NCBI GenBank assembly: GCA_040223695.1
Contig: JAVKFU010000019.1
Span: 124,001-188,000, forward strand
Length of the DNA stretch: 64,000 nt
Origin: Deltaproteobacteria bacterium
Lineage (GTDB): Bacteria; Desulfobacterota_D; UBA1144; Nemesobacterales; UBA2774
Direction of reading: 5' to 3'
In this document: positions 1 to 64,000 of the stretch, in pieces
How the letters are laid out: each line of letters opens with the position of its first letter
Position numbering within the stretch: position 1 is the stretch's first letter
The notes under the pieces: model-generated
Database searches by the model: none
Told to the model about the DNA's origin: nothing
Seen by the model: the letters and a program-made list of their open reading frames with translations, nothing else
Position numbers and translations under genes: made by a program

Positions 1-713
1 CGGTCAGTTTTTCCTATAATAACGATGAGAAATTAGCCCTGAGGGACGCGGGCTTTTTTATACCGAAAGGAAAAACGACGGCGATCGTCGGAAAATCAGG
101 CTCGGGCAAATCCACCGTTATTAACCTCCTGTTAAGATTCTACGATCCTCAGGGGGGTAAAATCCTGATTGACGGGGAGCCGCTTGTAGATTACAGGACC
201 GAATCATACAGGCGGAACATAGGTATCGTAAGTCAGGATACCTTTATTTTCAACGACAGCGTAAGAAATAATATCGCTTTCGGACTTATTGGCGAGGCAA
301 GTGAAAGTATTATCGTGGAAGCCGCCAGAAGAGCGGGGGCCGATGAATTTATCGCCAAGCTGCCCGATGGCTATGATACGGTATTGGGGGACAGGGGCGT
401 AAGGCTTTCGGGGGGACAGAGGCAGAGGATATCCATTGCCAGGGCGATATTGAAAAACCCCGAGATACTGATACTCGATGAGGCGACGAGCTCCCTTGAT
501 TCGAGAACGGAGCAGCTTATTCACAGGGCTATTACGGAACTCAGCCGAAACAGGACCGTAATAATTATTGCGCACAGACTTTCCACGATAAAGAACGCCG
601 ATCAAATAATCGTGCTCGGAGACGGCAAGGTGTCCGAGATCGGAGAGGAAAAAAATCTTCTGGAACAAAGAGGGGAGTTTTTTAAATTAGCGACAACCGA
701 GACAGATCGGTAG
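1..713 (+). CDS. ABC exporter, ATP-binding C-terminal part (5' end outside window)
   Basis: This is the nucleotide-binding domain of an ABC transporter, most like the MsbA/glycan-lipid exporter half-transporters in which a membrane domain precedes the ATPase. The frame is open from the window edge, so the membrane domain lies to the left. Visible motifs are Walker A GKSGSGKST (nt 90-116), a Q-loop in VSQDTF, the signature LSGGQ (405-419), Walker B ILILDEATS (465-491) and the H-loop AHR. All catalytic residues are present, so the ATPase should be active. The stop is 3 nt before the next glycosyltransferase ORF, which suggests co-transcription and export of a glycan or glycolipid. The substrate cannot be told from sequence. 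Confidence 0.9.
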   Translation, partial: VSFSYNNDEKLALRDAGFFIPKGKTTAIVGKSGSGKSTVINLLLRFYDPQGGKILIDGEPLVDYRTESYRRNIGIVSQDTFIFNDSVRNNIAFGLIGEASESIIVEAARRAGADEFIAKLPDGYDTVLGDRGVRLSGGQRQRISIARAILKNPEILILDEATSSLDSRTEQLIHRAITELSRNRTVIIIAHRLSTIKNADQIIVLGDGKVSEIGEEKNLLEQRGEFFKLATTETDR

Positions 714-716
714 TGA

Positions 717-1805
717 ATGCCGGATCCGCCCGACCTCGCGATTCCGTGTAAGATTGAATTCCCGGTGCCGACGCAGTTCATCATGAATAACGAGCAACCC
801 TTCATATCGGTAATAATACCGGTTCACAACGGAAGTAAATATATTGCCGGGTGTATCGATGCGCTCGGGGATTCTTCCTATCAGTCGTTTGAAATTATTG
901 TTGCGGACGACGCTTCAACTGACGGCACGGCAGAAATCTGCAAACGGGCCGGGGCGAGGGTTATCGAGCTTCCCCGCCGGTCGGGTCCCGCATCAGCACG
1001 CAACCGGGGCGCCGAGGAGGCGGTTGGGGAGATATTGCTCTTCATAGACTCGGATGTCGTCGTCAAAAAAGACACAGTAGAACGGGTGGCTCGAAATTTC
1101 AGGGATAATCCCGGTATATCCGCTCTCTTCGGCTCATATGACGATGAGCCTTCGGCTCCCGATTTCCTGTCTCAGTACCGAAATCTCCTCCATCACTACG
1201 TACATCAGCGTTCGGAAAGATACGCAAAAACCTTCTGGGCGGGGTGCGGCGCCGTAAGGCGTGAGGTTTTTTTGACGCTGGGCGGCTTTGACAATGAGCG
1301 TTTTGAAGAACCCTCGATAGAGGATATAGAATTCGGATACAGATTGTCCGAGAAGGGTTACAAAATTGTTTTGGACAAAGAACTGCAGGTAAAACATTTA
1401 AAGCACTGGGGCTGGTACTCACTGATAAGGACCGACATAATGAACCGCGCTCTGCCGTGGTCAAAACTCATTGTGGAGAGTAAAACGATCCCCGGAGAGC
1501 TGAATCTCCGTATCTCGGACAGAATCAGCACGCTGCTCGTGGGTTTGCTGATTATTTCCGCCCTGATTGTTCTCGCGGGCCTTTTTGGTCTTTACGACTC
1601 ACCCGGTCTGGAAATCATTTCACTTATTTTTATTTTAATCTCCTTCTCCGTTATTATCTTTCTCAATCGGGACCTATACGGGTTTTTCCTTAGAAAAAGA
1701 GGGGTGCAATTTACGCTCCTCGCAGTGCCCATGCACCTTTTCTATTATTTTTACTGCGGTTTGTCGTTCGGGTTCTGCTGGGTAAGAGAAAAACTTTCCT
1801 TTTAA
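717..1805 (+). CDS. Family 2 glycosyltransferase with C-terminal membrane segments
   Basis: Inverting GT-A fold glycosyltransferase that should add a nucleotide-activated sugar to a lipid or glycan at the cytoplasmic membrane face. The N-terminal domain shows SVIIPVHNGS (residues 31-40), DDASTDGT (64-71) and the metal-binding DSD at 111-113. An acceptor-side ED pair occurs in the later SIEDIEFGYR stretch. Two or three hydrophobic helices lie at about residues 269-289, 297-316 and 333-355. An alternative start at 783 gives a protein beginning MNNEQPFIS, closer to the usual family N terminus; neither start has a clear ribosome binding site. It follows the ABC exporter by 3 nt, so both probably serve the same surface glycan. 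Confidence 0.85.
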   Translation: MPDPPDLAIPCKIEFPVPTQFIMNNEQPFISVIIPVHNGSKYIAGCIDALGDSSYQSFEIIVADDASTDGTAEICKRAGARVIELPRRSGPASARNRGAEEAVGEILLFIDSDVVVKKDTVERVARNFRDNPGISALFGSYDDEPSAPDFLSQYRNLLHHYVHQRSERYAKTFWAGCGAVRREVFLTLGGFDNERFEEPSIEDIEFGYRLSEKGYKIVLDKELQVKHLKHWGWYSLIRTDIMNRALPWSKLIVESKTIPGELNLRISDRISTLLVGLLIISALIVLAGLFGLYDSPGLEIISLIFILISFSVIIFLNRDLYGFFLRKRGVQFTLLAVPMHLFYYFYCGLSFGFCWVREKLSF

Positions 1806-1843
1806 ATCTTAAGCTCCAAATTATTACTGGTAAGGAAAACCGG

Positions 1844-2434
1844 TTAAGACGAAGTGTATGTGCCCGTGAGTTTTTTTACCTTCTCGACCTCCTCGGGCTT
1901 GTCTAGAATCTCCCCTTTACCCATTTCATAAAGGAAATTGGCATTGTCTCTCGGGGCATGGCTTTTCACATTGGGGTCGAAGAATACTTCTTTCGTATGA
2001 ACGAGACCGGCCCTGTTGTATGAGGACAGTTCGTATTTCATGCCCATCCTGAGCGCGTCGCAGGGGCACGCTTCCACGCAGAAACCGCAAAACACGCATC
2101 TCATGAAGTCTATGTTATAGACCTTGGGCCTTCTCTCAATTCCGTAATCATCCGCGGGCTCCGCTACTATGGAAATGGCCTGAGTGGGACAGGCGACCTC
2201 GCAGAGCTTGCAGGCCACGCACCTGATCTCGCCTTCATCGTCAGCCGGCAATATGTGAAGCCCCCTGTATCTTGGAGGGAGCTCCTTCACCTCTTCGGGA
2301 TACTGGATTGTAACGGGCTTGAAGTGCAGTAAATGCTTCAGGGTTATAATCAGTCCCCCGAATATTTGAGGCAGATAGAGCTTTTCATACCAGGTGAGCT
2401 CCGGCTGTTTTAATACCTTAATCTTAATCGACAT
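1844..2434 (-). CDS. nuoI: NADH-quinone oxidoreductase subunit I (NuoI-like ferredoxin)
   Basis: Two-[4Fe-4S] ferredoxin subunit of complex I, which passes electrons from the peripheral arm toward the quinone site. The two clusters are visible as CVACKLCEVACP and CVFCGFCVEACP, with normal spacing. Length (196 residues) and the N-terminal amphipathic stretch (WYEKLYLPQIFGGLIITLKH) fit NuoI. It is the last minus-strand gene after the symporter, 89 nt downstream, and no other nuo gene is visible. It is therefore an orphan relative to the usual nuoA-N operon, whose other members must lie elsewhere if complex I is present. A two-cluster ferredoxin for another enzyme is possible but less likely. 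Confidence 0.88.
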   Translation of the reverse strand: MSIKIKVLKQPELTWYEKLYLPQIFGGLIITLKHLLHFKPVTIQYPEEVKELPPRYRGLHILPADDEGEIRCVACKLCEVACPTQAISIVAEPADDYGIERRPKVYNIDFMRCVFCGFCVEACPCDALRMGMKYELSSYNRAGLVHTKEVFFDPNVKSHAPRDNANFLYEMGKGEILDKPEEVEKVKKLTGTYTSS

Positions 2435-2523
2435 AGATTATTACCTGACTCTGAGATATAAGTAAGTTATAACATAAATGTGCGATTTTTAAAGGTCGTC
2501 CGGCGTCTCATAATGTAACATTT

Positions 2524-4299
2524 TTAAATGACTAACTCTTTTCTCAGTCTTGAGTAAACGATGAACCCAGACAACAGGGATAGCGATATCAGTATCACTC
2601 CCGGGAAAATTGAACCCAGGAGCAGCTTCCCCACCCCTACCATACCGAACAATATAAAGCCGACTCCAAGCAGCCAGTTAATAATCACCGGGGCGAATCG
2701 GGGTGGGGTTATATCCCTGTTTGTTTCGCTTACAGGCTTCCACCATCCCCACGGGCGCACCCTCTTGTAAAAGCCGCTAAGCGTACTATGAGGCTCGGGC
2801 GCGGTTAAAAATGTAACGAGCAGCCAGGTAATAATGGATACCGGTATTACTATAATCTGATGCTTCAACTCAAGCGGCACTCCGTTTGATTTCGTATATA
2901 TGACCAGAATGAGAATTGTAATGAGTGACGAGGCGAGGGCCGAAATCTCGGACCAGGCGTTTATCCTCCACCAGAACCACCTCAATACGAGCACGAGCCC
3001 TACGCCCGCGCTCATAGCCCAGAGAAATATCCAGGCCTTTCCGATATTATTTATATACAGGGCGAAGTACCCGGCGAGCACCGTTAACAGCAGGGTGCAT
3101 ACTCGCGACGCCAGTATGTAGTGTTTCTCGCTTGCCCCCTTGTTTATAAACCGTCTGTAAATGTCGTTCATTAGGTACGAGGCGCCCCAGTTAAGCTGGG
3201 TTGAAAGCGTGGACATAAAGGCGGCCAGAAAGCTTACGAATAAAAGGCCTTTAAGCCCCGGCCCCAGAAAGTCCCTTATGACCACTATATACATGGCCTC
3301 ATTGTCTCCCATAGCGGCGTCCGCCCTGGGATAAATTATCAGAGATGCAAGCGCCACCAGCACCCAGGGCCAGAGACGGATTATATAATGGTTCAGAGCA
3401 AACCATGCGGTGCCCAGGACCGCGTGACGCTCGTTCTTCGCAGAGCAGATTCTTTGTATGAAATAGCCGCCGCCGTCCGCATTGTGGGACGACCACCAAA
3501 TGACTGTTATATAAACCAGGAAGGCGAAAAAGCTCGAGGACCAGAAACCGTCCGCCACACTCTCGCCGCCGTCAGGGATCATAAAAAAGGAGATATGTTT
3601 TTCGTCGATATTGCCGAGTTTTTCTATAAAGCCCGACAACCCGCCTACTTCCGGCGAGCCTATTACAACCCAGGCGAGTATTATTGTGCCGAAAAGCGCA
3701 ATAAAATACTGCAGGAAATCGGTCAGCGCCACGCCCCAGAGACCCGACAGCATGGTGTAGAAAAACGCAATAGATATACAGATAATAACCGCGGCTAGGG
3801 TCTCGACGCCGAAAAATACCTTAAAAACCTTTGCCATCGCGCTTATGACCCAGCCCATTACAACGAAGTTAAAAAGGGTCGAAAAATAAAGCGCCTTGAA
3901 TCCCCTTAAAAATGCGGCAGGCTTTCCGCTGTAACGAATCTCGATGAGCTCGTTGTCCGTAATTACTTCAGCTCTTCGCCAGAGCCTCGCAAACACGAGT
4001 ACGATGAAGACGTGGCTGAAAAGATAGTTCCACCAGAACCAGTTCTTCCATATGCCCTCGGTCCTTACCCATCCGGTAATCGCCAGGGGCGTATCGGCGG
4101 CGAATGTCGTTGCCACCATTGACGTGCCGAGAATCCACCAGGGGAGATTCCTGCCCGATACGAAATAAGAGGACATGCTGCCGCTTGCCCTCCGGGTGAA
4201 ATAGACGCCTATTGCAAGGGACAAAAGCAGATAGAGCGCGACTATGCTCCAGTCGAGCGGACTTAATGAAGATAGTGCAGAGCCAAGTGTAGTTTCCAC
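2524..4299 (-). CDS. Sodium:solute symporter (SSF family)
   Basis: Polytopic inner-membrane transporter of 591 residues with roughly 13-14 hydrophobic helices and the SSF layout. It has a short periplasmic N terminus, the YFVSGRNLPWW stretch near residue 45, and a Na+-site-like region in TTFAADTPLAITG. The family couples Na+ entry to uptake of sugars, amino acids, nucleosides or sialic acid. It lies 40 nt after nagZ in a line of murein-recycling genes. From that context, its substrate may be a murein sugar or anhydromuramyl compound, in a cluster where no ampG or PTS gene is seen. This substrate assignment is inference from neighbourhood only. Confidence 0.85.
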   Translation of the reverse strand: METTLGSALSSLSPLDWSIVALYLLLSLAIGVYFTRRASGSMSSYFVSGRNLPWWILGTSMVATTFAADTPLAITGWVRTEGIWKNWFWWNYLFSHVFIVLVFARLWRRAEVITDNELIEIRYSGKPAAFLRGFKALYFSTLFNFVVMGWVISAMAKVFKVFFGVETLAAVIICISIAFFYTMLSGLWGVALTDFLQYFIALFGTIILAWVVIGSPEVGGLSGFIEKLGNIDEKHISFFMIPDGGESVADGFWSSSFFAFLVYITVIWWSSHNADGGGYFIQRICSAKNERHAVLGTAWFALNHYIIRLWPWVLVALASLIIYPRADAAMGDNEAMYIVVIRDFLGPGLKGLLFVSFLAAFMSTLSTQLNWGASYLMNDIYRRFINKGASEKHYILASRVCTLLLTVLAGYFALYINNIGKAWIFLWAMSAGVGLVLVLRWFWWRINAWSEISALASSLITILILVIYTKSNGVPLELKHQIIVIPVSIITWLLVTFLTAPEPHSTLSGFYKRVRPWGWWKPVSETNRDITPPRFAPVIINWLLGVGFILFGMVGVGKLLLGSIFPGVILISLSLLSGFIVYSRLRKELVI

Positions 4300-4339
4300 C
4301 TAGGGGGTAATTTACCTGATGAGCATTAAACGGGATAGG

Positions 4340-5878
4340 TCAGTAAAGGCCGATACGCACAGGGAGCTTTCCCCCGGCTTCGCTGTTCCCCAAAAGAACA
4401 TCAGCCGCCGCGGATTGACACGGATTCAGCGAATCAAAAGCGCACATAACGGTGTCGAAACCGCCCATACCCTGTATCACGTATGGTGAGCCGAACGATA
4501 TAAGGACTGTCTCGGCGTTAAAAGAGGCGATCTCACTCAATACGAAGCTAAAAAATTCCGGTAGTTGAAATTGCTTTTTCCAGGCGCCAACAGTCGTATA
4601 AATGAGACAAATAATAGCCCCTCCGAATTCTGAATTCTCCCGGACAGATTCCATAGGGGATGTGAGAGTAACCGGCACGGTACTGAAATCTATTCCCGAT
4701 TCCGCGAGCCTTACTGTGAAGGCCCGTGAAATGTCACTGCACGATCGGGTAACGTCAAAAAGACAAACAACCGCCTTTTCGGAGCCGAGCTTTCCGCCCT
4801 TTACAAGACAGACGGAGCGCTCAGCAATCTGCCCGATAAGTGTATTCGCCTTCCCGGCAGCCGGGGCATTTTCACCCTGTGAAGAGATCAGCCAGGAGTT
4901 CTTGAGCGAGATAATCCTGCCTGCAGAATCATTCAACAACCCCTCGCTCAGCTCTCCCGTATATGCCATATCGTTAATCCGGCTTAAGAGCGCATAAGGG
5001 TCCCTGGGGTCGAGGATAATGTCGCAGCCCGCTTTAAGCGCGAGGTGTGAAAGGTCGATTTCATCCCCGAGCTTATTTATTCCCGACATATGCAGTGAAT
5101 CGGTAATAACGACTCCCCCATAACCCATCTGTTTTCTTAGAATTCCCTGTATAATCACATCGGATATGGTTGCGGGAATGGCGCCTCTTTCGATTTTGGG
5201 CAACGCGATATGAGCGGTCATAATCGAAGCGACTTTTGATTCGATAGCGGCTCTGAAAGGAATTAAGTCGAAATTGGTCAAGTTCTCCGTAGTGAGGTCC
5301 AATAAGGGCATTTCGGCGTGCGAATCCATGTCGGCCCTCCCGTGGCCCGGGAAGTGTTTACCGCAGGCCGCAATACCCGAGTCCTGACAACCTCTTATAA
5401 AAGCCGTCCCCAGACGGGAAACCAGTTCGGGATCATCTCCGAAAGAGCGAATATTGATAATCGGGTTTTTAGCGTTCGAGTTAATGTCCAGCACCGGAGC
5501 GAATATAAGATTGAGCCCACACTCCTTCATTTCTGAGGCTATGTACGCAGCCTCCCTGTAAACGAGCTCTTCGTCCCCTGCGGCCGCAAGGGACATTGTA
5601 AAGGGAAAAATGGTCATATCGGACAAGATCTGCCCCACCCCCCTTTCCGCGTCGCAGCCGAAGAGAAGCGGGGTTTCGGAAATCGATTGAAGTTCCCCGG
5701 TAGCCTCTTTAACAGACCGCCTATCCCCGCCGAATACAATAAAGCCCCCTACCTGAAATTCGCGCACCAGCCTCTTAGCAAGGTTTAACGAATCAGGCTC
5801 CCTGAAATCGAGCCTGGGCATAATAACCTGTCCTATCTTTTGCAGCACGCTGAGTCGGGAAATATCTATTCTGTCCAT
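4340..5878 (-). CDS. nagZ: Beta-N-acetylhexosaminidase (GH3, NagZ type)
   Basis: Glycoside hydrolase family 3 enzyme that removes N-acetylglucosamine from GlcNAc-anhydroMurNAc murein turnover products, normally in the cytoplasm; no signal peptide is visible. The NagZ signature KHFPGHGRADMDSH supplies the catalytic His/Asp loop, and the nucleophile Asp sits in GVVITDSLHMSG. At 512 residues it is longer than the about 340-residue Proteobacterial NagZ. The extra C-terminal 170 residues look like a second, GH3_C-like domain, as in two-domain Gram-positive NagZ enzymes. It stands between anmK (41 nt upstream) and the symporter, completing the pathway murein disaccharide to anhMurNAc to MurNAc-6P to GlcNAc-6P. 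Confidence 0.9.
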   Translation of the reverse strand: MDRIDISRLSVLQKIGQVIMPRLDFREPDSLNLAKRLVREFQVGGFIVFGGDRRSVKEATGELQSISETPLLFGCDAERGVGQILSDMTIFPFTMSLAAAGDEELVYREAAYIASEMKECGLNLIFAPVLDINSNAKNPIINIRSFGDDPELVSRLGTAFIRGCQDSGIAACGKHFPGHGRADMDSHAEMPLLDLTTENLTNFDLIPFRAAIESKVASIMTAHIALPKIERGAIPATISDVIIQGILRKQMGYGGVVITDSLHMSGINKLGDEIDLSHLALKAGCDIILDPRDPYALLSRINDMAYTGELSEGLLNDSAGRIISLKNSWLISSQGENAPAAGKANTLIGQIAERSVCLVKGGKLGSEKAVVCLFDVTRSCSDISRAFTVRLAESGIDFSTVPVTLTSPMESVRENSEFGGAIICLIYTTVGAWKKQFQLPEFFSFVLSEIASFNAETVLISFGSPYVIQGMGGFDTVMCAFDSLNPCQSAAADVLLGNSEAGGKLPVRIGLY

Positions 5879-5919
5879 GAGTTTTCGTATACTACATTAA
5901 CGCCCGGTTCGCCGATACG

Positions 5920-7104
5920 TTAAACCGACCTTCCAAGGGCTATTTTCCCCATCGGCACGGGCCCGGAAGCCCCTGTTACCGAAGGAAGATTCGAAGCGTT
6001 TCCGGAGATAAGCTCATTCGCCAGTATCGCGAAAGCGACGGCCTCCTTCGCCTCGTACGGAATACCGTAATCATCCGTCGTCGAGCATTTGACCCCGGAG
6101 AATTTACCTCTTAATTTCTCCATCAAGACGGGATTTCCGCACCCGCCGCCGCTAAATATAATCTCGTTTATATTCCATTTGGGGGAAATGAACCTTTCAT
6201 ACGCTGACGATATAGATTCCACGGTCAGCATGAGCAGGGTCGTCATGAGGTCGTTCAAAGAAATACTTCCCCTTTCAACCATTTGATACAATTCCTCCGC
6301 TTTTTTCCTGCCGAAAAGCTCCTGCCCGGTCGATTTTGGAGGATTTTTCGCAAAGTAGGGGTCGGACAACAAATTCCCGAGAAGCTCCTTATTTACGCTC
6401 CCCGCTGACGCGGATTTTCCGTCCGCGTCGAATCTCTGTCTGCCGCCCGTGCCCAGATTTATCACGTTGTCCATGAGAGAATTAGCCGGTCCCGTGTCAA
6501 ACGCGATAACGTCGTCCACGCGCTCGGGGATAACGGTTACGTTCGCGATGCCGCCCAGGTTCTGCGCGAGCCGCACCCCGCCCCTTTTCATGAACAGCAG
6601 GTAATCCGCGTACGGGACTAAAGGCGCCCCTTCGCCGCCTGCCGCCATATCCCGCGTCCTGAAATCCCCGACAGTGGTTATACCCGTAAGCTCAGCTATT
6701 ACGTCGATCTCCCCTATCTGCATTGTCGAGGGAACGCCTTCCCCGTAAGAGGGCGGGTTATGATAAATCGTCTGGCCGTGGGAGCCTATCAGGTCAACCC
6801 GGTCTGCGCTCATCCCCGCTTCACCTATGACGGTAAGGGCGGCTTGGGCAAACGCCTCTCCTATAATGAAATTGAGCCCGGACAGCTCGCCGGGCGAGCA
6901 GCGGGGGCTCAAATTATCGAGTTTACGGGTAACCGGGTCTTGATAGGGGATACAGATGAATTTTATTAACTCCAATCTTGTATCAAGCCCGCTTCCGTAT
7001 ATTTTCACGAGCGCGGCATCCACCCCGTCCACTGAGGTGCCGGACATGAGTCCCACAACGTGTTTTTCTTCCTTAGCTTGTAGTGAGTTTAAAATTTGAA
7101 CCAT
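5920..7104 (-). CDS. anmK: Anhydro-N-acetylmuramic acid kinase
   Basis: Converts 1,6-anhydro-MurNAc to MurNAc-6-phosphate with ATP, the step between NagZ and MurQ. The N-terminal phosphate-binding loop is VGLMSGTSVDGVDAAL, followed by IGSHGQTIYHNP, LAQNLGGIANVT and FDTGPANSLMD, and FSGGGCGNPVLM near the C terminus; all are typical of AnmK. Length is about 394 residues. I placed the start at the ATG at 7104; a TTG at 7131 extends the frame by nine residues but has no ribosome binding site, and neither does 7104, so the start is uncertain. It lies 55 nt after murQ, in the same direction. Confidence 0.93.
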   Translation of the reverse strand: MVQILNSLQAKEEKHVVGLMSGTSVDGVDAALVKIYGSGLDTRLELIKFICIPYQDPVTRKLDNLSPRCSPGELSGLNFIIGEAFAQAALTVIGEAGMSADRVDLIGSHGQTIYHNPPSYGEGVPSTMQIGEIDVIAELTGITTVGDFRTRDMAAGGEGAPLVPYADYLLFMKRGGVRLAQNLGGIANVTVIPERVDDVIAFDTGPANSLMDNVINLGTGGRQRFDADGKSASAGSVNKELLGNLLSDPYFAKNPPKSTGQELFGRKKAEELYQMVERGSISLNDLMTTLLMLTVESISSAYERFISPKWNINEIIFSGGGCGNPVLMEKLRGKFSGVKCSTTDDYGIPYEAKEAVAFAILANELISGNASNLPSVTGASGPVPMGKIALGRSV

Positions 7105-7159
7105 GGCAAAGGGACCCGGGTGTATGTACAATCAGAGGCAATAATTAAATTTCAACCCT

Positions 7160-8056
7160 CTACTTAAGCGCCTCGCGCAGATATCCTTTATTTTTCCTGA
7201 GTAGCTCTTTAGCTTTTCCGTGGCTTATTCTTTTCTTCGCCATAACAATAGACGTCTTTACATCCCAGCCGGACGTTTCGAGAAATTCCTCGGCCCTATC
7301 CTCATCCACCTCAGCTATATGCATCACTATCCGCTTGGCCCTGTCCCTCAGCTTCGCCGATCCGGGCTGCACGTCCACCATAAGGTTCCCGTACGTCTTT
7401 CCCAGCCTGACCATAGAGGCCGTGGTCAGCATATTCAATACCATCTTGGTTGCGGTGCCGGCCTTCATTCTTGTTGACCCTACGAGAACCTCAGGGCCCA
7501 CGAGGAGCGAAATAGTAACGTCCGGCAGAGGATTATCCGCCGGATTACAGGTAACCAGAACTACGCCCGCTCCTTTCTTCTTAGCATAGGATACAGCGCT
7601 TTCGACAAAGGGAGTGCCGGCGCTCGCCGCTATACCGACCAGCACATCACCCTTGTTCAGACCCAGTTCCGTGAGCGCCTCCACTGCGTCTTCTCTCGAA
7701 TCCTCGGCGCCTTCCACCGACTGCGTGATTGCGCTCTCCCCCCCCGCTATAACGGCCCGGATCATTGAGGGGTCTGTCCCGAACGTGGGCGGACATTCGG
7801 CAGCTTCCATCACTCCAAGCCGGCCGCTCGTGCCGGCCCCTGTAAATATCAAGCGCCCTCCCCGCTCAAGCCTCCCGACGATTAATTCGACTGCACTGGC
7901 TATATTATCTTTCTCCCTTTCTACGGCGTCCGTAATCGTTTTGTCCTCTGCCAATATCAACTCGACTATCTCTACAGAAGAACATCCGTCGAGACCTGTC
8001 GTGCGGGGATTGATTTTTTCCGTAAGCAGGTGTCCTGTCTTCCGGCCCTCGTTCAC
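7160..8056 (-). CDS. murQ: N-acetylmuramic acid 6-phosphate etherase
   Basis: Cleaves the lactyl ether of MurNAc-6-phosphate to GlcNAc-6-phosphate and D-lactate, the committed step of muramic acid salvage. It is a SIS-domain protein: the sugar-phosphate binding segment reads GAGTSGRLGVMEAAECPPTF (about residues 76-95), and LVGSTRMKAGTATKMVLNM lies further on. Length of 298 residues is usual for MurQ. It is the first gene of the minus-strand recycling cluster, followed by anmK, nagZ and the SSF symporter. The upstream 95 nt separate it from a divergently oriented tRNA-Gly gene, so the operon promoter should lie there. Confidence 0.95.
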   Translation of the reverse strand: MNEGRKTGHLLTEKINPRTTGLDGCSSVEIVELILAEDKTITDAVEREKDNIASAVELIVGRLERGGRLIFTGAGTSGRLGVMEAAECPPTFGTDPSMIRAVIAGGESAITQSVEGAEDSREDAVEALTELGLNKGDVLVGIAASAGTPFVESAVSYAKKKGAGVVLVTCNPADNPLPDVTISLLVGPEVLVGSTRMKAGTATKMVLNMLTTASMVRLGKTYGNLMVDVQPGSAKLRDRAKRIVMHIAEVDEDRAEEFLETSGWDVKTSIVMAKKRISHGKAKELLRKNKGYLREALK

Positions 8057-8110
8057 GGAATTAATTATATCCTGAAGAGGCGCACTTATTAATATCGGGC
8101 TCTGAATTTA

Positions 8111-8139
8111 TTGACTTTTACCCAAGCATGGAATAGATT
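8111..8139 (+). promoter_or_regulatory. Sigma70-type promoter of the tRNA-Gly gene
   Basis: A -35 hexamer TTGACT at 8111-8116 and a -10 hexamer TAGATT at 8134-8139 are separated by exactly 17 bp. The predicted start is about 8146, six bases before the mature tRNA. Seen directly; activity is inferred. Confidence 0.65.
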
Positions 8140-8151
8140 TTTTTGGAGAGG

Positions 8152-8225
8152 GCGGGTGTAGCTCAGCTGGCTAGAGCATAAGCTTCCCAAGCTTAGGGTC
8201 GCGGGTTCGAATCCCGTCACCCGCT
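8152..8225 (+). tRNA. tRNA-Gly (anticodon CCC)
   Basis: A complete 74-nt cloverleaf. The acceptor stem GCGGGTG (8152-8158) pairs with CACCCGC (8218-8224). The anticodon stem 8179-8183/8191-8195 closes the seven-base loop TTCCCAA with anticodon CCC at 8186-8188. The T-arm is GCGGG-TTCGAAT-CCCGT. The discriminator base is T8225, usual for bacterial tRNA-Gly; CCA is not encoded. The gene has its own promoter upstream. Its 3' 44 bases recur at 10589-10632, marking it as an integration target. Confidence 0.96.
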
Positions 8226-8226
8226 C
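8183..8226 (+). repeat. att direct repeat, copy 1 (3' part of tRNA-Gly)
   Basis: These 44 bases, from the anticodon stem to one base beyond the tRNA, are repeated at 10589-10632 with two differences (A8195 versus G, A8219 versus G). Both differences fall in tRNA stems and turn A-U pairs into G-U wobbles, so either version would fold. This is the arrangement left when a tyrosine recombinase integrates an element into a tRNA gene. Confidence 0.85.
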
Positions 8227-8228
8227 AT

Positions 8229-9146
8229 TTATTTAAAATTATCTGCCGGTCTCTTGGAATTAAGCTTTATTGACTGGAGTAAATCCGTAGGATCATAAGT
8301 AAAGGGTGTCTGCTCACATTGTTCTCTCTTGTGGAGAGTCTCCCAAAGCATTTCTGAACATTTTTTCTGGAAACTGTCTGAATCTATATGGCTCATCGTC
8401 TCCATTGCCGCCATATCAAAAGCTTCCTGCAGCGTAGACGAGCCTGAGGCTACAGACTCGGATAGATTTAAGGTGAATAGCCCGTTTGAGCCGTCCATGG
8501 TAAAATAAGAAAACTGGGTTGCCTTGGATGACATCATGAGCGCCTCACGTCCCCGCCAGTCCTCATCACGTCCATGGTCTTTTAGAATATCGGGCACAGC
8601 TGCTCCAGCGTGACAGGCATCTACTGTAATTACAATCTCATCCGCACGCACCTTGTCAATCATGCCCCGAAGCTCACTAGCCGTAATCCACTGTTTTAGC
8701 GCAAGCGCGCTTAGCACGGTAAAGGGTTTCTCCTCTGTCCAGAGAACGAGGACCTCATCCTGTACGGGTTTATCCCCACTGTTTATGTTGGTAAGGTCTC
8801 CGTGAATATTAAAGAGCATAACAACCCTTGCACCCTTAGGAACTTTATCCGCAAACCCTTTTAAACCTTTTTGTAAACCGTCGTAAGTCGCTTGCTCATC
8901 AACAAGAGTAAAAATATTCTCAGAGGGTATATCCAAAGCTTCTTTGACTGATGTAGTAAATACATCGACGTCATTCTTGCACGCGGAGGCAACATCCTTA
9001 GCCTGCTTTTCTAGTAGTTTTGTTTTCCATGGGGGGCATGCAGACACGGCAAATACATATGTATTTTCACCGGTTATTGCCAAGAGCGGCTGTATAAATA
9101 AGCATAGACACAGAGATGTTGCTGATAAAAGAGTTATAAGCCTCAT
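8229..9146 (-). CDS. Secreted caspase-like cysteine protease (peptidase C14 family)
   Basis: Predicted exported protease of the caspase/metacaspase clan. An N-terminal signal peptide (about residues 1-23, ending in LLAIT) is followed by a p20-like domain with the catalytic His in LFNIHGD and the catalytic Cys in TVDACHAGAAV. The usual order and about 60-residue spacing of His and Cys are kept, so activity is plausible. Cleavage specificity is unknown. The remaining C-terminal region (from about residue 200) is predicted helical and has no recognised domain. The stop codon lies four bases from the end of the tRNA gene, so the gene fills the left end of the island. A periplasmic location sets it apart from cytoplasmic caspases used in phage defence. 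Confidence 0.78.
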   Translation of the reverse strand: MRLITLLSATSLCLCLFIQPLLAITGENTYVFAVSACPPWKTKLLEKQAKDVASACKNDVDVFTTSVKEALDIPSENIFTLVDEQATYDGLQKGLKGFADKVPKGARVVMLFNIHGDLTNINSGDKPVQDEVLVLWTEEKPFTVLSALALKQWITASELRGMIDKVRADEIVITVDACHAGAAVPDILKDHGRDEDWRGREALMMSSKATQFSYFTMDGSNGLFTLNLSESVASGSSTLQEAFDMAAMETMSHIDSDSFQKKCSEMLWETLHKREQCEQTPFTYDPTDLLQSIKLNSKRPADNFK

Positions 9147-9289
9147 AAATCTCTCATTTTATTATTTAGGGGAGCGAAGACAGCGATCTGCATTAACAAT
9201 GTTTGAACAGAACAATGTATTGGCCCTTTATTCCATCTGCTGAGCCGAGGGTGCTATCACGCACCTCCCGGCTCGGGTTGGTATTTATA

Positions 9290-9577
9290 TTAAGGAGTTT
9301 CTGTCTCCTTATTTTTATCCCTCTGAATTTCAGGCAATTCGTTAGGATTATCTCCGGCTTTCTCTACCGGCTGTACATTTGTAGTAACCGTATGTGTTAT
9401 CGTCCCACCTGCCTTGATACAGTCCTCCCCGGATTGCGCGAAAAGCTTTACATCATTTATTTCGCAGTACACGCCGTTTGGCTGGTTTGCAGACTCCATA
9501 ACTGCTTTCGCAGATTGAGGTAAAACCATTACAGCTACTAATAATAAACCCAAAACAGTCACTAATATTCTATTCAT
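9290..9577 (-). CDS. Small exported protein of unknown function
   Basis: A 95-residue protein with a clear signal peptide (MNRILVTVLGLLLVAVMVLP, cleavage near AKA-V). A mature part of about 70 residues has two cysteines (VYCEIN and EDCIK) that could form a disulfide, and a Pro/Glu/Lys-rich charged C-terminal tail. I do not recognise the family. A very strong Shine-Dalgarno (TAAGGAGGT) precedes the ATG. It lies between the caspase-like gene and the P460-like gene on the same strand inside the tRNA island; the gap to the next gene of 143 nt leaves operon membership open. Confidence 0.65.
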   Translation of the reverse strand: MNRILVTVLGLLLVAVMVLPQSAKAVMESANQPNGVYCEINDVKLFAQSGEDCIKAGGTITHTVTTNVQPVEKAGDNPNELPEIQRDKNKETETP

Positions 9578-9585
9578 TGATGTAC

Positions 9586-9606
9586 TACCTCCTTAGATTT
9601 ATTTTT
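9586..9606 (-). promoter_or_regulatory. Strong ribosome binding leader shared with the porin gene at 17.6 kb
   Basis: On the minus strand this 21-base segment ends in TAAGGAGGTA just before the small exported protein. The identical 21 bases stand at 17575-17595 in front of the porin. It includes a near-perfect anti-16S match preceded by an A/T-rich stretch. Confidence 0.6.
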
Positions 9607-9615
9607 CTTTCTTAA

Positions 9616-10101
9616 TCATTTTGATTTCTGATATTGAGGGAACCTGAACGCGCGTACCATATCGTCTCCTTTCATATGACAATTCAAACAGACTTGAGGT
9701 TTACCCGCGAATTCCGCCGCCCCGTCAGTTCTCCATTGCATGAATACCCACCCGTCTTCCCGTTTTTCGCTTGCTACTATATGCACAAATTCTTCATCCG
9801 CATATGTTTCCTTTACGAAAAGCGATCCTACAGGCCACTCTTCAATAGGCTCGTTTGCTTCGAGAACCTTTTCAAGGACTTCATTCATATATATATCAAC
9901 GTACATATCCCCGCCGCTTTCACGATGTTGTATTGCGAGAGTTCTTTCTTCAAACCCTGGCGCGCGCGCAAATTGTTTGTAATTTACCTCATGTATGTGG
10001 GCATAAAGTTCGTCTGCATCCTTGAGGTCTTTAAGTGTCATAAAAGATAGAGAAAAAAAGGAAAATACAAGCAGTGCAAAGAACGATAGTCTCAATACCA
10101 C
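9616..10101 (-). CDS. Cytochrome P460-like c-type heme protein
   Basis: A 161-residue exported protein with an N-terminal hydrophobic signal (LSFFALLVFSFFSLSF) and one heme c site, CLNCH, near the C terminus. The body carries DIYMNEV, WPVGSLFVKETY and a GWVFMQW segment before the heme motif, which is the pattern of the cytochrome P460 fold (periplasmic heme proteins that oxidise hydroxylamine or bind NO). The reaction here is not known. The start is a GTG at 10101 or the TTG at 10095, with AGAGG just upstream. It is the rightmost intact gene of the tRNA island. Confidence 0.7.
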   Translation of the reverse strand: MVLRLSFFALLVFSFFSLSFMTLKDLKDADELYAHIHEVNYKQFARAPGFEERTLAIQHRESGGDMYVDIYMNEVLEKVLEANEPIEEWPVGSLFVKETYADEEFVHIVASEKREDGWVFMQWRTDGAAEFAGKPQVCLNCHMKGDDMVRAFRFPQYQKSK

Positions 10102-10588
10102 CTCTTTATATTGATATTTACTGGATAATTCTAGCTTCCGACTCTCTTGGCATAAGACAATACTATAACCGATGTTTTCAACTGGGGGAGAGATTCATGG
10201 TGAATATCAGGATGTTATAAAAGCTGTCGCAGTGGAACAAGATGTACCGCTACTCGAAACACAGGATCAATTCAGCGAGTGTACTGCACCCCTTTTGTTA
10301 AACTCGATTTAAGCTTTTATATGTTTTCCCAATAGTAGAATAGAATGGATATAAATTTGTGGAATTATGTTCAAAACATGAGGGTGATGAGGTCGCATAT
10401 AATTGTTTGTAATGAACAATGATAATATAGTCTATTGTTTTAATAGGAGAGGTGTCCAATAAGGTGTCTATAGTACAGCAAATAATACCAACATAACTAT
10501 TATGACGAATAGTTCAAGATGTCAGAAAATAAAGGCCTTTTCTATAAGATATGTGATTACAGGGATTTATAAAAAAGTGCTGTTTTAC
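10102..10588. other. Gene-poor AT-rich right end of the tRNA island
   Basis: Apart from the short remnant at 10172-10312, I see no gene in these 487 bases. The sequence is AT-rich and ends at the duplicated tRNA segment. It should contain the promoter of the leftward P460-like gene near 10110-10170, but I cannot point to convincing hexamers. This is where a lost integrase gene would be expected. Confidence 0.5.
10172..10312 (+). pseudogene. Remnant resembling the C-terminal part of an SGNH/GDSL hydrolase
   Basis: A 46-codon open stretch reads GEYQDVIKAVAVEQDVPLLE followed by TQDQF. This resembles the common SGNH-hydrolase pattern in which a helix (Y.d.v..vA.e..VPllDl) precedes the catalytic Asp/His loop. 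No ribosome binding site, no other domain part and no homologous sequence is seen on either side, so it reads as debris. The family assignment rests on one short pattern and is weak. Confidence 0.3.
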
Positions 10589-10632
10589 CTTCCCAAGCTT
10601 GGGGTCGCGGGTTCGAATCCCGTCGCCCGCTC
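10589..10632 (+). repeat. att direct repeat, copy 2 (displaced tRNA-Gly 3' half)
   Basis: Matches 8183-8226 at 42 of 44 positions and includes the anticodon CCC and the whole T-arm, but lacks the 5' half of a tRNA. It is therefore not a functional tRNA gene; it marks the right boundary of the integrated segment. Confidence 0.85.
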
Positions 10633-10853
10633 CAACACTTTATTAATATTCACGGTTAGTTAAAGCCACAATACCATCACCCTCATATAAATTGTTTTCG
10701 AATTTAGTGTCCGTACAGGCACTGTCAGTTTTAAATAAAAGCATAGCTATGAGGAGGAATGAAAACAATCCATATGTTAGAATCCTGAGTATTGCCGCGC
10801 TTCCACATGCGGTTGAGTACAAATAAATAAGATTATATAGCGGGAGTAAATTT

Positions 10854-12026
10854 ATGCCTAAGATCACATTTACACTTATTTTATTAGCGTTTCCGGTCTT
10901 TTTTTTGCTGTACTCGTGCTCAAATAATTCAAACGGGCAGGACAATAAAACGAGAATATTCATTTCTACGGACATTGCCGCGGGGCTTGTCGGCGGCTGG
11001 CGCGCCGGACCGGCGGACACTGACGACCCGTATGCCGTTGAACTTATAAGCACTTATGCCGATGCCGAGGTGTTGGGCGCGGCGGTAGTCAGGGGAAACG
11101 ATATACAGCCCGCTGAAATATTCGCTGCTATAGAAACGTTTAATGTCACTCCCGGTTTCTGGAACGGCCCCATACTTAGCGGGGCGGTCGAACCCCTCCC
11201 GACGCCTGACTCCGTCATGTGGACAGGTAGTCCCGGGCCCCCTGAAACTCTGGATGACCTATGTGTAAACGAGGGGGTTCTGGCTCTGGCTAACCTGTTA
11301 ACAGAAAGTAATCAGAAGATAACAATCCTCGCAATCGGCCCCCTTACAGACATAGCGTGCCTGGTTCTAAACTTCCCTGAAACATTGAAGAACATAAAAG
11401 AAATGGTGTATCTCGCGGGACGAGCGCCCGGGGAGGTGCTCAAGTATCCGTTCTCGGACGTAATATTCACCGATTTTAACGTTCAGCAAGACCTCCGCGC
11501 TGCACAAATCGTATTAGAGCAATCAGACATTCCTGTCACATTTATTACATTCTCCCTTTCCTCAAGCACGCTTTACACGAGAGAACAGATTGATTCTCTC
11601 CTTGAGCCTGAGTGCGGCGCAAGGGCCAAACTCCTTTCCCGGGCATCCCAAGATAGAATGAATGACCTGGAGGAGGGTCTCAACCTAAACGGAATGGACA
11701 CATTCGATATAAATGCCGCTTATTACATAGCCAAACCGGAGCTGTTTATATGTGAAGAGGCGGGGTTTGAATTTGTGCAATGCACCATTGGGACGCCGGG
11801 TGTTTATAACGGCGCTGATAACCCATGCGCCGGGCACGGACCCGATCAACAGTCCGGTCTTAACACGGAGAGCGAGCAGCTTTGGGTAGGCCCGACCCTC
11901 TTGGGGAGCAGCCGCTCTGTTAGATCCTGCGTCTCATATATTAACGAGGCCGAGCTCGAAAGGTTTGAAACCGGAACTATAGATGTATTCTGCGACGGGG
12001 GTGTCTGGTCAGAGCTTCCGGAATAA
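10854..12026 (+). CDS. Lipoprotein of the inosine/uridine nucleoside hydrolase family
   Basis: Predicted lipoprotein: the signal ends in LLYSC with the lipid-accepting Cys at about residue 22. The mature part has nucleoside-hydrolase features: ISTDIAAG and DTDDPYAVEL (metal-binding aspartates), LAIGPLTDIA (around residue 155), DFNVQQDLRAAQIVL and DINAAYYIAKPELF. The family cleaves the N-glycosidic bond of ribonucleosides using a Ca2+ bound by the Asp cluster. An insertion near residues 40-50 and a Cys-rich C-terminal extension (about residues 295-385) are not part of the usual about 310-residue enzyme and may form disulfides in the periplasm. It stands alone just outside the tRNA island; its role is probably nucleoside salvage in the envelope. 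Confidence 0.72.
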   Translation: MPKITFTLILLAFPVFFLLYSCSNNSNGQDNKTRIFISTDIAAGLVGGWRAGPADTDDPYAVELISTYADAEVLGAAVVRGNDIQPAEIFAAIETFNVTPGFWNGPILSGAVEPLPTPDSVMWTGSPGPPETLDDLCVNEGVLALANLLTESNQKITILAIGPLTDIACLVLNFPETLKNIKEMVYLAGRAPGEVLKYPFSDVIFTDFNVQQDLRAAQIVLEQSDIPVTFITFSLSSSTLYTREQIDSLLEPECGARAKLLSRASQDRMNDLEEGLNLNGMDTFDINAAYYIAKPELFICEEAGFEFVQCTIGTPGVYNGADNPCAGHGPDQQSGLNTESEQLWVGPTLLGSSRSVRSCVSYINEAELERFETGTIDVFCDGGVWSELPE

Positions 12027-12136
12027 TATATTAAGACCCCGGATAATATTAGAGAACGTTTAGATTCAAATTGTTCCGAGGCCCTATTTCCAAGCTTCAC
12101 ATTATTGTTCCGGAGTCGCGCTATTGCACCTGAGCC

Positions 12137-13210
12137 TCAGTTGCCGCTCTCCTCGGATTGTTCGGCTTTTTCCTGGTCGATCAGATACCTGACGGCGGCC
12201 CTTACGAATTTGCTCCGGTCCGCTTCGCCGAGTATTCCCTTCAGACTGTCGTATACGCTCGGATCGATCAACAGAGCGCCCAGCGTACCCTCGCCCCCTC
12301 TCAGCATTTCGGATACCTCCCTGAAATTGGACATCGTTTCCTGAAGCTCTGTCAGTACCCCGTTCTCGCCGTTCAGCTTGGCGGATGCGGTTTTAATATT
12401 AGCCATTGTGTCGTCGATGTCATTTGACAGCTTGTCATCATAAATCAGGGAATGAAGCGTACCGTCCCCGTCATTAATCTGGTTGAGCACCCGATCGAGT
12501 TTCGCAATTGTCTTATTAAGCTTGACCAGGGTATTCTCGTCGATTTTCTTTCCAGACCGGTCCTTTGGCCCGTAGATCATAGTGTTTAAAATGCCGTTAC
12601 TTTTCTTTATAGCTTCCAGATTCTCCTGAATAGCTTCCGAGCTCGCCTTTACGGAGGCGATTGTTTTGCTAATGTTTTTAATGTTTTCATCTTCGCCGAA
12701 GCCCTTTACAATCTTATCGAGGCTTTCGGAAATACTTATTATATTCGCAAGCAAATCACCCGACTGTCCTATGATGCTCGTGAACTCTACCGGGGTCTGG
12801 CTTTCAATAGCCAGTGTGTCGGGAAGCCTCGCCAGAGGCGGCTCTTCCCCGGGTACTATCTCAACGTATTTATCCCCGAGAAGACCCTCGGTTTTTATTG
12901 TAGCCCTGGCGTCGGGATTGAGCCTCTCCATACCTTCTTTATTAACTTTCATTACAACGTTGATTGTTTTGTCCCCTACGGGGTGTTGAGCGAAGTCTAT
13001 ATTTGTTACAGCGCCTATGCGTACTCCGGAGAGCCTGACAGCGGCGCCCTTTATCAGGCCCGCCGTATTTTTAAAAGACGTGGTAAGCGTGTAACTCTTT
13101 TCAAAGAAACGCTGCTCTCCGAACAGAAGAAAAGCAATCAGAATAAAAAGGCTTAATGTAATAAGCACAAACAAACCGACTCTGAAATTCAGTACCCTCT
13201 GGTTCCTCAT
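12137..13210 (-). CDS. MCE/MlaD-family lipid-transport protein
   Basis: Single-pass inner-membrane protein with a periplasmic MCE domain; the family carries phospholipids or other lipids between the membranes together with an MlaFE-type ABC transporter. The N-terminal helix is VGLFVLITLSLFILIAFLLF. It is followed by the MCE core, including GLIKGAAVRLSGVRIGAV and GLLGDKYVEI, and then about 200 residues of predicted helical coiled coil. I chose the ATG at 13210 because GGGAG stands 8 bases upstream; an ATG at 13282 would add 24 residues before the membrane helix. No MlaE or MlaF partner is adjacent. It is divergent from purH. Confidence 0.85.
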   Translation of the reverse strand: MRNQRVLNFRVGLFVLITLSLFILIAFLLFGEQRFFEKSYTLTTSFKNTAGLIKGAAVRLSGVRIGAVTNIDFAQHPVGDKTINVVMKVNKEGMERLNPDARATIKTEGLLGDKYVEIVPGEEPPLARLPDTLAIESQTPVEFTSIIGQSGDLLANIISISESLDKIVKGFGEDENIKNISKTIASVKASSEAIQENLEAIKKSNGILNTMIYGPKDRSGKKIDENTLVKLNKTIAKLDRVLNQINDGDGTLHSLIYDDKLSNDIDDTMANIKTASAKLNGENGVLTELQETMSNFREVSEMLRGGEGTLGALLIDPSVYDSLKGILGEADRSKFVRAAVRYLIDQEKAEQSEESGN

Positions 13211-13513
13211 ATATTGGTCTCCCGAACTTGAAGCTAACCTGATTAAACTAGTTGTTAATATTGAATTTTGTACTAAAAACAACTCAAGTTAATACTGGAA
13301 ATTATACGTAAGAACAGTGAAATTCGCAAAAGCCGGAATGGTTATCGGCAGTCCGGTTTTGATTAAACACCGCTCTTTAACACCCTTCTATTGGAATTTC
13401 CGGCCATTCCGCTAAAATAATGTTTTTATAATTAGGTCGGAACTTCGACATTCCAAAACTCGCTTAAGCATATAAGCCTTGTTTTCAAACAATTATCTCT
13501 ATCAAGGAGCCGC

Positions 13514-15079
13514 ATGATGAATAAAATTAGAAGAGCAATAATCAGTGTTTCCGATAAGGAAGGCATAACCAATTTCGCGAAGGGCCTCAGAGAATTCGAT
13601 ATTGAAATCCTCTCCACCGGAGGGACCGCAAAGCGCCTTAGAGACGGGGGGCTGGAGGTAACGGATATTTCCAGCTACACGGGCTCTCCCGAAATACTGG
13701 GGGGACGGGTTAAAACACTGCATCCGAAAATTCACGGCGGAATCCTTGCGCTGAGAGACGATGAAACCCATATCGAGCAAATGAACGATAACGGCATCGA
13801 GCCCATAGATATGGTGGTAGTCAACTTATACCCCTTCGAGGAGGTTATAAAAAACGAGGGCGTAAGTCTCGGCGAGGCTATAGAGAATATAGACATAGGC
13901 GGTCCGACAATGCTGAGGGCGGCGGCTAAAAATTATCAATTCGTTACGATAGTTACGCGCCCTGAGGATTACAAGGATTTACTAAAAGAATTAAAGAAGA
14001 ACAAGGGGGCCGTATCCCCCGAGACCAACTTCAGACTGGCGGCGAAAGCGTTTTCCTATGTCGCGCGCTACGCCGCCGCTATATCGAACTTCCTGGGCGC
14101 TATTGAATCGGAGGATGAAAAGACCAAATTCCCCCCGAGCATTACGCTGCATTTCGAAAAAAGGATGAAGCTCAGATACGGTGAGAACCCCCATCAGGAT
14201 GGATCTTTTTATGTGCTGCCGGAAGTAGGGGAACCGTGCATTTCCAATTCCGTTCAGCTTCAGGGAAAGGAGCTGTCCCTCAACAACATTTACGATACGG
14301 ACGCCGCGCTTGAAGCCGTTAAGGATTTTTCGGAAACGGCCTGCGTGATTGTAAAACACAACAACCCATGCGGGGTCGCTACGGACGAGAGCCTGGTGGA
14401 GGCGTTTCTCAAAGCCAAAGCTTGCGACCCTGTGAGCGCGTTCGGAGGGATAGTGGCTTTCAATAGGGAAGTTGACGAGGTCACCGCCTCGGAGCTGGCC
14501 GGCATGTTCCTTGAAGTAGTAATTGCTCCCGAATATTCGGAAAAGGCGCTTGACGTGCTCTCGAGCAAGGGGAATTTGAGGGTAATGAAAACCCCGCCAT
14601 TAACCACGAATAATAAACCCGGCCTGGATTTCAAGAAGGTTGTCGGCGGGGCTCTAATTCAGGATAGGGATTCGGGAATAGAGGATGATTTCAAGGATAT
14701 GAAGGTCGAGACAAAACGCCAGCCTACCGACGAGGAGCTCGAGGCCCTGAAGTTCGCGTGGAAGGTATGCAAGCACGTGAAATCAAACGCTATAGTTTTT
14801 GCCCGTAGCGGACAGACGGTAGGTATAGGAGCGGGACAAATGAGCAGGGTGGATTCTGTAAAGATCGCGACGATGAAGGCGATGCTGCCCACTGAGGGCT
14901 CCGTCCTGGCATCGGACGCGTTCTTCCCCTTCAGGGATGGAATCGATGAAGCCGCCAAAGCCGGAATCACGGCCATAGTGCAGCCCGGAGGATCAATCCG
15001 GGATAAGGATATTATCGAGGCCGCGGACGAACACGGAATGGCTATGGTATTTACCGGATTCAGACATTTTAAACACTGA
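13514..15079 (+). CDS. purH: Bifunctional AICAR transformylase / IMP cyclohydrolase
   Basis: Catalyses the last two steps of de novo purine synthesis: formylation of AICAR with 10-formyl-THF, then ring closure to IMP. The N-terminal IMP cyclohydrolase domain shows SVSDKEGI and STGGTAKRL (residues about 11-40). The C-terminal transformylase domain has LRYGENPHQ, KHNNPCGVA (the Lys-His catalytic motif), DPVSAFGGIVAFN and VQPGGSIRD. Length is 521 residues, as usual. An AGGAG at 13504-13508 fits the ATG at 13514 (or the one at 13517). It is monocistronic here. Confidence 0.97.
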   Translation: MMNKIRRAIISVSDKEGITNFAKGLREFDIEILSTGGTAKRLRDGGLEVTDISSYTGSPEILGGRVKTLHPKIHGGILALRDDETHIEQMNDNGIEPIDMVVVNLYPFEEVIKNEGVSLGEAIENIDIGGPTMLRAAAKNYQFVTIVTRPEDYKDLLKELKKNKGAVSPETNFRLAAKAFSYVARYAAAISNFLGAIESEDEKTKFPPSITLHFEKRMKLRYGENPHQDGSFYVLPEVGEPCISNSVQLQGKELSLNNIYDTDAALEAVKDFSETACVIVKHNNPCGVATDESLVEAFLKAKACDPVSAFGGIVAFNREVDEVTASELAGMFLEVVIAPEYSEKALDVLSSKGNLRVMKTPPLTTNNKPGLDFKKVVGGALIQDRDSGIEDDFKDMKVETKRQPTDEELEALKFAWKVCKHVKSNAIVFARSGQTVGIGAGQMSRVDSVKIATMKAMLPTEGSVLASDAFFPFRDGIDEAAKAGITAIVQPGGSIRDKDIIEAADEHGMAMVFTGFRHFKH

Positions 15080-15264
15080 TTCGCTTTATAAATACCTCCA
15101 AATTGCATTGACCGCAGGGATGCCTTTTTAATTAACCCTCTTTTGTCGAATACAGAGAGCCGCAGCCGTTAAATGCTTGTCCGTCTGATTTCGTCGTCAT
15201 ATCCTCAAACTGCGGGAGTATACGATTCCCCACGGGAGTAAGCCAATTTTACCGCAGGGCTCCT

Positions 15265-15293
15265 TTGACCGTTTCACGTACGTACTCTATAAT
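15265..15293 (+). promoter_or_regulatory. Near-consensus sigma70 promoter for a likely leaderless mRNA
   Basis: TTGACC at 15265-15270 and a perfect TATAAT at 15288-15293 are separated by 17 bp. The next gene's ATG is at 15305, only 11 bases after the -10 box, so transcription should start at about 15300 and leave at most a five-base leader with no room for a ribosome binding site. Confidence 0.7.
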
Positions 15294-15304
15294 CTATTTA
15301 CACT

Positions 15305-15892
15305 ATGAAAATAACCGTGTTCTACGACTATATCTGCCCGTTCTGTTATCTGACAGCAACGAGACTGGACGCTCTAAGCCGGGAATTTGATCTTGAGATT
15401 GACTGGAAGGGGGTCGAAATTCATCCCGAATTTCCACCGCAGGGTAAAAAGCTCTCGAAGTCGATTAAGTCCCTCAAACGAGTAGCGATAATCAAGGATA
15501 CTGCGCTGGAGGAGGGGGAGGGGGTTAAACTGCCGGGCTTTGTAACCAATTCCAGGCTCAGCCTCGAGGCATCCGAATTCGCCAAGACAATGAACCGATT
15601 CAGGGAATTTCATCACGGCATATACGAAGCCTACTTCGTCAAGGGCCAAAACATAGGGGATATGAATATTATCCTTCAAGTGGGTGAAAAAGCGTCTCTT
15701 GAAAAAACGGCGCTGGAAGAATGTCTTAAAAACAGAACCATGTACGACAGAATAGAGGAAAACAAAAAAGAAGCCGGGAAAAACAGCGTATTGGGGGTTC
15801 CCACGCTGTTTCTGGAAAGATTCCCGGTCCACGGTAATCAGTCACTTGAAACATTGAGAAAACTTATTAGAAGGGCCATAGAAAAATCCTGA
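15305..15892 (+). CDS. DsbA-family thiol oxidoreductase (FrnE-like)
   Basis: Cytoplasmic thioredoxin-fold protein of 195 residues without a signal peptide. The redox motif CPFC lies at residues 12-15 in FYDYICPFCYLTA, and the cis-Pro loop appears as SVLGVPTLFL near residue 167. This matches the FrnE/2-hydroxychromene isomerase-like branch of the DsbA superfamily, which acts on disulfides or as a glutathione-dependent isomerase; the actual substrate is unknown. The ATG lies 11 bases after a strong -10 box and lacks a Shine-Dalgarno, which suggests leaderless translation. It converges on the porin gene, with a shared terminator hairpin between them. Confidence 0.85.
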   Translation: MKITVFYDYICPFCYLTATRLDALSREFDLEIDWKGVEIHPEFPPQGKKLSKSIKSLKRVAIIKDTALEEGEGVKLPGFVTNSRLSLEASEFAKTMNRFREFHHGIYEAYFVKGQNIGDMNIILQVGEKASLEKTALEECLKNRTMYDRIEENKKEAGKNSVLGVPTLFLERFPVHGNQSLETLRKLIRRAIEKS

Positions 15893-15907
15893 ACAACAAT
15901 TTTTAAA

Positions 15908-15946
15908 TAAAAAAAACCCCTTCCCTCACATAAGCAAGGGAAGGGG
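15908..15946 (-). terminator. Rho-independent terminator (porin side, possibly bidirectional)
   Basis: A perfect 10-bp stem, CCCCTTCCCT (15917-15926) with AGGGAAGGGG (15937-15946), encloses a 10-base loop. On the minus strand it is followed by a run of eight T, so it ends transcription of the porin gene at 16008-17567. It may also stop the convergent DsbA-family gene, though the plus-strand tail is less T-rich. Confidence 0.9.
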
Positions 15947-16007
15947 CTGTAATTTATAACACCGAGCAGGGAAGCCCTAGAGCATCCTTACTACGATGAT
16001 TTTATTT

Positions 16008-17567
16008 CTATTTGAAGAACTGATCTATGAAGATCATCAGTCTGCCCTGAACGGTCCATGGCGTTTCATCATAGTTAACTCTCTCAGGGTCGATATCGTT
16101 CGCAGCCAACGTATTAAGAGCCTGCGCTTCGAGCAAGGTCTCCAAGCTGTCGCCTGTGAAAACTACACCGCCGATAAGATCGAGGCTAACACCAGGATGT
16201 ATATGCCAGGTCAATGTACCTTCGACTTCTGTTCCCATGTAAGTATCGATACTGTCAACGCCCGGGAACGGATTGTCCGTTTCTTCGTTGAAAGCTACTA
16301 CAACCTGAGGTGTGAAGGAAATTTCGTCTATCAACTTAACCGTTCCCCACGCTCTGGCATAGTACGCGTTGAATACGCTGCTCTCAACCTGATAAATGTT
16401 CGGAATAATGTGTTTGAAAAGGAGATTGTCGAGATTATAAGCAGGGTTGAAGAATATAACACCACCCTCTATCTCATCAGTCGAAAGGTCATCACCTTTC
16501 GCCCAACCGAACTCTGCCCCTATCATTTTTATCGGCCAGCCCGGATAAACCTCGGCACGCGCCGCCCAGATGATGTTAGAAGCGTCTATATCGACATCCG
16601 GAGCGCCGTCAATCGCGATTTCACCCCAGGAACCCTGAATTTCTCCAACGAGTCTCCAGAGGTCTGTCTTAAGATCAAGCAGACCGGAATACAGAGTCAG
16701 CCTGTCAAGAGTAACACCCGACGTGAAGGCGCCTGCGTTCGGCGGCACGCCCGGGTCTGTCCCGTTGAAAGGAAAACTCGCGAAATTGGTCTGGTGAATG
16801 TAAGGGAATACATAACCGCCAAGGGTTAAGTTTACGCCCCCTACGTTAGGATGGTTGAAAATAAGAGCCGCTGCTCCACCGTCCCATCCGTCGCCCTGTG
16901 CCGTGACTACGCTGTTACCCTGCGTGAATCTGTCAGAGACAAATACGAAGGTAATAGAAGACTGCCCAGCGGCAAAGGATTTAAGATACAGGAATCTGTC
17001 AAGCACGAATCCGAGGTCGGAATAAGGATCCCAACCACCGTTTGCAAGAATACCAATACCCCAGTCAAAAGGCTGACGACCTACCCTCAGGAATCCGAGG
17101 TTGTGAGGCAGCACTATGTCTGCGTGCAGCATTCTTACATCGAAAAAGCCCGGATCGTCTATGGCAAGAGGCCCTGTCAGTATAGCACCTCTGAACCTGT
17201 CGCTGAAAGATAGACTTGAATTAACAACCGTGTTACGTCCTCCGAGCAGCTCGGTTGTCGATCCACCCCAAATGTTGTTGTCGAACACATTAAGCTGCGC
17301 CCTGATCGTAACCGCGTCACTGAGCACAAGCTGAGGGGTTAAACGCAGAGTGGTATCTGCGAAAAATATGGTGTCATCATTGTCGTTAAATCCGAGATCC
17401 TGTGCGTTCTGCCTAGTCAATGCAGATATAAAGGTAGCGTTCTGGATAAAACGCGCTCTAGTACGCATGTAACTCGGAAAACCGCCCAAGGTGAGCTCGA
17501 CTGCAGACGCCGGGACGGCCATAGAAAGAGCCAATAAAAACAAAATAAGCCATTTGGCTTTACTCAT
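16008..17567 (-). CDS. Predicted outer-membrane beta-barrel (porin-like) protein
   Basis: A 519-residue exported protein with a signal peptide (cleavage about AVPASA-V, residue 22) and a mature part of alternating polar/apolar strands typical of an outer-membrane barrel. It ends in an aromatic-rich strand (RLMIFIDQFFK). No named family motif is clear; it recalls large substrate-specific barrels such as the alginate-export type. A perfect TTGACA -35 box, a strong ribosome binding site (TAAGGAGGTAAGGAG) and a strong terminator suggest high expression, as expected of a major porin. It is monocistronic. Substrate unknown. Confidence 0.75.
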   Translation of the reverse strand: MSKAKWLILFLLALSMAVPASAVELTLGGFPSYMRTRARFIQNATFISALTRQNAQDLGFNDNDDTIFFADTTLRLTPQLVLSDAVTIRAQLNVFDNNIWGGSTTELLGGRNTVVNSSLSFSDRFRGAILTGPLAIDDPGFFDVRMLHADIVLPHNLGFLRVGRQPFDWGIGILANGGWDPYSDLGFVLDRFLYLKSFAAGQSSITFVFVSDRFTQGNSVVTAQGDGWDGGAAALIFNHPNVGGVNLTLGGYVFPYIHQTNFASFPFNGTDPGVPPNAGAFTSGVTLDRLTLYSGLLDLKTDLWRLVGEIQGSWGEIAIDGAPDVDIDASNIIWAARAEVYPGWPIKMIGAEFGWAKGDDLSTDEIEGGVIFFNPAYNLDNLLFKHIIPNIYQVESSVFNAYYARAWGTVKLIDEISFTPQVVVAFNEETDNPFPGVDSIDTYMGTEVEGTLTWHIHPGVSLDLIGGVVFTGDSLETLLEAQALNTLAANDIDPERVNYDETPWTVQGRLMIFIDQFFK

Positions 17568-17574
17568 CTCTCCT

Positions 17575-17595
17575 TACCTCCTTAGATTTATTTTT
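17575..17595 (-). promoter_or_regulatory. Strong ribosome binding leader identical to that at 9586-9606
   Basis: On the minus strand an A/T-rich stretch leads into TAAGGAGGTA ahead of the porin ATG. All 21 bases are the same as in front of the small exported protein of the tRNA island. Confidence 0.6.
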
Positions 17596-17609
17596 AAAGT
17601 TCTGAGCTT

Positions 17610-17638
17610 ACTTTATATAAATTAAAATCTTTTGTCAA
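17610..17638 (-). promoter_or_regulatory. Sigma70-type promoter of the porin gene
   Basis: On the minus strand a perfect -35 TTGACA (17638-17633) is followed after 17 bp by TAAAGT (17615-17610) in a very AT-rich region. The porin ATG is about 36 bases beyond the predicted start. Confidence 0.65.
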
Positions 17639-17847
17639 GAGGTTTTTTCTACCTGCATAGCTCAGCCTCTCGACTTCTCTCTCCGATTTACACATTCTAT
17701 CACAGTTTGTTTAAAAATCCAGTTCTAATTTGAAAAAACAGCAAATTTTCATCAAAGAATGCAAATCCGATTTTGCTCCTCCATAAATGCATTCTTAATC
17801 CTAATTTTATACCAAATTATCAATTAGTCACTATATTTCCTTAATTT

Positions 17848-18339
17848 AAGATAAAATTTTTGGTTATCTCCGATATACACGCAAACCGGCACGCGCTCCA
17901 CGCGGATTTGGAAAAGGAAGCTCGCGACGGTCTTATTTCTGCCGGTGACGCTGTGGATTTCGGTCCCGACCCGAATAACTGCATAGGATTCCTCATCAAT
18001 TCATCGCAAAAGCGGTTTTGGAGGTTAACTCCGCGATTACGACTCGAGGGCGTCTTACGCGCTAGGCAAGGACGGAGAAGCCTACATAATAAGGTAAGCT
18101 ACGATATAGAAAAAACAGTGAAGGACATTGAAAAAAGCACCCTCCCGTATGAAGCAAAGGGCAGGCCGATTTCTATACTTGTCGCGGGGGCGGTTATAAC
18201 CCAAACAATACATCAGACAAATCTTCACAGACCCGGGCTTTTCTCACCCAGCCACAACTACATTATTACAATCTCCGGACACATCCGTTTTCAAGAGAAC
18301 CAAGGAAAACGCATTTACCTTAATAATGTGTGTTTTTAA
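17848..18339 (+). pseudogene. Decayed calcineurin-like metallophosphoesterase (YfcE/MJ0936 type)
   Basis: The start of the frame gives KIKFLVISDIHANRHALHAD and then AGDAVDFGPDPNNCI. This is the metal-binding N terminus of a YfcE-like phosphoesterase (DxH and GD.v.yGPdP.eCi). The first metal motif is present, but the central NHD and GHTH blocks are missing. After about nt 18005 the sequence jumps to C-terminal family sequence: another frame reads DYDSRASYALGKDGEAYIIR and the original frame resumes with VSYDIEKTVKDIEKSTLP. The gene therefore has a large internal deletion and at least one frameshift. No ATG is found at the expected start. A non-functional remnant is the best reading. Confidence 0.75.
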
Positions 18340-18454
18340 TAAATACAGTATTGCAGAGTCCGGAATTTGAGAGTTAGACCATATATAAGGAGATAAGCGG
18401 ATTAATTATATCTATATTTTACCGCCATCGGGGAAACAACCGGCGTATAAATTG

Positions 18455-18491
18455 AAACCCGGCGCTCGAGATTACCTCAAGCGCCGGGTTT
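18455..18491 (-). terminator. Strong hairpin downstream of the OprP-type porin
   Basis: A perfect 12-bp stem, AAACCCGGCGCT (18455-18466) with AGCGCCGGGTTT (18480-18491), encloses a 13-base loop. It lies about 85 nt after the stop of the leftward porin gene. The minus-strand tail (CAATTTATA) is only moderately T-rich, so termination is likely but not certain. Confidence 0.7.
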
Positions 18492-18573
18492 CGGAGGTTT
18501 CGGAGCCGGAATAAAAGGGAGATGATCTTATTTAATCTAACTCATAACAAAATGCACTTCAGAGCCGACTTTC

Positions 18574-19962
18574 CTAGAAGTAGGCCTGCAACTGGGCCCT
18601 GAATTGATTTTCATCTACATCAGGCGCTCCCTCGGTAAACTCATTTCTTATAAACGAATAATCAAGCTGTATCTTCCATCTGTGGTCATGGGAAATGTAG
18701 TAATTGAGGCCGGGAGTAACAGCCCATTTCGTATCTCTCACGCTTCCGACATCCGGAGGAAGAACGCCGCTCGAAGTATCGTAGTCTATCCAGGAGAATC
18801 TTCCGGCGATTTCAACCGTCCTGGGCAGTACGAAAACACCCGCCTGGGCGTTGAAGCCCTGGTCATAGGCAGTGTCCTGAGCGATTCCTGTCTGATCCGG
18901 GTCTATCCACCTGCCGTAGTACGAGCCCTGTACGTTGAATACGGGCATTTTGAAGTTTATGTCGCCAGTTGCTGTTATATAATCGGCTCTGATCAAACCC
19001 AGCTCAGCCATCCTGTCACATGTGTCGTTATCCGGCGATTTTCTATCGCAGTTGAGTCCGGGCAGCACGGCTGCGCCGCCGCCGATCGTAATCGTCGGTG
19101 ACTTGGCAAAATTCGGAACGATCTCATAAGCTTCGCCGGTAGCGTATGAACTATTGGCCTTGAATTTTTTACCTTCTCCGCCCCAGCCGAACTGGAGCCT
19201 TCCCGCGTAGAGAAGGTTGCTGTCATTACTGAAGCCGTTTCTGCCGTCGCCGTTGAACACACCGCCTGAATACGAGAAGTTGTACTGCGGTCCGAACCCG
19301 CCCAATAATACGGCGCCGCGGTCTCTTCCCAGGCCGAACTCATCGTTTATGATAGACCTGTCGACAAACTGAAGGGCGGAAGATGAATTTAGTTCATCCC
19401 TGCCGAAGGGAACCTTGAACTGGCCTACCCTCGGAGCGATATTATTATCATACGCGACTGTGAAGTACATATCTCTCAGGGATGCGGAACCCTCAACCCC
19501 AAACTGAACGTAGTAAAGGAACCATGGTTTAAACGCGTGTCCGTCCCATATAAACCTGAGCCTTCTTACCTCGAAATTAGTACTTGTTTCAGGATCCCTG
19601 TCATCCTCATCTTCTACGGTCAGCCTGAACTGGCCTCTGATCCTGAACCTCATTTTAAAGTTCCCGTTATCGGACTGAAAGGTCAGACCTTTATCGTACT
19701 TGGCCATGAACTTCTGATACCAGGCGTCCCTGTTCTCTTCCTCTATTTCAACTATCCTTTCCTTATCCGCCTCCCTGGCTGTCTCTAGCATTTCAACCTT
19801 ACGCTGGAGCTGCTCGATCTGCTGCTGACTCTGCCGCTGTATAGCATCGATCTGCTTCTTTAAAGCCTCGATATCCTGCTTAGTCGACTGCGCCCCGGCG
19901 TCCATGCCTGAAAACGGCAAAACGACCGCTGCAATTAAAAGCAATTTCAATAGCGCTTTCAT
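18574..19962 (-). CDS. Phosphate-selective porin (OprO/OprP family)
   Basis: Outer-membrane barrel that admits phosphate or polyphosphate. A signal peptide (to about residue 25, DAGAQS) is followed by a coiled coil rich in Gln/Glu (residues 28-75), the usual trimerising N-terminal helix of this family. A barrel with FEVRRLRFIWDG and GQFKVPFGRDELNSS, typical Porin_O_P sequences, follows. The protein ends in the strand RAQLQAYF, with the terminal Phe needed for BAM insertion. The gene is divergent from phoB-phoR, and a four-unit Pho box overlaps its promoter, so it should be induced by phosphate starvation. A ribosome binding site (AAAGGAGGAAAG) precedes the ATG. Confidence 0.88.
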   Translation of the reverse strand: MKALLKLLLIAAVVLPFSGMDAGAQSTKQDIEALKKQIDAIQRQSQQQIEQLQRKVEMLETAREADKERIVEIEEENRDAWYQKFMAKYDKGLTFQSDNGNFKMRFRIRGQFRLTVEDEDDRDPETSTNFEVRRLRFIWDGHAFKPWFLYYVQFGVEGSASLRDMYFTVAYDNNIAPRVGQFKVPFGRDELNSSSALQFVDRSIINDEFGLGRDRGAVLLGGFGPQYNFSYSGGVFNGDGRNGFSNDSNLLYAGRLQFGWGGEGKKFKANSSYATGEAYEIVPNFAKSPTITIGGGAAVLPGLNCDRKSPDNDTCDRMAELGLIRADYITATGDINFKMPVFNVQGSYYGRWIDPDQTGIAQDTAYDQGFNAQAGVFVLPRTVEIAGRFSWIDYDTSSGVLPPDVGSVRDTKWAVTPGLNYYISHDHRWKIQLDYSFIRNEFTEGAPDVDENQFRAQLQAYF

Positions 19963-20001
19963 CTCTCGACTTTCCTCCTTTAAAAGTAGATTTGTGCGAA
20001 G

Positions 20002-20056
20002 AATATAAAAGAGGGCCGTTAATTTGATGTGAAATTGATGTTAAGATTCGATTAAG
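20002..20056 (-). promoter_or_regulatory. Predicted Pho box and -10 element of the OprP-type porin
   Basis: Read on the minus strand, four 8-base units recur every 11 bases: CTTAATCG (20056-20049), CTTAACAT (20045-20038), TTTCACAT (20034-20027) and ATTAACGG (20023-20016). This is the direct-repeat geometry and approximate consensus (PyTTAAPyPyT/A) of PhoB/PhoP sites. A TATATT -10 box (20007-20002) stands 8 bases after the last unit, so the repeats replace the -35 box, as in PhoB class II promoters. The site lies between the porin and phoB and could act on both. Confidence 0.72.
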
Positions 20057-20128
20057 CGCAGGCGGACGTTATTGCAAGACTGGACCTATGAATTACATTA
20101 TAGGTAAACTTTTCAAAAGGTTGGGCGT

Positions 20129-20818
20129 ATGACGGAAAAATTAATCACAATAGTCGATGATGAGGAAGACATCGTCAAGCTTGTGGGTCATCACCTCAAA
20201 AGAGAGGGATTTAAGGTAAAGGAGTTTCACAACGGCAGGGACTTTCTTTCCTACATAGAATCAGTGGCCCCTGACCTCGCGGTACTCGACATAATGCTTC
20301 CCGGCATAGACGGTCTGGAGATCTGCAGAATATTGAAAAACAAGACGAGCACGTCGCAGGTGCCTATAATCATGCTGACCGCAAAAGCAAGTGAGGCGGA
20401 TGTGGTGGTGGGACTCGAACTCGGAGCCGACGACTACATAGTGAAGCCCTTCAGCCCGCGGGAGCTGGTAGCCAGGGTAAAAACCGTACTGAGAAGGACC
20501 GGCGTTAAGGATTCGGATAATAGCGTTATCAAAATCGGCCCGCTCTCTATAAACACCGAAAAATACGAAGTTACCGTGAACGACGGCAAGGTTCTTCTAA
20601 CCACAACGGAGTTCAAGATACTGGAAGTGCTCACCGAGGGTAAGGGCAGGGTCTTTACGAGAGATCAGCTTTTAAAAAAGAAAAGGCTTTGGGGAGACGA
20701 TAAACTGGTGTACGACAGGACAATCGACGTTCATATTAAAAACCTAAGGGAAAAACTGGGGGCCGCGGGCAATATGGTTAAAACCGTAAGAAGCATAGGA
20801 TATAAATTAGAAGAGTAG
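20129..20818 (+). CDS. phoB: Phosphate-regulon response regulator (PhoB/OmpR family)
   Basis: A 229-residue two-domain response regulator. The receiver domain has the acidic pair DDEED (residues 10-14), the phosphorylation Asp in LAVLDIMLPG (about residue 53), MLTAK and the Lys in YIVKPFSPREL. The C-terminal winged helix has LTTTEFKILEVL and YDRTIDVHIKNLREKLG, typical of PhoB-type DNA binding. It is followed 7 nt later by its histidine kinase, and stands opposite a phosphate-type porin with a Pho box, which supports phoB rather than another OmpR paralogue. Confidence 0.88.
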   Translation: MTEKLITIVDDEEDIVKLVGHHLKREGFKVKEFHNGRDFLSYIESVAPDLAVLDIMLPGIDGLEICRILKNKTSTSQVPIIMLTAKASEADVVVGLELGADDYIVKPFSPRELVARVKTVLRRTGVKDSDNSVIKIGPLSINTEKYEVTVNDGKVLLTTTEFKILEVLTEGKGRVFTRDQLLKKKRLWGDDKLVYDRTIDVHIKNLREKLGAAGNMVKTVRSIGYKLEE

Positions 20819-20825
20819 GAAACTC

Positions 20826-22595
20826 TTGAGCATATTTTGGAAAAATTTCATCTCCAGTTTTTTAATCATATTCCTTGTATTGTTTCTATTCACGTTCCTC
20901 GTAATAGGGGAGCTGAAAAATTACGATAAAGCACTCACCAAAGAAAGCCTTCTCACTACAGCCAACCTCGTAATCGAAGTCCTCAAGCCCTTGCTGGAAA
21001 AAGAAAACCAGGAGCAAATACAGAAAATAGTATCCGAGCTGGGCGGCAAGACCGGGGTCAGAATCACCGTAGTAGCCAAAAACGGGGTTGTTTTGGGAGA
21101 TTCCGGCAAAAATCCCGACGACATGGAGAATCATTCGGACAGGCCGGAAATAGTAGAGGCCATAGACAAGGATGTTGGGGAGAGCGTACGATACAGCACG
21201 ACCCTGGAGAAGGAGATGTTCTACGTTGCCGTGGCTTTCAGTGACAAGAGCGGTAACGTGATTTCGGTTATCCGGACATCACTTCCCCTGAGCTTCATTC
21301 AAAGCGCCCTGTTGCCGATCGAAAGGAAGGTAATTTATCTGGGGGCCCTTTTGACGGTGATTGCGCTGCTGCTCTCCCTGGCTATGTCCAAAACCATTAC
21401 CAGCTCGCTCAAGGGAATAATCAACGCCTCCGAGGAGCTTGCCAGGGGGAATTTGAACGTAGCTATTCCGGTTACGAAAAGCAAAGGGGAAATACCAAAA
21501 ATCAGCCTTGCGCTGAACCAGATGGCCAGGAAGCTGAACGAGCTTTTCAAGCAGCTATCCAGGGAAAAGAACCAGCTCGAAGCGGTGCTGAGCGCAATGA
21601 GCGAAGGGGTCATGGTAGTCTCCTACCGGGGCAATGTGATAATTATAAACAAGGCTCTGAAGAAGATGTTCGGCCTGAAGGACGATCCGACCGCTAAGCC
21701 CTATTGGGAAATATTGAGAAACAGAGAGCTGACAAAGCTCGTAGAGGGAGTCCTGCAAAACTGGAAGCCCGACAACGGGGAAATCTTCTACCTCTACCCG
21801 GACGAGAGGCACTATTTTGTAAACGTGATCCCGCTTGATTCCCCGGAGAGGGAAATCATCGTTGTGATGTTTGATATCACCGACTTTAAAAGGCTGGAAA
21901 AAATCAAGGCTGATTTCATCGCGAATGTATCCCACGAGCTCAGGACCCCGCTCACCGCCATAAAAGGATACACCGAAACACTCGAGGAAGAAGCATATGA
22001 AAGCCCCGAGGATCAGAAACATTTCCTAAGTATCATAAAACGCCATACCGACAGGCTGATCAACATAGTATCCGACCTGCTGGTACTGTCCGAGGTTGAA
22101 AGCGGGGATTCTCTTTCCAGAGAAAACACAAACGGTAATTGGGAGGACATCGATATAAACGAGGTGATAGTGTCCTCGCTCGAAGCGCTTAGAGCGCAGG
22201 CCGCGGAAAAGGGTCTCGAAGTATCGTTCGACGCGGAAAGGGATGACAACATTATTAAGGGTAACAAATTCCTGCTGGAGCAGATGTTTATTAACCTGAT
22301 CGATAACGCCGTGAAATATACGCCGGAAAACGGCAAGGTCGGAATCCGTATCTCAAAACCGGACTCCGGGATACTGATAGAAATTTACGATACGGGCATC
22401 GGGATCGCCAAGGAACAACTGCCCAGAATATTCGAACGGTTTTACAGGGTGGACAAGACCCGGTCGAGAAACCTCGGGGGCACCGGACTCGGATTGAGTA
22501 TCGTAAAACATATAGTCATAATGCACGGCGGCAGAATCGACGTTCAAAGCGAAGAGGGGAAGGGAAGCAGGTTCAGCATAACTCTGCCCGGTTAG
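20826..22595 (+). CDS. phoR: Phosphate-regulon sensor histidine kinase (PhoR-like)
   Basis: Membrane sensor kinase of 589 residues. An N-terminal helix (residues 5-28), a periplasmic sensor domain (about 29-160) and a second helix (about 165-187) precede a HAMP domain and a PAS domain (about 255-350). The HisKA helix has the phospho-accepting His in NVSHELRTPLTAIKGY, and the ATPase domain has N (LIDNAVKYTPENG), G1 (DTGIGI) and G2 (GGTGLGLSIV) boxes. Unlike the short PhoR of E. coli it has a full extracytoplasmic domain, the form common in Gram-positive bacteria and deltaproteobacteria. The start is TTG at 20826 with AGGA upstream. It forms an operon with phoB. Confidence 0.87.
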   Translation: MSIFWKNFISSFLIIFLVLFLFTFLVIGELKNYDKALTKESLLTTANLVIEVLKPLLEKENQEQIQKIVSELGGKTGVRITVVAKNGVVLGDSGKNPDDMENHSDRPEIVEAIDKDVGESVRYSTTLEKEMFYVAVAFSDKSGNVISVIRTSLPLSFIQSALLPIERKVIYLGALLTVIALLLSLAMSKTITSSLKGIINASEELARGNLNVAIPVTKSKGEIPKISLALNQMARKLNELFKQLSREKNQLEAVLSAMSEGVMVVSYRGNVIIINKALKKMFGLKDDPTAKPYWEILRNRELTKLVEGVLQNWKPDNGEIFYLYPDERHYFVNVIPLDSPEREIIVVMFDITDFKRLEKIKADFIANVSHELRTPLTAIKGYTETLEEEAYESPEDQKHFLSIIKRHTDRLINIVSDLLVLSEVESGDSLSRENTNGNWEDIDINEVIVSSLEALRAQAAEKGLEVSFDAERDDNIIKGNKFLLEQMFINLIDNAVKYTPENGKVGIRISKPDSGILIEIYDTGIGIAKEQLPRIFERFYRVDKTRSRNLGGTGLGLSIVKHIVIMHGGRIDVQSEEGKGSRFSITLPG

Positions 22596-22745
22596 ACACA
22601 TAACATCGATAGAGGTTGTGACTTACTTACGTTTAAGAATCAGGTTTGGAAGGCGGCGCTTATTTTTTATAACCAATTTTTCAACTAAAATTAATATAAG
22701 GTGTAATCCGCCGAAATTTAAATCCGGAAGCGGATCACGGAAAGC

Positions 22746-23834
22746 TCAGTCGCCCGTTATCCCGACCGGGTAGGAACCCAATATTTTCAGATAAACACAT
22801 TTCTTTGCCACCTTCGCAAGCAGGCTCTTTACGACCCTGTCCCCTCTGTGTCCTTCGAAATCGACGAAAAACAGGTATTCCCAGGGCCTCTCCTTCGAGG
22901 GCCTGGACTCGATCTTCGTAAGATTTATCCCGGCCAGGGCAAAAGGCTGAAAAAATGATTTCTGAAGCTCCCCCGGCTTATCCTTTAACGAAAAGACGAT
23001 CGAAGTCCTGTCCTCACCCGTCCGCTCGCTCTTCCTGTTTCCAATTACAAGGAATCTCGTGGTGTTCCAATTGTTGTCCTGAATATTTTTTTCAACCGTC
23101 TTTAAATTATATATCGCAGCGGAATGCTCACTGGCAACTGCACCTATCCTCTTGTCCCGTGACGCGAGTCTCGCCGCCTCGGCAGTGCTCGCGGTCTCCC
23201 TGAACTCAATATCTCTCAAACTCTTATTCAGCCACTTCCCGCACTGAGCAAGCGCCTGCGGGTGAGAAGCGACGATCTTGATATCCCGAATGTCTCCCGT
23301 TTTGGACAGAAAAAAATGATTTATTCTCTCGAAGAGCTCGGAAGAAACGGTAAGAGGCGAGGCGGAAAGTAAATCGAGCACTATCCCTACAGAGCCCTCG
23401 ATGGAATTTTCAACGGGCACGATTCCCAAAGAAGCCCTGCCGTTTTCCACTTCCTCAAATACTTCTTTGAAGCTTCCCTGCGGGAGAAGCTCCGAGGAAC
23501 CGCCGAATTCATGAAACGCCGCCTGATGAGAAAAACTTCCTTCAGGCCCCAGATAAGCTATCTTGAGGGGATGCTGGAGCGCGCGGCAGGCGGAGATGAT
23601 TTCCCTGTACACGCTGACTACGGAATCATGCGACAGGGGGCCCGTATTAATATCCGTCAGCTTTCTTTCGATCTCCCTTTCACGAGCAGGGTCGTAAACG
23701 CCTACCAGATTTTCCTTCTTAAGCTCCCTTATTCCAAGCGCGACTTTAGCGCGTTCGTTCAGCAGTTCAAGTATCTCACGGTCGAGAGTATCGATTTTCT
23801 TTCTTAGTTTTTCGAGATTGTCCGAGGAGCCCAT
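22746..23834 (-). CDS. pheA: Bifunctional chorismate mutase / prephenate dehydratase (P-protein)
   Basis: Makes phenylpyruvate from chorismate in two steps for phenylalanine synthesis. The N-terminal AroQ-type mutase helix runs LEKLRKKIDTLDREILELLN to about residue 90. The prephenate dehydratase domain begins IAYLGPEGSFSHQAA and contains the catalytic NWNTTRFLVIG motif. The C-terminal ACT domain (about residues 280-358) has DKPGELQKSFFQPFA and the ESRPS.ERPWEYLFFVD phenylalanine-binding stretch, which suggests feedback inhibition. Length (362) fits the fused enzyme. It is convergent with phoR and monocistronic; no attenuator leader peptide was evident upstream. Confidence 0.95.
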   Translation of the reverse strand: MGSSDNLEKLRKKIDTLDREILELLNERAKVALGIRELKKENLVGVYDPAREREIERKLTDINTGPLSHDSVVSVYREIISACRALQHPLKIAYLGPEGSFSHQAAFHEFGGSSELLPQGSFKEVFEEVENGRASLGIVPVENSIEGSVGIVLDLLSASPLTVSSELFERINHFFLSKTGDIRDIKIVASHPQALAQCGKWLNKSLRDIEFRETASTAEAARLASRDKRIGAVASEHSAAIYNLKTVEKNIQDNNWNTTRFLVIGNRKSERTGEDRTSIVFSLKDKPGELQKSFFQPFALAGINLTKIESRPSKERPWEYLFFVDFEGHRGDRVVKSLLAKVAKKCVYLKILGSYPVGITGD

Positions 23835-23961
23835 GCTTTATTTAACGAAGCGGTTTGAGGACAATGATAGCAACAGGGTAAATATATGTCAAATGCAGGC
23901 GGAGTGTAAGTAAGAGAGCCCAAAAACAGAAAAAATCCGAGAGGGCGTAATGCAATGCATT

Positions 23962-24489
23962 CTATAATTCCCTCCGCTCGACGTCCGAATCCAGTAAAGC
24001 GGCCTTTTCAAGCACGGATTTTTTTACGAAAATCGGGGAATTCATCCTCGACGCGAGCGCTATGGCGTCGCTCGGGCGGGCGTCTATCCTGGAGACCTCG
24101 CCGTTTACCGACACTTCGATCTGCGCATAATAGACCTGGTCGCGGAGATCGGTTATGACAATTCTCTTTATATTCCCCTTCATGGTCCTGATCAGCGCGG
24201 CCACCATATCGTAAGTGAGCGGACGGGGCGGTATCATTCCCGAAATTCCTATCTCTATAGACCTCGCCTCACAGAGTCCAATCCAGATCGGAACGATTCT
24301 TTCCCCTTTTTGGTCGGAAAGAAGCACTACCGGAGTCTGAGTGAGCTGATCAAAACCCAGCCCCTGGATTTCCATTTTCTCATCCGTGTTATCATCTTTC
24401 GTTTCGCCAAGGACACTGGAAGAAAGAAATAAAAAAACCGGAGCAGCCAAAACCGAAGCTATAAATAAAGATATAGTTAACGCCCTCAT
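23962..24489 (-). CDS. Bifunctional nuclease (BFN) domain protein with signal peptide
   Basis: A BFN-domain (DUF151) protein. Related proteins degrade RNA and DNA, although the biochemical evidence comes mainly from plants and thermophile structures. The core reads VVLLSDQKGERIVPIWIGLCEA, RPLTYDMVAALI and SRIDARPSDAIALASRMNSP, the conserved family blocks. An N-terminal hydrophobic segment (ISLFIASVLAAPVFLFL) suggests export or membrane anchoring, whereas most BFN proteins are cytoplasmic. I chose the ATG at 24489, since GGAGGT lies 8 bases upstream; the ATG at 24504 would overlap that ribosome binding site. It stands alone. Confidence 0.82.
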   Translation of the reverse strand: MRALTISLFIASVLAAPVFLFLSSSVLGETKDDNTDEKMEIQGLGFDQLTQTPVVLLSDQKGERIVPIWIGLCEARSIEIGISGMIPPRPLTYDMVAALIRTMKGNIKRIVITDLRDQVYYAQIEVSVNGEVSRIDARPSDAIALASRMNSPIFVKKSVLEKAALLDSDVERREL

Positions 24490-24772
24490 ATTGAATACCT
24501 CCATCAGAGAAGCTTATCACAACCATATGAAAATCCCCACCGGAATCCCTACAAGCACACTCCCGCAGATGAATTAACCCCTGTCCCGAATTTAATGAAA
24601 TAGTTTCTGTAAATACAGCGGAAAGCAGAAACCGTCCGCTATCGAACACTTGGTTGTTTAATCGGGAAGAGCGGGGGGCGGTATTTTAAGAAGCGAGCTT
24701 TATATTATTGCCTCGGGTAATACAAGCGGATGATAAATCCGTACTAGGGGTATGGGATCTCACGCCGGGTGA
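24490..24772. other. Intergenic stretch between the cupin and BFN genes
   Basis: Holds the ribosome binding site of the BFN gene and presumably its promoter. No other gene or clear repeat was recognised in these 283 bases. Confidence 0.4.
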
Positions 24773-25039
24773 CTATTTTTCCCCGATCATGTATCTGCAG
24801 CCCCGAGGGCCTATCTTTGCCGAATGGACCGAACCCGCCGGCACATCGAATCTGTCCCCCGTCGCGTATGTGCGTGTTTCACCCTCGGAAGTTACTGTGA
24901 TTTCCCCGTCCAGCACCATGTGAGCCGTTATGCCCGGGTGGGTATGATCAGGGTAGAAGGCGCCGGGGCTGTCCCGATGGACGAAAATGCCCGAAAATCC
25001 TTCGTTCAAGAGCTGCTTTTCCAGTTCCTCTTCATTCAT
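24773..25039 (-). CDS. Small single-domain cupin protein
   Basis: An 88-residue all-beta cupin. Motif 1 appears as YPDHTHPGITAHMVLDGEITV (His-x-His and the later His give metal ligands) and motif 2 as GDRFDVPAGSVHSAKIG with the last His. Such small proteins bind a metal and serve as isomerases, dioxygenases or ligand sensors. The function cannot be told from sequence. It lies 67 nt before gspN, in the same direction, but its product has no obvious link with secretion. Confidence 0.8.
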   Translation of the reverse strand: MNEEELEKQLLNEGFSGIFVHRDSPGAFYPDHTHPGITAHMVLDGEITVTSEGETRTYATGDRFDVPAGSVHSAKIGPRGCRYMIGEK

Positions 25040-25106
25040 TGTTATGTCTTTATATACTTGAACACCCGAGTCGGAATCCGCTTTGGAGGAAACGGGTTAA
25101 AGTTTG

Positions 25107-26003
25107 TTAAAACCTTTTTACAGACCCCTTTTCGAATCTCGGATTTTTGACAGTTCCCAGGATTTTCCCTCCGAGGCTTCCGTCCTGGAGAGTCGCGAGG
25201 TAAGGCTCCAGAATCCCCTTGTACCGGGCCATCTGAGCCCCTTTCATCTGAATCCGGTATCCGAGGTTAATAACGCCGCCGCTGGGTATTTCCCAAAGAA
25301 GCGGGGCAGTGCCCGTAATTTGCACATCAATATCGTCGCCCTTGACGTTGAACTCCTCTATTTCCGTCGTTTTCCCCTCGAAATTTCCTTTGAATACCGA
25401 CTTCAAATCATTGAATCCGGGGAGCGTGAAACCCTTTACTTTCACGTTATACAAGTTGAGACCGTTTATTTCGAACTGAAATTTTCCCTGAGCCTGGGGC
25501 TCGAACTGAGCATAGAGCTCTCCCTGCATTGTGCCGCCGATGGACAGAGCCCCTTGAGGATCATTAGACAGGAGAGCCGGGATCGAGTCAATGGAGACGT
25601 TTTTCACAGTCGCGTCTACTTTCTTTACACCGTTCTTCGCCTTGTTAAAAACGAAACTTCCCTTCACTTCTCCTCCCAGAAGCTCGGCGCTGAAAGGAAA
25701 TTTTGGAGAACCCGTAATAAACGAAAGCACTGAAGGGCTTACAGTCAGACTATCCAGCTCCAGGTACCGGTCCCTGGATTTATAAAGCTTCACGCCTTTG
25801 TAATTTATACTGAGGAGGGGAGAGACGCTTACGCTTTCTATATCGGCCTCAAACGGGGTATTTCTTTCAATCTCCGCGATCGTGCGGTTTTTTATAATCT
25901 CTCTCGGAAATGTGGCAAACAGAAACGCCGTAAACACAATTACGAAAAAGAATGTGTAGGAAAGGGGCTTAATATGCTTGAATTTTTTAATTCTGTCCTT
26001 CAT
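25107..26003 (-). CDS. gspN: Type II secretion system protein GspN
   Basis: Inner-membrane-anchored component found in many type II secretion operons. A short cytoplasmic N terminus and one helix (YTFFFVIVFTAFLFATFP, about residues 16-33) precede a beta-rich periplasmic domain with repeated AsmA-like strands (for example VSVSPLLSINYKGVKLYKS and QGKFQFEINGLNLYNVKV). The 298-residue length fits GspN of the delta-proteobacterial type. It starts 2 nt after the gspM stop, so it is translationally linked with gspM and gspL. The rest of the secretion machinery (gspC-K) is not in this window. Confidence 0.78.
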   Translation of the reverse strand: MKDRIKKFKHIKPLSYTFFFVIVFTAFLFATFPREIIKNRTIAEIERNTPFEADIESVSVSPLLSINYKGVKLYKSRDRYLELDSLTVSPSVLSFITGSPKFPFSAELLGGEVKGSFVFNKAKNGVKKVDATVKNVSIDSIPALLSNDPQGALSIGGTMQGELYAQFEPQAQGKFQFEINGLNLYNVKVKGFTLPGFNDLKSVFKGNFEGKTTEIEEFNVKGDDIDVQITGTAPLLWEIPSGGVINLGYRIQMKGAQMARYKGILEPYLATLQDGSLGGKILGTVKNPRFEKGSVKRF

Positions 26004-26005
26004 TT

Positions 26006-26605
26006 TCAGCTTACCTCTTTGAATTCAAACGTAGACACCCGAAGCTTTACCGTCATAGAGTCCGATTTATCGAATTTGGTGCTTATGTTTAAATTCGAAA
26101 CTTTAAGAAAAGACTGGGCGTTCTGGATCTTATATAGAATATCGACCAGATTATTCAGAGACAGGTTTTTTAATTCAACGTCCACACTTCTCTCTTCATA
26201 GAAATCTTCGGATGCGGATGTTCTCAAATTCATATCCTTGATTGAAAAGTTCTTTCTCTCAATGTTCTCGTCCACAAGTATCTGCTCAACCACCGATATG
26301 AGCGGCTCGCCCTCCTCCTTTATCCGGGATGATATCTCAATTATCCTCTCTTTCGAATTCCGGTACTCGTCTCTCAGGTTTTCAATTCTGGCCAGGTCCG
26401 CATGAAGCTGTATTGCCCTTTTTTCAAGCCGCTCTGCGCCCGAAGTGAAGGAATGCAGAAACAGGTACAGAATCAGCAGACAAAGACCCGCGGCCCCTAT
26501 CTTGATTGCTCTCCTGTCCCGCTCCGTAGACGAAAGGCGCGTCAGTTTTTCCCGGGCCTCTCTCAGTACTTTTCGTACGCTCTCGATCAAACTGTTGATG
26601 TCCAT
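26006..26605 (-). CDS. gspM: Type II secretion system protein GspM (or PilO-like)
   Basis: A bitopic inner-membrane protein of 199 residues. A cytoplasmic N terminus of about 35 residues and a helix (IGAAGLCLLILYLFLHSF, about 31-50) are followed by a coiled coil and a ferredoxin-like periplasmic domain (DVELKNLSLNNLVDILYKIQ). This is the GspM/PilO plan. It is placed directly after gspL (1 nt apart) and before gspN (2 nt), which fits the gspL-M-N order. The sequence family is poorly conserved, so the name rests on architecture and position. Confidence 0.75.
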   Translation of the reverse strand: MDINSLIESVRKVLREAREKLTRLSSTERDRRAIKIGAAGLCLLILYLFLHSFTSGAERLEKRAIQLHADLARIENLRDEYRNSKERIIEISSRIKEEGEPLISVVEQILVDENIERKNFSIKDMNLRTSASEDFYEERSVDVELKNLSLNNLVDILYKIQNAQSFLKVSNLNISTKFDKSDSMTVKLRVSTFEFKEVS

Positions 26606-26606
26606 C

Positions 26607-28109
26607 TTATACCTGTGGTTTTAGCACCAGCGATATCTCAAATTTCGTTTTTCCGTTAACCGTGTTACCGGTCTGATTCCTGGTTACGGTTTCAAAAATT
26701 TCCGACTTGGAAAGCGCTTCCTCTATCTCGGTTACTTCCTGATACGAATCACAAACCCCTTGTATCTTGACATTATTGCCGTTCTCGAACCTGACGTCGT
26801 TTAGGGTAACCTTCATGCTCTCGGGCAGCATGGTGGAAATGTTCCTGAGTACTTCGAGGGGAGTGCTCGCGCCCTGGACGCCTTCAATCATATTCAGTTT
26901 TTCTCTGAGTTCCGAGACTTTCGATTCCATATACTCAACGGGTCTCGGAATTACTTTTACATCGGGAAACGTTTCCTTTACGACCTCGGAAATTTGCGTC
27001 TCCAGGATATTTACCTCTTTTTTAAGCTCCAGATATCTGGACGCGTTGTTATAGATAAATAACAGGATTAAAACAGCAAGCAGCACGGCGGGCGCCATGA
27101 AGACCTTTCTGAGCTCGTGGTCCATACCGGCATACTTGAAATCGTCTTTCCTGAAATTGAGATAGCCGCCTTTGAGCGAGCTTCCGTAAAGTGCGAGCGC
27201 GTAGGATTTCGCGTATACCGGCGAGTTATCCACGCCCAGGTCGGGGATGAACAGTTTTTTTACATCCCTGCCGAATTCATTTTTCAGCAAATCGCAAAGT
27301 CCCGCGGGCTGAGACAGGGAGCCCGAAACAAGGATCGTCCTGATTTCCTCCTTAAGCTCGGTCTCGAAAAAATGCACCGTCTTTTTTATTTCGCTTAAAA
27401 CAGGCCGGAAACTCTCTTTTAAATCTTCGCCGCTCAGCCGTGAGAACTCCTCTTTCGAAAATCCGAACTCGTCCCGTGAGATCCCGAACAGGGAGCATAA
27501 GTTCTCCATAAACAGCTGCATTGGCTTCCTTGAGGACCTCACGCGTTTCATTCCCGTTTCGTCAAAAAGGGTAAAACTCAACTCATCGTCCCCTATATCG
27601 ACGAGCACGAGCGGCCGTGCGCCCTCAAGAAGCTCGTTTAACGCGCCGAAAGCCACGGGCGTATAAGTTACGACTTTAGGGTCTATCCCGTCACTATTGA
27701 AGACTTCCAGCAGCTGCCCTACGTCCTCTTTCTCGAAAACGCAAACGAGCGCCTCGCTCCCGGTATCGTTTTTAACCAAATGGTATCCGTGAATTTTCTC
27801 GCCGGGATCGAAGGTGGAAATGTTCTCAAGTTCAAAGCCGTAAACCTGGTCGATCTTCTTAGAGTCGGAGAAAGGGAGCTTTATGACCCTGACCGAGGTC
27901 GGGTCTTCGGAAAGGGAGACGGCAATGTCCCCTTTCGGCAGGGAATATTCCGTGAAAATATTGCTCAGATAGTGCGGTTGGCTTTCAGTTATTACGGATT
28001 TTTCGATGCGAATTGTCTGGAGTAACTGTATATCCCTCAACCCCCTTTTGATCAGAGAGGCCTTTACATCCCTTTTCCCAATATCCAGTCCAACGAATCT
28101 TCCGTACAT
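26607..28109 (-). CDS. gspL: Type II secretion system protein GspL (PilM-PilN-like fusion)
   Basis: A 500-residue protein with an actin-like cytoplasmic domain (GRFVGLDIGKRDVKASLI; PLVLVDIGDDELSFTLF; ILVSGSLSQPAG) of the PilM/GspL type. One membrane helix follows (VFMAPAVLLAVLILLFIY, about residues 338-355), then a coiled coil and a PilN-like periplasmic domain (LEVLRNISTMLPESMKVTLN). In type II secretion, GspL links the ATPase GspE to the inner-membrane platform. It heads the minus-strand gspL-M-N operon. A 17-bp palindrome covers the space where its ribosome binding site should be. Confidence 0.82.
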   Translation of the reverse strand: MYGRFVGLDIGKRDVKASLIKRGLRDIQLLQTIRIEKSVITESQPHYLSNIFTEYSLPKGDIAVSLSEDPTSVRVIKLPFSDSKKIDQVYGFELENISTFDPGEKIHGYHLVKNDTGSEALVCVFEKEDVGQLLEVFNSDGIDPKVVTYTPVAFGALNELLEGARPLVLVDIGDDELSFTLFDETGMKRVRSSRKPMQLFMENLCSLFGISRDEFGFSKEEFSRLSGEDLKESFRPVLSEIKKTVHFFETELKEEIRTILVSGSLSQPAGLCDLLKNEFGRDVKKLFIPDLGVDNSPVYAKSYALALYGSSLKGGYLNFRKDDFKYAGMDHELRKVFMAPAVLLAVLILLFIYNNASRYLELKKEVNILETQISEVVKETFPDVKVIPRPVEYMESKVSELREKLNMIEGVQGASTPLEVLRNISTMLPESMKVTLNDVRFENGNNVKIQGVCDSYQEVTEIEEALSKSEIFETVTRNQTGNTVNGKTKFEISLVLKPQV

Positions 28110-28112
28110 TTT

Positions 28113-28129
28113 TTAAGTAATTTACTTAA
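28113..28129. promoter_or_regulatory. 17-bp palindrome at the gspL translation start
   Basis: TTAAGTAA (28113-28120), one base, and TTACTTAA (28122-28129) form a perfect palindrome that begins 4 bases before the gspL ATG and occupies the ribosome binding region. It could be an operator or an RNA hairpin that masks translation; neither is shown. Confidence 0.45.
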
Positions 28130-28177
28130 TCCTATTGTTTAAATCTAAAGTAAAGGTCTTTTAAAGTCAAATAAATT

Positions 28178-28921
28178 TTACACCCCTTTTGCCCTCGCAA
28201 GCGTTATTACGGAAACCTCCGACGCCCCCGATTTAAGGAGCTCCCTCGTACACTCTTCGCTTGTAGAGCCCGTGGTGAATACGTCATCGACAAGCAGTAT
28301 CGAGGCGCCCCTCAATGTCTCTCCGGACTTTACCTTAAACGCCCCTCTTACATTTCTACGCCGTTCTTCCTCGTTTTTCAGCTCAAACTGCGGCCTCGTA
28401 TCCCTTGTTTTCCTCAAGCTCAGAAGATTCAGGCGTATCCCGGCGCGCGATGCCAGATTCATAGCCATAACCGCAGACTGGTTATACTCCCTCTGCCTTA
28501 ATTTGTTAACATGGAGGGGAACGGGGACCACCATATCGAACTCCCCGGGATCACAGGGGGAATTATCGAACAATAAACGCGAAAGAACGCCTTCGAGGCT
28601 TAATCTTCCCTCATACTTGAACTCGTGAATCATGTCTCTCAATCTACCCTCGTAGACCGCAACCGAGCGCGCCCTTTTAAAACTGAATTTCCCTCTTATA
28701 CAATTCCCGCAAAGATGACCCTCGTCCCCTGCGCCCGGGGCAAAGAGGAAATTATCGCTTTCTTCCGAACTGAAGAATCCGAACGGCCCGCCGCACAACG
28801 CACAGCTCGATAGCTCATTAATAAATTTTATTTCACCCGAGCAAGGACCGCACAACGCGCTCTCGCCCGTCAGAGGCTTTTCACATGAACAACAAATCTT
28901 GGGAAAAATCAAATCGAGCAT
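28178..28921 (-). CDS. comF: ComF-family phosphoribosyltransferase-like protein
   Basis: A 247-residue protein of the ComF/GntX family, needed for natural transformation in some bacteria. The N terminus carries zinc-binding Cys pairs (ICCSCEK, LCGPCS, CALCGGPFG and LCGNCIRG). A double-zinc-finger-like region is followed by a type I phosphoribosyltransferase domain with the PRPP loop ILLVDDVFTTGSTSEEC. It lies 68 nt upstream of gspL on the same strand and 168 nt downstream of dnaN. A role in DNA uptake is plausible with yifB in the same window, but both yifB copies here are damaged. Confidence 0.85.
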   Translation of the reverse strand: MLDLIFPKICCSCEKPLTGESALCGPCSGEIKFINELSSCALCGGPFGFFSSEESDNFLFAPGAGDEGHLCGNCIRGKFSFKRARSVAVYEGRLRDMIHEFKYEGRLSLEGVLSRLLFDNSPCDPGEFDMVVPVPLHVNKLRQREYNQSAVMAMNLASRAGIRLNLLSLRKTRDTRPQFELKNEEERRRNVRGAFKVKSGETLRGASILLVDDVFTTGSTSEECTRELLKSGASEVSVITLARAKGV

Positions 28922-29089
28922 GAACCTGTTCCCGAAATTTATTTGCGTGCGAGAAAATCTCCAAGGGGATCGTTTTGGTTTTTCGATATTTTTTAACCCC
29001 TCGGATTCAGGTCCTGAAATACGCCGTTGAGCTCACAGGGCGTCTTGTAAGCTTGATTACAAAGGCATCCGGAAGACTAACTGGCCGGG

Positions 29090-30190
29090 TTAAACCCTCA
29101 TAGGCATGATTACGGATAAATAGACCTCGTCTCCCTCGGGTTTGACGACGGCCGGGCTAAGCTCATCGATCAGGCCTATCTGTACCTTATCCACTGTAAT
29201 AGCCTCAAGAACGTCCATCAGGTACCTCGCATTGAATCCGAGCTCAATAGGGTCGCCTGAATAATCCAAAGGAACGATCTCTCTTGCCTCGCCCACCTCG
29301 GGGGAAACGGAAATTAAAGTCATGCCCTCACGGTTAATACCGAATTTTACACTTCTGGTTTTCTCGGAAGAGAGTATAGAGACACGCTTTAAGGCGCTCA
29401 AAAATTCGTTTTTGCCCAGGGTAAGGGTTACTTTGGTGACTTCAGGGGTTACCTGTTTATAATCCGGGAAATCCGCGTCTATGAGCCTGGCTATCAGGAT
29501 AATATCCTCCCCTTCCGCCATGAAGAAGTTATCGCCCGCCCCTATCCTGACCTTATCCGACAGTTTGAGGACTTTTCTCAGCTCCGCAACCCCTTTTTTG
29601 GGTACTACGAAACCCTTGTCGAACTTCACCCTGCTGTCGATATTTTTTTCCACGAGAGAAAGCCTGTGACCGTCGGTCGCCACGAGCCTCAGACTCTTAT
29701 TCCCCGCTTCCTCAAAATATATGCCGGCAAGGTTTCTTCTGAGCTCGTCAGGGGACACGGCAAAGATCGTCTTCGAAATCATCTCCTCTATGAGCGAGCT
29801 TTGAACGGAAAACAGGTTGTCCGAGTGGAGCTCGGGAATTATGGGAAAGTCCTCGCTCGGCAGACCCGCAATCTTGAATACGGCTGATGAAGCCCTTATT
29901 TCCACCCAGTGGTTTCCGATTTCCTCTACCTCTATCTCTCCGCTCTCAAGCTCCTTTACTATTTCGTAGAGCTTTCTGGCCGGTATGGCGAGACTTCCTT
30001 CCTTCGATACTTCGGCATTCGACCAGGTGCTCATTGTTGTCTCAAGATCGGTTGCCGAGATTTCGATCTTGTTTTTATTCACGCTTATGAGAACGTGAGA
30101 CAGGACCGGCATAGTCGCCCGTCTTTCAGATATGCCCTGAACGAGTCCGAGTTTAAGCGAGAAATCTTGTACCTGGGTCTTGAATTTCAT
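29090..30190 (-). CDS. dnaN: DNA polymerase III beta sliding clamp
   Basis: Ring-forming processivity factor of DNA polymerase III. Three repeated clamp domains are evident across 366 residues, with typical segments LGLVQGISERRATMPVLSHV, ATDGHRLSLVEK, and the C-terminal hydrophobic-pocket ending VYLSVIMPMRV. An AGGAG stands before the ATG at 30190. It follows dnaA in the same direction, separated by a 237-bp gap that contains the predicted replication origin. Confidence 0.96.
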   Translation of the reverse strand: MKFKTQVQDFSLKLGLVQGISERRATMPVLSHVLISVNKNKIEISATDLETTMSTWSNAEVSKEGSLAIPARKLYEIVKELESGEIEVEEIGNHWVEIRASSAVFKIAGLPSEDFPIIPELHSDNLFSVQSSLIEEMISKTIFAVSPDELRRNLAGIYFEEAGNKSLRLVATDGHRLSLVEKNIDSRVKFDKGFVVPKKGVAELRKVLKLSDKVRIGAGDNFFMAEGEDIILIARLIDADFPDYKQVTPEVTKVTLTLGKNEFLSALKRVSILSSEKTRSVKFGINREGMTLISVSPEVGEAREIVPLDYSGDPIELGFNARYLMDVLEAITVDKVQIGLIDELSPAVVKPEGDEVYLSVIMPMRV

Positions 30191-30204
30191 TGCGGCTACT
30201 CCTG

Positions 30205-30401
30205 CTTTTACTTTATAACATTAACTTTAATTCTTTTTCTCTAGTAGTAGCAGTAGTAGGGCCTGTGGATTTGTGGATAATGGCCCTATTACTTAAAAAA
30301 CAAACGTTTTTTTATGTTTACAAACATGTGGATAATAGAGAGTTTTTATCAACGCGCATCCACAGATTTCTCCGGAATCCTTAAAAACAGCTTTATCCAC
30401 A
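30205..30401. other. oriC: Predicted chromosomal replication origin (oriC) with DnaA-trio element
   Basis: Read on the minus strand from right to left. A TTATCCACA box (30280-30272) and an AAATCCACA box (30272-30264) are followed by GGCC (30263-30260), six triplets CTA/CTG (30259-30242) and an AT-rich tract (30241-30205). This is the basal origin unwinding layout described in Bacillus: DnaA boxes, GC step, DnaA-trio (3'-GAT repeats on the other strand), then the unwinding element. Further perfect DnaA boxes lie at 30327-30335 (TGTGGATAA) and 30393-30401 (TTATCCACA), with degenerate ones near 30357 and 30428. It sits between dnaA and dnaN. Confidence 0.85.
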
Positions 30402-30427
30402 ATTGCTTCCACAGTTTTATGCACCCT

Positions 30428-31927
30428 CTATCCACTGACCAAACTTTCTATTTTTCTGGACAGGGTTTTAACATTGTTTTCAAGGGACGAGTCTTTACCC
30501 AGATGATTTTCTATTTTCTTTACGGCATGTATCACGGTGGAATGGTCTTTACCCCCGAATTTTTCGCCTATCTCCGGATACGAAGCCCCTGTATATCTTC
30601 TGGCCAGATACATCGCTATTTGTCTCGGCAGCGCGATGTTCTTTTGTTTTCTACCGGATTTGAGGTCCTGTATCCTGAGACCGTAAAAGCCTGCTACTTC
30701 CCTTTGAATGCTCTCTATGCTGAGAAACTTATTGTCCTGCTGCTTGAGTATGTTTTTCAGGACTTCCTTTGCAAGATCGAGAGAAATCGCCGTGTTCAGA
30801 AGCTTTGAGTGCGCCACAATGTTGGTGAGCGTTCCTTCGAGCTCCCTTATATTGGAAGTGGTGTTTTGAGCTAAATACAGGGCCACTTCGTTCGGAAGGA
30901 CTATACCCTCGGATTCGGCCTTGTTTTTGACTATAGCAATCCTGGTCTCGGTTTCAGGGGGCTGAATATCGGTAATGAGTCCCCACTCGAATCTGGATCT
31001 CAGTCTTTCCTCAAGGTATGACATGTCCTTGGGGGATTTATCGCTCGTAAGCACTATCTGCTTCTTGGATTCGTAAAGGGTGTTGAAGGTGTGGAAGAAT
31101 TCTTCCTGTGTGCTTTCCTTTCCCGCTATGAACTGTATATCGTCGATAAGAAGCACATCGCATCCGAATCTGTATCTGTTCCTGAACTCTTCCATTTTAT
31201 TGGATTTAATGCTGTTTATGACCTGGTTTGTGAAGTGCTCCGCGGAGATGCAGCATACACGGGCCATATTCGATGTCGATTTTAATATGTGGTTGCCGAC
31301 GGCGTTTATTAAGTGGGTCTTCCCGAGTCCGACACCACCGTATATGAAAAGGGGGTTGTAGGCTTCGCCGGGCTTTCTCGCTACGGCTGTGGAAGCCGCG
31401 TGGGCAAACTGGTTGCTGGGACCTACGATAAACCTGTCGAATGAGTAGTTCGGGTTTAAAACACCGGTAAATAGTTTGTTCGACTTTGCCGCTTTTTGTT
31501 CTTTTGCTTCGCCTTTCTCGATTTTACTGCCCGAAGAGGGGGTTTTATCCTGCGAAGTGATAATATCCACATCTATCGTTTTACCATATACTTCCCTTAT
31601 AGTTTCGTGAATGAATTCCAGATAATGGTTAATAATCCAGTCTCTGTCGAACTCGCTATTTGCTTTTAAAACGATTGAATCTTCGTTCTCGGATACCGCT
31701 TTCAGGGGCGCGAACCAGAAAAATACCTGCGGGTTAGACTTCTTTTTTATTCTTTCAAGCACCTTTTCCCAAACTATGCCCTGATTCGACTCCCCGGCAT
31801 CAGCGTCCCGGGTTTTTTCAGGTCCAATCGCTTTTGATATGAAAAATTCAACCCCCTTGCCATCATTCTTTTTTTCCGAGAAAAGCGAACTCAACTTGTG
31901 TCTAAGGGGCGATCTTTTCGTGGCCAA
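30428..31927 (-). CDS. dnaA: Chromosomal replication initiator DnaA
   Basis: AAA+ initiator that binds DnaA boxes and opens oriC. Domain I lies around IVWEKVLERIKKK, after an unusual N-terminal extension of about 55 residues. Domain III has NYSFDRFIVGPSNQFAHAA, Walker A GGVGLGKTHL, Walker B VLLIDDIQFIAG and the sensor regions. Domain IV has the signature GGKDHSTVIHAVKKIE. I chose the TTG at 31927 because GGAGGAG stands 3 bases upstream; the ATG at 31969 lies inside a DnaA box and would add 14 residues. It is probably autoregulated by the two DnaA boxes just upstream. Confidence 0.95.
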   Translation of the reverse strand: MATKRSPLRHKLSSLFSEKKNDGKGVEFFISKAIGPEKTRDADAGESNQGIVWEKVLERIKKKSNPQVFFWFAPLKAVSENEDSIVLKANSEFDRDWIINHYLEFIHETIREVYGKTIDVDIITSQDKTPSSGSKIEKGEAKEQKAAKSNKLFTGVLNPNYSFDRFIVGPSNQFAHAASTAVARKPGEAYNPLFIYGGVGLGKTHLINAVGNHILKSTSNMARVCCISAEHFTNQVINSIKSNKMEEFRNRYRFGCDVLLIDDIQFIAGKESTQEEFFHTFNTLYESKKQIVLTSDKSPKDMSYLEERLRSRFEWGLITDIQPPETETRIAIVKNKAESEGIVLPNEVALYLAQNTTSNIRELEGTLTNIVAHSKLLNTAISLDLAKEVLKNILKQQDNKFLSIESIQREVAGFYGLRIQDLKSGRKQKNIALPRQIAMYLARRYTGASYPEIGEKFGGKDHSTVIHAVKKIENHLGKDSSLENNVKTLSRKIESLVSG

Positions 31928-31959
31928 TTCTCCTCCGTTCCTCCGGGATAAAAGACAAT

Positions 31960-31991
31960 TTATCCACAATCCATCAACACGATGTGGATAA
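31960..31991. promoter_or_regulatory. Pair of inverted DnaA boxes upstream of dnaA
   Basis: A perfect TTATCCACA (31960-31968) and a perfect TGTGGATAA (31983-31991) face each other 14 bp apart, just upstream of the dnaA start. They could mediate autoregulation, or serve as the second half of a bipartite origin with the dnaA-dnaN gap. Confidence 0.75.
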
Positions 31992-32279
31992 CTTTTACTC
32001 AGGTTTATTATGTGAATTAAGCCCCACCCAAATCCGTAGGTTACATCCTAACAGATAGCAAAATACGTTGTCAAGTTTTTTTTTAAAGTCCTGTAATTAC
32101 ACGGTGTTAGGCGCAATAGTTAAATAAACAAGGGACTCCCGGGGCTGTTTCGGCTGACACTCAAAACGGGAGCGTTTACAGGGCTTTCCGCGTCTCTTAT
32201 TAGGGGCGAAAACGACTGGCAAATAAAGATATTTCAGTGCCGATAACAGCAAATTTTTAAGCCCCGACATTCTGAAAAT
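31992..32279. other. Upstream region of dnaA, no gene
   Basis: Contains an AT-rich stretch near 32050-32120 that should carry the dnaA promoter. I saw no further perfect DnaA box and no coding region. It separates dnaA from the stop of the UMF1 permease gene, which reads in the same direction. Confidence 0.5.
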
Positions 32280-33557
32280 TCATGCCTTGTTCATGGCTGC
32301 CCGGACACCCTTTTCAACGTCGACCCGGCTCAGAAGATAGGCGCCCAGGATAAAAAATAATATTAGCGAGACAATGCTCAGGCGGCTCGAACCCGTCAGC
32401 TGGGATACGACCGCGAATACAAGCGGACCGACTATGCCTGCGAATTTGGAGCTCATCCCGTAAAATCCGAAAAACTCCGCTGTTTTCTCTCGGGGCAGCA
32501 TGGTCCCGAATAAAGACCTGCTCAGCGCCTGTGTCCCGCCCTGCACAGTACCGACAAAAAAAGCCAGCACCCAGAAGTGAAGCGCAGTCTCCATAAAGTA
32601 ACCGCCTATCGAAATTAAGGTGTAAACGAAGAGTCCGAAGAGAATTGCGTTCTTGGCGCCGGTTATTTTAGCCAGCCTCCCGAATGCGAAAGAGAAGGGT
32701 ATGCCTACAAACTGAGTCATGAGCAGCGCGCCGATAAGGTCGGTCTGGCCGATTCCGATTTCGGCTCCGTAAATTGTGGCCATCTTGATTATTGTTCCTA
32801 TACCGTCGTTATACACCCAGAAAGCGGCGAGAAAGAGAAATAACTGCCTGTAGCTTCTAAGCTCACTGAATGTCTTAAGCAGCCTGTTAAAGCCGGCCGT
32901 GACGGGATTTATGCTCTCTGATCCGAACCTTCTTGCCGGGGGCTCTTTTACGTTCAGTATCAGGGGGATCGTGAACACTGCCCACCATACAGAGACCGTT
33001 ATGAATGAGAGGCGCGTCGCGAGCATTTTATCTTCCATGAGCTCGATCATTGCTATGTTTATCGCGAGCAGTATCCCCCCTCCGAGATAACCCAGGGCAT
33101 ATCCCTTGACCGACACACGGTCTATCTGTGAGGGGTCCGCCACATGCGGAAGGAGAGCGTTATAGAAAACCTCGGACATCGCAAAGCCTACGTTGCCGAG
33201 TATAAAAAAGAGCGACGCCGTAAGCCAGTCCCCCGTCGTTACGTAATATAGCAGCGCTGTGGCGAAGATTCCGAGCGCAGCAAAGGTTAAAAGAAGGCGT
33301 TTTTTTATTCCGGAGTAATCGGCTATGGCGCCCATTACAGGGGCGAGAAGGGCCGATATAACAAGCGCTAGGACGACCGTATAACCCCAGTAAACGGTGG
33401 CCGTATTGCCCGGAAGATTTACGCCCGCTACCTGGCTGTAGTAAACGGGCAGCACCGCTGCCATCACAGTCGTGGCGAACGCGGAATCGGCCCAGTCGTA
33501 TAAACACCAGCTCAGAACTGCGCCGTTTCTCTTTTTATCACGGTCTTTATCGGACAT
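32280..33557 (-). CDS. MFS transporter of the UMF1 (Atg22-like) family
   Basis: A 425-residue major facilitator protein with about 12 hydrophobic helices. The N terminus, VLSWCLYDWADSAFATTVMA, is the diagnostic start of the UMF1/Atg22-like family. The mid-protein stretch SRSLFGTMLPREKTAEFFGFYG is also typical. Yeast Atg22 exports amino acids from the vacuole; bacterial members are uncharacterised, so the substrate is not known. It stands alone upstream of dnaA. The start lies back to back with a small membrane protein gene whose promoter is adjacent. Confidence 0.88.
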   Translation of the reverse strand: MSDKDRDKKRNGAVLSWCLYDWADSAFATTVMAAVLPVYYSQVAGVNLPGNTATVYWGYTVVLALVISALLAPVMGAIADYSGIKKRLLLTFAALGIFATALLYYVTTGDWLTASLFFILGNVGFAMSEVFYNALLPHVADPSQIDRVSVKGYALGYLGGGILLAINIAMIELMEDKMLATRLSFITVSVWWAVFTIPLILNVKEPPARRFGSESINPVTAGFNRLLKTFSELRSYRQLFLFLAAFWVYNDGIGTIIKMATIYGAEIGIGQTDLIGALLMTQFVGIPFSFAFGRLAKITGAKNAILFGLFVYTLISIGGYFMETALHFWVLAFFVGTVQGGTQALSRSLFGTMLPREKTAEFFGFYGMSSKFAGIVGPLVFAVVSQLTGSSRLSIVSLILFFILGAYLLSRVDVEKGVRAAMNKA

Positions 33558-33591
33558 GTTTTATTTATTCGGCAGAGGCGGTCTCTTCATT

Positions 33592-33620
33592 TTGACTCGG
33601 GATTCGTTCAGTATTATTAT
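33592..33620 (+). promoter_or_regulatory. Sigma70-type promoter of the 56-residue membrane protein
   Basis: TTGACT at 33592-33597 and TATTAT at 33615-33620, separated by 17 bp, stand about 37 bases before the ATG of the small gene. Spacing and hexamers are near consensus. Confidence 0.65.
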
Positions 33621-33656
33621 TGGAAAAAAGACAAAAGGGAAGGATCAGGGGATATT

Positions 33657-33827
33657 ATGAAGGCGCTGATCGTATTCGTCTTACTGTGGACACCTTTGTG
33701 TCTCTTTATCTTGTATCGACTGCCCGATTGGTTCGGTGACGAAAACAGATTCAGTCTGGGGGTAATATTCTGGCTTGTCGGTTTTCTCGTGGCCCTGTAC
33801 TATCTGGTCGCGCGGAAGTGGCGTTAG
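33657..33827 (+). CDS. Small two-helix membrane protein (56 residues)
   Basis: A short open frame with ATG at 33657, TAG at 33825 and GGGGAT just upstream. The product begins MKALIVFVLLWTPLCLFILY and has two hydrophobic helices (about residues 3-20 and 33-52). A turn rich in charged residues (RLPDWFGDENRFS) joins them, and it ends ARKWR, so both ends are likely cytoplasmic. A well-formed promoter precedes it, which is the main evidence that it is real. I do not recognise the family; neighbouring genes give no clue to function. Confidence 0.6.
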   Translation: MKALIVFVLLWTPLCLFILYRLPDWFGDENRFSLGVIFWLVGFLVALYYLVARKWR

Positions 33828-34025
33828 GAGTGAATTTCCTGCTCATTTTCCGGACGTATTTTCTTCGCGAGATTCAGTTTTGAATCCCCGTTTTTATATA
33901 CCAAGCTTTTCTGAAACGCTGAAAATAATTTTTCGTTTGGCCGTCATATTAGCCTGGAATTATTAATAAAATGCTCATATAATGCCCTGAGATTTAAATG
34001 GTAATGATTTCCACCTAATAATCAC

Positions 34026-34054
34026 TTGAAATTAGAACCCTTTTATGGGATAAT
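34026..34054 (+). promoter_or_regulatory. Sigma70-type promoter of the ferritin gene
   Basis: TTGAAA (34026-34031) and GATAAT (34049-34054) are spaced by 17 bp, 74 bases before the ferritin ATG. No clear Fur box overlaps them by eye. Confidence 0.6.
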
Positions 34055-34127
34055 TATTTACAGGTCAGGGTCGGCAAAATTAAATATTTTCAAAAGAGAA
34101 TACCGATCCCTGAAAAAGGAGGTTGTC

Positions 34128-34616
34128 ATGCTGAGTAAGGAAATACAGGACGCACTGAATAATCAAATCAAGAACGAGTACTTCGCCTCATATACGTACC
34201 TGTCCATGGCCGCGCACTGCGAATCCATAAATATGAGAGGTTTTGCAAGCTGGCTCAGGAAGCAGAGTAAAGAGGAGCTTGAGCACGCAATAAGGCTCTT
34301 TGACTACGTAATTGACAGGGACGGGCACATTGTGCTTCAATCCATCGACAAGCCCCAGAATAAATTCAAGTCTTTATCCGACATGTTTCAGCAGGTTCTG
34401 GACCATGAGAGAGAAGTAACCGGTATGATTAACAAGCTCTACGAGAAGGCGATAAGTGAAAACGATCATGCCACCGCTGTCGAGCTCCAGTGGTTTATTC
34501 AGGAACAGGTCGAGGAAGAGAAGAGCGCGACCGAGATATTGGAGAGGCTTAAATTCGCGGGCGACAACAGCTCGGCGCTTCTTCTTCTGGATAGGGAGCT
34601 CGCGGAGCGCGGATAG
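34128..34616 (+). CDS. ftnA: Ferritin (iron storage)
   Basis: Four-helix ferritin of 162 residues that oxidises Fe2+ and stores it in a 24-mer shell. The ferroxidase ligands are seen in IKNEYFASYTYLSMAAHCE (Glu17, Tyr24 region), KEELEHAIRLF (Glu-x-x-His) and FIQEQVEEEKSATEI (Gln/Glu). No haem-binding Met typical of bacterioferritin is apparent, so FtnA-type is preferred. The frame is open upstream to 34026, but AAGGAGG at 34116-34122 fixes the ATG at 34128. A promoter lies upstream. Confidence 0.93.
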   Translation: MLSKEIQDALNNQIKNEYFASYTYLSMAAHCESINMRGFASWLRKQSKEELEHAIRLFDYVIDRDGHIVLQSIDKPQNKFKSLSDMFQQVLDHEREVTGMINKLYEKAISENDHATAVELQWFIQEQVEEEKSATEILERLKFAGDNSSALLLLDRELAERG

Positions 34617-34709
34617 GTCCCGTCTTAGACAGAGAAGATTTTCTGCGGATTTTCCGGTTTATTCGCGGCTTGAATCTTATACTTGATGATTTCCGGCAAG
34701 AGAGGTATT

Positions 34710-35312
34710 GTGAGCCTGAAGTTTGAGTTCTGGTATGACTTCGCCAGTACGTACTCTTATCTATCGGCGTCCAGAATCGAAGATATGGCCCGTGAGCGGG
34801 GTATCTCAGTCGAATGGAAACCTTTTCTTCTGGGGCCGATATTCAAGGATCAGGGGTGGGATACGTCTCCGTTCAATATCTATACTGCCAAGGGAAATTA
34901 CATGTGGCGGGATATTGAGCGGCTCTCGGACAAGTACGGGATACCATTCACAAGGCCGTCTCAGTTTCCGAGGAACAGCGTTCTCGCCTCGAAGATCGCG
35001 CTCGTAGCCGGGCCCGAAGGATGGGGCAGCGAGATTTCAAAACTTATTTACAGTTACAATTTTGCCGAGGACAAAGATATTTCCGATAGTGAAATTTTAG
35101 CCTCCGCACTCAATATTCTGGGTAAGGAGCCGTCGACGATACTGCAAAGGGCGGTTTCCGGGGAAAACAAGGGCAGGCTCAGAGCGCAGACCCGGGAGGC
35201 GATTGACAGGGGCGTCTTCGGCGCGCCCAGCTTCGTTACGGGCGACGAGATTTTCTGGGGAAACGACCGGCTCGAGGACGCCCTGGACTGGCACGTGGAG
35301 CACGCGGCCTGA
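34710..35312 (+). CDS. 2-hydroxychromene-2-carboxylate isomerase-like DsbA-family protein
   Basis: A thioredoxin-fold protein of about 200 residues. The N terminus reads FEFWYDFASTYSYLSASRIE, with Ser in place of the CxxC cysteines. This is the kappa-GST/HCCA isomerase pattern (family motif FDFxSPYSY); the C terminus has GVFGAPSFVTGDEIFWGNDRL. The reference enzyme is glutathione-dependent in naphthalene breakdown, but members occur widely and the substrate here is unknown. The GTG at 34710 has AGAGG upstream and gives the normal N terminus; the frame is open to 34683 without a ribosome binding site. It starts 94 nt after the ferritin stop. Confidence 0.85.
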   Translation: MSLKFEFWYDFASTYSYLSASRIEDMARERGISVEWKPFLLGPIFKDQGWDTSPFNIYTAKGNYMWRDIERLSDKYGIPFTRPSQFPRNSVLASKIALVAGPEGWGSEISKLIYSYNFAEDKDISDSEILASALNILGKEPSTILQRAVSGENKGRLRAQTREAIDRGVFGAPSFVTGDEIFWGNDRLEDALDWHVEHAA

Positions 35313-35440
35313 AGGGAAATTCGTTTCCGCACACTATAATAAAAGAGTGTTTTAACAGCCGCTCCGAAGAGCACTCCGAAAAATTGACTCCCGATCATTT
35401 ATACTTGGACAACTAAATATATTAAAATGGAAGAGTGAAA

Positions 35441-36355
35441 ATGTTTTCAAAAACTATCCGGCCTGTTTTTATTGGCCTCCTTATCTGCCTTCTCTATGCA
35501 GGGCATTTATCCCCGGCGCTTTCAGACAACAGCGGGAATTCCGGGAACAAGCATTTTCTCTGGAGGGTCAGCTCAGAGACAAACAATGTTTACATACTCG
35601 GCTCGCTCCACCTTCTGAATGAAAAGCATTACCCGCTGAGCGAAGTCTATGAAAACGCCTTTGACGATTCCCGGATTCTGGTTTTTGAAGTGGACCCCGG
35701 CGTCTTGGACGAACCGGAGACCGCACGGATGATGCTGTCCAAGGCTACCCTCCCAAGGGATAAAACCCTCAGCGGAGTTCTGTCCGAGGAGACTTACACG
35801 CTGACCAAGGAGAAGCTTGGGGATATGGGGGTGAATATAATTATGTTCAGCAAGTCAAAGCCCTGGTTTATCGCGCTTACGGCGGGGATGTTGAAGCTGA
35901 AAAGCATGGGGCTCAATCCCGAATACGGCCTCGACAGATATTTTTACGACAGAGCAGCCGAAGAGGACAAAGAGGTTGTGGGGCTTGAAACCGCGGAGTA
36001 TCAGGTTGATTTGCTGGCGTCAGTCGGGGGAGACAAGCAGGATGAATTGCTGCTTCAGACACTGACCGAGCTTGACCTTATGGAGGAGGAGATAAATAAA
36101 TTAATCGCCGCCTGGAGCAGCGGCGACGACGAGCGGTTCGAAACGATAATCTTTAAGAGCTACGAGGGGTATCCCGAGATTTACGAGAGGCTTATAGTCG
36201 AAAGGAACAAAAACTGGCTTCCCCGGATTGAGGAGTTTACAGGCGCGGGCGAGAATTATATGGTCGTGGTAGGGTCGGCGCACCTTGTCGGAAAGGACGG
36301 ACTGATAAACCTGCTCAGAAAAAAGGGACATGAAGTCGAGCAGATGCAGGATTAG
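35441..36355 (+). CDS. TraB/GumN-family protein with signal peptide
   Basis: An exported protein of the TraB/GumN family (PF01963), related in fold to Tiki proteases. The signal peptide runs to about residue 28 (LSPALS). The family's two conserved His motifs are present as YILGSLHLLN (first GxxH) and VVVGSAHLVGKDGL near the C terminus. A central Glu-rich region includes FEVDPG. Tiki-like members are metal-dependent proteases; activity of bacterial GumN proteins is mostly unproven. I took ATG 35441, with GGAAGAG upstream; a GTG two codons earlier is possible. Confidence 0.88.
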   Translation: MFSKTIRPVFIGLLICLLYAGHLSPALSDNSGNSGNKHFLWRVSSETNNVYILGSLHLLNEKHYPLSEVYENAFDDSRILVFEVDPGVLDEPETARMMLSKATLPRDKTLSGVLSEETYTLTKEKLGDMGVNIIMFSKSKPWFIALTAGMLKLKSMGLNPEYGLDRYFYDRAAEEDKEVVGLETAEYQVDLLASVGGDKQDELLLQTLTELDLMEEEINKLIAAWSSGDDERFETIIFKSYEGYPEIYERLIVERNKNWLPRIEEFTGAGENYMVVVGSAHLVGKDGLINLLRKKGHEVEQMQD

Positions 36356-36358
36356 AAG

Positions 36359-36640
36359 CTATGACGTTACTTTTACTCCCTTCCAGAAAGCGACATAATT
36401 CTTTATCGGGCCCGCGGCTTCTTTAGGCTCGGGATAGTACCAGGCCGCATCCTTTTTGGCGTCTCCGTTAACGACGACATCGTGGTAACCTGCCACTCCC
36501 TTCCAGGGGCACCTCGTATGAGTCCCGCTTTCCTCGAAAAATCCCTTTTTTATGCTCTCTGGCGGGAAATAATGATTTCCTTCGACGACAATCGTATCGC
36601 CACTTTCAGCAATAACCGTTTCATTCCATATGGCTTTCAC
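36359..36640 (-). CDS. DUF427 protein
   Basis: A 93-residue beta-rich protein matching DUF427 features: KAIWNETVIAESGDTIVVEGNHYFPPESI near the start and TRCPWKGVAGYHDVVVNG in the middle, ending AFWKGVKVTS. The family is widespread and its function is not known. It is convergent with the TraB/GumN gene, whose stop is only 3 nt away, and divergent from the sigma54 activator. Confidence 0.88.
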   Translation of the reverse strand: MKAIWNETVIAESGDTIVVEGNHYFPPESIKKGFFEESGTHTRCPWKGVAGYHDVVVNGDAKKDAAWYYPEPKEAAGPIKNYVAFWKGVKVTS

Positions 36641-36832
36641 GATTTAAATCTCCTCAGCTTTAACACTTAACTTTTATTAAGTTTCTCATATTTGAATTGG
36701 TACACCTTTACTTTTAATATATGTAAAAGGGAATCAAAGATTTCGATGCAAAAGTGGTTCGATGGATTCTTAGGCATGCATCGATAAGCGGGATTAATCC
36801 TGATAGGTACGGAAGTACCGGGGGAACGATAA

Positions 36833-38767
36833 TTGGCGAGTAATACGGAATCCAATTTGCACACGCTCGACGAGGATGCCGCTCTCAGGATGATTATGGA
36901 GGGCACAGCCACCGAGACGGGGGAGCGGTTTTTCAGGGCGCTTGTTAAAAGCGTATCGAAAGCACTCGATACGAAGGGCGCCTGGGTTACGGAGTATCTC
37001 AAAGAATCAGAGCGGCTCAGGTCTTTCGCCTTCTGGTTTGACGGGGACTGGATAGAAGAGTGCGAGTACGATGTCAAGGGAACGCCTTGCCAAACCGTGA
37101 TAGAGGAAGCCAGGCTCGTGCACATACCTGAGAATGTGGTAGCGCTCTATCCCGATGACCCGGATTTGGACCCTCAGGGGGCGGTAAGCTTTATGGGCGT
37201 ACCGCTTACTGATACCAACGGGGAGGTTCTCGGGCACCTTGCGGTTGTCGATTCAAAGCCGCTCCCGAAACTGCCAAAGGCGATAACAATATTTCGTATT
37301 TTCGCGGCAAGGGCCTGCGCGGAAATATTGCGGCTGCGCGCCGAGGCCGAAGTCCGCGAGCGGGAGAAAGAACTGGGGAGTCTTGTCGACAGCGCGATGG
37401 ACGCAATTATAGAATTAAACAATATGCTGGAAGTCAGCATGTTGAACCCTGCGGCGGAGAAGGTATTCCAGACGAAGATATCTGAAAATGAGCGGAGGAG
37501 TTTCCTTGAATTCCTCTCCGATGAAAGCGGAGAAAAGCTCAGAAATATTATAGGGGAGCTTGCGGTCCTTCCGGAGGGGCAGAGATATATATGGATTGCG
37601 GGCGGACTCGCGGGCAGGGAGGCAGGGGGCGGTACATTCAAGGCGGAAGCTACAATTTCCCAGTTCGAGATGCAGGGTAAAAGATTTTATACACTTATTC
37701 TGAGGAACATAAACGAGAGACTGGAAGCGGAGAAAAGGATAAAGATGCTCTCCCGGGAAGCCGATTATCTGAGGGAGGAGATTAATTCACTCCAGAACTT
37801 CGGGGAGATTATAGGAAATTGCCCAGCCTTGTTGAAGGTATTGAGCAATATTAATAAGGTTGCGGGCACTGACGCTACGGTGCTGATTTCGGGAGAGACC
37901 GGTACGGGTAAGGAACTAATCGCCAGGGCCATACATGCGGGGAGCGGAAGGAGGGATAAACCCTTAATAAAGGTCAACTGCGCCGCGATTCCCCGGGGGC
38001 TGATCGAGAGCGAATTTTTCGGTCACGAAAAGGGGTCGTTTACAGGGGCGTCAGGTAAGAGGGAGGGGCGTTTTTCTCTGGCGGACGGCGGCACTATTTT
38101 CCTTGACGAGATAGGCGAGCTGCCGCTCGATCTTCAATCCAAGCTCCTCCGGGTGCTTCAGGAAGGGGAGTTCGAGCCTGTGGGCAGTTCAAAAACCAGA
38201 AAAGTGAATGTCAGGGTGCTGGCGGCGACAAACAGGGACCTTAATCGGGAGGTAAAAGAGGGGAAATTCCGGGAAGACCTGTACTACAGATTAAACGTAT
38301 TCCCATTAACGGTGCCCCCTCTCAGGGAAAGGGGTGAAGATATCATAAAGCTTGCATCGGTCTTCGCGGAAAAGTTTGCGTCTAAGATCGGTATTTCGGT
38401 AAGACCCCTCACGCAGGACCAAATTGAGAGAATGATGGCTTACAGCTGGCCGGGCAACATACGCGAGCTACAAAACGTAATAGAGCGCGCCGTTATTACC
38501 GCTCAAGGGGGAGGGCTCAACCTGGACCAGGCGCTTCCGGTTACTTCACTAAATAGAGATTCGTCAGAAGAGCGTTCAAAAGCGGCTCCGGGAAAACGGG
38601 TCCTTACACAGAAGGAGCTTCAGGACCTGGAGAGGGAAAATATCATAGCCGCCCTCGAGAAAGCCAGCTGGAAGGTTTCAGGTGAAAAGGGCGCCGCCAG
38701 TCTGCTCGGTATTCCTCACACGACACTTAGCTCGCGTATCAAAGCCCTCGGAATTAAACGCCCGTAA
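36833..38767 (+). CDS. Sigma54-dependent activator: GAF-PAS-AAA+-Fis
   Basis: A 644-residue bacterial enhancer-binding protein. A GAF-like domain (residues about 20-175) and a PAS-like domain (about 190-300) precede a short coiled coil. The AAA+ domain has Walker [12 protein letters not shown], the sigma54-contacting loop as GSFTGA (the common Ser variant), Walker [13 protein letters not shown] and the arginine-finger region. A Fis-type helix-turn-helix ends the protein ([20 protein letters not shown]). No receiver domain is present, so a ligand or redox state sensed by GAF/PAS probably controls it. The start is TTG with GGGGG upstream. The osmC operon, 15 bp beyond in opposite orientation, has a -24/-12 promoter and is the likely target. 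Confidence 0.9.
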
Positions 38768-38782
38768 TAATGGTTCCTGTAT

Positions 38783-39757
38783 CTAAAATGACAAACGGAT
38801 TCCTACTGCAAGCGGGTTCACACTATCTTCGCCGAACTCGTTTATAAGGGCATGTACCGCACGCCATCCGGTACAGTGGCCTGGAATTATAACCTGGAAA
38901 TCGAACTCTTTCAGCGCCTTGATCGATTCTTCGATCAGCTCTTCATTCGGGTAGACAAGGTGAAGACCGCCCACCAGGGCGTAAAGCGGAATATCGGGGA
39001 AGAGCCTTTGTGCATGTGTGCAGATATTAATTATCCCGGCATGTGAACACCCCGTGAATATGGCGAGTCCTTTTCCCTTCACATGGGCCGCCAGAAACCT
39101 TTCTTCCATTACGAGCGGATCGGGCTCCCAACTCCCCGAATCCCCCAACCTGACCTGGTTCTCGAGTCCCTTCTCAAAACTTTCGCGGGGAATTTCACCG
39201 CTTAGATAAAACATATCGTCAATAATTCTTTCCGCCATCTCCGACTTTTTTATTTGCAATCCTGCCCGCTCCAACGCTTCCGGTGAATGCACGTCCTGGA
39301 GCGGGAGGATCGTGCCGTCCTGAAGCCGGTCTCCGCGTTTTACGAACGCGCCCGGATGGACGTGAAGCGGTACCCGTTTTCCTCCGTTCCGGGCGCGGAT
39401 TAGCCTTGCCGCCCTTGTTAGACCCTCTGAATGGTCGAAGTGGCCGTGAGTTAGAACGATAGCCTCTACGCAGCCAAAATCGAATCCCGTTTTAAGGCCG
39501 TTTCTCTCGAGTGTATCGGAGTCCGGGCCCCCATCGAAAAGTACTGTGCGCGCTTCGCTGCCGAGACGGGCCGTAACTGCGAGACAGAGTCCGTGCTGAG
39601 CCAGACAAAGCGATTGTCCCGCCATCTCATTCATCCCCGCATCCATCAGAACACTAAGCTCCGAGGTAATGTGCGCGGGTCTCGTTGACAGCATGTCTGC
39701 CGTATTATCGACAAGGGCATTAACGGTTAGGCCGTCTAGTTGTTTCATTTCTCTCAC
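38783..39757 (-). CDS. MBL-fold metallohydrolase (MJ0301/dihydropterin-type)
   Basis: Metallo-beta-lactamase fold protein of 324 residues. The metal motif THGHFDH gives the His-His-Asp-His set; FTGCSHAGIINI supplies a further His and IIPGHCTGW the last one. The overall pattern matches the archaeal-type 7,8-dihydropterin-6-methyl-4-(beta-D-ribofuranosyl)-aminobenzene-phosphate synthase family; in bacteria this family has no settled role. It is the last gene of the osmC-methyltransferase-MBL unit, 49 nt after the methyltransferase, and ends 15 bp from the convergent activator gene. Confidence 0.82.
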   Translation of the reverse strand: MREMKQLDGLTVNALVDNTADMLSTRPAHITSELSVLMDAGMNEMAGQSLCLAQHGLCLAVTARLGSEARTVLFDGGPDSDTLERNGLKTGFDFGCVEAIVLTHGHFDHSEGLTRAARLIRARNGGKRVPLHVHPGAFVKRGDRLQDGTILPLQDVHSPEALERAGLQIKKSEMAERIIDDMFYLSGEIPRESFEKGLENQVRLGDSGSWEPDPLVMEERFLAAHVKGKGLAIFTGCSHAGIINICTHAQRLFPDIPLYALVGGLHLVYPNEELIEESIKALKEFDFQVIIPGHCTGWRAVHALINEFGEDSVNPLAVGIRLSF

Positions 39758-39806
39758 AAATGCGATATAAGAGCTATTTTAGCCTCAACCGGGCTAATCC
39801 CATAAT

Positions 39807-40595
39807 TCACGCTTTTCTTGCAAAGAAGTTCACGCCCTGAACGTACAGGTCTTTGGACACCTTCGCTTCAGCCGATGTATTTTTAAAACAATCGAAGCGC
39901 TCAGTTATCTCACAGTCGGAGAGCCCCGCCGAAGAAGCTATTTCCGGGAGCTCCAGTTCGGTCAAAGCGCCTCCTATACAGGCTGCCCAGAGGTCGGGGT
40001 TGCTCCTCGCGTCCATTTTAAGCTCCCTCTGCACGACGACGTCGCCCATGAACAATCTGCCTCCGGGTTTGAGCACACGGTGGATTTCCTTGAATACCTT
40101 TTCCTTATCGGGAGCTAGGTTTACGACGCCGTTTGAAATGACCACGTCTATGCTATCGTCATCGACGGGGAGGTCCTCGAATAAGCCTTCTCTAATTTCA
40201 ACAATTTCCGAAAGACACGCTTTCTTCGCCGCCATCGTTGCGCAGTCGCGCATGGCTTCGGTCATGTCGACTCCTATCGCTTTTCCCGTGGGCCCTACCT
40301 TTTTCGCAGCGAGCAACAGATCCATCCCCGCCCCGCAAGCGTGATCGAGCACGGTCTGGCCCGCTTCGATCGGGCCTATCCTGTGAGGATTGGCCACCCC
40401 CGCGAAGCGCGCGGTGCTCTCCTCCGGAAGCTCTCTCAGCTCATCGAGATCGTAGTGGAGGTATCCGCTCGCGTACTCGGGCCCCCGGTGGAAATGAAAC
40501 TCGCCGCCGGGCTCCCGCGCCACACGCTCGTATGTTTCATGTACCCTTTCCCTTAAATATTTAACGTCGAATCCTGCCGGACATTTAACTGCCAT
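39807..40595 (-). CDS. SAM-dependent methyltransferase, ArsM-like without all arsenic-binding cysteines
   Basis: Class I methyltransferase of 262 residues. The SAM motif I is VLDHACGAGMDLLLAAKKVG and the acidic end of strand 2 is GVDMTEAM. The layout and the phrases VNLAPDKEKVFKEIHRVLKPGGRL and ACIGGALTELEL match arsenite methyltransferases. Of the Cys that bind As(III) in ArsM, the one expected at FAGVANP (usually GCGNP) and the one in ISNGVVNL (usually ISNCVINL) are absent, whereas the ACIGGAL Cys remains. Arsenite is therefore an unlikely substrate. It is the middle gene of the sigma54-type operon. Confidence 0.8.
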   Translation of the reverse strand: MAVKCPAGFDVKYLRERVHETYERVAREPGGEFHFHRGPEYASGYLHYDLDELRELPEESTARFAGVANPHRIGPIEAGQTVLDHACGAGMDLLLAAKKVGPTGKAIGVDMTEAMRDCATMAAKKACLSEIVEIREGLFEDLPVDDDSIDVVISNGVVNLAPDKEKVFKEIHRVLKPGGRLFMGDVVVQRELKMDARSNPDLWAACIGGALTELELPEIASSAGLSDCEITERFDCFKNTSAEAKVSKDLYVQGVNFFARKA

Positions 40596-40621
40596 TTTTT
40601 CTCTCCTTTTATGTTTTTTAC

Positions 40622-40663
40622 CGGCACATCATGCCCCTTATTATTGCGGGGCATGATGTGCCG
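40622..40663. repeat. Perfect 16-bp intercistronic hairpin between osmC and the methyltransferase gene
   Basis: CGGCACATCATGCCCC (40622-40637) and its exact complement (40648-40663) enclose a 10-base loop. On the transcribed minus strand it is followed by TAAAAAACA, not by a T run, so it is not a standard terminator. It more likely stabilises the osmC message or tunes downstream expression. Confidence 0.75.
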
Positions 40664-40669
40664 CCTAAA

Positions 40670-41251
40670 TTAGACTTCTAACGTTACGTTTACGGGCACC
40701 GGATTGCTCACTATATCAAAAACGGGGGAGTGTCCGGTGGCAAACTCAACAAGCTCCTCTATTTCTTCCCTTGTAGCGTCTGCTTTCACTTTTACAGAAA
40801 CCCTTATTTCCTCGTAACCGTTTCTCCGGGCGCCCGGCAACGCGAGGAGACCGCGCAGATCGAGATCGCCCTCAAATCCGGTTTCCACGTTATGAATCTT
40901 AATACCCCTCGCCGCGGCGTGATAAACCAGGGTTGTAGTTATGCATCCCGCTAACCCGTGCAGAACCTGCTCCACAGGGTTCGCGCCCTTGTCCTCTCCG
41001 AGGAGAAGCGGGGGTTCATCGTTGTCCATGACAAACGGTTCTTCCCTTGTGTTTTCCTGAAGGGCACCGTAAAAACTATCTATGTGTGATCTGTTGTGAC
41101 CACCCATAATCCATTTGTTGGAGTTACGGAATTTAAATCTAGCTATCTCCGCATTCCCCTTAATTACTTCTATGGTGTCGAATAGCTTCGTAACGTTGAC
41201 ACCGTTTAAAACTGTTTCCTGTGAACTGTTTACCGCTGTTCGTTCTGACAT
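40670..41251 (-). CDS. OsmC-family peroxiredoxin-like protein
   Basis: A 193-residue OsmC/Ohr-superfamily protein. The conserved blocks are PVEQVLHGLAGCITTTLVYHAAARGI (with the reactive Cys in LAGCIT) and ARRNGYEEIRVSVKVKADAT. The second Cys of Ohr (VCP motif) is not found: the matching region reads ATGHSPVFDIVS, so the two-Cys peroxidase cycle of Ohr cannot operate. This places it with the YhfA/OsmC-like group of unclear substrate. GGAGG precedes the ATG. It heads the operon transcribed from the predicted sigma54 promoter. Confidence 0.85.
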   Translation of the reverse strand: MSERTAVNSSQETVLNGVNVTKLFDTIEVIKGNAEIARFKFRNSNKWIMGGHNRSHIDSFYGALQENTREEPFVMDNDEPPLLLGEDKGANPVEQVLHGLAGCITTTLVYHAAARGIKIHNVETGFEGDLDLRGLLALPGARRNGYEEIRVSVKVKADATREEIEELVEFATGHSPVFDIVSNPVPVNVTLEV

Positions 41252-41304
41252 TTGTATTACCTCCTATTTTTAGTTTTTTGCTGCCGAGAACTTACTTGCT
41301 TTAG

Positions 41305-41321
41305 AAGCACAGGGTGTGCCA
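41305..41321 (-). promoter_or_regulatory. Predicted sigma54 (-24/-12) promoter of osmC operon
   Basis: On the minus strand, TGGCAC (41321-41316), five bases and GTGCT (41310-41306) match the sigma54 consensus TGGCAC-N5-TTGCW with one mismatch and exact GG/GC spacing. Transcription would start near 41295, giving a leader of about 44 bases before the osmC ATG. An enhancer-binding protein gene lies at the other end of the operon. Confidence 0.72.
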
Positions 41322-41391
41322 ATTTAGTTTTATTGGTGATAATTGAGTTGTATCAGGTAGTTATGAGGATTTAATGAAGGGTGCGTAATTT

Positions 41392-41443
41392 ATGAGATTT
41401 CGTGAATAACGAGATGTCGTAAAGAGAATTAACGATTTTTCGT
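41392..41443. promoter_or_regulatory. Three dyads, possible enhancer (UAS) for the sigma54 activator
   Basis: ACGA-N4-TCGT occurs perfectly at 41409-41420 and 41432-41443, and as ATGA-N4-TCGT at 41392-41403. They lie 70-125 bases upstream of the -24 box, the usual distance for enhancer sites of Fis-type HTH activators. Confidence 0.55.
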
Positions 41444-41790
41444 GAAATTTATAAATTATAGTGTCGGTAGGGTGCTGTGAATTCGTTGAAGTAACCGCAG
41501 CGGCAGCAAAAATGCAGGTAAAGTGCAGCCACTACAGCCGCTCGGACTCCGAATGCTTAGCTCCACTTTTTATTTTACAGCAGAACGTACTATTTCTTCA
41601 GAGCGCTTCTTACTATTCAGAATTGAGTAAAACAGCGGTTTGAAGTATAATGGCTATCGTCGGTATTTATCTAAATTTTGGTTCCCTATTAATTGATCAG
41701 GAAAATGCGGTTTTTATACTGGTGCTATACTTGGATAAAAGTGCCTGCAGACTCTGGCATTTAGTAACAAAAAGATCGGAGGTTCTCTTT
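41444..41790. other. Upstream region of the multicopper oxidase gene
   Basis: No convincing gene was found in these 347 bases; the oxidase frame is open from 41650 but has no ribosome binding site until 41777. The promoter of the oxidase should lie here; I could not point to a strong pair of hexamers. Confidence 0.4.
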
Positions 41791-44700
41791 ATGTCCTTTA
41801 GTAAACCGGAGAGCAATCTTGCTCTTCTACAGAACAACAATAGGGAGACAATTCAATATGTGCCTGCAAAGCGCCGAAGCAGCTTAGCAACAATTGTTTT
41901 TGCTGCCGTAATTGCGGCATTGTCCCTGGGATTCTTCGGAACAGAGTCCCGCGCGGTAGACTTCCCCGAGGCACGCTGCCCCGCGCAACCGAGTGACGAC
42001 GCATTCCTACCCTGCGGCGAGACGTTTCTTATGCAGCCGGGGGTCGGGAGCAGCCTTGTGCCGTACAGGGGACAGTCACTCCCCAGCGACGGACCCTTAC
42101 TCGATCTCCTCTCGGAGGCGCGCTCCGTCCGCTCGGAGAACGGTCTGCTCGAATCCACATTTACGCTTACATCCGGCACTGCTGATAATCCGATGATGGT
42201 CGGCTCGAAGCCCTATAAGGTAATAACGTACAGCGGTCCCTCACGTCTTGGAGGCGTGGTGACCTCATACAACAGCCTCTTTCCCAACCCCACTCTCATT
42301 GCCGAGCCGGGCGACACAATCAGGCTTAATATACTGGATGAGCGTCTTCCGGAAGAAAAGCTCCAGGACACATCCCAGTCCTGGGACCCGACACACCCCG
42401 TGCCGAAGAATTCGAACATACACTATCACGGGCTCCTCGTTAGCCCGACAGGAAATGGTGACAACGTGTATCGGTCCTTTCTTCCGGGAGGGGATTACGT
42501 ATCGGAAATCAACATACCGGAAAACCACGACCGCGGAGTCAACTGGTATCATCCCCATTTTCATAGATCAACGGCAACCCAGGTATACGGAGGTTTGGCT
42601 GGTATTTTGCAGGTCGGCAATGTGGTTGACACAGATAAACGGTCGGTTTACGGCGGGTTTGCGCAGAGGATACTCGTTCTGAACGGTATGGCACTGGCAG
42701 AAAGTAAAAAGAACGCCGGAATGTTTGAAATCGGTCCTACAGGAATCGGCACAAGCCCACATTTTACCGATCCTGATCCTTCCGCGGCGCAGGGTAGTCC
42801 CAGCGACGCTCCAAATTATGCCCCGACCTATTTTGTAAACGGTCAGGTGAATCCTATCATAGAGATGCGACCCGGTGAAACCCAGGTCTGGACCCTTGCC
42901 AATGTGAGTCCTTTCTCTGCTTATTCACTGGGGATATTTCAAATTGGAAGTAACGGCGCGGTAGATCCGAACGGGCCTCTTTTTAAGAGCGTTATGATAG
43001 CGCAGGATGGTAACGATCATTTTACTCCCGTCCGCACTTACTTCACTAAACAGCGTGATATAAATAAAGATACATATGTTGCTCCCGGTGAGAGGATTAC
43101 CTGGGCTATCACCGCGCCCGCTGAGCCCGGTGACTACTATCTGGCAAACGTAAAAGACTCGGCATACACGAATCTGGTATCGAATCTTCCTGCTATGCTT
43201 ACATTCGAGCCGCCCGCATCGTATGTGCCTTCTGTGATAATGGCTACTGTGCGGGTAAAGGGCGAACCCGTTGATACCCCCGCTCCCACAGTGGAGGCTG
43301 AATATCCCCCCGAGGATTTCGATGCCGAGCCCGAGGTTACAAGAAATATATCTTTTGACTTCGATGAGCATAATCTCAGAGGCCGTATAAACTTCGGTTA
43401 TTTCCCTGATGTAGCAATGCCGCAGAGCTATTCGGGTGATTATGAAAGGTGGGTGATTTCCACTTTCTCACAGGTATCGCATCCTTTTCACATACATCAG
43501 GGGCAGTTCGTGATTGAAAAGATCGAATACTTTGAGGATCAGGAACTTACAAAGCTCAGGACTGACCTGCCGCAAAACCCGGTTATCAACGATGTACCCA
43601 GGGACATTGATACATTCGCTTTTCCCGGACGAAGCAAGACTTACATTAAGCTAAAGGCGTCTAATTTTGTCGGTAAGTTCGTCATGCACTGTCACCTGCT
43701 GCTTCATGAAGATAGCGGTATGATGGTGACGGTGAGGGTATTGCCCCCTAGAGAGGCTTCGTTAACAGCTATTGGCGCTCAATCGGGCAATGCTCCTGAA
43801 GTTAGTCTCGCTCATGCGACAACCGGCCAGAATGCGGGTTCGTTCATGGCATATGAGGAAAGCTACAAGGGGGGCGTAGATGCCGAAGCAGGGCATATGC
43901 TGGGAGTGGAACATATAGGCAGAAGTGAGTACAAGTCACACGTCGTTACGGCCAAAAGATCTGGCAAACCTTTGATCAGGGTGTTTGACCATAAGCAAAA
44001 TAATGCCCCTCTTATCGAATTTGTTCCGTTTGACGGAAAGGGCGACGGGAGTAGTATTGCCCTCGGGGATGTGGACGGAGACAGCGTAAAAGAGATTATT
44101 GTCGGCTCCGGAAGGGGACTGGAGCCCAGGGTTGCCTTATATAAAATAAAAACCTCTTCGGACGGCTCACTCAAGGCGGAGTTTCTGTATGATACGCCGG
44201 TTCTTGACGAGACCTACAAAAACGCCGGTGTGCATGTTGCTTCAGGCGATGTCGACGGGGATAACTGGGACGATATAGTCGTTTCAAACGGCCCCGGGTC
44301 TGAGAACAGGGTAATGGTCATGAGCGGACAGCTTCTTTCCAGAGGCGAGAAGCCCGAGGAAACAGTGGTGTTGGATGACACCGGCATCATTCCCGGTAAA
44401 CAAGGTCTGAACATCACGGCCGAAAACCTCGCAGGCGGTTATTTTATGTATCCGCCTATCACCAATGTAGGCATGAATCCGCCTGCTCCGAACCCTTACC
44501 GAGCGCTTATCGCCGTCACACCGTCAGTCGAGACCGAGAACCCGGCAGTTACGCTGTTTTACTATATGGGCGGCGGCGGTCATAGCCATGGTCCCTATGC
44601 CGAACACGGAGTTCTCCGCATAGTAAAGGAATTCACGCCTTTTCCCGGAGAAAAATCTCCTGAGGACGGACTCGATATTACAACTGCGCTTACGCTCGTT

Positions 44701-44823
44701 GCCGACCACAACAACCCGCTCGTCGGCCTTATTTCCTCGAACGGACTAAAAGGCCAGCGCGTTTCTTATTTTAAATTGTCGGGCGATATGGAAACGAAGC
44801 CGTGGGCTACGCAGACAAAGTGA
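41791..44823 (+). CDS. Secreted multicopper oxidase fused to FG-GAP (beta-propeller) repeats
   Basis: A 1010-residue exported protein. The N terminus has KRRSSLA followed by a hydrophobic stretch ending ESRA, a possible Tat signal. The multicopper oxidase part has all four copper motifs: NIHYHG, WYHPHFH, SHPFHIHQG and MHCHLLLHEDSGMM, so T1, T2 and T3 sites are complete. The last 350 residues contain FG-GAP/VCBS-like repeats (SIALGDVDGDSVKEIIVGSG, VASGDVDGDNWDDIVVSNGP), usually Ca2+-binding propeller blades used for surface attachment or protein contacts. The ATG at 41791 follows GGAGG by nine bases. It is monocistronic. Possible roles are Cu, Mn or phenol oxidation at the surface. Confidence 0.88.
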   Translation: MSFSKPESNLALLQNNNRETIQYVPAKRRSSLATIVFAAVIAALSLGFFGTESRAVDFPEARCPAQPSDDAFLPCGETFLMQPGVGSSLVPYRGQSLPSDGPLLDLLSEARSVRSENGLLESTFTLTSGTADNPMMVGSKPYKVITYSGPSRLGGVVTSYNSLFPNPTLIAEPGDTIRLNILDERLPEEKLQDTSQSWDPTHPVPKNSNIHYHGLLVSPTGNGDNVYRSFLPGGDYVSEINIPENHDRGVNWYHPHFHRSTATQVYGGLAGILQVGNVVDTDKRSVYGGFAQRILVLNGMALAESKKNAGMFEIGPTGIGTSPHFTDPDPSAAQGSPSDAPNYAPTYFVNGQVNPIIEMRPGETQVWTLANVSPFSAYSLGIFQIGSNGAVDPNGPLFKSVMIAQDGNDHFTPVRTYFTKQRDINKDTYVAPGERITWAITAPAEPGDYYLANVKDSAYTNLVSNLPAMLTFEPPASYVPSVIMATVRVKGEPVDTPAPTVEAEYPPEDFDAEPEVTRNISFDFDEHNLRGRINFGYFPDVAMPQSYSGDYERWVISTFSQVSHPFHIHQGQFVIEKIEYFEDQELTKLRTDLPQNPVINDVPRDIDTFAFPGRSKTYIKLKASNFVGKFVMHCHLLLHEDSGMMVTVRVLPPREASLTAIGAQSGNAPEVSLAHATTGQNAGSFMAYEESYKGGVDAEAGHMLGVEHIGRSEYKSHVVTAKRSGKPLIRVFDHKQNNAPLIEFVPFDGKGDGSSIALGDVDGDSVKEIIVGSGRGLEPRVALYKIKTSSDGSLKAEFLYDTPVLDETYKNAGVHVASGDVDGDNWDDIVVSNGPGSENRVMVMSGQLLSRGEKPEETVVLDDTGIIPGKQGLNITAENLAGGYFMYPPITNVGMNPPAPNPYRALIAVTPSVETENPAVTLFYYMGGGGHSHGPYAEHGVLRIVKEFTPFPGEKSPEDGLDITTALTLVADHNNPLVGLISSNGLKGQRVSYFKLSGDMETKPWATQTK

Positions 44824-45104
44824 TGCCGGCTCTCGAGGAAATCTCCCCTGGAGTTAGTTCAGATACCCGCCAGGTTTGTGGTACTGAATAGCTTTCTATG
44901 TACGTTTGAGGGCGCGGTGTCGGATCCTCCGACGTTAGAGACTATGCGTGCTTTTAATTTAAATTAATCTGGCATGTATTCTAAAAACGCTAGAGTTATT
45001 CAGAGCATACCCTTATTTTCAATCGGTAGAAGAAAAACAGACCTGGTAGCACGTTTGAATCTTTAATGAAAAATTACTACACTGCCTGCAAGCTCCAAAA
45101 ATAA
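44824..45104. other. Spacer between oxidase and GH15 remnant
   Basis: No gene, repeat or terminator that I can support. Similarity with the other GH15 copy begins only at 45105. Confidence 0.4.
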
Positions 45105-45191
45105 TATGGTCGCCATACGAGCAACTTTCCGCAGGCTTATACCCATTTAGTCCTGATCAGCGCTGCGAGTGCGCTTGAGCGGTTCGGGTAA
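45105..45191 (+). pseudogene. 3' end remnant of a second GH15 glucosidase gene
   Basis: In frame, this reads GRH..NFPQAYTHL.LISAASAL.RFG and a TAA, the same as the last 27 codons of the intact GH15 gene that ends at 54419, with only four or so replacements. Everything upstream of 45105 differs, so only the tail survives. Similarity continues past the stop through the terminator. Confidence 0.88.
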
Positions 45192-45265
45192 AGAATACAT
45201 TGACTGAAAGAGGGTATAAATTTTCAGGCAGATTTCGTTAATCCCGCTTTTGGTCGGCCCGGGCG

Positions 45266-45289
45266 AAGGCTTCGTCATCAGCCTTTTTT
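45266..45289 (+). terminator. Rho-independent terminator of the GH15 remnant
   Basis: AAGGCT (45266-45271) pairs with AGCCTT (45280-45285), loop of eight bases, followed by TTTT. It corresponds to the terminator of the intact GH15 copy at 54493-54514. Confidence 0.65.
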
Positions 45290-45422
45290 CTTCCGGTTAT
45301 ATATGGAGAATAGCGGCCGCTTCGTGATGTCGCAGCGTTGATTCAAGTCACATAAGAAGCGGATGTATGGGTTTTTATCGAGTCATAAAATTTCTGATAT
45401 AGTGGAGGCCCTTTTTTGTTGA

Positions 45423-46319
45423 TTAATCTTTGTATGAATAGCCGCTTAAAAAGGGAAATCCATCTATTCTCTTTTCTACGATGTCGATTAATTCTTGACT
45501 CCACTCTACCTGATGACGGCTTTTGTGCGGGGATTTATACACAATGCCCGAGCAGTCATTGAGATAATCATCCGGGGCCCCGACTCCCAGGAAATGACAT
45601 AATTCCTTAAGATGAGCTTTGGGATTTTCGAGGAAGGACTCGTGTCTCAGCTCGAAGAGCTCATGTTCCTTTAGCTGTTTTTTTATTTCCATCGTTGTTT
45701 CACACAGGGAAAAGTAGTATTCAATGCTGTCCGCAAGACTTTTTAGTCGTTTTGTTTTCCTGCTTATAGTGCTTATGTTGTCAAATGGGTTTCTTACAAT
45801 ATGTATGAACTTTATATCGGTGCCGATAGTATTTTGTAAACCGCTTAGTAGTTTGGGTTTCGTTCTGAGTATTGAGGTCGAGCCCCCTCCTTTTTTATCC
45901 CCGATAACCTGTAATTTAGTGAAATCGCCCTGCCACTGGTTTGGGACTTCGTAAGAGTATGATTTGGTTTTTCTTCCCTCCTTTGCATTTATGCGAGAGG
46001 TTTCAATCAGGAGATAATAGATTTGTTTTTTAGTGTACCCTGCGTAGATGAACTTTAGCGCGTGAAGCTCGTGCGCGAAAATCATGTTCGGGTGCGCGTC
46101 CAGTAAGGCTCCGATCAGGCTGTGACCGCTTCTAGGATAGCCTATAAACATTGAATATATTTTAATTCCTTCGAATAATTGCCGGTATTTATAGCCTCCG
46201 TAAGCAGATAGCGGGTAGAGCTTGGCAATCTCCCAAATCGTGGCGCATATTTTAATTATTTTTCTCATTTTTTGTTTTGGCTGCGAATCGATTTTATGAA
46301 GAGTAATTACAAGCTCCAC
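45423..46319 (-). CDS. Sulfotransferase-family protein (PAPS-dependent)
   Basis: A 298-residue protein with the 5'-phosphosulfate loop GYPRSGHSLIGALLDAHPN (about residues 62-80) and the 3'-phosphate motif as IVRNPFDNISTISR (about residues 178-191). These are the two PAPS-binding elements of sulfotransferases, which move sulfate to sugar or alcohol hydroxyls. The GTG start at 46319 overlaps the preceding gene's stop by 13 bases, which suggests translational coupling; an ATG at 46268 is an alternative. The acceptor is unknown, but neighbouring glycosyltransferase genes suggest a surface glycan. Confidence 0.82.
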   Translation of the reverse strand: MELVITLHKIDSQPKQKMRKIIKICATIWEIAKLYPLSAYGGYKYRQLFEGIKIYSMFIGYPRSGHSLIGALLDAHPNMIFAHELHALKFIYAGYTKKQIYYLLIETSRINAKEGRKTKSYSYEVPNQWQGDFTKLQVIGDKKGGGSTSILRTKPKLLSGLQNTIGTDIKFIHIVRNPFDNISTISRKTKRLKSLADSIEYYFSLCETTMEIKKQLKEHELFELRHESFLENPKAHLKELCHFLGVGAPDDYLNDCSGIVYKSPHKSRHQVEWSQELIDIVEKRIDGFPFLSGYSYKD

Positions 46320-47260
46320 TCTTCAAACTTTTGACCTGTAAATTCTCTCAGGCTGTTTATGTCGTCCCTGATATATTCAATTATGTCGTTCCGTAATTTA
46401 TCGTCCAACTGAGGGCGCTCTATTTTCCGTGAGAAGGGGTAGTAAACAAGCCACTCCGCCTTCCAGCGCAGATACTGCGGGAGTCTCTCAATTGCTTTCT
46501 GGACGGGTGTGCGGGACAAAAAGATACCTGCCCTTGTGGGTTGTCTTTTAATCGAAGACCTGTGATACATCGTATTAAATTTCCTGCTTTGAAAAGAATC
46601 ATCGACGTCTAAGAACCGGAAAACCTTTTTCAGGGTCTTCAAACGGTCATTGTATAACTCCTCTCTGGTTAATATCAGGATTTGTGATTCAGAGAAGTAC
46701 TCGAGGAACTGCTCCAGCTGCATATAATATTTACTCCGTGATATATATGAATTTTGAGCTGTTATATTTTTGAGAGCGTCGGACAAGGATCTATATTCTT
46801 TTCCCTGAGAGCAGTGATGTATGTAATTCGATATTATTCGCTCAATCGGGTCCCTCAGTATGTAGATTAGCTTTGCTTCGGGCACGACCGAATGCATTCT
46901 TTCAGGAATGCATTCTATATGCGGGTAAGCAGTATAGTTGGGAGAGCTTTCACCCCTTATTTTAGCTTCACTGTTAAACCTGCTTTTATACCAACCTGAT
47001 CCCTTGCGCCAGTTGGATACCCACCCGGGTTGATCAATAAAAAAGTTTAGCTCCTTCTCCCACGACATTTTTATTTCAGGATGAAAATTGAGGTATTTAT
47101 GCAGACTCGTAGTGCCGCTTTTTTGAGCGCCGATTATAATCAGGTTCGGAAGACATCCTTTGGCAGATTTTCTGATTAGAGCCATGCGGTTAAACCTGCT
47201 TTCCCATACTTCAATAAAATTGAGATTATCGCGCAGCCAATTTCTTATTCGATTAAACAC
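46307..47260 (-). CDS. Sulfotransferase-family protein (heparan-type sulfotransferase domain)
   Basis: A 317-residue protein with the PAPS loop IIIGAQKSGTTSLHKYLNFHP (about residues 40-60) and the 3'-phosphate motif YILRDPIERIISNYIH (about residues 132-147). The first pattern is that of the heparan/N-deacetylase type rather than that of its neighbour, so the pair are distant paralogues and probably act on different acceptors or positions. Its last 13 bases overlap the downstream sulfotransferase gene. It is divergent from a glycosyltransferase gene 31 bases away, with which it may share a control region. Confidence 0.85.
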   Translation of the reverse strand: MFNRIRNWLRDNLNFIEVWESRFNRMALIRKSAKGCLPNLIIIGAQKSGTTSLHKYLNFHPEIKMSWEKELNFFIDQPGWVSNWRKGSGWYKSRFNSEAKIRGESSPNYTAYPHIECIPERMHSVVPEAKLIYILRDPIERIISNYIHHCSQGKEYRSLSDALKNITAQNSYISRSKYYMQLEQFLEYFSESQILILTREELYNDRLKTLKKVFRFLDVDDSFQSRKFNTMYHRSSIKRQPTRAGIFLSRTPVQKAIERLPQYLRWKAEWLVYYPFSRKIERPQLDDKLRNDIIEYIRDDINSLREFTGQKFEEWSL

Positions 47261-47291
47261 AATGAGTATTTATTAAACTTTTGACAAAGAA

Positions 47292-48215
47292 TTGACAGAC
47301 GCGAGCAAGCCATTAATTATTATCGAAAATATTAAGAGAAAAAGTGCGGATTGTAAAACGTTTGTGGTAAGCATATCGATAATAGTACCTTTCTATAACT
47401 CGGAAAAATATATCAAAGGCTGCGCCGATAGTCTTGTAGCACAGAAATACCCGGCTAATGATTACGAGATAATATTTGTGGATAATAACTCGACCGACTC
47501 TTCGGCCGGTATCGTGGAACGCTATCCGGAAATAAAGCTTGTGTCCGAGAGCAAGCAGAGCTCGTATGCTGCACGAAATAGAGGTATCAAGGAATCCTCC
47601 GGCCGAATAATTGCTTTTACCGATCCGGATTGTATAGCCTCTCCCGACTGGCTCGCGGAAATTGAAAATGCAATGTCGGACCCCGTCGTTTCAATTATTC
47701 TGGGACGGCCGCTAATGGCTAATGATTCGTTGCTTCTTTCAATGCTTGAAGACTATGAAAACGAGAAAAATGCTTACATCCTGAACAGCAATGATAGAAA
47801 CAGATATTTCGGCCATACAAATAATATGGCGGTACGGAGAGAGCTCTTTGATGAGTTAGGCCTGTTCATTGAAAGGGAAAGGGGTGGAGACACTGTTTTC
47901 GTCAACAGCGCAGTAAAAAAGTATTCCTCTCAGGCGGTCAAGTATAGTGAATCTGTGAAGGTGCGGCATCTGGAAATCGAGACGCCTCTGGACTACTATA
48001 AGAAGGCTTTTACCCACGGCAGACACAGGGAATTGTCCAAAGATATAAGGATCATTCTACCGATTTCTTACAAAAAAAGGCTGTCCATTTACAGGAGAGT
48101 AACAAAAAAAAGAAGGTACTCCTATCGGAAATCCTTAGCCCTTTTTATTTTGCTCATAGCAGGAATGATTTTCTGGGAAGCTGGGGGCTTAAGCGCTTGG
48201 ATTCATAGGGATTAG
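47292..48215 (+). CDS. Family 2 glycosyltransferase
   Basis: Inverting GT-A glycosyltransferase of up to 307 residues. The core has SIIVPFYNSEKYIKGCADSL, DNNSTDSS and the metal-binding TDPDCIAS (DxD-like). The tail has a hydrophobic segment (ALFILLIAGMIFWEAGGL). The frame opens at a TTG (47292) with no ribosome binding site; a GTG at 47364 directly precedes the conserved SISIIVPFYN and would give the normal short N terminus. Its place between sulfotransferases and a membrane-protein operon suggests assembly of a sulfated glycan or glycolipid. It is convergent with the HTTM-like gene. Confidence 0.82.
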   Translation: MTDASKPLIIIENIKRKSADCKTFVVSISIIVPFYNSEKYIKGCADSLVAQKYPANDYEIIFVDNNSTDSSAGIVERYPEIKLVSESKQSSYAARNRGIKESSGRIIAFTDPDCIASPDWLAEIENAMSDPVVSIILGRPLMANDSLLLSMLEDYENEKNAYILNSNDRNRYFGHTNNMAVRRELFDELGLFIERERGGDTVFVNSAVKKYSSQAVKYSESVKVRHLEIETPLDYYKKAFTHGRHRELSKDIRIILPISYKKRLSIYRRVTKKRRYSYRKSLALFILLIAGMIFWEAGGLSAWIHRD

Positions 48216-48223
48216 GCTCTTAT

Positions 48224-49204
48224 TTATTCCGCTTTGGTTCGTTTTGGATTGAGCGTTGTCAAGATAATTGCCACAAGAGGAAGGTCCTTTAACGCTTCCC
48301 CTAGTTTATTGCCCGGGGGGATGAAAGGTGAATTACAGAGAAAAACAGCCAAAAAAAGCACATTTATTGCAAAATCGATTTCCATTGCAAGATAAATCCC
48401 TATATGGAGTAGTATCAGAAAGAGCCCCCAGATTCTGTGAAGTGAATATCGAAATATCGCAATAACTGAAAACAGTTCTATATATATAGCTGATATAAAA
48501 AAGAACCATCCCAAGAGTTCATGTTTAATAAAAAAAGCTCCCAAGATCGTTTCCGAATTTAATTGTAATATTTTATGGGCAACGTGAAGAGCAAATGCGG
48601 ACGAGTGAAATATACTCGTTTCTCCACTCACAAGCTGGGCGATTCCGGCAACTATTTTCCACATACCCGACATGGAATAAAATGTCATGAATAAAAGGAG
48701 AGCACCCCAAAAAATAGTTAAATACCTCTGCATCAGAATTCTGCTATTTTCAATAAATTCCTTTTTACCATCCGGCAGAAAGATAAAAATAAAACTAAAA
48801 GCCAGGACCACGTGATAGTAATGATCGATTTTCCCAAATGAAAAATTAAATCCGACATAATTCAGCACCGCTATAAACCAGATTATTCTGAATACTCTTT
48901 TATGGCTGAATAGTAGACAAAGGAGCGCGGATACGACGGAAAAGGTAACTATGATAATCACCCCTGTTCTGACACCCGTTAAGTTAATCCAGTAAACAGG
49001 CCATAGAGGTGAAATATACTTGGCGTTTGACCATTGGCTCCATACATCAAGGCGACTGACCGGTAAATATAAAGCTATGGCGTAGAATACACGAACCAGG
49101 TTATACGATGAATAAAAGGCTTTGCGTTGAAATTGAAACAGGTTTATCGGAGTGCGTACATTACTGCCCCTGAGCCATTTAGACGCTAAACTTTTTGCTT
49201 TCAC
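48224..49204 (-). CDS. Polytopic membrane protein, HTTM-like
   Basis: A 326-residue membrane protein with about eight hydrophobic helices. HYYHVVLAFSFIFIFLPDG and a helix with SGMWKIVAGIAQLVSGE recall HTTM (vitamin K gamma-carboxylase-like, DoxX-related) proteins, in which a Tyr/Trp-rich loop follows a helix pair. No catalytic set can be assigned. The ATG overlaps the preceding gene's stop (ATGA at 49201-49204), so the two are translationally coupled and probably form a complex. Confidence 0.6.
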   Translation of the reverse strand: MKAKSLASKWLRGSNVRTPINLFQFQRKAFYSSYNLVRVFYAIALYLPVSRLDVWSQWSNAKYISPLWPVYWINLTGVRTGVIIIVTFSVVSALLCLLFSHKRVFRIIWFIAVLNYVGFNFSFGKIDHYYHVVLAFSFIFIFLPDGKKEFIENSRILMQRYLTIFWGALLLFMTFYSMSGMWKIVAGIAQLVSGETSIFHSSAFALHVAHKILQLNSETILGAFFIKHELLGWFFFISAIYIELFSVIAIFRYSLHRIWGLFLILLHIGIYLAMEIDFAINVLFLAVFLCNSPFIPPGNKLGEALKDLPLVAIILTTLNPKRTKAE

Positions 49205-49695
49205 TTTGCTTCGCCTTCGTTATGAATGTAACTCACTACCCGGATATCTTTATACTCTTTAAATTTCAGCCTCTCCAATGGATTGTATTTTCTTGCTACT
49301 ATCTCGAAATTCATATCTCCCATCAGTCCCGGATATAAAGTATTTAAAAGCAAAATCATATCCGCTGCTTTTTTCTTGTCTCCTTTTACAACTGCTTTTC
49401 CCAAAACCTGAACGATGCGATAAGCATTCCCGGCCCCTGTTTGAGGAAGTCGGCCGCCCGACTCTTCAAGAAAAAACGGCTCTTCCAGTTTTTGGCCTCT
49501 AAGTGAAATAACCCTTATGGAATAATCGTTTACTTCTGAAGGGGTTTTTGCAAAAAGAGACCAGGAATATATAGGAAATATTTCTTTTGAATAGGTTGAT
49601 GAATACTTATAACCAAACTCCAGAGCCACACCGATGACGAAGTACGTGAGAGCTGCAATTAAGACGAAGCGTTTAGTGCGGTAATAGCTTTTCAC
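49201..49695 (-). CDS. Membrane-anchored protein of unknown function, partner of the HTTM-like protein
   Basis: A 164-residue protein with one N-terminal hydrophobic helix (FVLIAALTYFVIGVALEFGY) and a polar remainder likely outside the membrane. I do not recognise the family. It overlaps EamA upstream and the HTTM-like gene downstream by four bases each, so all three are read as one unit. The small-anchor plus HTTM pairing recalls operons where a soluble domain docks on the membrane partner, but no function is proven. Confidence 0.6.
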   Translation of the reverse strand: MKSYYRTKRFVLIAALTYFVIGVALEFGYKYSSTYSKEIFPIYSWSLFAKTPSEVNDYSIRVISLRGQKLEEPFFLEESGGRLPQTGAGNAYRIVQVLGKAVVKGDKKKAADMILLLNTLYPGLMGDMNFEIVARKYNPLERLKFKEYKDIRVVSYIHNEGEAK

Positions 49696-50573
49696 AAATC
49701 AGCTCCCCTTTTCGTTTGGTTGATCAGGTAAACCCCGGCTAAGACGATTAATATCCCGAGGACCTGGGTCGGATTGATCTTTTCATTGAGGATAAGAAAA
49801 CCGCCCACCGTGCCTACAACCGGAATGAGATAGAAGGTCAGTGATGAAAAAAACGGCCCCGCTCTATTGAGGAGCCAGTAATAAACTACGAATCCGCTCG
49901 CAAAGCTGAAGACCCCCATTATTACCTCAGCCAAGACATTGGATTCAGTTAAATGAGTCTTTAAAGGACTTTCAAATATAAAGGCAAAGACCCACAGGAT
50001 TACAGACGCCATTCCCGTGTAATACGTGCTGGATGCAATAGGGTCGGTGCCGCTTGCAAGCCTTGGGGCCAGTATTCCGTTAACGGCGAACACAGAAAAC
50101 CCCGATACTATCAACAGAACCCCGATCAATGTGGAATTAGGACCTGTAATATTATGGATTCCGGTCACCAGAACCAGACCCGAAACGCCGATTAGAAGCC
50201 CTAATAAACCTGCCAGGCTAAACTGCTCTGTCCTCAGTATAAAAACCGTAATGATAAAAGTAACGAGCGGCGCGACTGTAACCAGCACGGATGTAAGCCC
50301 GGCGGTAATGTACTCCTCACCGAGCGCGGTTACGATCCAGAGGAACGCTATACCTAAAATAGCGAATACAAGGAAGGCAAACCAGTGCCTGGCGTGTCCG
50401 ATCAAATCCCTCCTCAGTACGAGTGACAATATGAGCAGGGCTATAAATCCTATAACGCACCGCCCGGCCTGTACCGTCAGCGGAGCGATTGTCTCCTCCG
50501 CAAGCTTTATCAATACGAAAGCGGAACCCCATGCCACGGAGACATAAATAAGAGCAAGAATATTAACGATCAC
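49692..50573 (-). CDS. EamA/DMT-family transporter
   Basis: A 293-residue drug/metabolite transporter with ten predicted helices in two repeated EamA halves. The N terminus LALIYVSVAWGSAFVLIKLA and the second half ending LNEKINPTQVLGILIVLAGVYLI are characteristic. Members export amino acids, nucleotides or drugs; the substrate is not evident. It is the first gene of the three-gene minus-strand unit, overlapping the next gene by four bases. Confidence 0.88.
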   Translation of the reverse strand: MIVNILALIYVSVAWGSAFVLIKLAEETIAPLTVQAGRCVIGFIALLILSLVLRRDLIGHARHWFAFLVFAILGIAFLWIVTALGEEYITAGLTSVLVTVAPLVTFIITVFILRTEQFSLAGLLGLLIGVSGLVLVTGIHNITGPNSTLIGVLLIVSGFSVFAVNGILAPRLASGTDPIASSTYYTGMASVILWVFAFIFESPLKTHLTESNVLAEVIMGVFSFASGFVVYYWLLNRAGPFFSSLTFYLIPVVGTVGGFLILNEKINPTQVLGILIVLAGVYLINQTKRGADL

Positions 50574-50889
50574 TTTCTGTCTTCCTCTCAGACCCGGCTC
50601 TATTTACAAAGAGAGCGAATTGACCCACAACAATACACTATTACATTAAAAGTGAACAAGGGACCGGCTCCCTTTTCATATTTCATCGGGCCGGATGCCT
50701 TTCCGAGACGATTGAGACCTGTTTTTGAATCTCTCTTACACTGTTGACGCAGCTCTTGATGGGCGAGGAGTAATAGAGTTATTGCCCTTGGCTTGTATAA
50801 GTCTTCAGTATGCTGGAACGGAAGGGATGAAAAATTGCGTATTCGTGTCCAAGTTATTTTAGCTATATAGCGACGATAAAATGCGATGT
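50574..50889. other. Gap between EamA and pyruvate kinase genes
   Basis: Holds the EamA upstream region and a fragment of a second yifB copy (50681-50770). No other gene was found. Confidence 0.5.
50681..50770 (-). pseudogene. Fragment of a second yifB gene
   Basis: On the minus strand one frame reads SSPIKSCVNSVREIQK, matching the truncated YifB at 56910-57803 ([16 protein letters not shown]) at 14 of 16 positions. Downstream DNA matches again at RK.S.PDE after a deletion of about 36 bases. Corresponding bases at the other copy are about 57087-57216. It is too short to function and has a stop soon after. Confidence 0.85.
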
Positions 50890-52299
50890 CTAATCTATTG
50901 CCCTGATCTGTATCGCATCGATTCCTGAACCGGCAATTATGTCCGATATTACAACTACTCGGTCGCCCGATTGAAATCCCTCTCTTTTTTTTAAATTAAC
51001 AAAAGCATTCTGAATTGTTTTTTCCGGGTCCTTGCTGAATTCTATGCGGTGGGCGACAACACCGCGGTTTAAAAAGAGTTGTCTTCGGGTTCTGGGATCG
51101 TTGGTGAACGCATAGATGTTTGTTTTAAAAGGTCTGCAATTGGTTAAAAATTGTGCCATTATGCCGCGACGTGTTATTACAACTATGCCTTTGGCACCAA
51201 TAGCCTCGGCATGTCCTACCGCGGTGGCGGCCACGTGCTGCTTATCATCATTTTTTATTAAATTTTTGCTGAAATTCAATCCGGGCAGCTTTTCAGATGC
51301 CCTGGCGATTCTATCTATATGCTCGATACAGCGGATCGGATATTTACCGACCGCTGTTTCGCCGGACAGCATTACGGCATCGACTTCCTCGTATATGGCA
51401 TTTGCAACATCCGTTACTTCGGCCCGGGTCGGAATTGGTTTCTCAATCATAGATTCGAGAAAGTGAGTAGCTACAATGACTCGTTTGCCTTTCTCGTGGC
51501 ATTTTCGAACAATAGTGCGCTGCACATTGGGAAGTTCTTCGAGATTGATTTCAACACCTAAATCTCCGCGGGCGACCATCACTGCGTCCGAAACATCTAT
51601 AATCTCGTCAAGATTATTGACCCCTTGCCGGTCTTCGATTTTAGAGACAATTTTTATTTTGTTTACCTTATTGCCGAGTAACTCTTTTAACTGCAGCACG
51701 TCGCTGGCTTCCCGAACGAATGACGGCGCTATAAAATCCACCTCTTGTTCTATCCCGAAAAATACATCCTTTTTATCCTTTTCAGTAATTGAGGGCAGGT
51801 TAACACGGATACCCGGCAGATTAACATGACGCTGACTTTTCAGCATTCCACCATGAATAACCCTGCACTTCATTGTGCCCTGGGATTTCTGGAGGATTTC
51901 AAGATTAATCAGACCGTTATCTACCGTTATCATATCACCTTCGTTTACGGTGTTAATAAGGTCTTCATAGTTGATGCTGAATGATGATCTTTCTACGTCT
52001 TCAGTACGAACCGACACGGTGATAATATCGCCTTCCTGTAATTGCAGATCGTTTTGCAAAGTACCCGTACGTATCTCGGGACCTTGAAGATCCAGGAGTA
52101 TCGGAACCGCGTCTTTGATTTTTTGATTAATCGATTTAACAGCTTTGATGACTTTTTCGTGAGTATCGTGATTACCGTGCGACATATTCAAGCGCACGAC
52201 ATTCATCCCGGCCTTATACATGCCCATAAGCATTTCATGTGAACCGGTTGAGGGGCCGATGGTACAGATAATTTTAGTCTTTCTTAAGCTATTGTTCAT
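50890..52299 (-). CDS. pyk: Pyruvate kinase
   Basis: Converts phosphoenolpyruvate and ADP to pyruvate and ATP. The 469-residue protein has KTKIICTIGPS at the start, MNVVRLNMSHGNH, LLDLQGPEIRTG, KIVSKIEDRQGVNN (catalytic Lys region), VARGDLGVEI (metal-binding Glu/Asp), ATHFLESMIEKPIPTRAEVTDVANA and SGETAVGKYP. This covers the A and B domains; the C-terminal allosteric domain follows. A plus-strand promoter region shared with the divergent GH15 gene lies upstream. The pairing with glucosidase suggests a link with glucan use. Confidence 0.95.
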   Translation of the reverse strand: MNNSLRKTKIICTIGPSTGSHEMLMGMYKAGMNVVRLNMSHGNHDTHEKVIKAVKSINQKIKDAVPILLDLQGPEIRTGTLQNDLQLQEGDIITVSVRTEDVERSSFSINYEDLINTVNEGDMITVDNGLINLEILQKSQGTMKCRVIHGGMLKSQRHVNLPGIRVNLPSITEKDKKDVFFGIEQEVDFIAPSFVREASDVLQLKELLGNKVNKIKIVSKIEDRQGVNNLDEIIDVSDAVMVARGDLGVEINLEELPNVQRTIVRKCHEKGKRVIVATHFLESMIEKPIPTRAEVTDVANAIYEEVDAVMLSGETAVGKYPIRCIEHIDRIARASEKLPGLNFSKNLIKNDDKQHVAATAVGHAEAIGAKGIVVITRRGIMAQFLTNCRPFKTNIYAFTNDPRTRRQLFLNRGVVAHRIEFSKDPEKTIQNAFVNLKKREGFQSGDRVVVISDIIAGSGIDAIQIRAID

Positions 52300-52634
52300 T
52301 ACGAGATATTTAAGTTAAATTATGACGGGTATTTGATTAATGTAAAATTTGCTTAACATAAGAGTAAAATTCCCTTGTCGGTCTGCTGAAAATCGAATCC
52401 CATTTGAGTTGGAATTTCTTTAGTATGTATATAGCTTCTCCATTGGTTGGGTGTATCTTGTATAAACGGGCCCCGGTGCCGTTTTCGTTAAAGTTCCCGG
52501 CTGAATTTTTTCTTTTTGAGCCCTTGCTGTAAATAAAAAGAGAAACTCTTGGCTATAAACATAAGGCACAGGAACGATATATTCACTATGACACAATGTT
52601 CTACCCCGGTTTCATGAAAGGAGGATAACAATAA
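52300..52634. other. Divergent intergenic region, pyk / GH15
   Basis: These 335 bases should hold both promoters. No coding region or clear repeat was recognised. A ribosome binding site AAAGGAGG stands at about 52616-52623 for the GH15 gene. Confidence 0.5.
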
Positions 52635-54419
52635 ATGGCTTACGAACCCATCGAGGATTACGGTATTATCGGCGATCTGAATACGGTTGCTCATGTGAGC
52701 CTGAGCGGCTCTATCGATTTTTTCTGCTATCCGGATTTTGACAGCCCGTCGATATTCGTCCGTATACTGGACGATGAAAAAGGCGGTCATTTCAGCATCG
52801 CACCGGAATTTGATGTGGGCCGCCGCAGCCAGCTTTATCTCCCCGATACAAATATCCTGCTTACCCGGTTCCTCTCCCGGGACGGTATTCTGGAGATTAC
52901 AGATTTCATGCCGGTCGTCGCGAAGGACGACGCGTGCCGAATCATTCGCATTGTCCACGCCGTGAAGGGTGAAATCCCCGTGAAAATGGAGTGCAGACCC
53001 GCCTTCGATTATGCGCGGGGAAGTTCTGAAATAAAGCTTGAAAATGATGGCCGGGACGCATTGTTCATGGGACGTGACCTGAGGTTGCGCCTGCAAAGCA
53101 GGGAAAGAATGCGGCAGAGCGGTGGCGGAAAGACCGAGGCCCATTTCACCATGGCCGAAGGCGACTGCACGGCGTTCATGCTGACCTGCGGCGATTGTGA
53201 GGATATCCCGTTTACTGAAGAGTCCCTCACGAGTGTTCAGGAAGATACCGCCCGCTTCTGGAGGGACTGGATTTCGCAGGCCGATTATAGCGGGAGCTGG
53301 CTGGAGATGGTCCGCCGCTCGGCTCTGGTACTTAAGCTTCTGACTTCAAGGGAGCACGGCTCTATCGTCGCCGCGCCGACCTTCGGTCTGCCTGAAGCGA
53401 TAGGCGGCTCCCGGAACTGGGATTATCGCTACTGCTGGATCAGGGATTCGGCGTTTACGGTTTACGCCTTCTTGAGGCTGGGTTTCACGGAAGAAGCCGC
53501 GGCCTATATGGAATGGATCGAGGAACGGTTCCGCGATTGCGGAAAGGACGGCGCGCTGCAGCTGATGTATGCGGTGGACGGCAGTACGGATCTGGAGGAA
53601 AAGGAGCTGGATCATCTGGAAGGCTATGAGCACAGCCGCCCGGTGCGCATCGGAAACGCCGCGAAGAATCAGTTCCAGCTCGATATTTACGGGGAGCTAC
53701 TGGACTCCGTTTATCTTGCCGACAAGTACGTGCACAAGATTTCCTACGATGCCTGGATGAATGTGACCCGCACGGTCGAATATGTGTGCGAGAACTGGCG
53801 AAAGCCCGATGAGGGGATATGGGAGTTTCGCGGAGGACAGAAAGAATTTTTACATACGCGCCTTATGTGCTGGGTGGCTGTCGACCGCGCCGTGCGCATG
53901 GCGCAGAAGGAATCATTGCCAGCGCCGTTTTCACGCTGGTTCGATGTGCGCGGGGAAATATATAACGATATTTTTGACAATTTCTGGGACGAAGAACTGA
54001 GGGCTTTTGTACAATACAAAGGGGCGAAAACGCTCGACGCTTCCGCGTTACTCATGCCGTTGATGAAGTTCATCTCACCCACGGACCCGCGGTGGCTCTC
54101 TACGCTCGACGCGATAGGCGAGCGGCTTGTAAGCGATACTCTGGTCCATCGGTACGAGGAAAAGGAATTGGAGGCGCTCGATTCGAGCCAGGAAGGCAGC
54201 TTTACAATGTGCTCTTTCTGGTACATCGAATGCCTGGTCCGCGCCGGACGGACGAAGGAGGCGCGCCTGCTGTTCGACAAGATGATAGGTTACGCTAACC
54301 ATCTCGGGCTATACGCCGAGGAGCTGGGCTATGATGGTCGCCATCTCGGGAACTTTCCGCAGGCTTATACCCATTTGGCCCTGATCAGCGCCGCGAGCGC
54401 GCTTGATAGGTTCGGGTAA
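52635..54419 (+). CDS. GH15-family glucosidase (glucoamylase/trehalase-like)
   Basis: A 594-residue cytoplasmic (no signal peptide) family 15 glycoside hydrolase. The N terminus, YEPIEDYGIIGDLNTVAHVSL, is the beta-sandwich domain start common to bacterial GH15 trehalase/glucoamylase proteins. The catalytic (alpha/alpha)6 barrel shows GSRNWDYRYCWIRDSAFT, which carries the acid region, and EGSFTMCSFWYIECLVRAGR near the C terminus, with the base Glu. Substrates of the group are trehalose or maltooligosaccharides. AAAGGAGG precedes the ATG. The last 27 codons and the following 100 bases are repeated at 45105-45297. Confidence 0.9.
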   Translation: MAYEPIEDYGIIGDLNTVAHVSLSGSIDFFCYPDFDSPSIFVRILDDEKGGHFSIAPEFDVGRRSQLYLPDTNILLTRFLSRDGILEITDFMPVVAKDDACRIIRIVHAVKGEIPVKMECRPAFDYARGSSEIKLENDGRDALFMGRDLRLRLQSRERMRQSGGGKTEAHFTMAEGDCTAFMLTCGDCEDIPFTEESLTSVQEDTARFWRDWISQADYSGSWLEMVRRSALVLKLLTSREHGSIVAAPTFGLPEAIGGSRNWDYRYCWIRDSAFTVYAFLRLGFTEEAAAYMEWIEERFRDCGKDGALQLMYAVDGSTDLEEKELDHLEGYEHSRPVRIGNAAKNQFQLDIYGELLDSVYLADKYVHKISYDAWMNVTRTVEYVCENWRKPDEGIWEFRGGQKEFLHTRLMCWVAVDRAVRMAQKESLPAPFSRWFDVRGEIYNDIFDNFWDEELRAFVQYKGAKTLDASALLMPLMKFISPTDPRWLSTLDAIGERLVSDTLVHRYEEKELEALDSSQEGSFTMCSFWYIECLVRAGRTKEARLLFDKMIGYANHLGLYAEELGYDGRHLGNFPQAYTHLALISAASALDRFG

Positions 54420-54524
54420 AGAATACATTGCCTGAGAGAGGGTATAAATTTTCAGGCTGCCTCCATTAATCCCGCTTTTGGTCGGAAGAGGGAAGGCTTC
54501 ATCATCAGCTTTTTCTTCTGCCGG
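54333..54524 (+). repeat. Direct repeat, copy B, of 45105-45297
   Basis: Comprises the last part of the intact GH15 gene and its terminator region. See the remnant at 45105. Confidence 0.85.
54493..54514 (+). terminator. Rho-independent terminator of the GH15 gene
   Basis: AAGGCT (54493-54498) pairs with AGCTTT (54507-54512, one G-U pair), eight-base loop, then T-rich. The same structure stands at 45266. Confidence 0.6.
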
Positions 54525-54810
54525 CGAGGTATGGGAATTCCCGCAGTTTTTAGTCCCGGCCGGTGCATGATCTTTTCAGCTGAATATCAGCCGGGAGCAT
54601 AAACTTACTGTTAAACCTGACCCAGGACTAATAGCAAACAGGGTATCAGAAAGACCGGAGCCGAAGCCTGACAGACCCAGGCAGTGGTGGGGAAGAGATA
54701 TGACGAAGTGACTAAACAGAGAAGCCGGTTCAGGTGGAAGAGGAGTATCACAAGAATTGTACTTCACATAAAAACCCTGTTTGGTCGTTAGGAGGCAGCG
54801 TACAAATTAG

Positions 54811-54839
54811 TTGACTTTCCCAACGGAAAGCCCTAAGTT
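54811..54839 (+). promoter_or_regulatory. Sigma70-type promoter of the Cys-rich protein gene
   Basis: TTGACT (54811-54816) and TAAGTT (54834-54839) at 17-bp spacing, 36 bases before the ATG at 54875. Confidence 0.5.
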
Positions 54840-54874
54840 TTGTTAACTAAATTTTGTCTTAAGGGAAGGATAAA

Positions 54875-55843
54875 ATGAAAAAAAGAATGATACTGTTGGC
54901 ATTTGCCCTCACATGGTTTGCAATATTGCTAAATGGCAGCATATTAAGGGCTGCTGACTCCGAAACATGCGAGCCAAAGTCCGGTTTTTTGATTCTCAAT
55001 GACCAGAGTTACGCTCTCTGTGCCACAGCGACTTGTTTCGGCTTTAATCAGCTCGCTTATTGCAAATGTAATCTCCTGAACGGCAATAGCATTAGCCTCC
55101 CTTTTGAATACGGCGATAATCAAAATATCTGTACTTTGAATGAGCAGGGCAAGACTAATGGCTTTAGGGCAAGTACTTTTAGTTTTCCCGAGGGCGCGGA
55201 GTACCCGGATGGCAAGCTGGCTCTTTACACCTGCCCCGGAGAGGTCAATAAAGGTGAAGGCGGATTTGCCGCACGTGGCTCGTACGCGCAATGTGATGGA
55301 GGTCTTTGCTTTACGAGTACTGAGGGCAACATGTTTCCGGGCTTTGCTGACGCGTTGCTCCAGAATGAAATTATTTGCTCCTGCCCGTTTGCGACCAGTT
55401 GCGAAATTTTATCAGAAAATCCGGCAGGTTATCAAATTTCCGGTCCATACGAGGGAGAATGCAATCCGGACGCCTGTGAAAGGTGTAATGCGGCTACTTT
55501 AACCGAAGACGAATGTAAACTTCCCAACCCTGTATCCCAAATAGGTGTTCAAGAAAATATACCTGTCGGAGCTCAAACCGGAGTCCCCGAAGCTTTAGCG
55601 TGTTTACTGCTGGATGGCAATGTTCCAGATGCGAATAGTTGTCTCTGTCAATGTGCCTCGGTTGACAGTGATGGGATTTGTACGGAATGGACTGTAGAGG
55701 ACAAATCCCCATTGGAAGTTTCCTGCACGATGACCGGGAATGGCGATAGTTGTTCAATTGCTCCAATGGGCGCTTCACCGCCAATTCCACTTTATTTGTT
55801 TATTCCTCTATTCATTCTGATAAGGAAATTTTGGAGGGCGTAG
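54875..55843 (+). CDS. Exported Cys-rich protein with C-terminal membrane anchor
   Basis: A 322-residue protein with a signal peptide (KKRMILLAFALTWFAILLN, cleavage near LRAA). The mature part has 23 cysteines (for example YCKCN, CDGGLC and CLCQC), and a C-terminal hydrophobic segment is followed by a basic end (PIPLYLFIPLFILIRKFWRA). The tail has the tripartite look of C-terminal sorting signals (Pro-rich motif, helix, basic end) that are processed by sortase- or rhombosortase-like enzymes, but no such enzyme is in the window. Many disulfides are likely. I do not recognise a family. GGAAGGATAAA precedes the ATG. Confidence 0.7.
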   Translation: MKKRMILLAFALTWFAILLNGSILRAADSETCEPKSGFLILNDQSYALCATATCFGFNQLAYCKCNLLNGNSISLPFEYGDNQNICTLNEQGKTNGFRASTFSFPEGAEYPDGKLALYTCPGEVNKGEGGFAARGSYAQCDGGLCFTSTEGNMFPGFADALLQNEIICSCPFATSCEILSENPAGYQISGPYEGECNPDACERCNAATLTEDECKLPNPVSQIGVQENIPVGAQTGVPEALACLLLDGNVPDANSCLCQCASVDSDGICTEWTVEDKSPLEVSCTMTGNGDSCSIAPMGASPPIPLYLFIPLFILIRKFWRA

Positions 55844-56048
55844 CAACTATTTTCCAAACGGTATTTCTGACTGGCGTGGACATCATATCCAATCTTATAA
55901 GGGTCCATAGTATAAGTTAGATTTTGGAAAGTGAATCCTATAGAGTAGGTAATCAGAATCTCTACCGGGATTAACCTATTATAATTTCCAACTTAAATCG
56001 AGCTTGACGAAAGAGGGAGCAGTACAAAATAAACAATCTCGTATCGAA

Positions 56049-56720
56049 TCAGCTGTTTTTTATATTTTCTATGGCTTCATCCGTGGTCCAAACGGTATTC
56101 GCCAGAAAACGAAAATTGATAAGAGCTGTTTGATATCCGTCTCCTTCCGGTACTTTAGCGGCGGCTGTGGCGTCTTTGACAACTGCGACTTCAAACCCTT
56201 GCTCCAGCAGTTCCCTCATATGAGATTCTACACACAGGTTAGCCGACATTCCCCCGAGAATTACTTTGTCAATACCGCGCTTTCTGAGCTGCAATACCAG
56301 GTCGTTGGATTCTGGTCCGTACACTTTGTGCGGGCTGACAACAACAGTTTTCCTGTCATTTATATATGGCTTGTACCGTTCAAGCCAGTCGGCGCCCGAA
56401 CCTTCAAAATCATCTAAGTTGAGTGGGTCCTTCCGGTCAAACATATTAATTTCGTGCATTAATTTCTCTAAAGCACCTTCAAATTTCCAGCCGTGATCCG
56501 TCGGGTAATAATAATGAGGCGATATAAAGACGGGTAAATCACTGTCTTTGGCGGTTTTTAACAGCGACTCGATATTGTTAACAGTGTTATTCTCTTTTAC
56601 GCTCTCTCCTACAACCTCCCATGTGGCGCCTTTGGGGCTCAAGAAATCATTTTGGGGATCAGTTAAGACCAAAGCGGTACGCTCTTTGTCGATGTCCATG
56701 CCCGGATTTGGTAATGCCAT
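56049..56720 (-). CDS. Isochorismatase-family cysteine hydrolase
   Basis: A 223-residue cytoplasmic hydrolase with the catalytic triad of the family: Asp in LVLTDPQNDFL, Lys in VVSPHKVYG, and Cys in GGMSANLCVESHMRELL. This nicotinamidase/isochorismatase fold acts on amides or vinyl ethers; the substrate cannot be told. GGAGGTGA lies ten or so bases before the ATG. It is a lone gene; the flanking 200 bases on each side show nothing else. Confidence 0.9.
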   Translation of the reverse strand: MALPNPGMDIDKERTALVLTDPQNDFLSPKGATWEVVGESVKENNTVNNIESLLKTAKDSDLPVFISPHYYYPTDHGWKFEGALEKLMHEINMFDRKDPLNLDDFEGSGADWLERYKPYINDRKTVVVSPHKVYGPESNDLVLQLRKRGIDKVILGGMSANLCVESHMRELLEQGFEVAVVKDATAAAKVPEGDGYQTALINFRFLANTVWTTDEAIENIKNS

Positions 56721-56909
56721 ATCGATTCACCTCCTAACAGAATAATATAAGTAATTACGAACGGGATATAATAGGTGAGATGTTATAATGGAGAATTGGA
56801 TTCAGTACGGTTGGTGTTAGCAAGCCTGAAAATGTACGCGACCCGGAATAATTCTCCCACTAATTTCCACCGTAACATAGGTACTCTCTTAAGGTTCGCA
56901 ATTGACTAA

Positions 56910-57803
56910 CTAAACGATGCTTCTATCTAAAGATCTGTACTGAATAGCCTCTGAAATATGGTGCGAAAGGACGGTTTCGGACTCGTCTAGGTCGGCTATG
57001 GTGCGGGCGACCTTCAATATTCTGTCATAGGCCCTTGCGCTGAGTCCCAGTTTATCAATCGCCGTCTCAAGCAGCCTGACCCCTTTTTCATCGGGGCGGG
57101 ACGCCTTTCTGACCATAGAAGGGGACATCTGTGAATTCGAATGAATCTTCGATCTCTTGAATCTGGCTTTCTGTATTTCCCTCGCACTGTTGACGCGGCT
57201 CTTTATGGGTGAGGAGCTTTCCCCCCCGGCCTCATCGGCCAGTTCCTTGTATCTCACGGGCGGGACCTCGATGTGTATGTCTATCCTGTCGAGTAGAGGG
57301 CCCGACACCCTCGCCCTGTATTTCTGAATCTGCATGGGGGAGCATGTGCATTCCTTCTGCGGGTCGCCGTGATAGCCGCAGGGGCAGGGGTTCATCGCTG
57401 CCACCAACATGAAGTTCGCCGGATAGGTGATCGAGGTCGTGGCCCTCGAAATAGTCACCATGCCATCCTCAAGGGGCTGCCGCATCACCTCAAGCACGTT
57501 CTTGCGGAATTCGGGAAGCTCGTCGAGAAACAATACGCCGTTATGAGCGAGGCTTACCTCGCCCGGCTTGGGTATGGCGCCGCCCCCGATAAGCCCCGCG
57601 TCGCTTATGGTATGGTGAGGGGAGCGGAATGGCCTTGTCGCAAAGAGGGATGAGTGGTCGGGAAGGAGACCGGTTACGGAATAGATTTTAGTCGTCTCGA
57701 GCGCCTCATCGAAGCTCATATCGGGAAGAATTGAGGGGAGCCTTCTCACAAGCATTGCTTTTCCAGTTCCCTGACAGCCGGTTATTAAGTGTGATTGGAT
57801 CAT
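56910..57803 (-). pseudogene. Truncated YifB/ComM-family ATPase
   Basis: Matches the C-terminal 300 residues of the about 500-residue Mg chelatase-like protein YifB (ComM), a hexameric branch-migration helicase of natural transformation. The N-terminal Lon-like domain is missing: the frame begins just at Walker A, which reads [10 protein letters not shown] where the family has GPPGSGKTML, so the Thr/Ser needed for Mg-ATP is Ala. Sensor and zinc-finger parts ([34 protein letters not shown]) are intact. The start has GGCAGG upstream, so it may still be translated. Loss of the Lon-like domain and Walker A makes ATPase function improbable. Confidence 0.82.
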
Positions 57804-58197
57804 TTTTAACCTGCCGATATTATTATAAATTTATGGATTATTCTGTTTGAGTTGAGCTATTTTTGAGCTAGATTCTGTGTCTTACACTCTGCAACTATTA
57901 TCTTTAGCGATACCGAAATGAATATTAAAATATGTATTGAATCTGTGGCAACCTGAGCTATAATTTGATTCGTAATTTAGATGAAATAATGAAAAAAATA
58001 GACTAACTTGTTGAAACATTGCGAATTTATACAGCCTGTATTTTGCCCATTCACAATAAATTCTGATAACTTTATCAATTCGACAAGCATCGGAAAATAC
58101 CGCAGCACATCAATTCTTAGTATCTACCGTATTTATGACATAAAGTCCCAACTTCGTTAGAAAGGAGATCAGTACATTTACCTGAGTAGCAGGATGA
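57804..58197. other. Spacer left of the flavoenzyme gene
   Basis: AT-rich and without a gene. No YifB N-terminal sequence is found here, so the missing domain was lost rather than frameshifted. Confidence 0.5.
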
Positions 58198-59565
58198 ATG
58201 GATACTAATATGACATTAAAGCAACAAATCTCAGGCCGTGTGGTGCATAGAAGCGATAAAGATTATGAGAGCATAAGAAGTGCTATGGTATGGAATGGTT
58301 TAAAGCCCGACCGGAAGCCTAAATTAATCGTACAGGCTGCCTCAGAGCAGGATGTGATCGAGAGTGTAAACTATGCTCGAGAGAATAAGATGAAGATCGC
58401 TGTCCGCGGCGGCGGTCACAGTTGGTGCGGGTCTTCTCTTCGCGATGGCGGTATTTTACTCGACTTGTCTCAACTTAAAGCGATAGAAGTCGATCCCGAA
58501 AAAAGAGTGGCTACCGTCCAACCGGTCGTAACGAATCGTGAGTTTGCACGGAAGCTGGCTGCATACGATTTGGCTTTTCCATTTGGTCATTGCCCAAGCG
58601 TCCCAATCAGCGGTTACATCCTAAGTGGTGGTTTAGGATGGAATAGCGGCTTCTGGGGAGTTGCCTGCTTCAGTCTCTTTGCTTTAGATGTTGTCACCGC
58701 TGACGGCAAGTTGGTCACAGCCACAGAGGATGAGAATTCGGACCTACTCTGGGCAGCCAGAGGCTCCGGGCCGGGGTTCTTTGGTGTGGCAACTAAATAT
58801 TATTTACGAGTCTATACGCTGCCTAAAGCAATTATAACCAGCACGCTGATGTTTCCGCTAGATAGCTTTCCTGAGATAATAAAGTGGGCGGAGAACATAG
58901 CCGGTATACTGCCTCCTTATGTAGAGCTAACCTTGCTATTCACTAGCCCGCCACCTCCAATAGCCGATCGATGCGAGAGAGTAATTACGATTGTGGCGAC
59001 CGCGTTTGCAGATACAACAGAGATTGCATCTGAAGCATTAGCGGTTTTGGCAAACTGTCCAATCGAAAATATATTGATTAAGGACCTGAACGCGAACACG
59101 CCTTTTGATGTCTTATTTGATCAGATGGAAAGTCTCTGGCCGAAAGGCAAACGTTATGCTGTTGATAATATTTGGACGAACGCTAAAACCCTTACAGTGC
59201 TATCAACTCTACGAGACCAGGTTGTTAAGGCCCCATCCCCCAAGTCCTTTGCATTCTCACTTATTCTTACGGCTTCTCGAAACTCGCCACCTATGCCTGA
59301 CGCTGCATTTTCGATGATTGCCCCGATTTTTATTCATTGCAGTGCTATTTGGGACGATACCGACAAGGATGAATCCAACATAGATTGGCTTCGCTCGACT
59401 ATGCGGGCTTTTGAACCTATGGGGGTCGGACATTATATCGGCGAAGCGGATCTGACTGCACACACTTCGCGCTCATCCAGATCATTCAAACAAAGAAACT
59501 GGGAACGCATAGAGGAATTACGTAAGAAATACGACCCGAGCGGGGTTTTCCACACTTACTTGTAA
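58198..59565 (+). CDS. FAD-linked oxidoreductase, berberine bridge enzyme type
   Basis: A 455-residue flavoprotein of the BBE-like group. The PP-loop ends in RGGGHSWCGSSL, whose His would hold FAD covalently. GHCPSVPISGYILSGGLGW provides the second, Cys-linked site and the glycine-rich flavin-binding stretch. The C-terminal BBE motif is NWERIEELRKKYDPSGVFHTYL. Bicovalent FAD raises the redox potential for oxidising sugars or alcohols. There is no signal peptide. A weak AGGA precedes the ATG (MDTNM; a second ATG is four codons on). It is about 100 nt before the GNAT gene. Confidence 0.88.
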   Translation: MDTNMTLKQQISGRVVHRSDKDYESIRSAMVWNGLKPDRKPKLIVQAASEQDVIESVNYARENKMKIAVRGGGHSWCGSSLRDGGILLDLSQLKAIEVDPEKRVATVQPVVTNREFARKLAAYDLAFPFGHCPSVPISGYILSGGLGWNSGFWGVACFSLFALDVVTADGKLVTATEDENSDLLWAARGSGPGFFGVATKYYLRVYTLPKAIITSTLMFPLDSFPEIIKWAENIAGILPPYVELTLLFTSPPPPIADRCERVITIVATAFADTTEIASEALAVLANCPIENILIKDLNANTPFDVLFDQMESLWPKGKRYAVDNIWTNAKTLTVLSTLRDQVVKAPSPKSFAFSLILTASRNSPPMPDAAFSMIAPIFIHCSAIWDDTDKDESNIDWLRSTMRAFEPMGVGHYIGEADLTAHTSRSSRSFKQRNWERIEELRKKYDPSGVFHTYL

Positions 59566-59665
59566 TCCATTCGAATGAGAATATGAGCATAATGAATTGG
59601 TTAAACACAGAAGAAATACTCAGTTGAGTGAACACAACAATAAAAGTTGTTAAGGAGGTAAAGAA

Positions 59666-60613
59666 ATGACTATGAAAATAAAGGAAGAAAATATAAAAAC
59701 GCCCGAAATAAAAGTTAATTACCCGGAGCAGCCGTTAAAAATCGACCAAGGCGATGAGTTGCAGCTGGTTCCAGCTACGGAGGAATTTGTAGAGGAACTA
59801 GGAAGAATATGCTTTGAAGCTTTCAAAAGTATCCACGATAAGCACTCATTCCAGAGAGATTTTCCCGGCCCTGAGGTTGCTGTAGACGTAATTAGAATGT
59901 TTGTTGAACGCGACGATTTTTACGGTGTAGTAGCATTGATAAACGGTAAACCGGCCGGATCTAATTTTCTTTCGCTAAGCGACCCTACAGCCGGAGTGGG
60001 TCCCATTACGGTTGACCCTGAGTGTCATTCAAAGGGAATAGGCAGAGCGTTGATGAAAGATGTGCTTATTTACGCGGAGAAAAACCACATAGGGCAGATA
60101 AGATTACTCCAGGATTCGTTTAATGTGTCATCATTATCTCTCTATGCCTCCCTGGGTTTCGATGTAAAGGAGGCCGTAGCTCTAATGCAAGCCGTACCAA
60201 CCGGTCATACTTCAAAAAGAGTACGTCCTGCCGTTGAGGATTATATTAATGATATGGATGAGTTATGTCGAAAGAATTACAAGATCAGCCGCCGTAATGA
60301 AATAGCCGCTGCTATTAAGTTCGGATTCTCACCGCTTATAATTGAACGAGATGATAGAATTACGGGATACCTGATCCCAGGATTTCTCGGGCACGGTGTT
60401 GCTGAAACTGAAGAGGATGCTTTGGAGCTTATAAGTGAAGCAGCTCGACTTCTTCCTCCTGAATACGCAAAATTTTTCTGTCCGCTCAGAGAACACAATC
60501 TATACCGCAAGTTACTTAAGAGTCGGCATCGGGCAATAAAAGTAATGAACCTCATGTCGTTCGGAACTTACGATGCTCCTGATGAAGTGTGGATGCCTTC
60601 AGTGCTATTGTAA
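59666..60613 (+). CDS. GNAT-family N-acetyltransferase (two-domain)
   Basis: A 315-residue protein. The N-terminal GNAT domain (about residues 30-170) has the acetyl-CoA loop as VDPECHSKGIGRALMKDV (the Q/RxxGxG/A motif) and LYASLGFDVKE. The second half (about 195-315) resembles the degenerate second acetyltransferase domain found in tandem GNAT proteins. Substrate unknown. TAAGGAGGT precedes the ATG at good spacing. It could be co-transcribed with the flavoenzyme, although 100 bases separate them. Confidence 0.85.
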   Translation: MTMKIKEENIKTPEIKVNYPEQPLKIDQGDELQLVPATEEFVEELGRICFEAFKSIHDKHSFQRDFPGPEVAVDVIRMFVERDDFYGVVALINGKPAGSNFLSLSDPTAGVGPITVDPECHSKGIGRALMKDVLIYAEKNHIGQIRLLQDSFNVSSLSLYASLGFDVKEAVALMQAVPTGHTSKRVRPAVEDYINDMDELCRKNYKISRRNEIAAAIKFGFSPLIIERDDRITGYLIPGFLGHGVAETEEDALELISEAARLLPPEYAKFFCPLREHNLYRKLLKSRHRAIKVMNLMSFGTYDAPDEVWMPSVLL

Positions 60614-60656
60614 AATAAAATTCCGTACTAATCGTGGATCTGTTTGAAGGATAGTA

Positions 60657-61340
60657 TTAAAGTTCATTACGAATTGCCATAAAGAGCGCGATGGCGCCGA
60701 CTAAAAGGAGAGCCGCGGCCCAAATCAAATCGAAGTTGATCCATTTCTGCCTTAGAACGGCGAGGGACAGCTTCTTGTAGACGATCCAGGCTACAGCGCC
60801 CATTACCGCGAACATGGCTATCGTGTGCAAACCCACTGCCAGTAATAATCCGGTTCCGGGGTGGGCGTCCACACCGGGCGCGCAGTATTCCTCGGCTATA
60901 CCTAGCAATGACGGCGCGACCATCAACCCGGCCCCGTGCGCAGTTGCCATAAGGAACGACCATACAAAGAGGTCGCGAATACCCACCTTCATGCCCACCC
61001 ACCTGGGGTGGCGGTAGTAGTTGAATAACTTATATATACCGAAGGTCAGCAGAACAACAGCCGTAAGAATTTGCAACGCGGTCGAGGAAACGAAACGAAT
61101 CCCCGCGAGTACAATCAGAGCTACCAAAACCACTGAAGCGGCATGCCCCGCCGCGATCGGAAATAGGGAAATCCATACAACTCTGCCGTTCTGTTGCTGA
61201 AGGCCCAATGAAAGGGCGAATAACCATCCCATTGCCGGGTTGAGACCATGATAAGCGCCGAAACCGATCATCACCAGAAAGTTGCCGAGTGAATCAGGAA
61301 GGATAGCAGAATGAATCTGTGGAAGCATCGCCTCCCTCAA
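60657..61340 (-). CDS. Six-helix membrane protein with intramembrane histidines, partner of SBP56
   Basis: A 227-residue protein with six predicted helices. Histidines sit inside several: GAYHGLNPAMG, AGHAASV, ATAHGAGL and VGLHTIA. Such a pattern recalls metal-transporting families (NiCoT/HupE-like), although I cannot assign it to one. The 5' end overlaps the SBP56 gene by 47 bases if the frame start at 61340 is used; the ATG at 61328 or later ones would reduce this. It is transcribed after SBP56, so the two are coupled. Confidence 0.65.
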   Translation of the reverse strand: MREAMLPQIHSAILPDSLGNFLVMIGFGAYHGLNPAMGWLFALSLGLQQQNGRVVWISLFPIAAGHAASVVLVALIVLAGIRFVSSTALQILTAVVLLTFGIYKLFNYYRHPRWVGMKVGIRDLFVWSFLMATAHGAGLMVAPSLLGIAEEYCAPGVDAHPGTGLLLAVGLHTIAMFAVMGAVAWIVYKKLSLAVLRQKWINFDLIWAAALLLVGAIALFMAIRNEL

Positions 61341-62688
61341 GTCGAATTTGATGCGAGCGAGTCTCTCCGAAGTCGATGAAGAAATCTTTGTCTAAAGATA
61401 TACCGCCGTTGGGATCCGTATTGAGTTTGACCATCCATCCGCCGAGCTTGTCCGGATAAAATTGGTCGTCAATCGTGCTATAGAGCGAGTTTGTAAAATA
61501 GACCCGGCGCCCGTCCCTGCTGATTTCGACCATCTGGGGGCCGCCCAGTAAGGGCCCATTGCTCTTGGGGTGTTCCGTACGGCGGACAATACCTCCGACT
61601 TGAACCTTGCCGGTTAGCTTCGGGTTAAAGTGATCGGTGACGTCGTACTGATGCATTTCGCCGGTACCCCAGCAGGACACATACAAAAATTTGTCGTCCA
61701 GAGAAAGGTCTATGTCGGTTACCAGAGGGGGCACGGCCTTGAAATCTTTTAGCGCCGGGGGCAAGTCCTCCGGGTCAGCAGCCTCTGCCGGAATTTCAAT
61801 AACTTTTTTAGCAGCCCATTTATCCCCGTCCTTGTACCAGACCCAGATTGAGCTCGAGAGGTCTTTAAGGCTGAGCACCACTCCGACGAAACCATGGGTT
61901 TTAGTGGGATCGTGCGCGGGTCGTAGCTCGAACACAAGCTGGTGTTCTTTACCGAGGTCTATCGTCTGTATTTTCTTACGTTTGCGCAAGTCCCAGAAAT
62001 GCAGGTTGCGGCCGTACTTACTGTTGATGATATCTTCGGGCACCAGGCCGTTCTCGAACTGCGACGGTTTTCCCCACTCGCTGGTAATCATGGTGTCCTG
62101 ACTTATGTGCCACCAGAAATCGTATGCGAGATCCTGCGAGCCACGATCGATTTCCCAAGGGCCCAGCACATTAAAGTTAAAATGATCGAGCATGAAGATA
62201 CCGCCCGGGCCTTCATTGCCGTTAGCGGATGTAAGGGCATTTACATAGATAGCATCGGGACCACAGTGGACTGTATGCAATCGACTATAGCCGGACCTTG
62301 CGAAAACTTCCTCTGGCTCAATAATTTTTGAGATTTGAGGACGAATCGGATCCGGCTTAGTGTCGATTATGTATATACGTGAACTTCGAAGTCCCGGCGC
62401 GATTAAATACCTACGTTCCAAATGAGGGTGAGGAGCGTAAGGGCAAAGCGCCGAACTGCATGCGTTCCAGCCGAAATGATGGAGCTCATCACCTGCGTAT
62501 GGCATCTCAAGAGTGTTTATAATCTGGCTATACGTGGAGGAATCTGGATTAAGATCCACTGTACAAAGTACATCCGGTTTATCATTTCGTCCATAGTTGA
62601 GAGCAACCACATAGCCGTGATGCTCTGGCGGGGCTTGCATCGCCATTTTGGGCGAAGGATAAAAGGAAGGATCGGGTTTCCACGTCAT
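61294..62688 (-). CDS. Selenium-binding protein 56 / methanethiol oxidase family
   Basis: A 464-residue beta-propeller of the SBP56 family. Bacterial members of this family oxidise methanethiol to formaldehyde, H2S and H2O2 with copper. The conserved features are a CTVDLNPDS strand, HHFGWNACSSAL (with the Cys thought to bind Se or the thiol), HTVHCGPDAIYV, FWWHISQDTMITSEWG and HQIRLEGGDASTDS. AAGGAGGTAAAA stands before the ATG. It is followed in the same transcript by a six-helix membrane protein. Metal-binding His residues are retained, so activity is plausible. Confidence 0.9.
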   Translation of the reverse strand: MTWKPDPSFYPSPKMAMQAPPEHHGYVVALNYGRNDKPDVLCTVDLNPDSSTYSQIINTLEMPYAGDELHHFGWNACSSALCPYAPHPHLERRYLIAPGLRSSRIYIIDTKPDPIRPQISKIIEPEEVFARSGYSRLHTVHCGPDAIYVNALTSANGNEGPGGIFMLDHFNFNVLGPWEIDRGSQDLAYDFWWHISQDTMITSEWGKPSQFENGLVPEDIINSKYGRNLHFWDLRKRKKIQTIDLGKEHQLVFELRPAHDPTKTHGFVGVVLSLKDLSSSIWVWYKDGDKWAAKKVIEIPAEAADPEDLPPALKDFKAVPPLVTDIDLSLDDKFLYVSCWGTGEMHQYDVTDHFNPKLTGKVQVGGIVRRTEHPKSNGPLLGGPQMVEISRDGRRVYFTNSLYSTIDDQFYPDKLGGWMVKLNTDPNGGISLDKDFFIDFGETRSHQIRLEGGDASTDSFCYPS

Positions 62689-63378
62689 TGTATTTTACCT
62701 CCTTACTGGAATTTACTTATTTTTGAGTACATATAATTTTTCAATGTGAAGGAATGAATACAGAAAGGCGGTAGTTCTATAGAATAAAAATCGAACCGGG
62801 AAGAAAGCTGAATTTAGAAATTTATGACTGGTTACCCCATTACTGTTCCAACCCATTGTACTTGATAATGACTACGTCTAATCACAAAGGTAATAACGGA
62901 CCGAATATCCGCAACACCGGCAGGTAGCCATACTTAATTTCTTACCTATTTTAATAATCCCCCCCGCGTTCACATTCTCTCAAAAAAATAACTCTATGTC
63001 AACAAGAACTCCCTTTTCGACGAGCCATTTCCCTATTGCCGGGAGCGCGAATTCAGGGCGGTTTCTAATAAACTTGCAGTATGAGTAACTGTGGCAGCTT
63101 CCGTTTTACCCGATTGAGCTTATATGATTTTTGACATAACTTTTGCTTCCCAGCCGGTTGCGAGTGCTGAGAGCGCTTTAGCGGGCTTCCGGTCAGCGAT
63201 TATAAGAGCGAAAAAAATAAGCGGTATAGAAACAGAATTCGTTTATAGTTTCATATATTTTAGGGAGCATCAATTCAACATAGTGAATAGAACATAGTCG
63301 GTTTACATCTAAAGGAAAGTGAGCTCGGATTAACAGGAACAACATGACTTTACTATCTAATACTGATAGAGCGGTGAA
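62689..63378. other. Long intergenic region, no gene seen
   Basis: Contains the SBP56 ribosome binding site at the left. No coding region, tRNA or clear repeat was found. It is divergent, and presumably holds promoters for SBP56 and for the remnant reductase gene to the right. Confidence 0.5.
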
Positions 63379-63708
63379 ATGAAAAATTACGGCGTTATTG
63401 TTATCGGCGGCGGCTCTGCGGGGCTTAATGTATCGGCGGTCTCGGCGAAATTCGGGCTTGATGTAGCTCTGATTGAAAAAGATAAACTCGGAGGCGATTG
63501 CCTTTACTACGGATGTTTGCCGGGTAAAACGCTTATCCGCTCAGCTAAAGTCACCTCGCTGATCAAACGGGCCCGGGATTCGAATATCACGCAATTACCG
63601 TCCACGGCCACGAAAATACACCTGAACTTAAAGAGCGAATTAAAGCAATGCTCGAGGACGAGGATTAACCAATCTATTTTTTTATACTACCCTCGTAGCT
63701 ATATATAA
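63379..63708 (+). pseudogene. 5' remnant of an FAD-dependent disulfide reductase (mercuric reductase/Lpd type), fused to foreign DNA
   Basis: The first 65 codons give GVIVIGGGSAGLNVSAVSA (FAD-binding Rossmann loop) and GGDCLYYGCLPGKTLIRSAK (redox CxxxxC motif), typical of pyridine nucleotide-disulfide reductases (about 460-550 residues). The family sequence stops at about 63576. From there another frame reads EYHAITVHGHENTPELKERI to a TAA at 63666, which does not resemble the reductase. The rest of the enzyme is absent. This is a deletion junction joining two gene ends, not a functional gene. Confidence 0.78.
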
Positions 63709-64000
63709 TCGGCTCCTGACCTTCCTTTGACCATATAAATGTCCCGGTAATTTCATCACCTTTAACTGCTCCTTCCCATTCTGCTTTTCCTTCTTTATCG
63801 CTCACGAGTGTGGATTCGAACAAAGTAGTGTCACCTTTTGACTTGGTTTCATACGAAGCGGGACTAAAGCCGTACTGTTCGCAATCAGCAGAGAAGAATG
63901 TTCCACCCTTAAAAATTAACTCATCGTCTGTAGCTTCTTCATCTTTACCGTGCTCATGCAGTTTGACTAAAAAAGATTTACCATCCAACGAATCATCTGC
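63674..64000 (-). CDS. Protein of unknown function (5' end outside window)
   Basis: The frame is open to the right edge, so the N terminus (probably a signal peptide) lies outside. The 104+ residues include DDELIFKGGTFFSADCEQYG, GFSPASYETKSKGD and GKAEWEGAVKGDEITGTFIW, giving a beta-rich, probably exported domain. I recall similar uncharacterised proteins with the GTF.S..C..YGF pattern, but the family has no known function. The stop lies six bases after the TAA of the reductase junction, on the opposite strand. Confidence 0.55.
   Translation of the reverse strand, partial: ADDSLDGKSFLVKLHEHGKDEEATDDELIFKGGTFFSADCEQYGFSPASYETKSKGDTTLFESTLVSDKEGKAEWEGAVKGDEITGTFIWSKEGQEPIIYSYEGSIKK

Follow-up and report, generated by a model that had tools for sequence, protein, structure and literature searches.

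An integrase-less island in a tRNA-Gly gene carries genes for a predicted exported caspase-like protease, a small protein and a P460-like cytochrome

Integrase-less tRNA islands are a known kind of element. CIMEs in tandem arrays of ICEs and IMEs are flanked by att sites, have no integration genes and derive from integrase-bearing islands (PMC5704250). Fifteen of the Dehalococcoides ssrA islands lack an integration module, and the enzyme of that system is a CcrB-like serine recombinase at tmRNA (PMC3146451). The tycheposons and tRNA-bounded flexible islands of pelagic bacteria span 4-200 kb and have a recombinase (PMC10872708, PMC11389934). In mycobacteriophage attP, paired 11-bp arm-type sites flank a tRNA core (PMC3203893).

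The locus described here lies at positions 8152-10632 of the window, the 64,000-nucleotide stretch of a Deltaproteobacteria genome that was analysed. It resembles the CIMEs in lying between att cores, without integration genes, in a setting of tandem accretion at a tRNA gene, and in its probable descent from an integrase-bearing island (PMC5704250); integration and transfer genes are absent, three cargo genes are the only content, and both cores are present with a P arm at attR. It differs in being 2.4 kb or less and a single operon, in having an arm motif at attR and none recognisable at attL, and in that an unsystematic look at the related complete island saw no transfer genes. Tandem islands, short repeats of an RNA-gene 3'-end and a conserved motif just upstream of the repeat are shared with Dehalococcoides (PMC3146451), whereas here the integrase family is of the tyrosine type, the arm sites are paired at 12-bp spacing and many tRNAs are used. 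The tycheposons have in common with this system tRNA-anchored cargo islands, tyrosine recombinases and recurring 3'-tRNA repeats in additive islands; compared by size and content rather than recombinase kinship, the present island differs in being 2.4 kb long and without a recombinase. The likeness to mycobacteriophage attP lies in the short direct-repeat pairs on either side of a tRNA-derived core and the lambda-like integrase, but the motif here is AGGTGTCC, overlaps the 3' coding end of the integrase and is common to islands at many tRNAs.

The tRNA-Gly insertion site and the arm motif

An earlier sequence-only reading had noted a 44-base repeat of the tRNA-Gly 3' half 2.4 kb downstream of the gene. 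The repeat is present (Table 1) and corresponds to tRNA positions 32-75 with 42 of 44 bases identical (95%). Both mismatches are A to G changes in stems, as that reading had seen, at positions 44 and 68. A-U pairs would become G.U wobbles, so "pair-preserving" fits better than its term "compensating". The first base of the distal core falls in the anticodon loop of tRNA-Gly(CCC), and a conserved integrase arm motif precedes the core. The gene order murQ-tRNA-mlaD-purH is kept among relatives, and alignment of empty and filled sites at tRNA-Gly(CCC), as the reading had proposed, identified five genomes (G006, G001, G008, G016 and G017) in which the tRNA is followed directly by mlaD. The trio is thus not at this place in all relatives, and the distal copy is absent from the empty-site genomes, which argues against a degenerate tRNA of vertical descent. 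The G+C content of the island is 41%, compared with 52% and 48% in the flanking genes. These results show a horizontal insertion with tRNA-bounded ends at 8152-10632.

Table 1. Features of the island and its surroundings in window coordinates
Feature	Position	Strand	Description
murQ-like flank	7160..8056	-	conserved upstream neighbour of tRNA
tRNA-Gly(CCC)	8152..8226	+	insertion site; ARAGORN; murQ-tRNA-mlaD synteny kept in relatives
proximal att core (attL side)	3' half of tRNA-Gly(CCC) 8152..8226		
shared unit	8152..10195		about 90% nt identity to tRNA-Gly locus of G011 (DHS20C13); both boundaries sharp
casp	8229..9146	-	305 aa; predicted exported caspase-like cysteine protease, clan CD, Peptidase_C14-like
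small	9290..9577	-	predicted exported protein, 95 aa; conserved Cys 38, 53; no known family
P460-like	9616..10101	-	cytochrome P460 / c'-beta family; hydrophobic N-terminus; CxxCH 138-142
island-internal spacer	10196..10449		no convincing gene; 37-codon open stretch at about 10185-10296
P-arm signature AGAGGTGTCCAATAAGGTGTCTATAG	10448..10473	+	core motif 10450-10468; probable arm-type integrase site; unique in genome
distal att core (attR side)	10589..10632	+	44-bp copy of tRNA 3' half
nucH	10854..12026	+	exported nucleoside hydrolase; Pfam PF01156
mlaD-like flank	12137..13282	-	conserved downstream neighbour of empty site; named by resemblance, synteny basis

The same trio is found at this tRNA in another genus (G011) with a dS of about 0.26 (0.24-0.28), whereas the flanking genes are saturated. 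Identity between the window genome (G000) and G011 jumps at the tRNA and falls at about 10195. The cargo was therefore transferred between genera as one unit. The distal half of the island has been lost altogether in G011. The open stretch at the start of the spacer suggests a gene remnant; it has no Pfam match.

The motif AGGTGTCC-N4-AGGTGTC starts at 10450, 115 bp before the distal core, and is a single copy in the 3.03-Mb genome, where 0.005 would be expected. It scores 30.2 bits with a position weight matrix compared with 15.4 for the next best site in the window, and no P' arm motif was found within 250 bp of the intact tRNA on the attL side (-15.6 bits). The motif has a period of 12 bp and forms probable paired arm sites. 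It lies on either side of the complete 17.4-kb island G011:C13, whose integrase is intact, and it overlaps related integrase genes at their 3' end. The distance from motif to core is 113 bp in G010, 115 bp in the window and G001:C42, and 128 bp in G011:C13 and G029, and 21 of the 29 copies in this phylum adjoin a tRNA or tRNA fragment. A control in which the motif was read backwards with one mismatch or fewer also returned about 19 matches in 58 genomes, so the case for the motif rests on tRNA adjacency (21/29), exact matches and fixed spacing, and not on counts. A motif scan of IMG/VR returned 8 contigs. AGGTGTCC is, as judged from these sequence patterns, a probable arm-type integrase site, and the signature appears undescribed. 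That the distal repeat marks a genuine attachment site is new here; the sequence-only reading had stopped short of the arm motif. The island has retained the distal half of its attachment site (P arm and core), and both the integrase and the tRNA-side P' arm are absent. The 44-bp repeat becomes a testable recombination system. With a single 19-bp signature, both att-site halves used by one integrase family can be recognised at many tRNA genes, and integrase-less passengers missed by annotation come to light.

The missing integrase and the origin of the island

A tblastn search with ten integrases detected no integrase or remnant in positions 1-20000 of the window. The motif-linked integrases form one family with 41-70% pairwise identity. 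A tyrosine-integrase gene of this family stands beside the same tRNA-Gly in G015, which answers the earlier suggestion to look in relatives for an integrase next to the same att core; relatives of the G015 enzyme occupy other tRNAs. The two tRNA-adjacent integrases of G000, at tRNA-Arg(TCT) and tRNA-Asn, are only 30-42% identical to the motif-linked family. They belong to a different subfamily and have no arm motif, so they were rejected as the helper.

The contigs of the relatives are fragmentary, and six intervals could be seen whole from tRNA to core. Four have no integrase, a fifth (G030) keeps only an 83-aa remnant of one and the sixth is intact, which is a gradient of reduction. Other integrase-less islands carry IPTL-CTERM-like, RND efflux and acetyl-CoA-synthetase-like cargo. 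Units with only a P arm are found in G010, where a second core follows the 0.5-kb unit for an IPTL-CTERM-like protein, and in G001:C42, where the cargo is RND efflux. Tandem units occur at tRNA-Gly and tRNA-Arg.

Half of the docking site is kept and the enzyme is gone, as would be expected of a passenger on, or a remnant of, a larger mobile island. We consider it likely that 8152-10632 is the reduced relic or passenger of an island whose tyrosine integrase targeted tRNA genes, and that it is probably no longer mobile. Delivery would have been by site-specific recombination of the tyrosine-integrase family with paired AGGTGTCC arm-type sites that is present in the phylum. A complete island arranged as tRNA-P'-int-cargo-P-core may have lost int and P', or the locus may have remained in place as an autonomous neighbour, upstream of it in a tandem array, excised. 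In its present state the island would stay put or move only with a helper. Counting against this reading, the trio lies next to the tRNA in the same P'-less form in two genera, a pattern not accounted for by simple independent decay once the island had inserted. In addition, the distal half is gone in G011, and the casp-small pair can occur without a P460 gene. The sequence-only reading had regarded the locus as a minimal non-autonomous element, and unusual. The island without an integrase was confirmed. Because integrase-less tRNA islands are a known class the absence is not unusual as such, and because the tRNA-side arm is missing this is not clearly a working non-autonomous element.

A working element is an unlikely alternative in which a P arm and core suffice for a related integrase acting in trans and cassette-like units stack behind the tRNA. 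The P'-less form shared by two genera at low dS, the P-arm-only units with unrelated cargo, the tandem units and the cognate integrases of relatives all fit it. Excision in lambda-like systems generally needs both arms, however, G000 has no cognate integrase and one motif in its genome, and accretion, in which a composite excises and the autonomous neighbour is then lost, gives the same pattern, read here from fragmentary contigs. A broader version carries no greater probability, namely a phylum-wide tRNA-anchored cassette system in which P-arm-only cargo units are inserted in trans by the integrases of larger islands, stack and spread operons between genera. The tRNA genes of these uncultured bacteria would be cassette platforms if sites with a P arm alone are competent. 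The trio could instead be an old block, vertically inherited or homologously recombined, with the repeat a degenerate second tRNA, and its shared chromosomal position in G000 and G011 would agree with that. The dS contrast with both flanks, the sharp boundary at the tRNA, empty sites within G011's own genus and a partial copy beginning in the anticodon loop, with the arm motif at fixed spacing, leave this reading almost no weight, and the degenerate tRNA of vertical descent was rejected on the empty sites, the arm motif and the dS contrast.

Cargo genes

The gene content given by the sequence-only reading, an exported caspase-like protease, a small exported protein and a P460-like cytochrome with no recombinase inside, was borne out by the predicted proteins. 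The three genes are co-oriented on the - strand, and all three products have hydrophobic N-termini that predict export. The casp protein has HG at H115 and DACHAG at C178, and the H115/C178 dyad is invariant in five sequences, along with four further cysteines (37, 56, 263 and 277). PF00656 has no match in the window protein itself in the Pfam search, and Peptidase_C14 is above cut-off in three homologues (71%, 51% and 36% identity; E 3e-7 to 2e-10). The caspase domain and HG...DxCHxG dyad of these homologues are shared with Peptidase C14, the bacterial caspases (metacaspases, orthocaspases) and the EACC1-associated caspases, from which casp differs in its predicted export, extra invariant cysteines, CPPW motif and other partners. 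Caspase activity is likewise predicted. No casp homologues were found in IMG/VR or phage records, and plasmids have only two distant "caspase family" matches at 26% identity. A PDB sequence search found no relative. Exported caspase homologues are not confined to this element, and two more distant ones map to a purEK locus in the chromosome.

The P460-like protein passes the Pfam PF16694 cut-off (E 6e-8, 33.5 bits against 27), and its CxxCH (C138-C141-H142) is invariant among homologues. The structure models are weak (pLDDT 56 and 68); the top three Foldseek matches of the P460-like protein are M. capsulatus cytochrome P460 and c'-beta. The HMMER and Foldseek runs that had been proposed assign P460, and Peptidase_C14 in the casp homologues. 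The gene differs from known cytochrome P460 and c'-beta genes in standing beside a protease gene, and its product is a heme protein as predicted from sequence. The small protein also occurs alone, and its alignment is too variable throughout to yield a pattern with which viral contigs could be scanned.

The order p460-small-casp is kept in a Methylococcaceae genome, beside a filamentous prophage. Among close homologues small lies immediately upstream of casp wherever the flank is readable (G000, G011, G004 and Methylococcaceae), and P460 is the less constant member of the trio. In the literature search no paper mentioned cytochrome P460 together with bacterial caspases, and the trio, including its occurrence beside the prophage, appears undescribed. 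The cargo is a cross-phylum exported set centred on a caspase-fold protease whose location and partnership were not found described in the literature searched, and it offers a route to the role of bacterial caspases outside the cytoplasm.

Going by family knowledge, the trio is most likely an envelope module of exported proteins. In it the caspase-fold protease would target the small disulfide protein or be held in check by it, and the P460/c'-beta heme protein would handle or sense a reactive nitrogen or oxygen species. It is possible, if doubtful, that the trio serves in antagonism, immunity or signal processing, with a protease that matures or destroys a secreted peptide, small as its substrate or inhibitor and P460 as an incidental accessory. 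The constant place of small directly upstream of casp and the four tandem small genes before a distant casp in G009, where the P460 gene is absent, point that way, but the distant casp of G013 has no small gene next to it and solitary small genes exist. That the trio is a caspase-effector module for defence against phages or for cell suicide is improbable. The mobile and prophage-associated settings are consistent with it, as are the weak scores against the PADLOC caspase model (E 9e-6) and the NCBIfam EACC1-associated caspase (NF047832; 32.6 bits, under the cut-off of 140). All three proteins have export-type N-termini, the four invariant non-catalytic cysteines suggest an oxidising compartment, and there is no sensor, NTPase or EACC1 partner. 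Filing the locus as a defence island was rejected because the caspase scores are far under the curated cut-offs and the proteins are predicted to be exported.

A second insert at the same site

The sequence-only reading also stopped short of the foreign nucH gene, which lies between the distal repeat and the conserved mlaD and is missing from this site in relatives. It is a second foreign insert at the same site, with a distal att that is not recognisable. In G013 a copy of the gene with 87% nucleotide identity lies next to phage terminase genes.

Transfer of a tRNA-Gly unit between genera

The tRNA-Gly(CCC) gene of this Dadabacteria-like lineage (G000, a 3.03-Mb genome) is followed by three genes and a partial tRNA copy that starts at tRNA position 32, in the anticodon loop. 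Only a few bases separate the tRNA from the stop codon of casp, the caspase-like protease gene. The interval has a G+C content of 41%; its flanking genes have 52% and 48%. The absence of a recombinase reported by the sequence-only reading holds, with no integrase or integrase remnant found in window positions 1-20000.

Features of the tRNA-Gly locus in the window
Feature	Position	Strand	Remark
tRNA-Gly(CCC)	8152-8226		sole tRNA of the window (ARAGORN)
casp	8229-9146	minus	exported caspase-like protease
small	9290-9577	minus	exported protein
P460-like	9616-10101	minus	
Arm motif	10450-10468		AGGTGTCC-N4-AGGTGTC, between trio and distal core
Partial tRNA copy (distal core)	10589-10632		44 bp, 95% identical to the tRNA 3' half
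nucH	10854-12026	plus	exported nucleoside hydrolase

The same three genes adjoin the same tRNA in G011, a genome of another genus (relatives are numbered G001-G030, with C for contigs and L for loci). In 100-bp blocks, the two genomes are 54% identical ahead of the tRNA and 96% identical at the tRNA itself; identity then remains at 80-96% across almost the whole trio, spacers included (a single block is at 69%), and drops at about 10195. The trio genes have a nucleotide identity of 89-91% and a dS of 0.24-0.28, whereas synonymous sites in the flanking murQ, anmK, mlaD, and purH are saturated. These boundaries and the low dS show that a tRNA-bounded unit carrying the trio was transferred between lineages. 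The distal repeat is absent from the G011 locus.

The nagZ-anmK-murQ-tRNA-Gly-mlaD-purH order is kept throughout the taxonomic order, and the insertion point is a hotspot. Comparison of related genomes revealed empty sites, with mlaD directly after the tRNA, in five (G006, G001, G008, G016, and G017) and other inserts in further relatives, whose assemblies are mostly fragmented. The cargo, named from reading translations, includes an acetyl-CoA-synthetase-like gene accompanied by a 49-bp tRNA repeat (G005), a 0.5-kb unit encoding an IPTL-CTERM-like protein with at least two cores (G010), and SDR and AraC-type genes (G003); the G014 and G002 inserts are a short ORF or non-coding. An integrase was sought at the same tRNA in relatives, and G015 has a tyrosine integrase immediately beside it. 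A conserved GGTTCGAACCCGCTGAGA stretch just past tRNA-Gly (L041/L042/L040) is similar to a degenerate T-arm of a tRNA and might be left over from an older att site.

The nucH gene, between the distal att site and mlaD, is a second, horizontally acquired unit. It is not present at this place in other genomes, and a counterpart (91% amino acid and 87% nucleotide identity over 1.2 kb) adjoins phage terminase genes in G013 (L203). Copies in four genus-2 genomes have 65-70% amino acid identity, and three of the four are near alr-like genes.

A probable arm motif and the linked integrase family

The arm motif occurs once in the genome, where base composition predicts 0.005 exact matches. A search allowing one mismatch gave 29 hits in 58 genomes of the phylum, and reading of the flanks placed 21 of them beside a tRNA or tRNA fragment. 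The backwards motif, as a control, produced about 19 hits in total; the number of hits is therefore weak evidence by itself, and the claim is carried by tRNA adjacency and spacing. A position weight matrix scored the window site at 30.2 bits, with no other place in the window above 15.4. In one arrangement an intact tRNA is followed after 48-73 bp by the motif and usually by an integrase, whose C-terminus (DTxxDT) the motif encodes. In the other, the motif precedes a tRNA half by about 113-128 bp. The window motif is 115 bp from the 44-bp distal core, which supports the proposal, made from sequence only, that this repeat is an att site. G011:C13 combines both arrangements in a single 17.4-kb island that has an intact integrase and a DnaB-like helicase. 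This complete island at tRNA-Arg(CCG) (L145, G011:C13:18600-37600) also encodes proteins of 1548 and 831 aa, both very large and neither with a Pfam match.

The simplest reading is that the motif pairs would serve the integrase as arm-type sites, one pair in the P arm and one in the P' arm. Likewise, pairs of 11-bp arm sites flank the tRNA cores of mycobacteriophage attP (PMC3203893). The motif-linked integrases, among them the one at tRNA-Gly in G015, constitute a single family (41-70% pairwise identity), with which the two integrases that adjoin tRNAs in G000 share only 30-42% identity. The motif adjoins tRNA-Arg(CCT) or its fragment in reversed orientation at L126 (G015:C72), L133 (G017:C122), and L134 (G022:C9), which suggests possible integration via the 5' half of the tRNA. 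A weaker motif (21 bits) in G029 (L046, G029:C61:1-12000) and a tRNA-Gly-like core adjoin genes for a DnaG-type primase and a small HTH-like protein, suggestive of a phage-satellite-like island.

Probably reduced islands without a tRNA-side arm motif

The window island has no arm motif within 250 bp at its tRNA end (-15.6 bits), and the same is true of the G011 trio, the G010 and G005 units, and a 6.5-kb RND-efflux island that G001 carries at tRNA-Arg. Taken together, these islands grade from complete to integrase-less, and an otherwise bounded island in G030:C4 retains an 83-residue integrase remnant. The architecture of the window island is site-specific, its arrival was horizontal, and the integrase and P' arm are missing. 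Lambda-type recombination would have taken place at that end of the core which corresponds to the anticodon loop, followed by reduction from a full island or by exposure once an upstream autonomous island departed. Alternatively, a site with only the P arm might suffice for integration in trans, an idea favored by the occurrence of one and the same P'-less arrangement in two genera.

Islands that sit behind RNA genes and lack an integrase are a known class, exemplified by 15 of the Dehalococcoides ssrA islands, which have no integration module (PMC3146451), and by CIMEs, and Methylophilaceae tRNA-repeat islands (PMC10872708) are a further precedent. The sequence-only reading held a minimal non-autonomous element with periplasmic cargo to be unusual; the lack of an integrase is not unusual in itself. 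The cargo set, the P-arm-only configuration, and the arm signature linking passengers to an integrase family appear to be new. CIMEs have lost integration and transfer genes and keep attL and attR (PMC5704250), whereas the window attL has no recognizable arm, so the island is classed only as CIME-like.

The G001 island (L116, G001:C42:28000-46000), at tRNA-Arg(CCG), lacks an integrase, has a P arm and tRNA core, and carries an RND efflux gene (AcrB-type by Pfam) with neighboring efflux-like genes. Tandem units occur in G010 at tRNA-Gly and in G004 at tRNA-Arg, the latter with casp and small immediately beyond a 32-bp copy of the tRNA-Arg core. A 387-bp duplication at the G004 site (L049, 1320-1705 and 5967-6352) comprises a core copy and a small exported ORF, and a related ORF adjoins a tRNA-Arg core in G011 (L114, 7007-7315).

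The cargo proteins

The casp protein did not match the Pfam caspase model; homologues at 71%, 51%, and 36% identity score above its cut-off, and the His-Cys dyad is invariant. A low-confidence structure model matches legumain, caspase-8, and MALT1. Four further invariant cysteines and a hydrophobic N-terminus fit a predicted exported, disulfide-bonded enzyme. In the small protein, two cysteines are conserved. Pfam identifies the third protein as cytochrome P460-like, and in structure comparison its model matches two Methylococcus capsulatus proteins, cytochrome P460 and c'-beta. A literature search found no link between cytochrome P460 and bacterial caspases. The most economical guess, a doubtful one, is that the trio might be a protease module of the envelope in which the protease is joined by a small partner and a heme protein.

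Close casp homologues within the phylum are confined to G000, G011, and G004; more distant homologues lie beside purE/purK in G013 and G009. Four tandem small paralogues (exported, two-Cys) are directly upstream of the distant casp in G009 (L058, 449-1486) with no P460 gene adjacent, making small-casp the tighter pair. The p460-small-casp order recurs in Methylococcaceae bacterium UBA2778 (L050, 1884-9780), 3' of a zot-type filamentous-phage gene and between 314-bp direct repeats (3001-3314 and 9467-9780), which places this trio beside a filamentous prophage. A RiboL-PSP-HEPN gene lies alongside.
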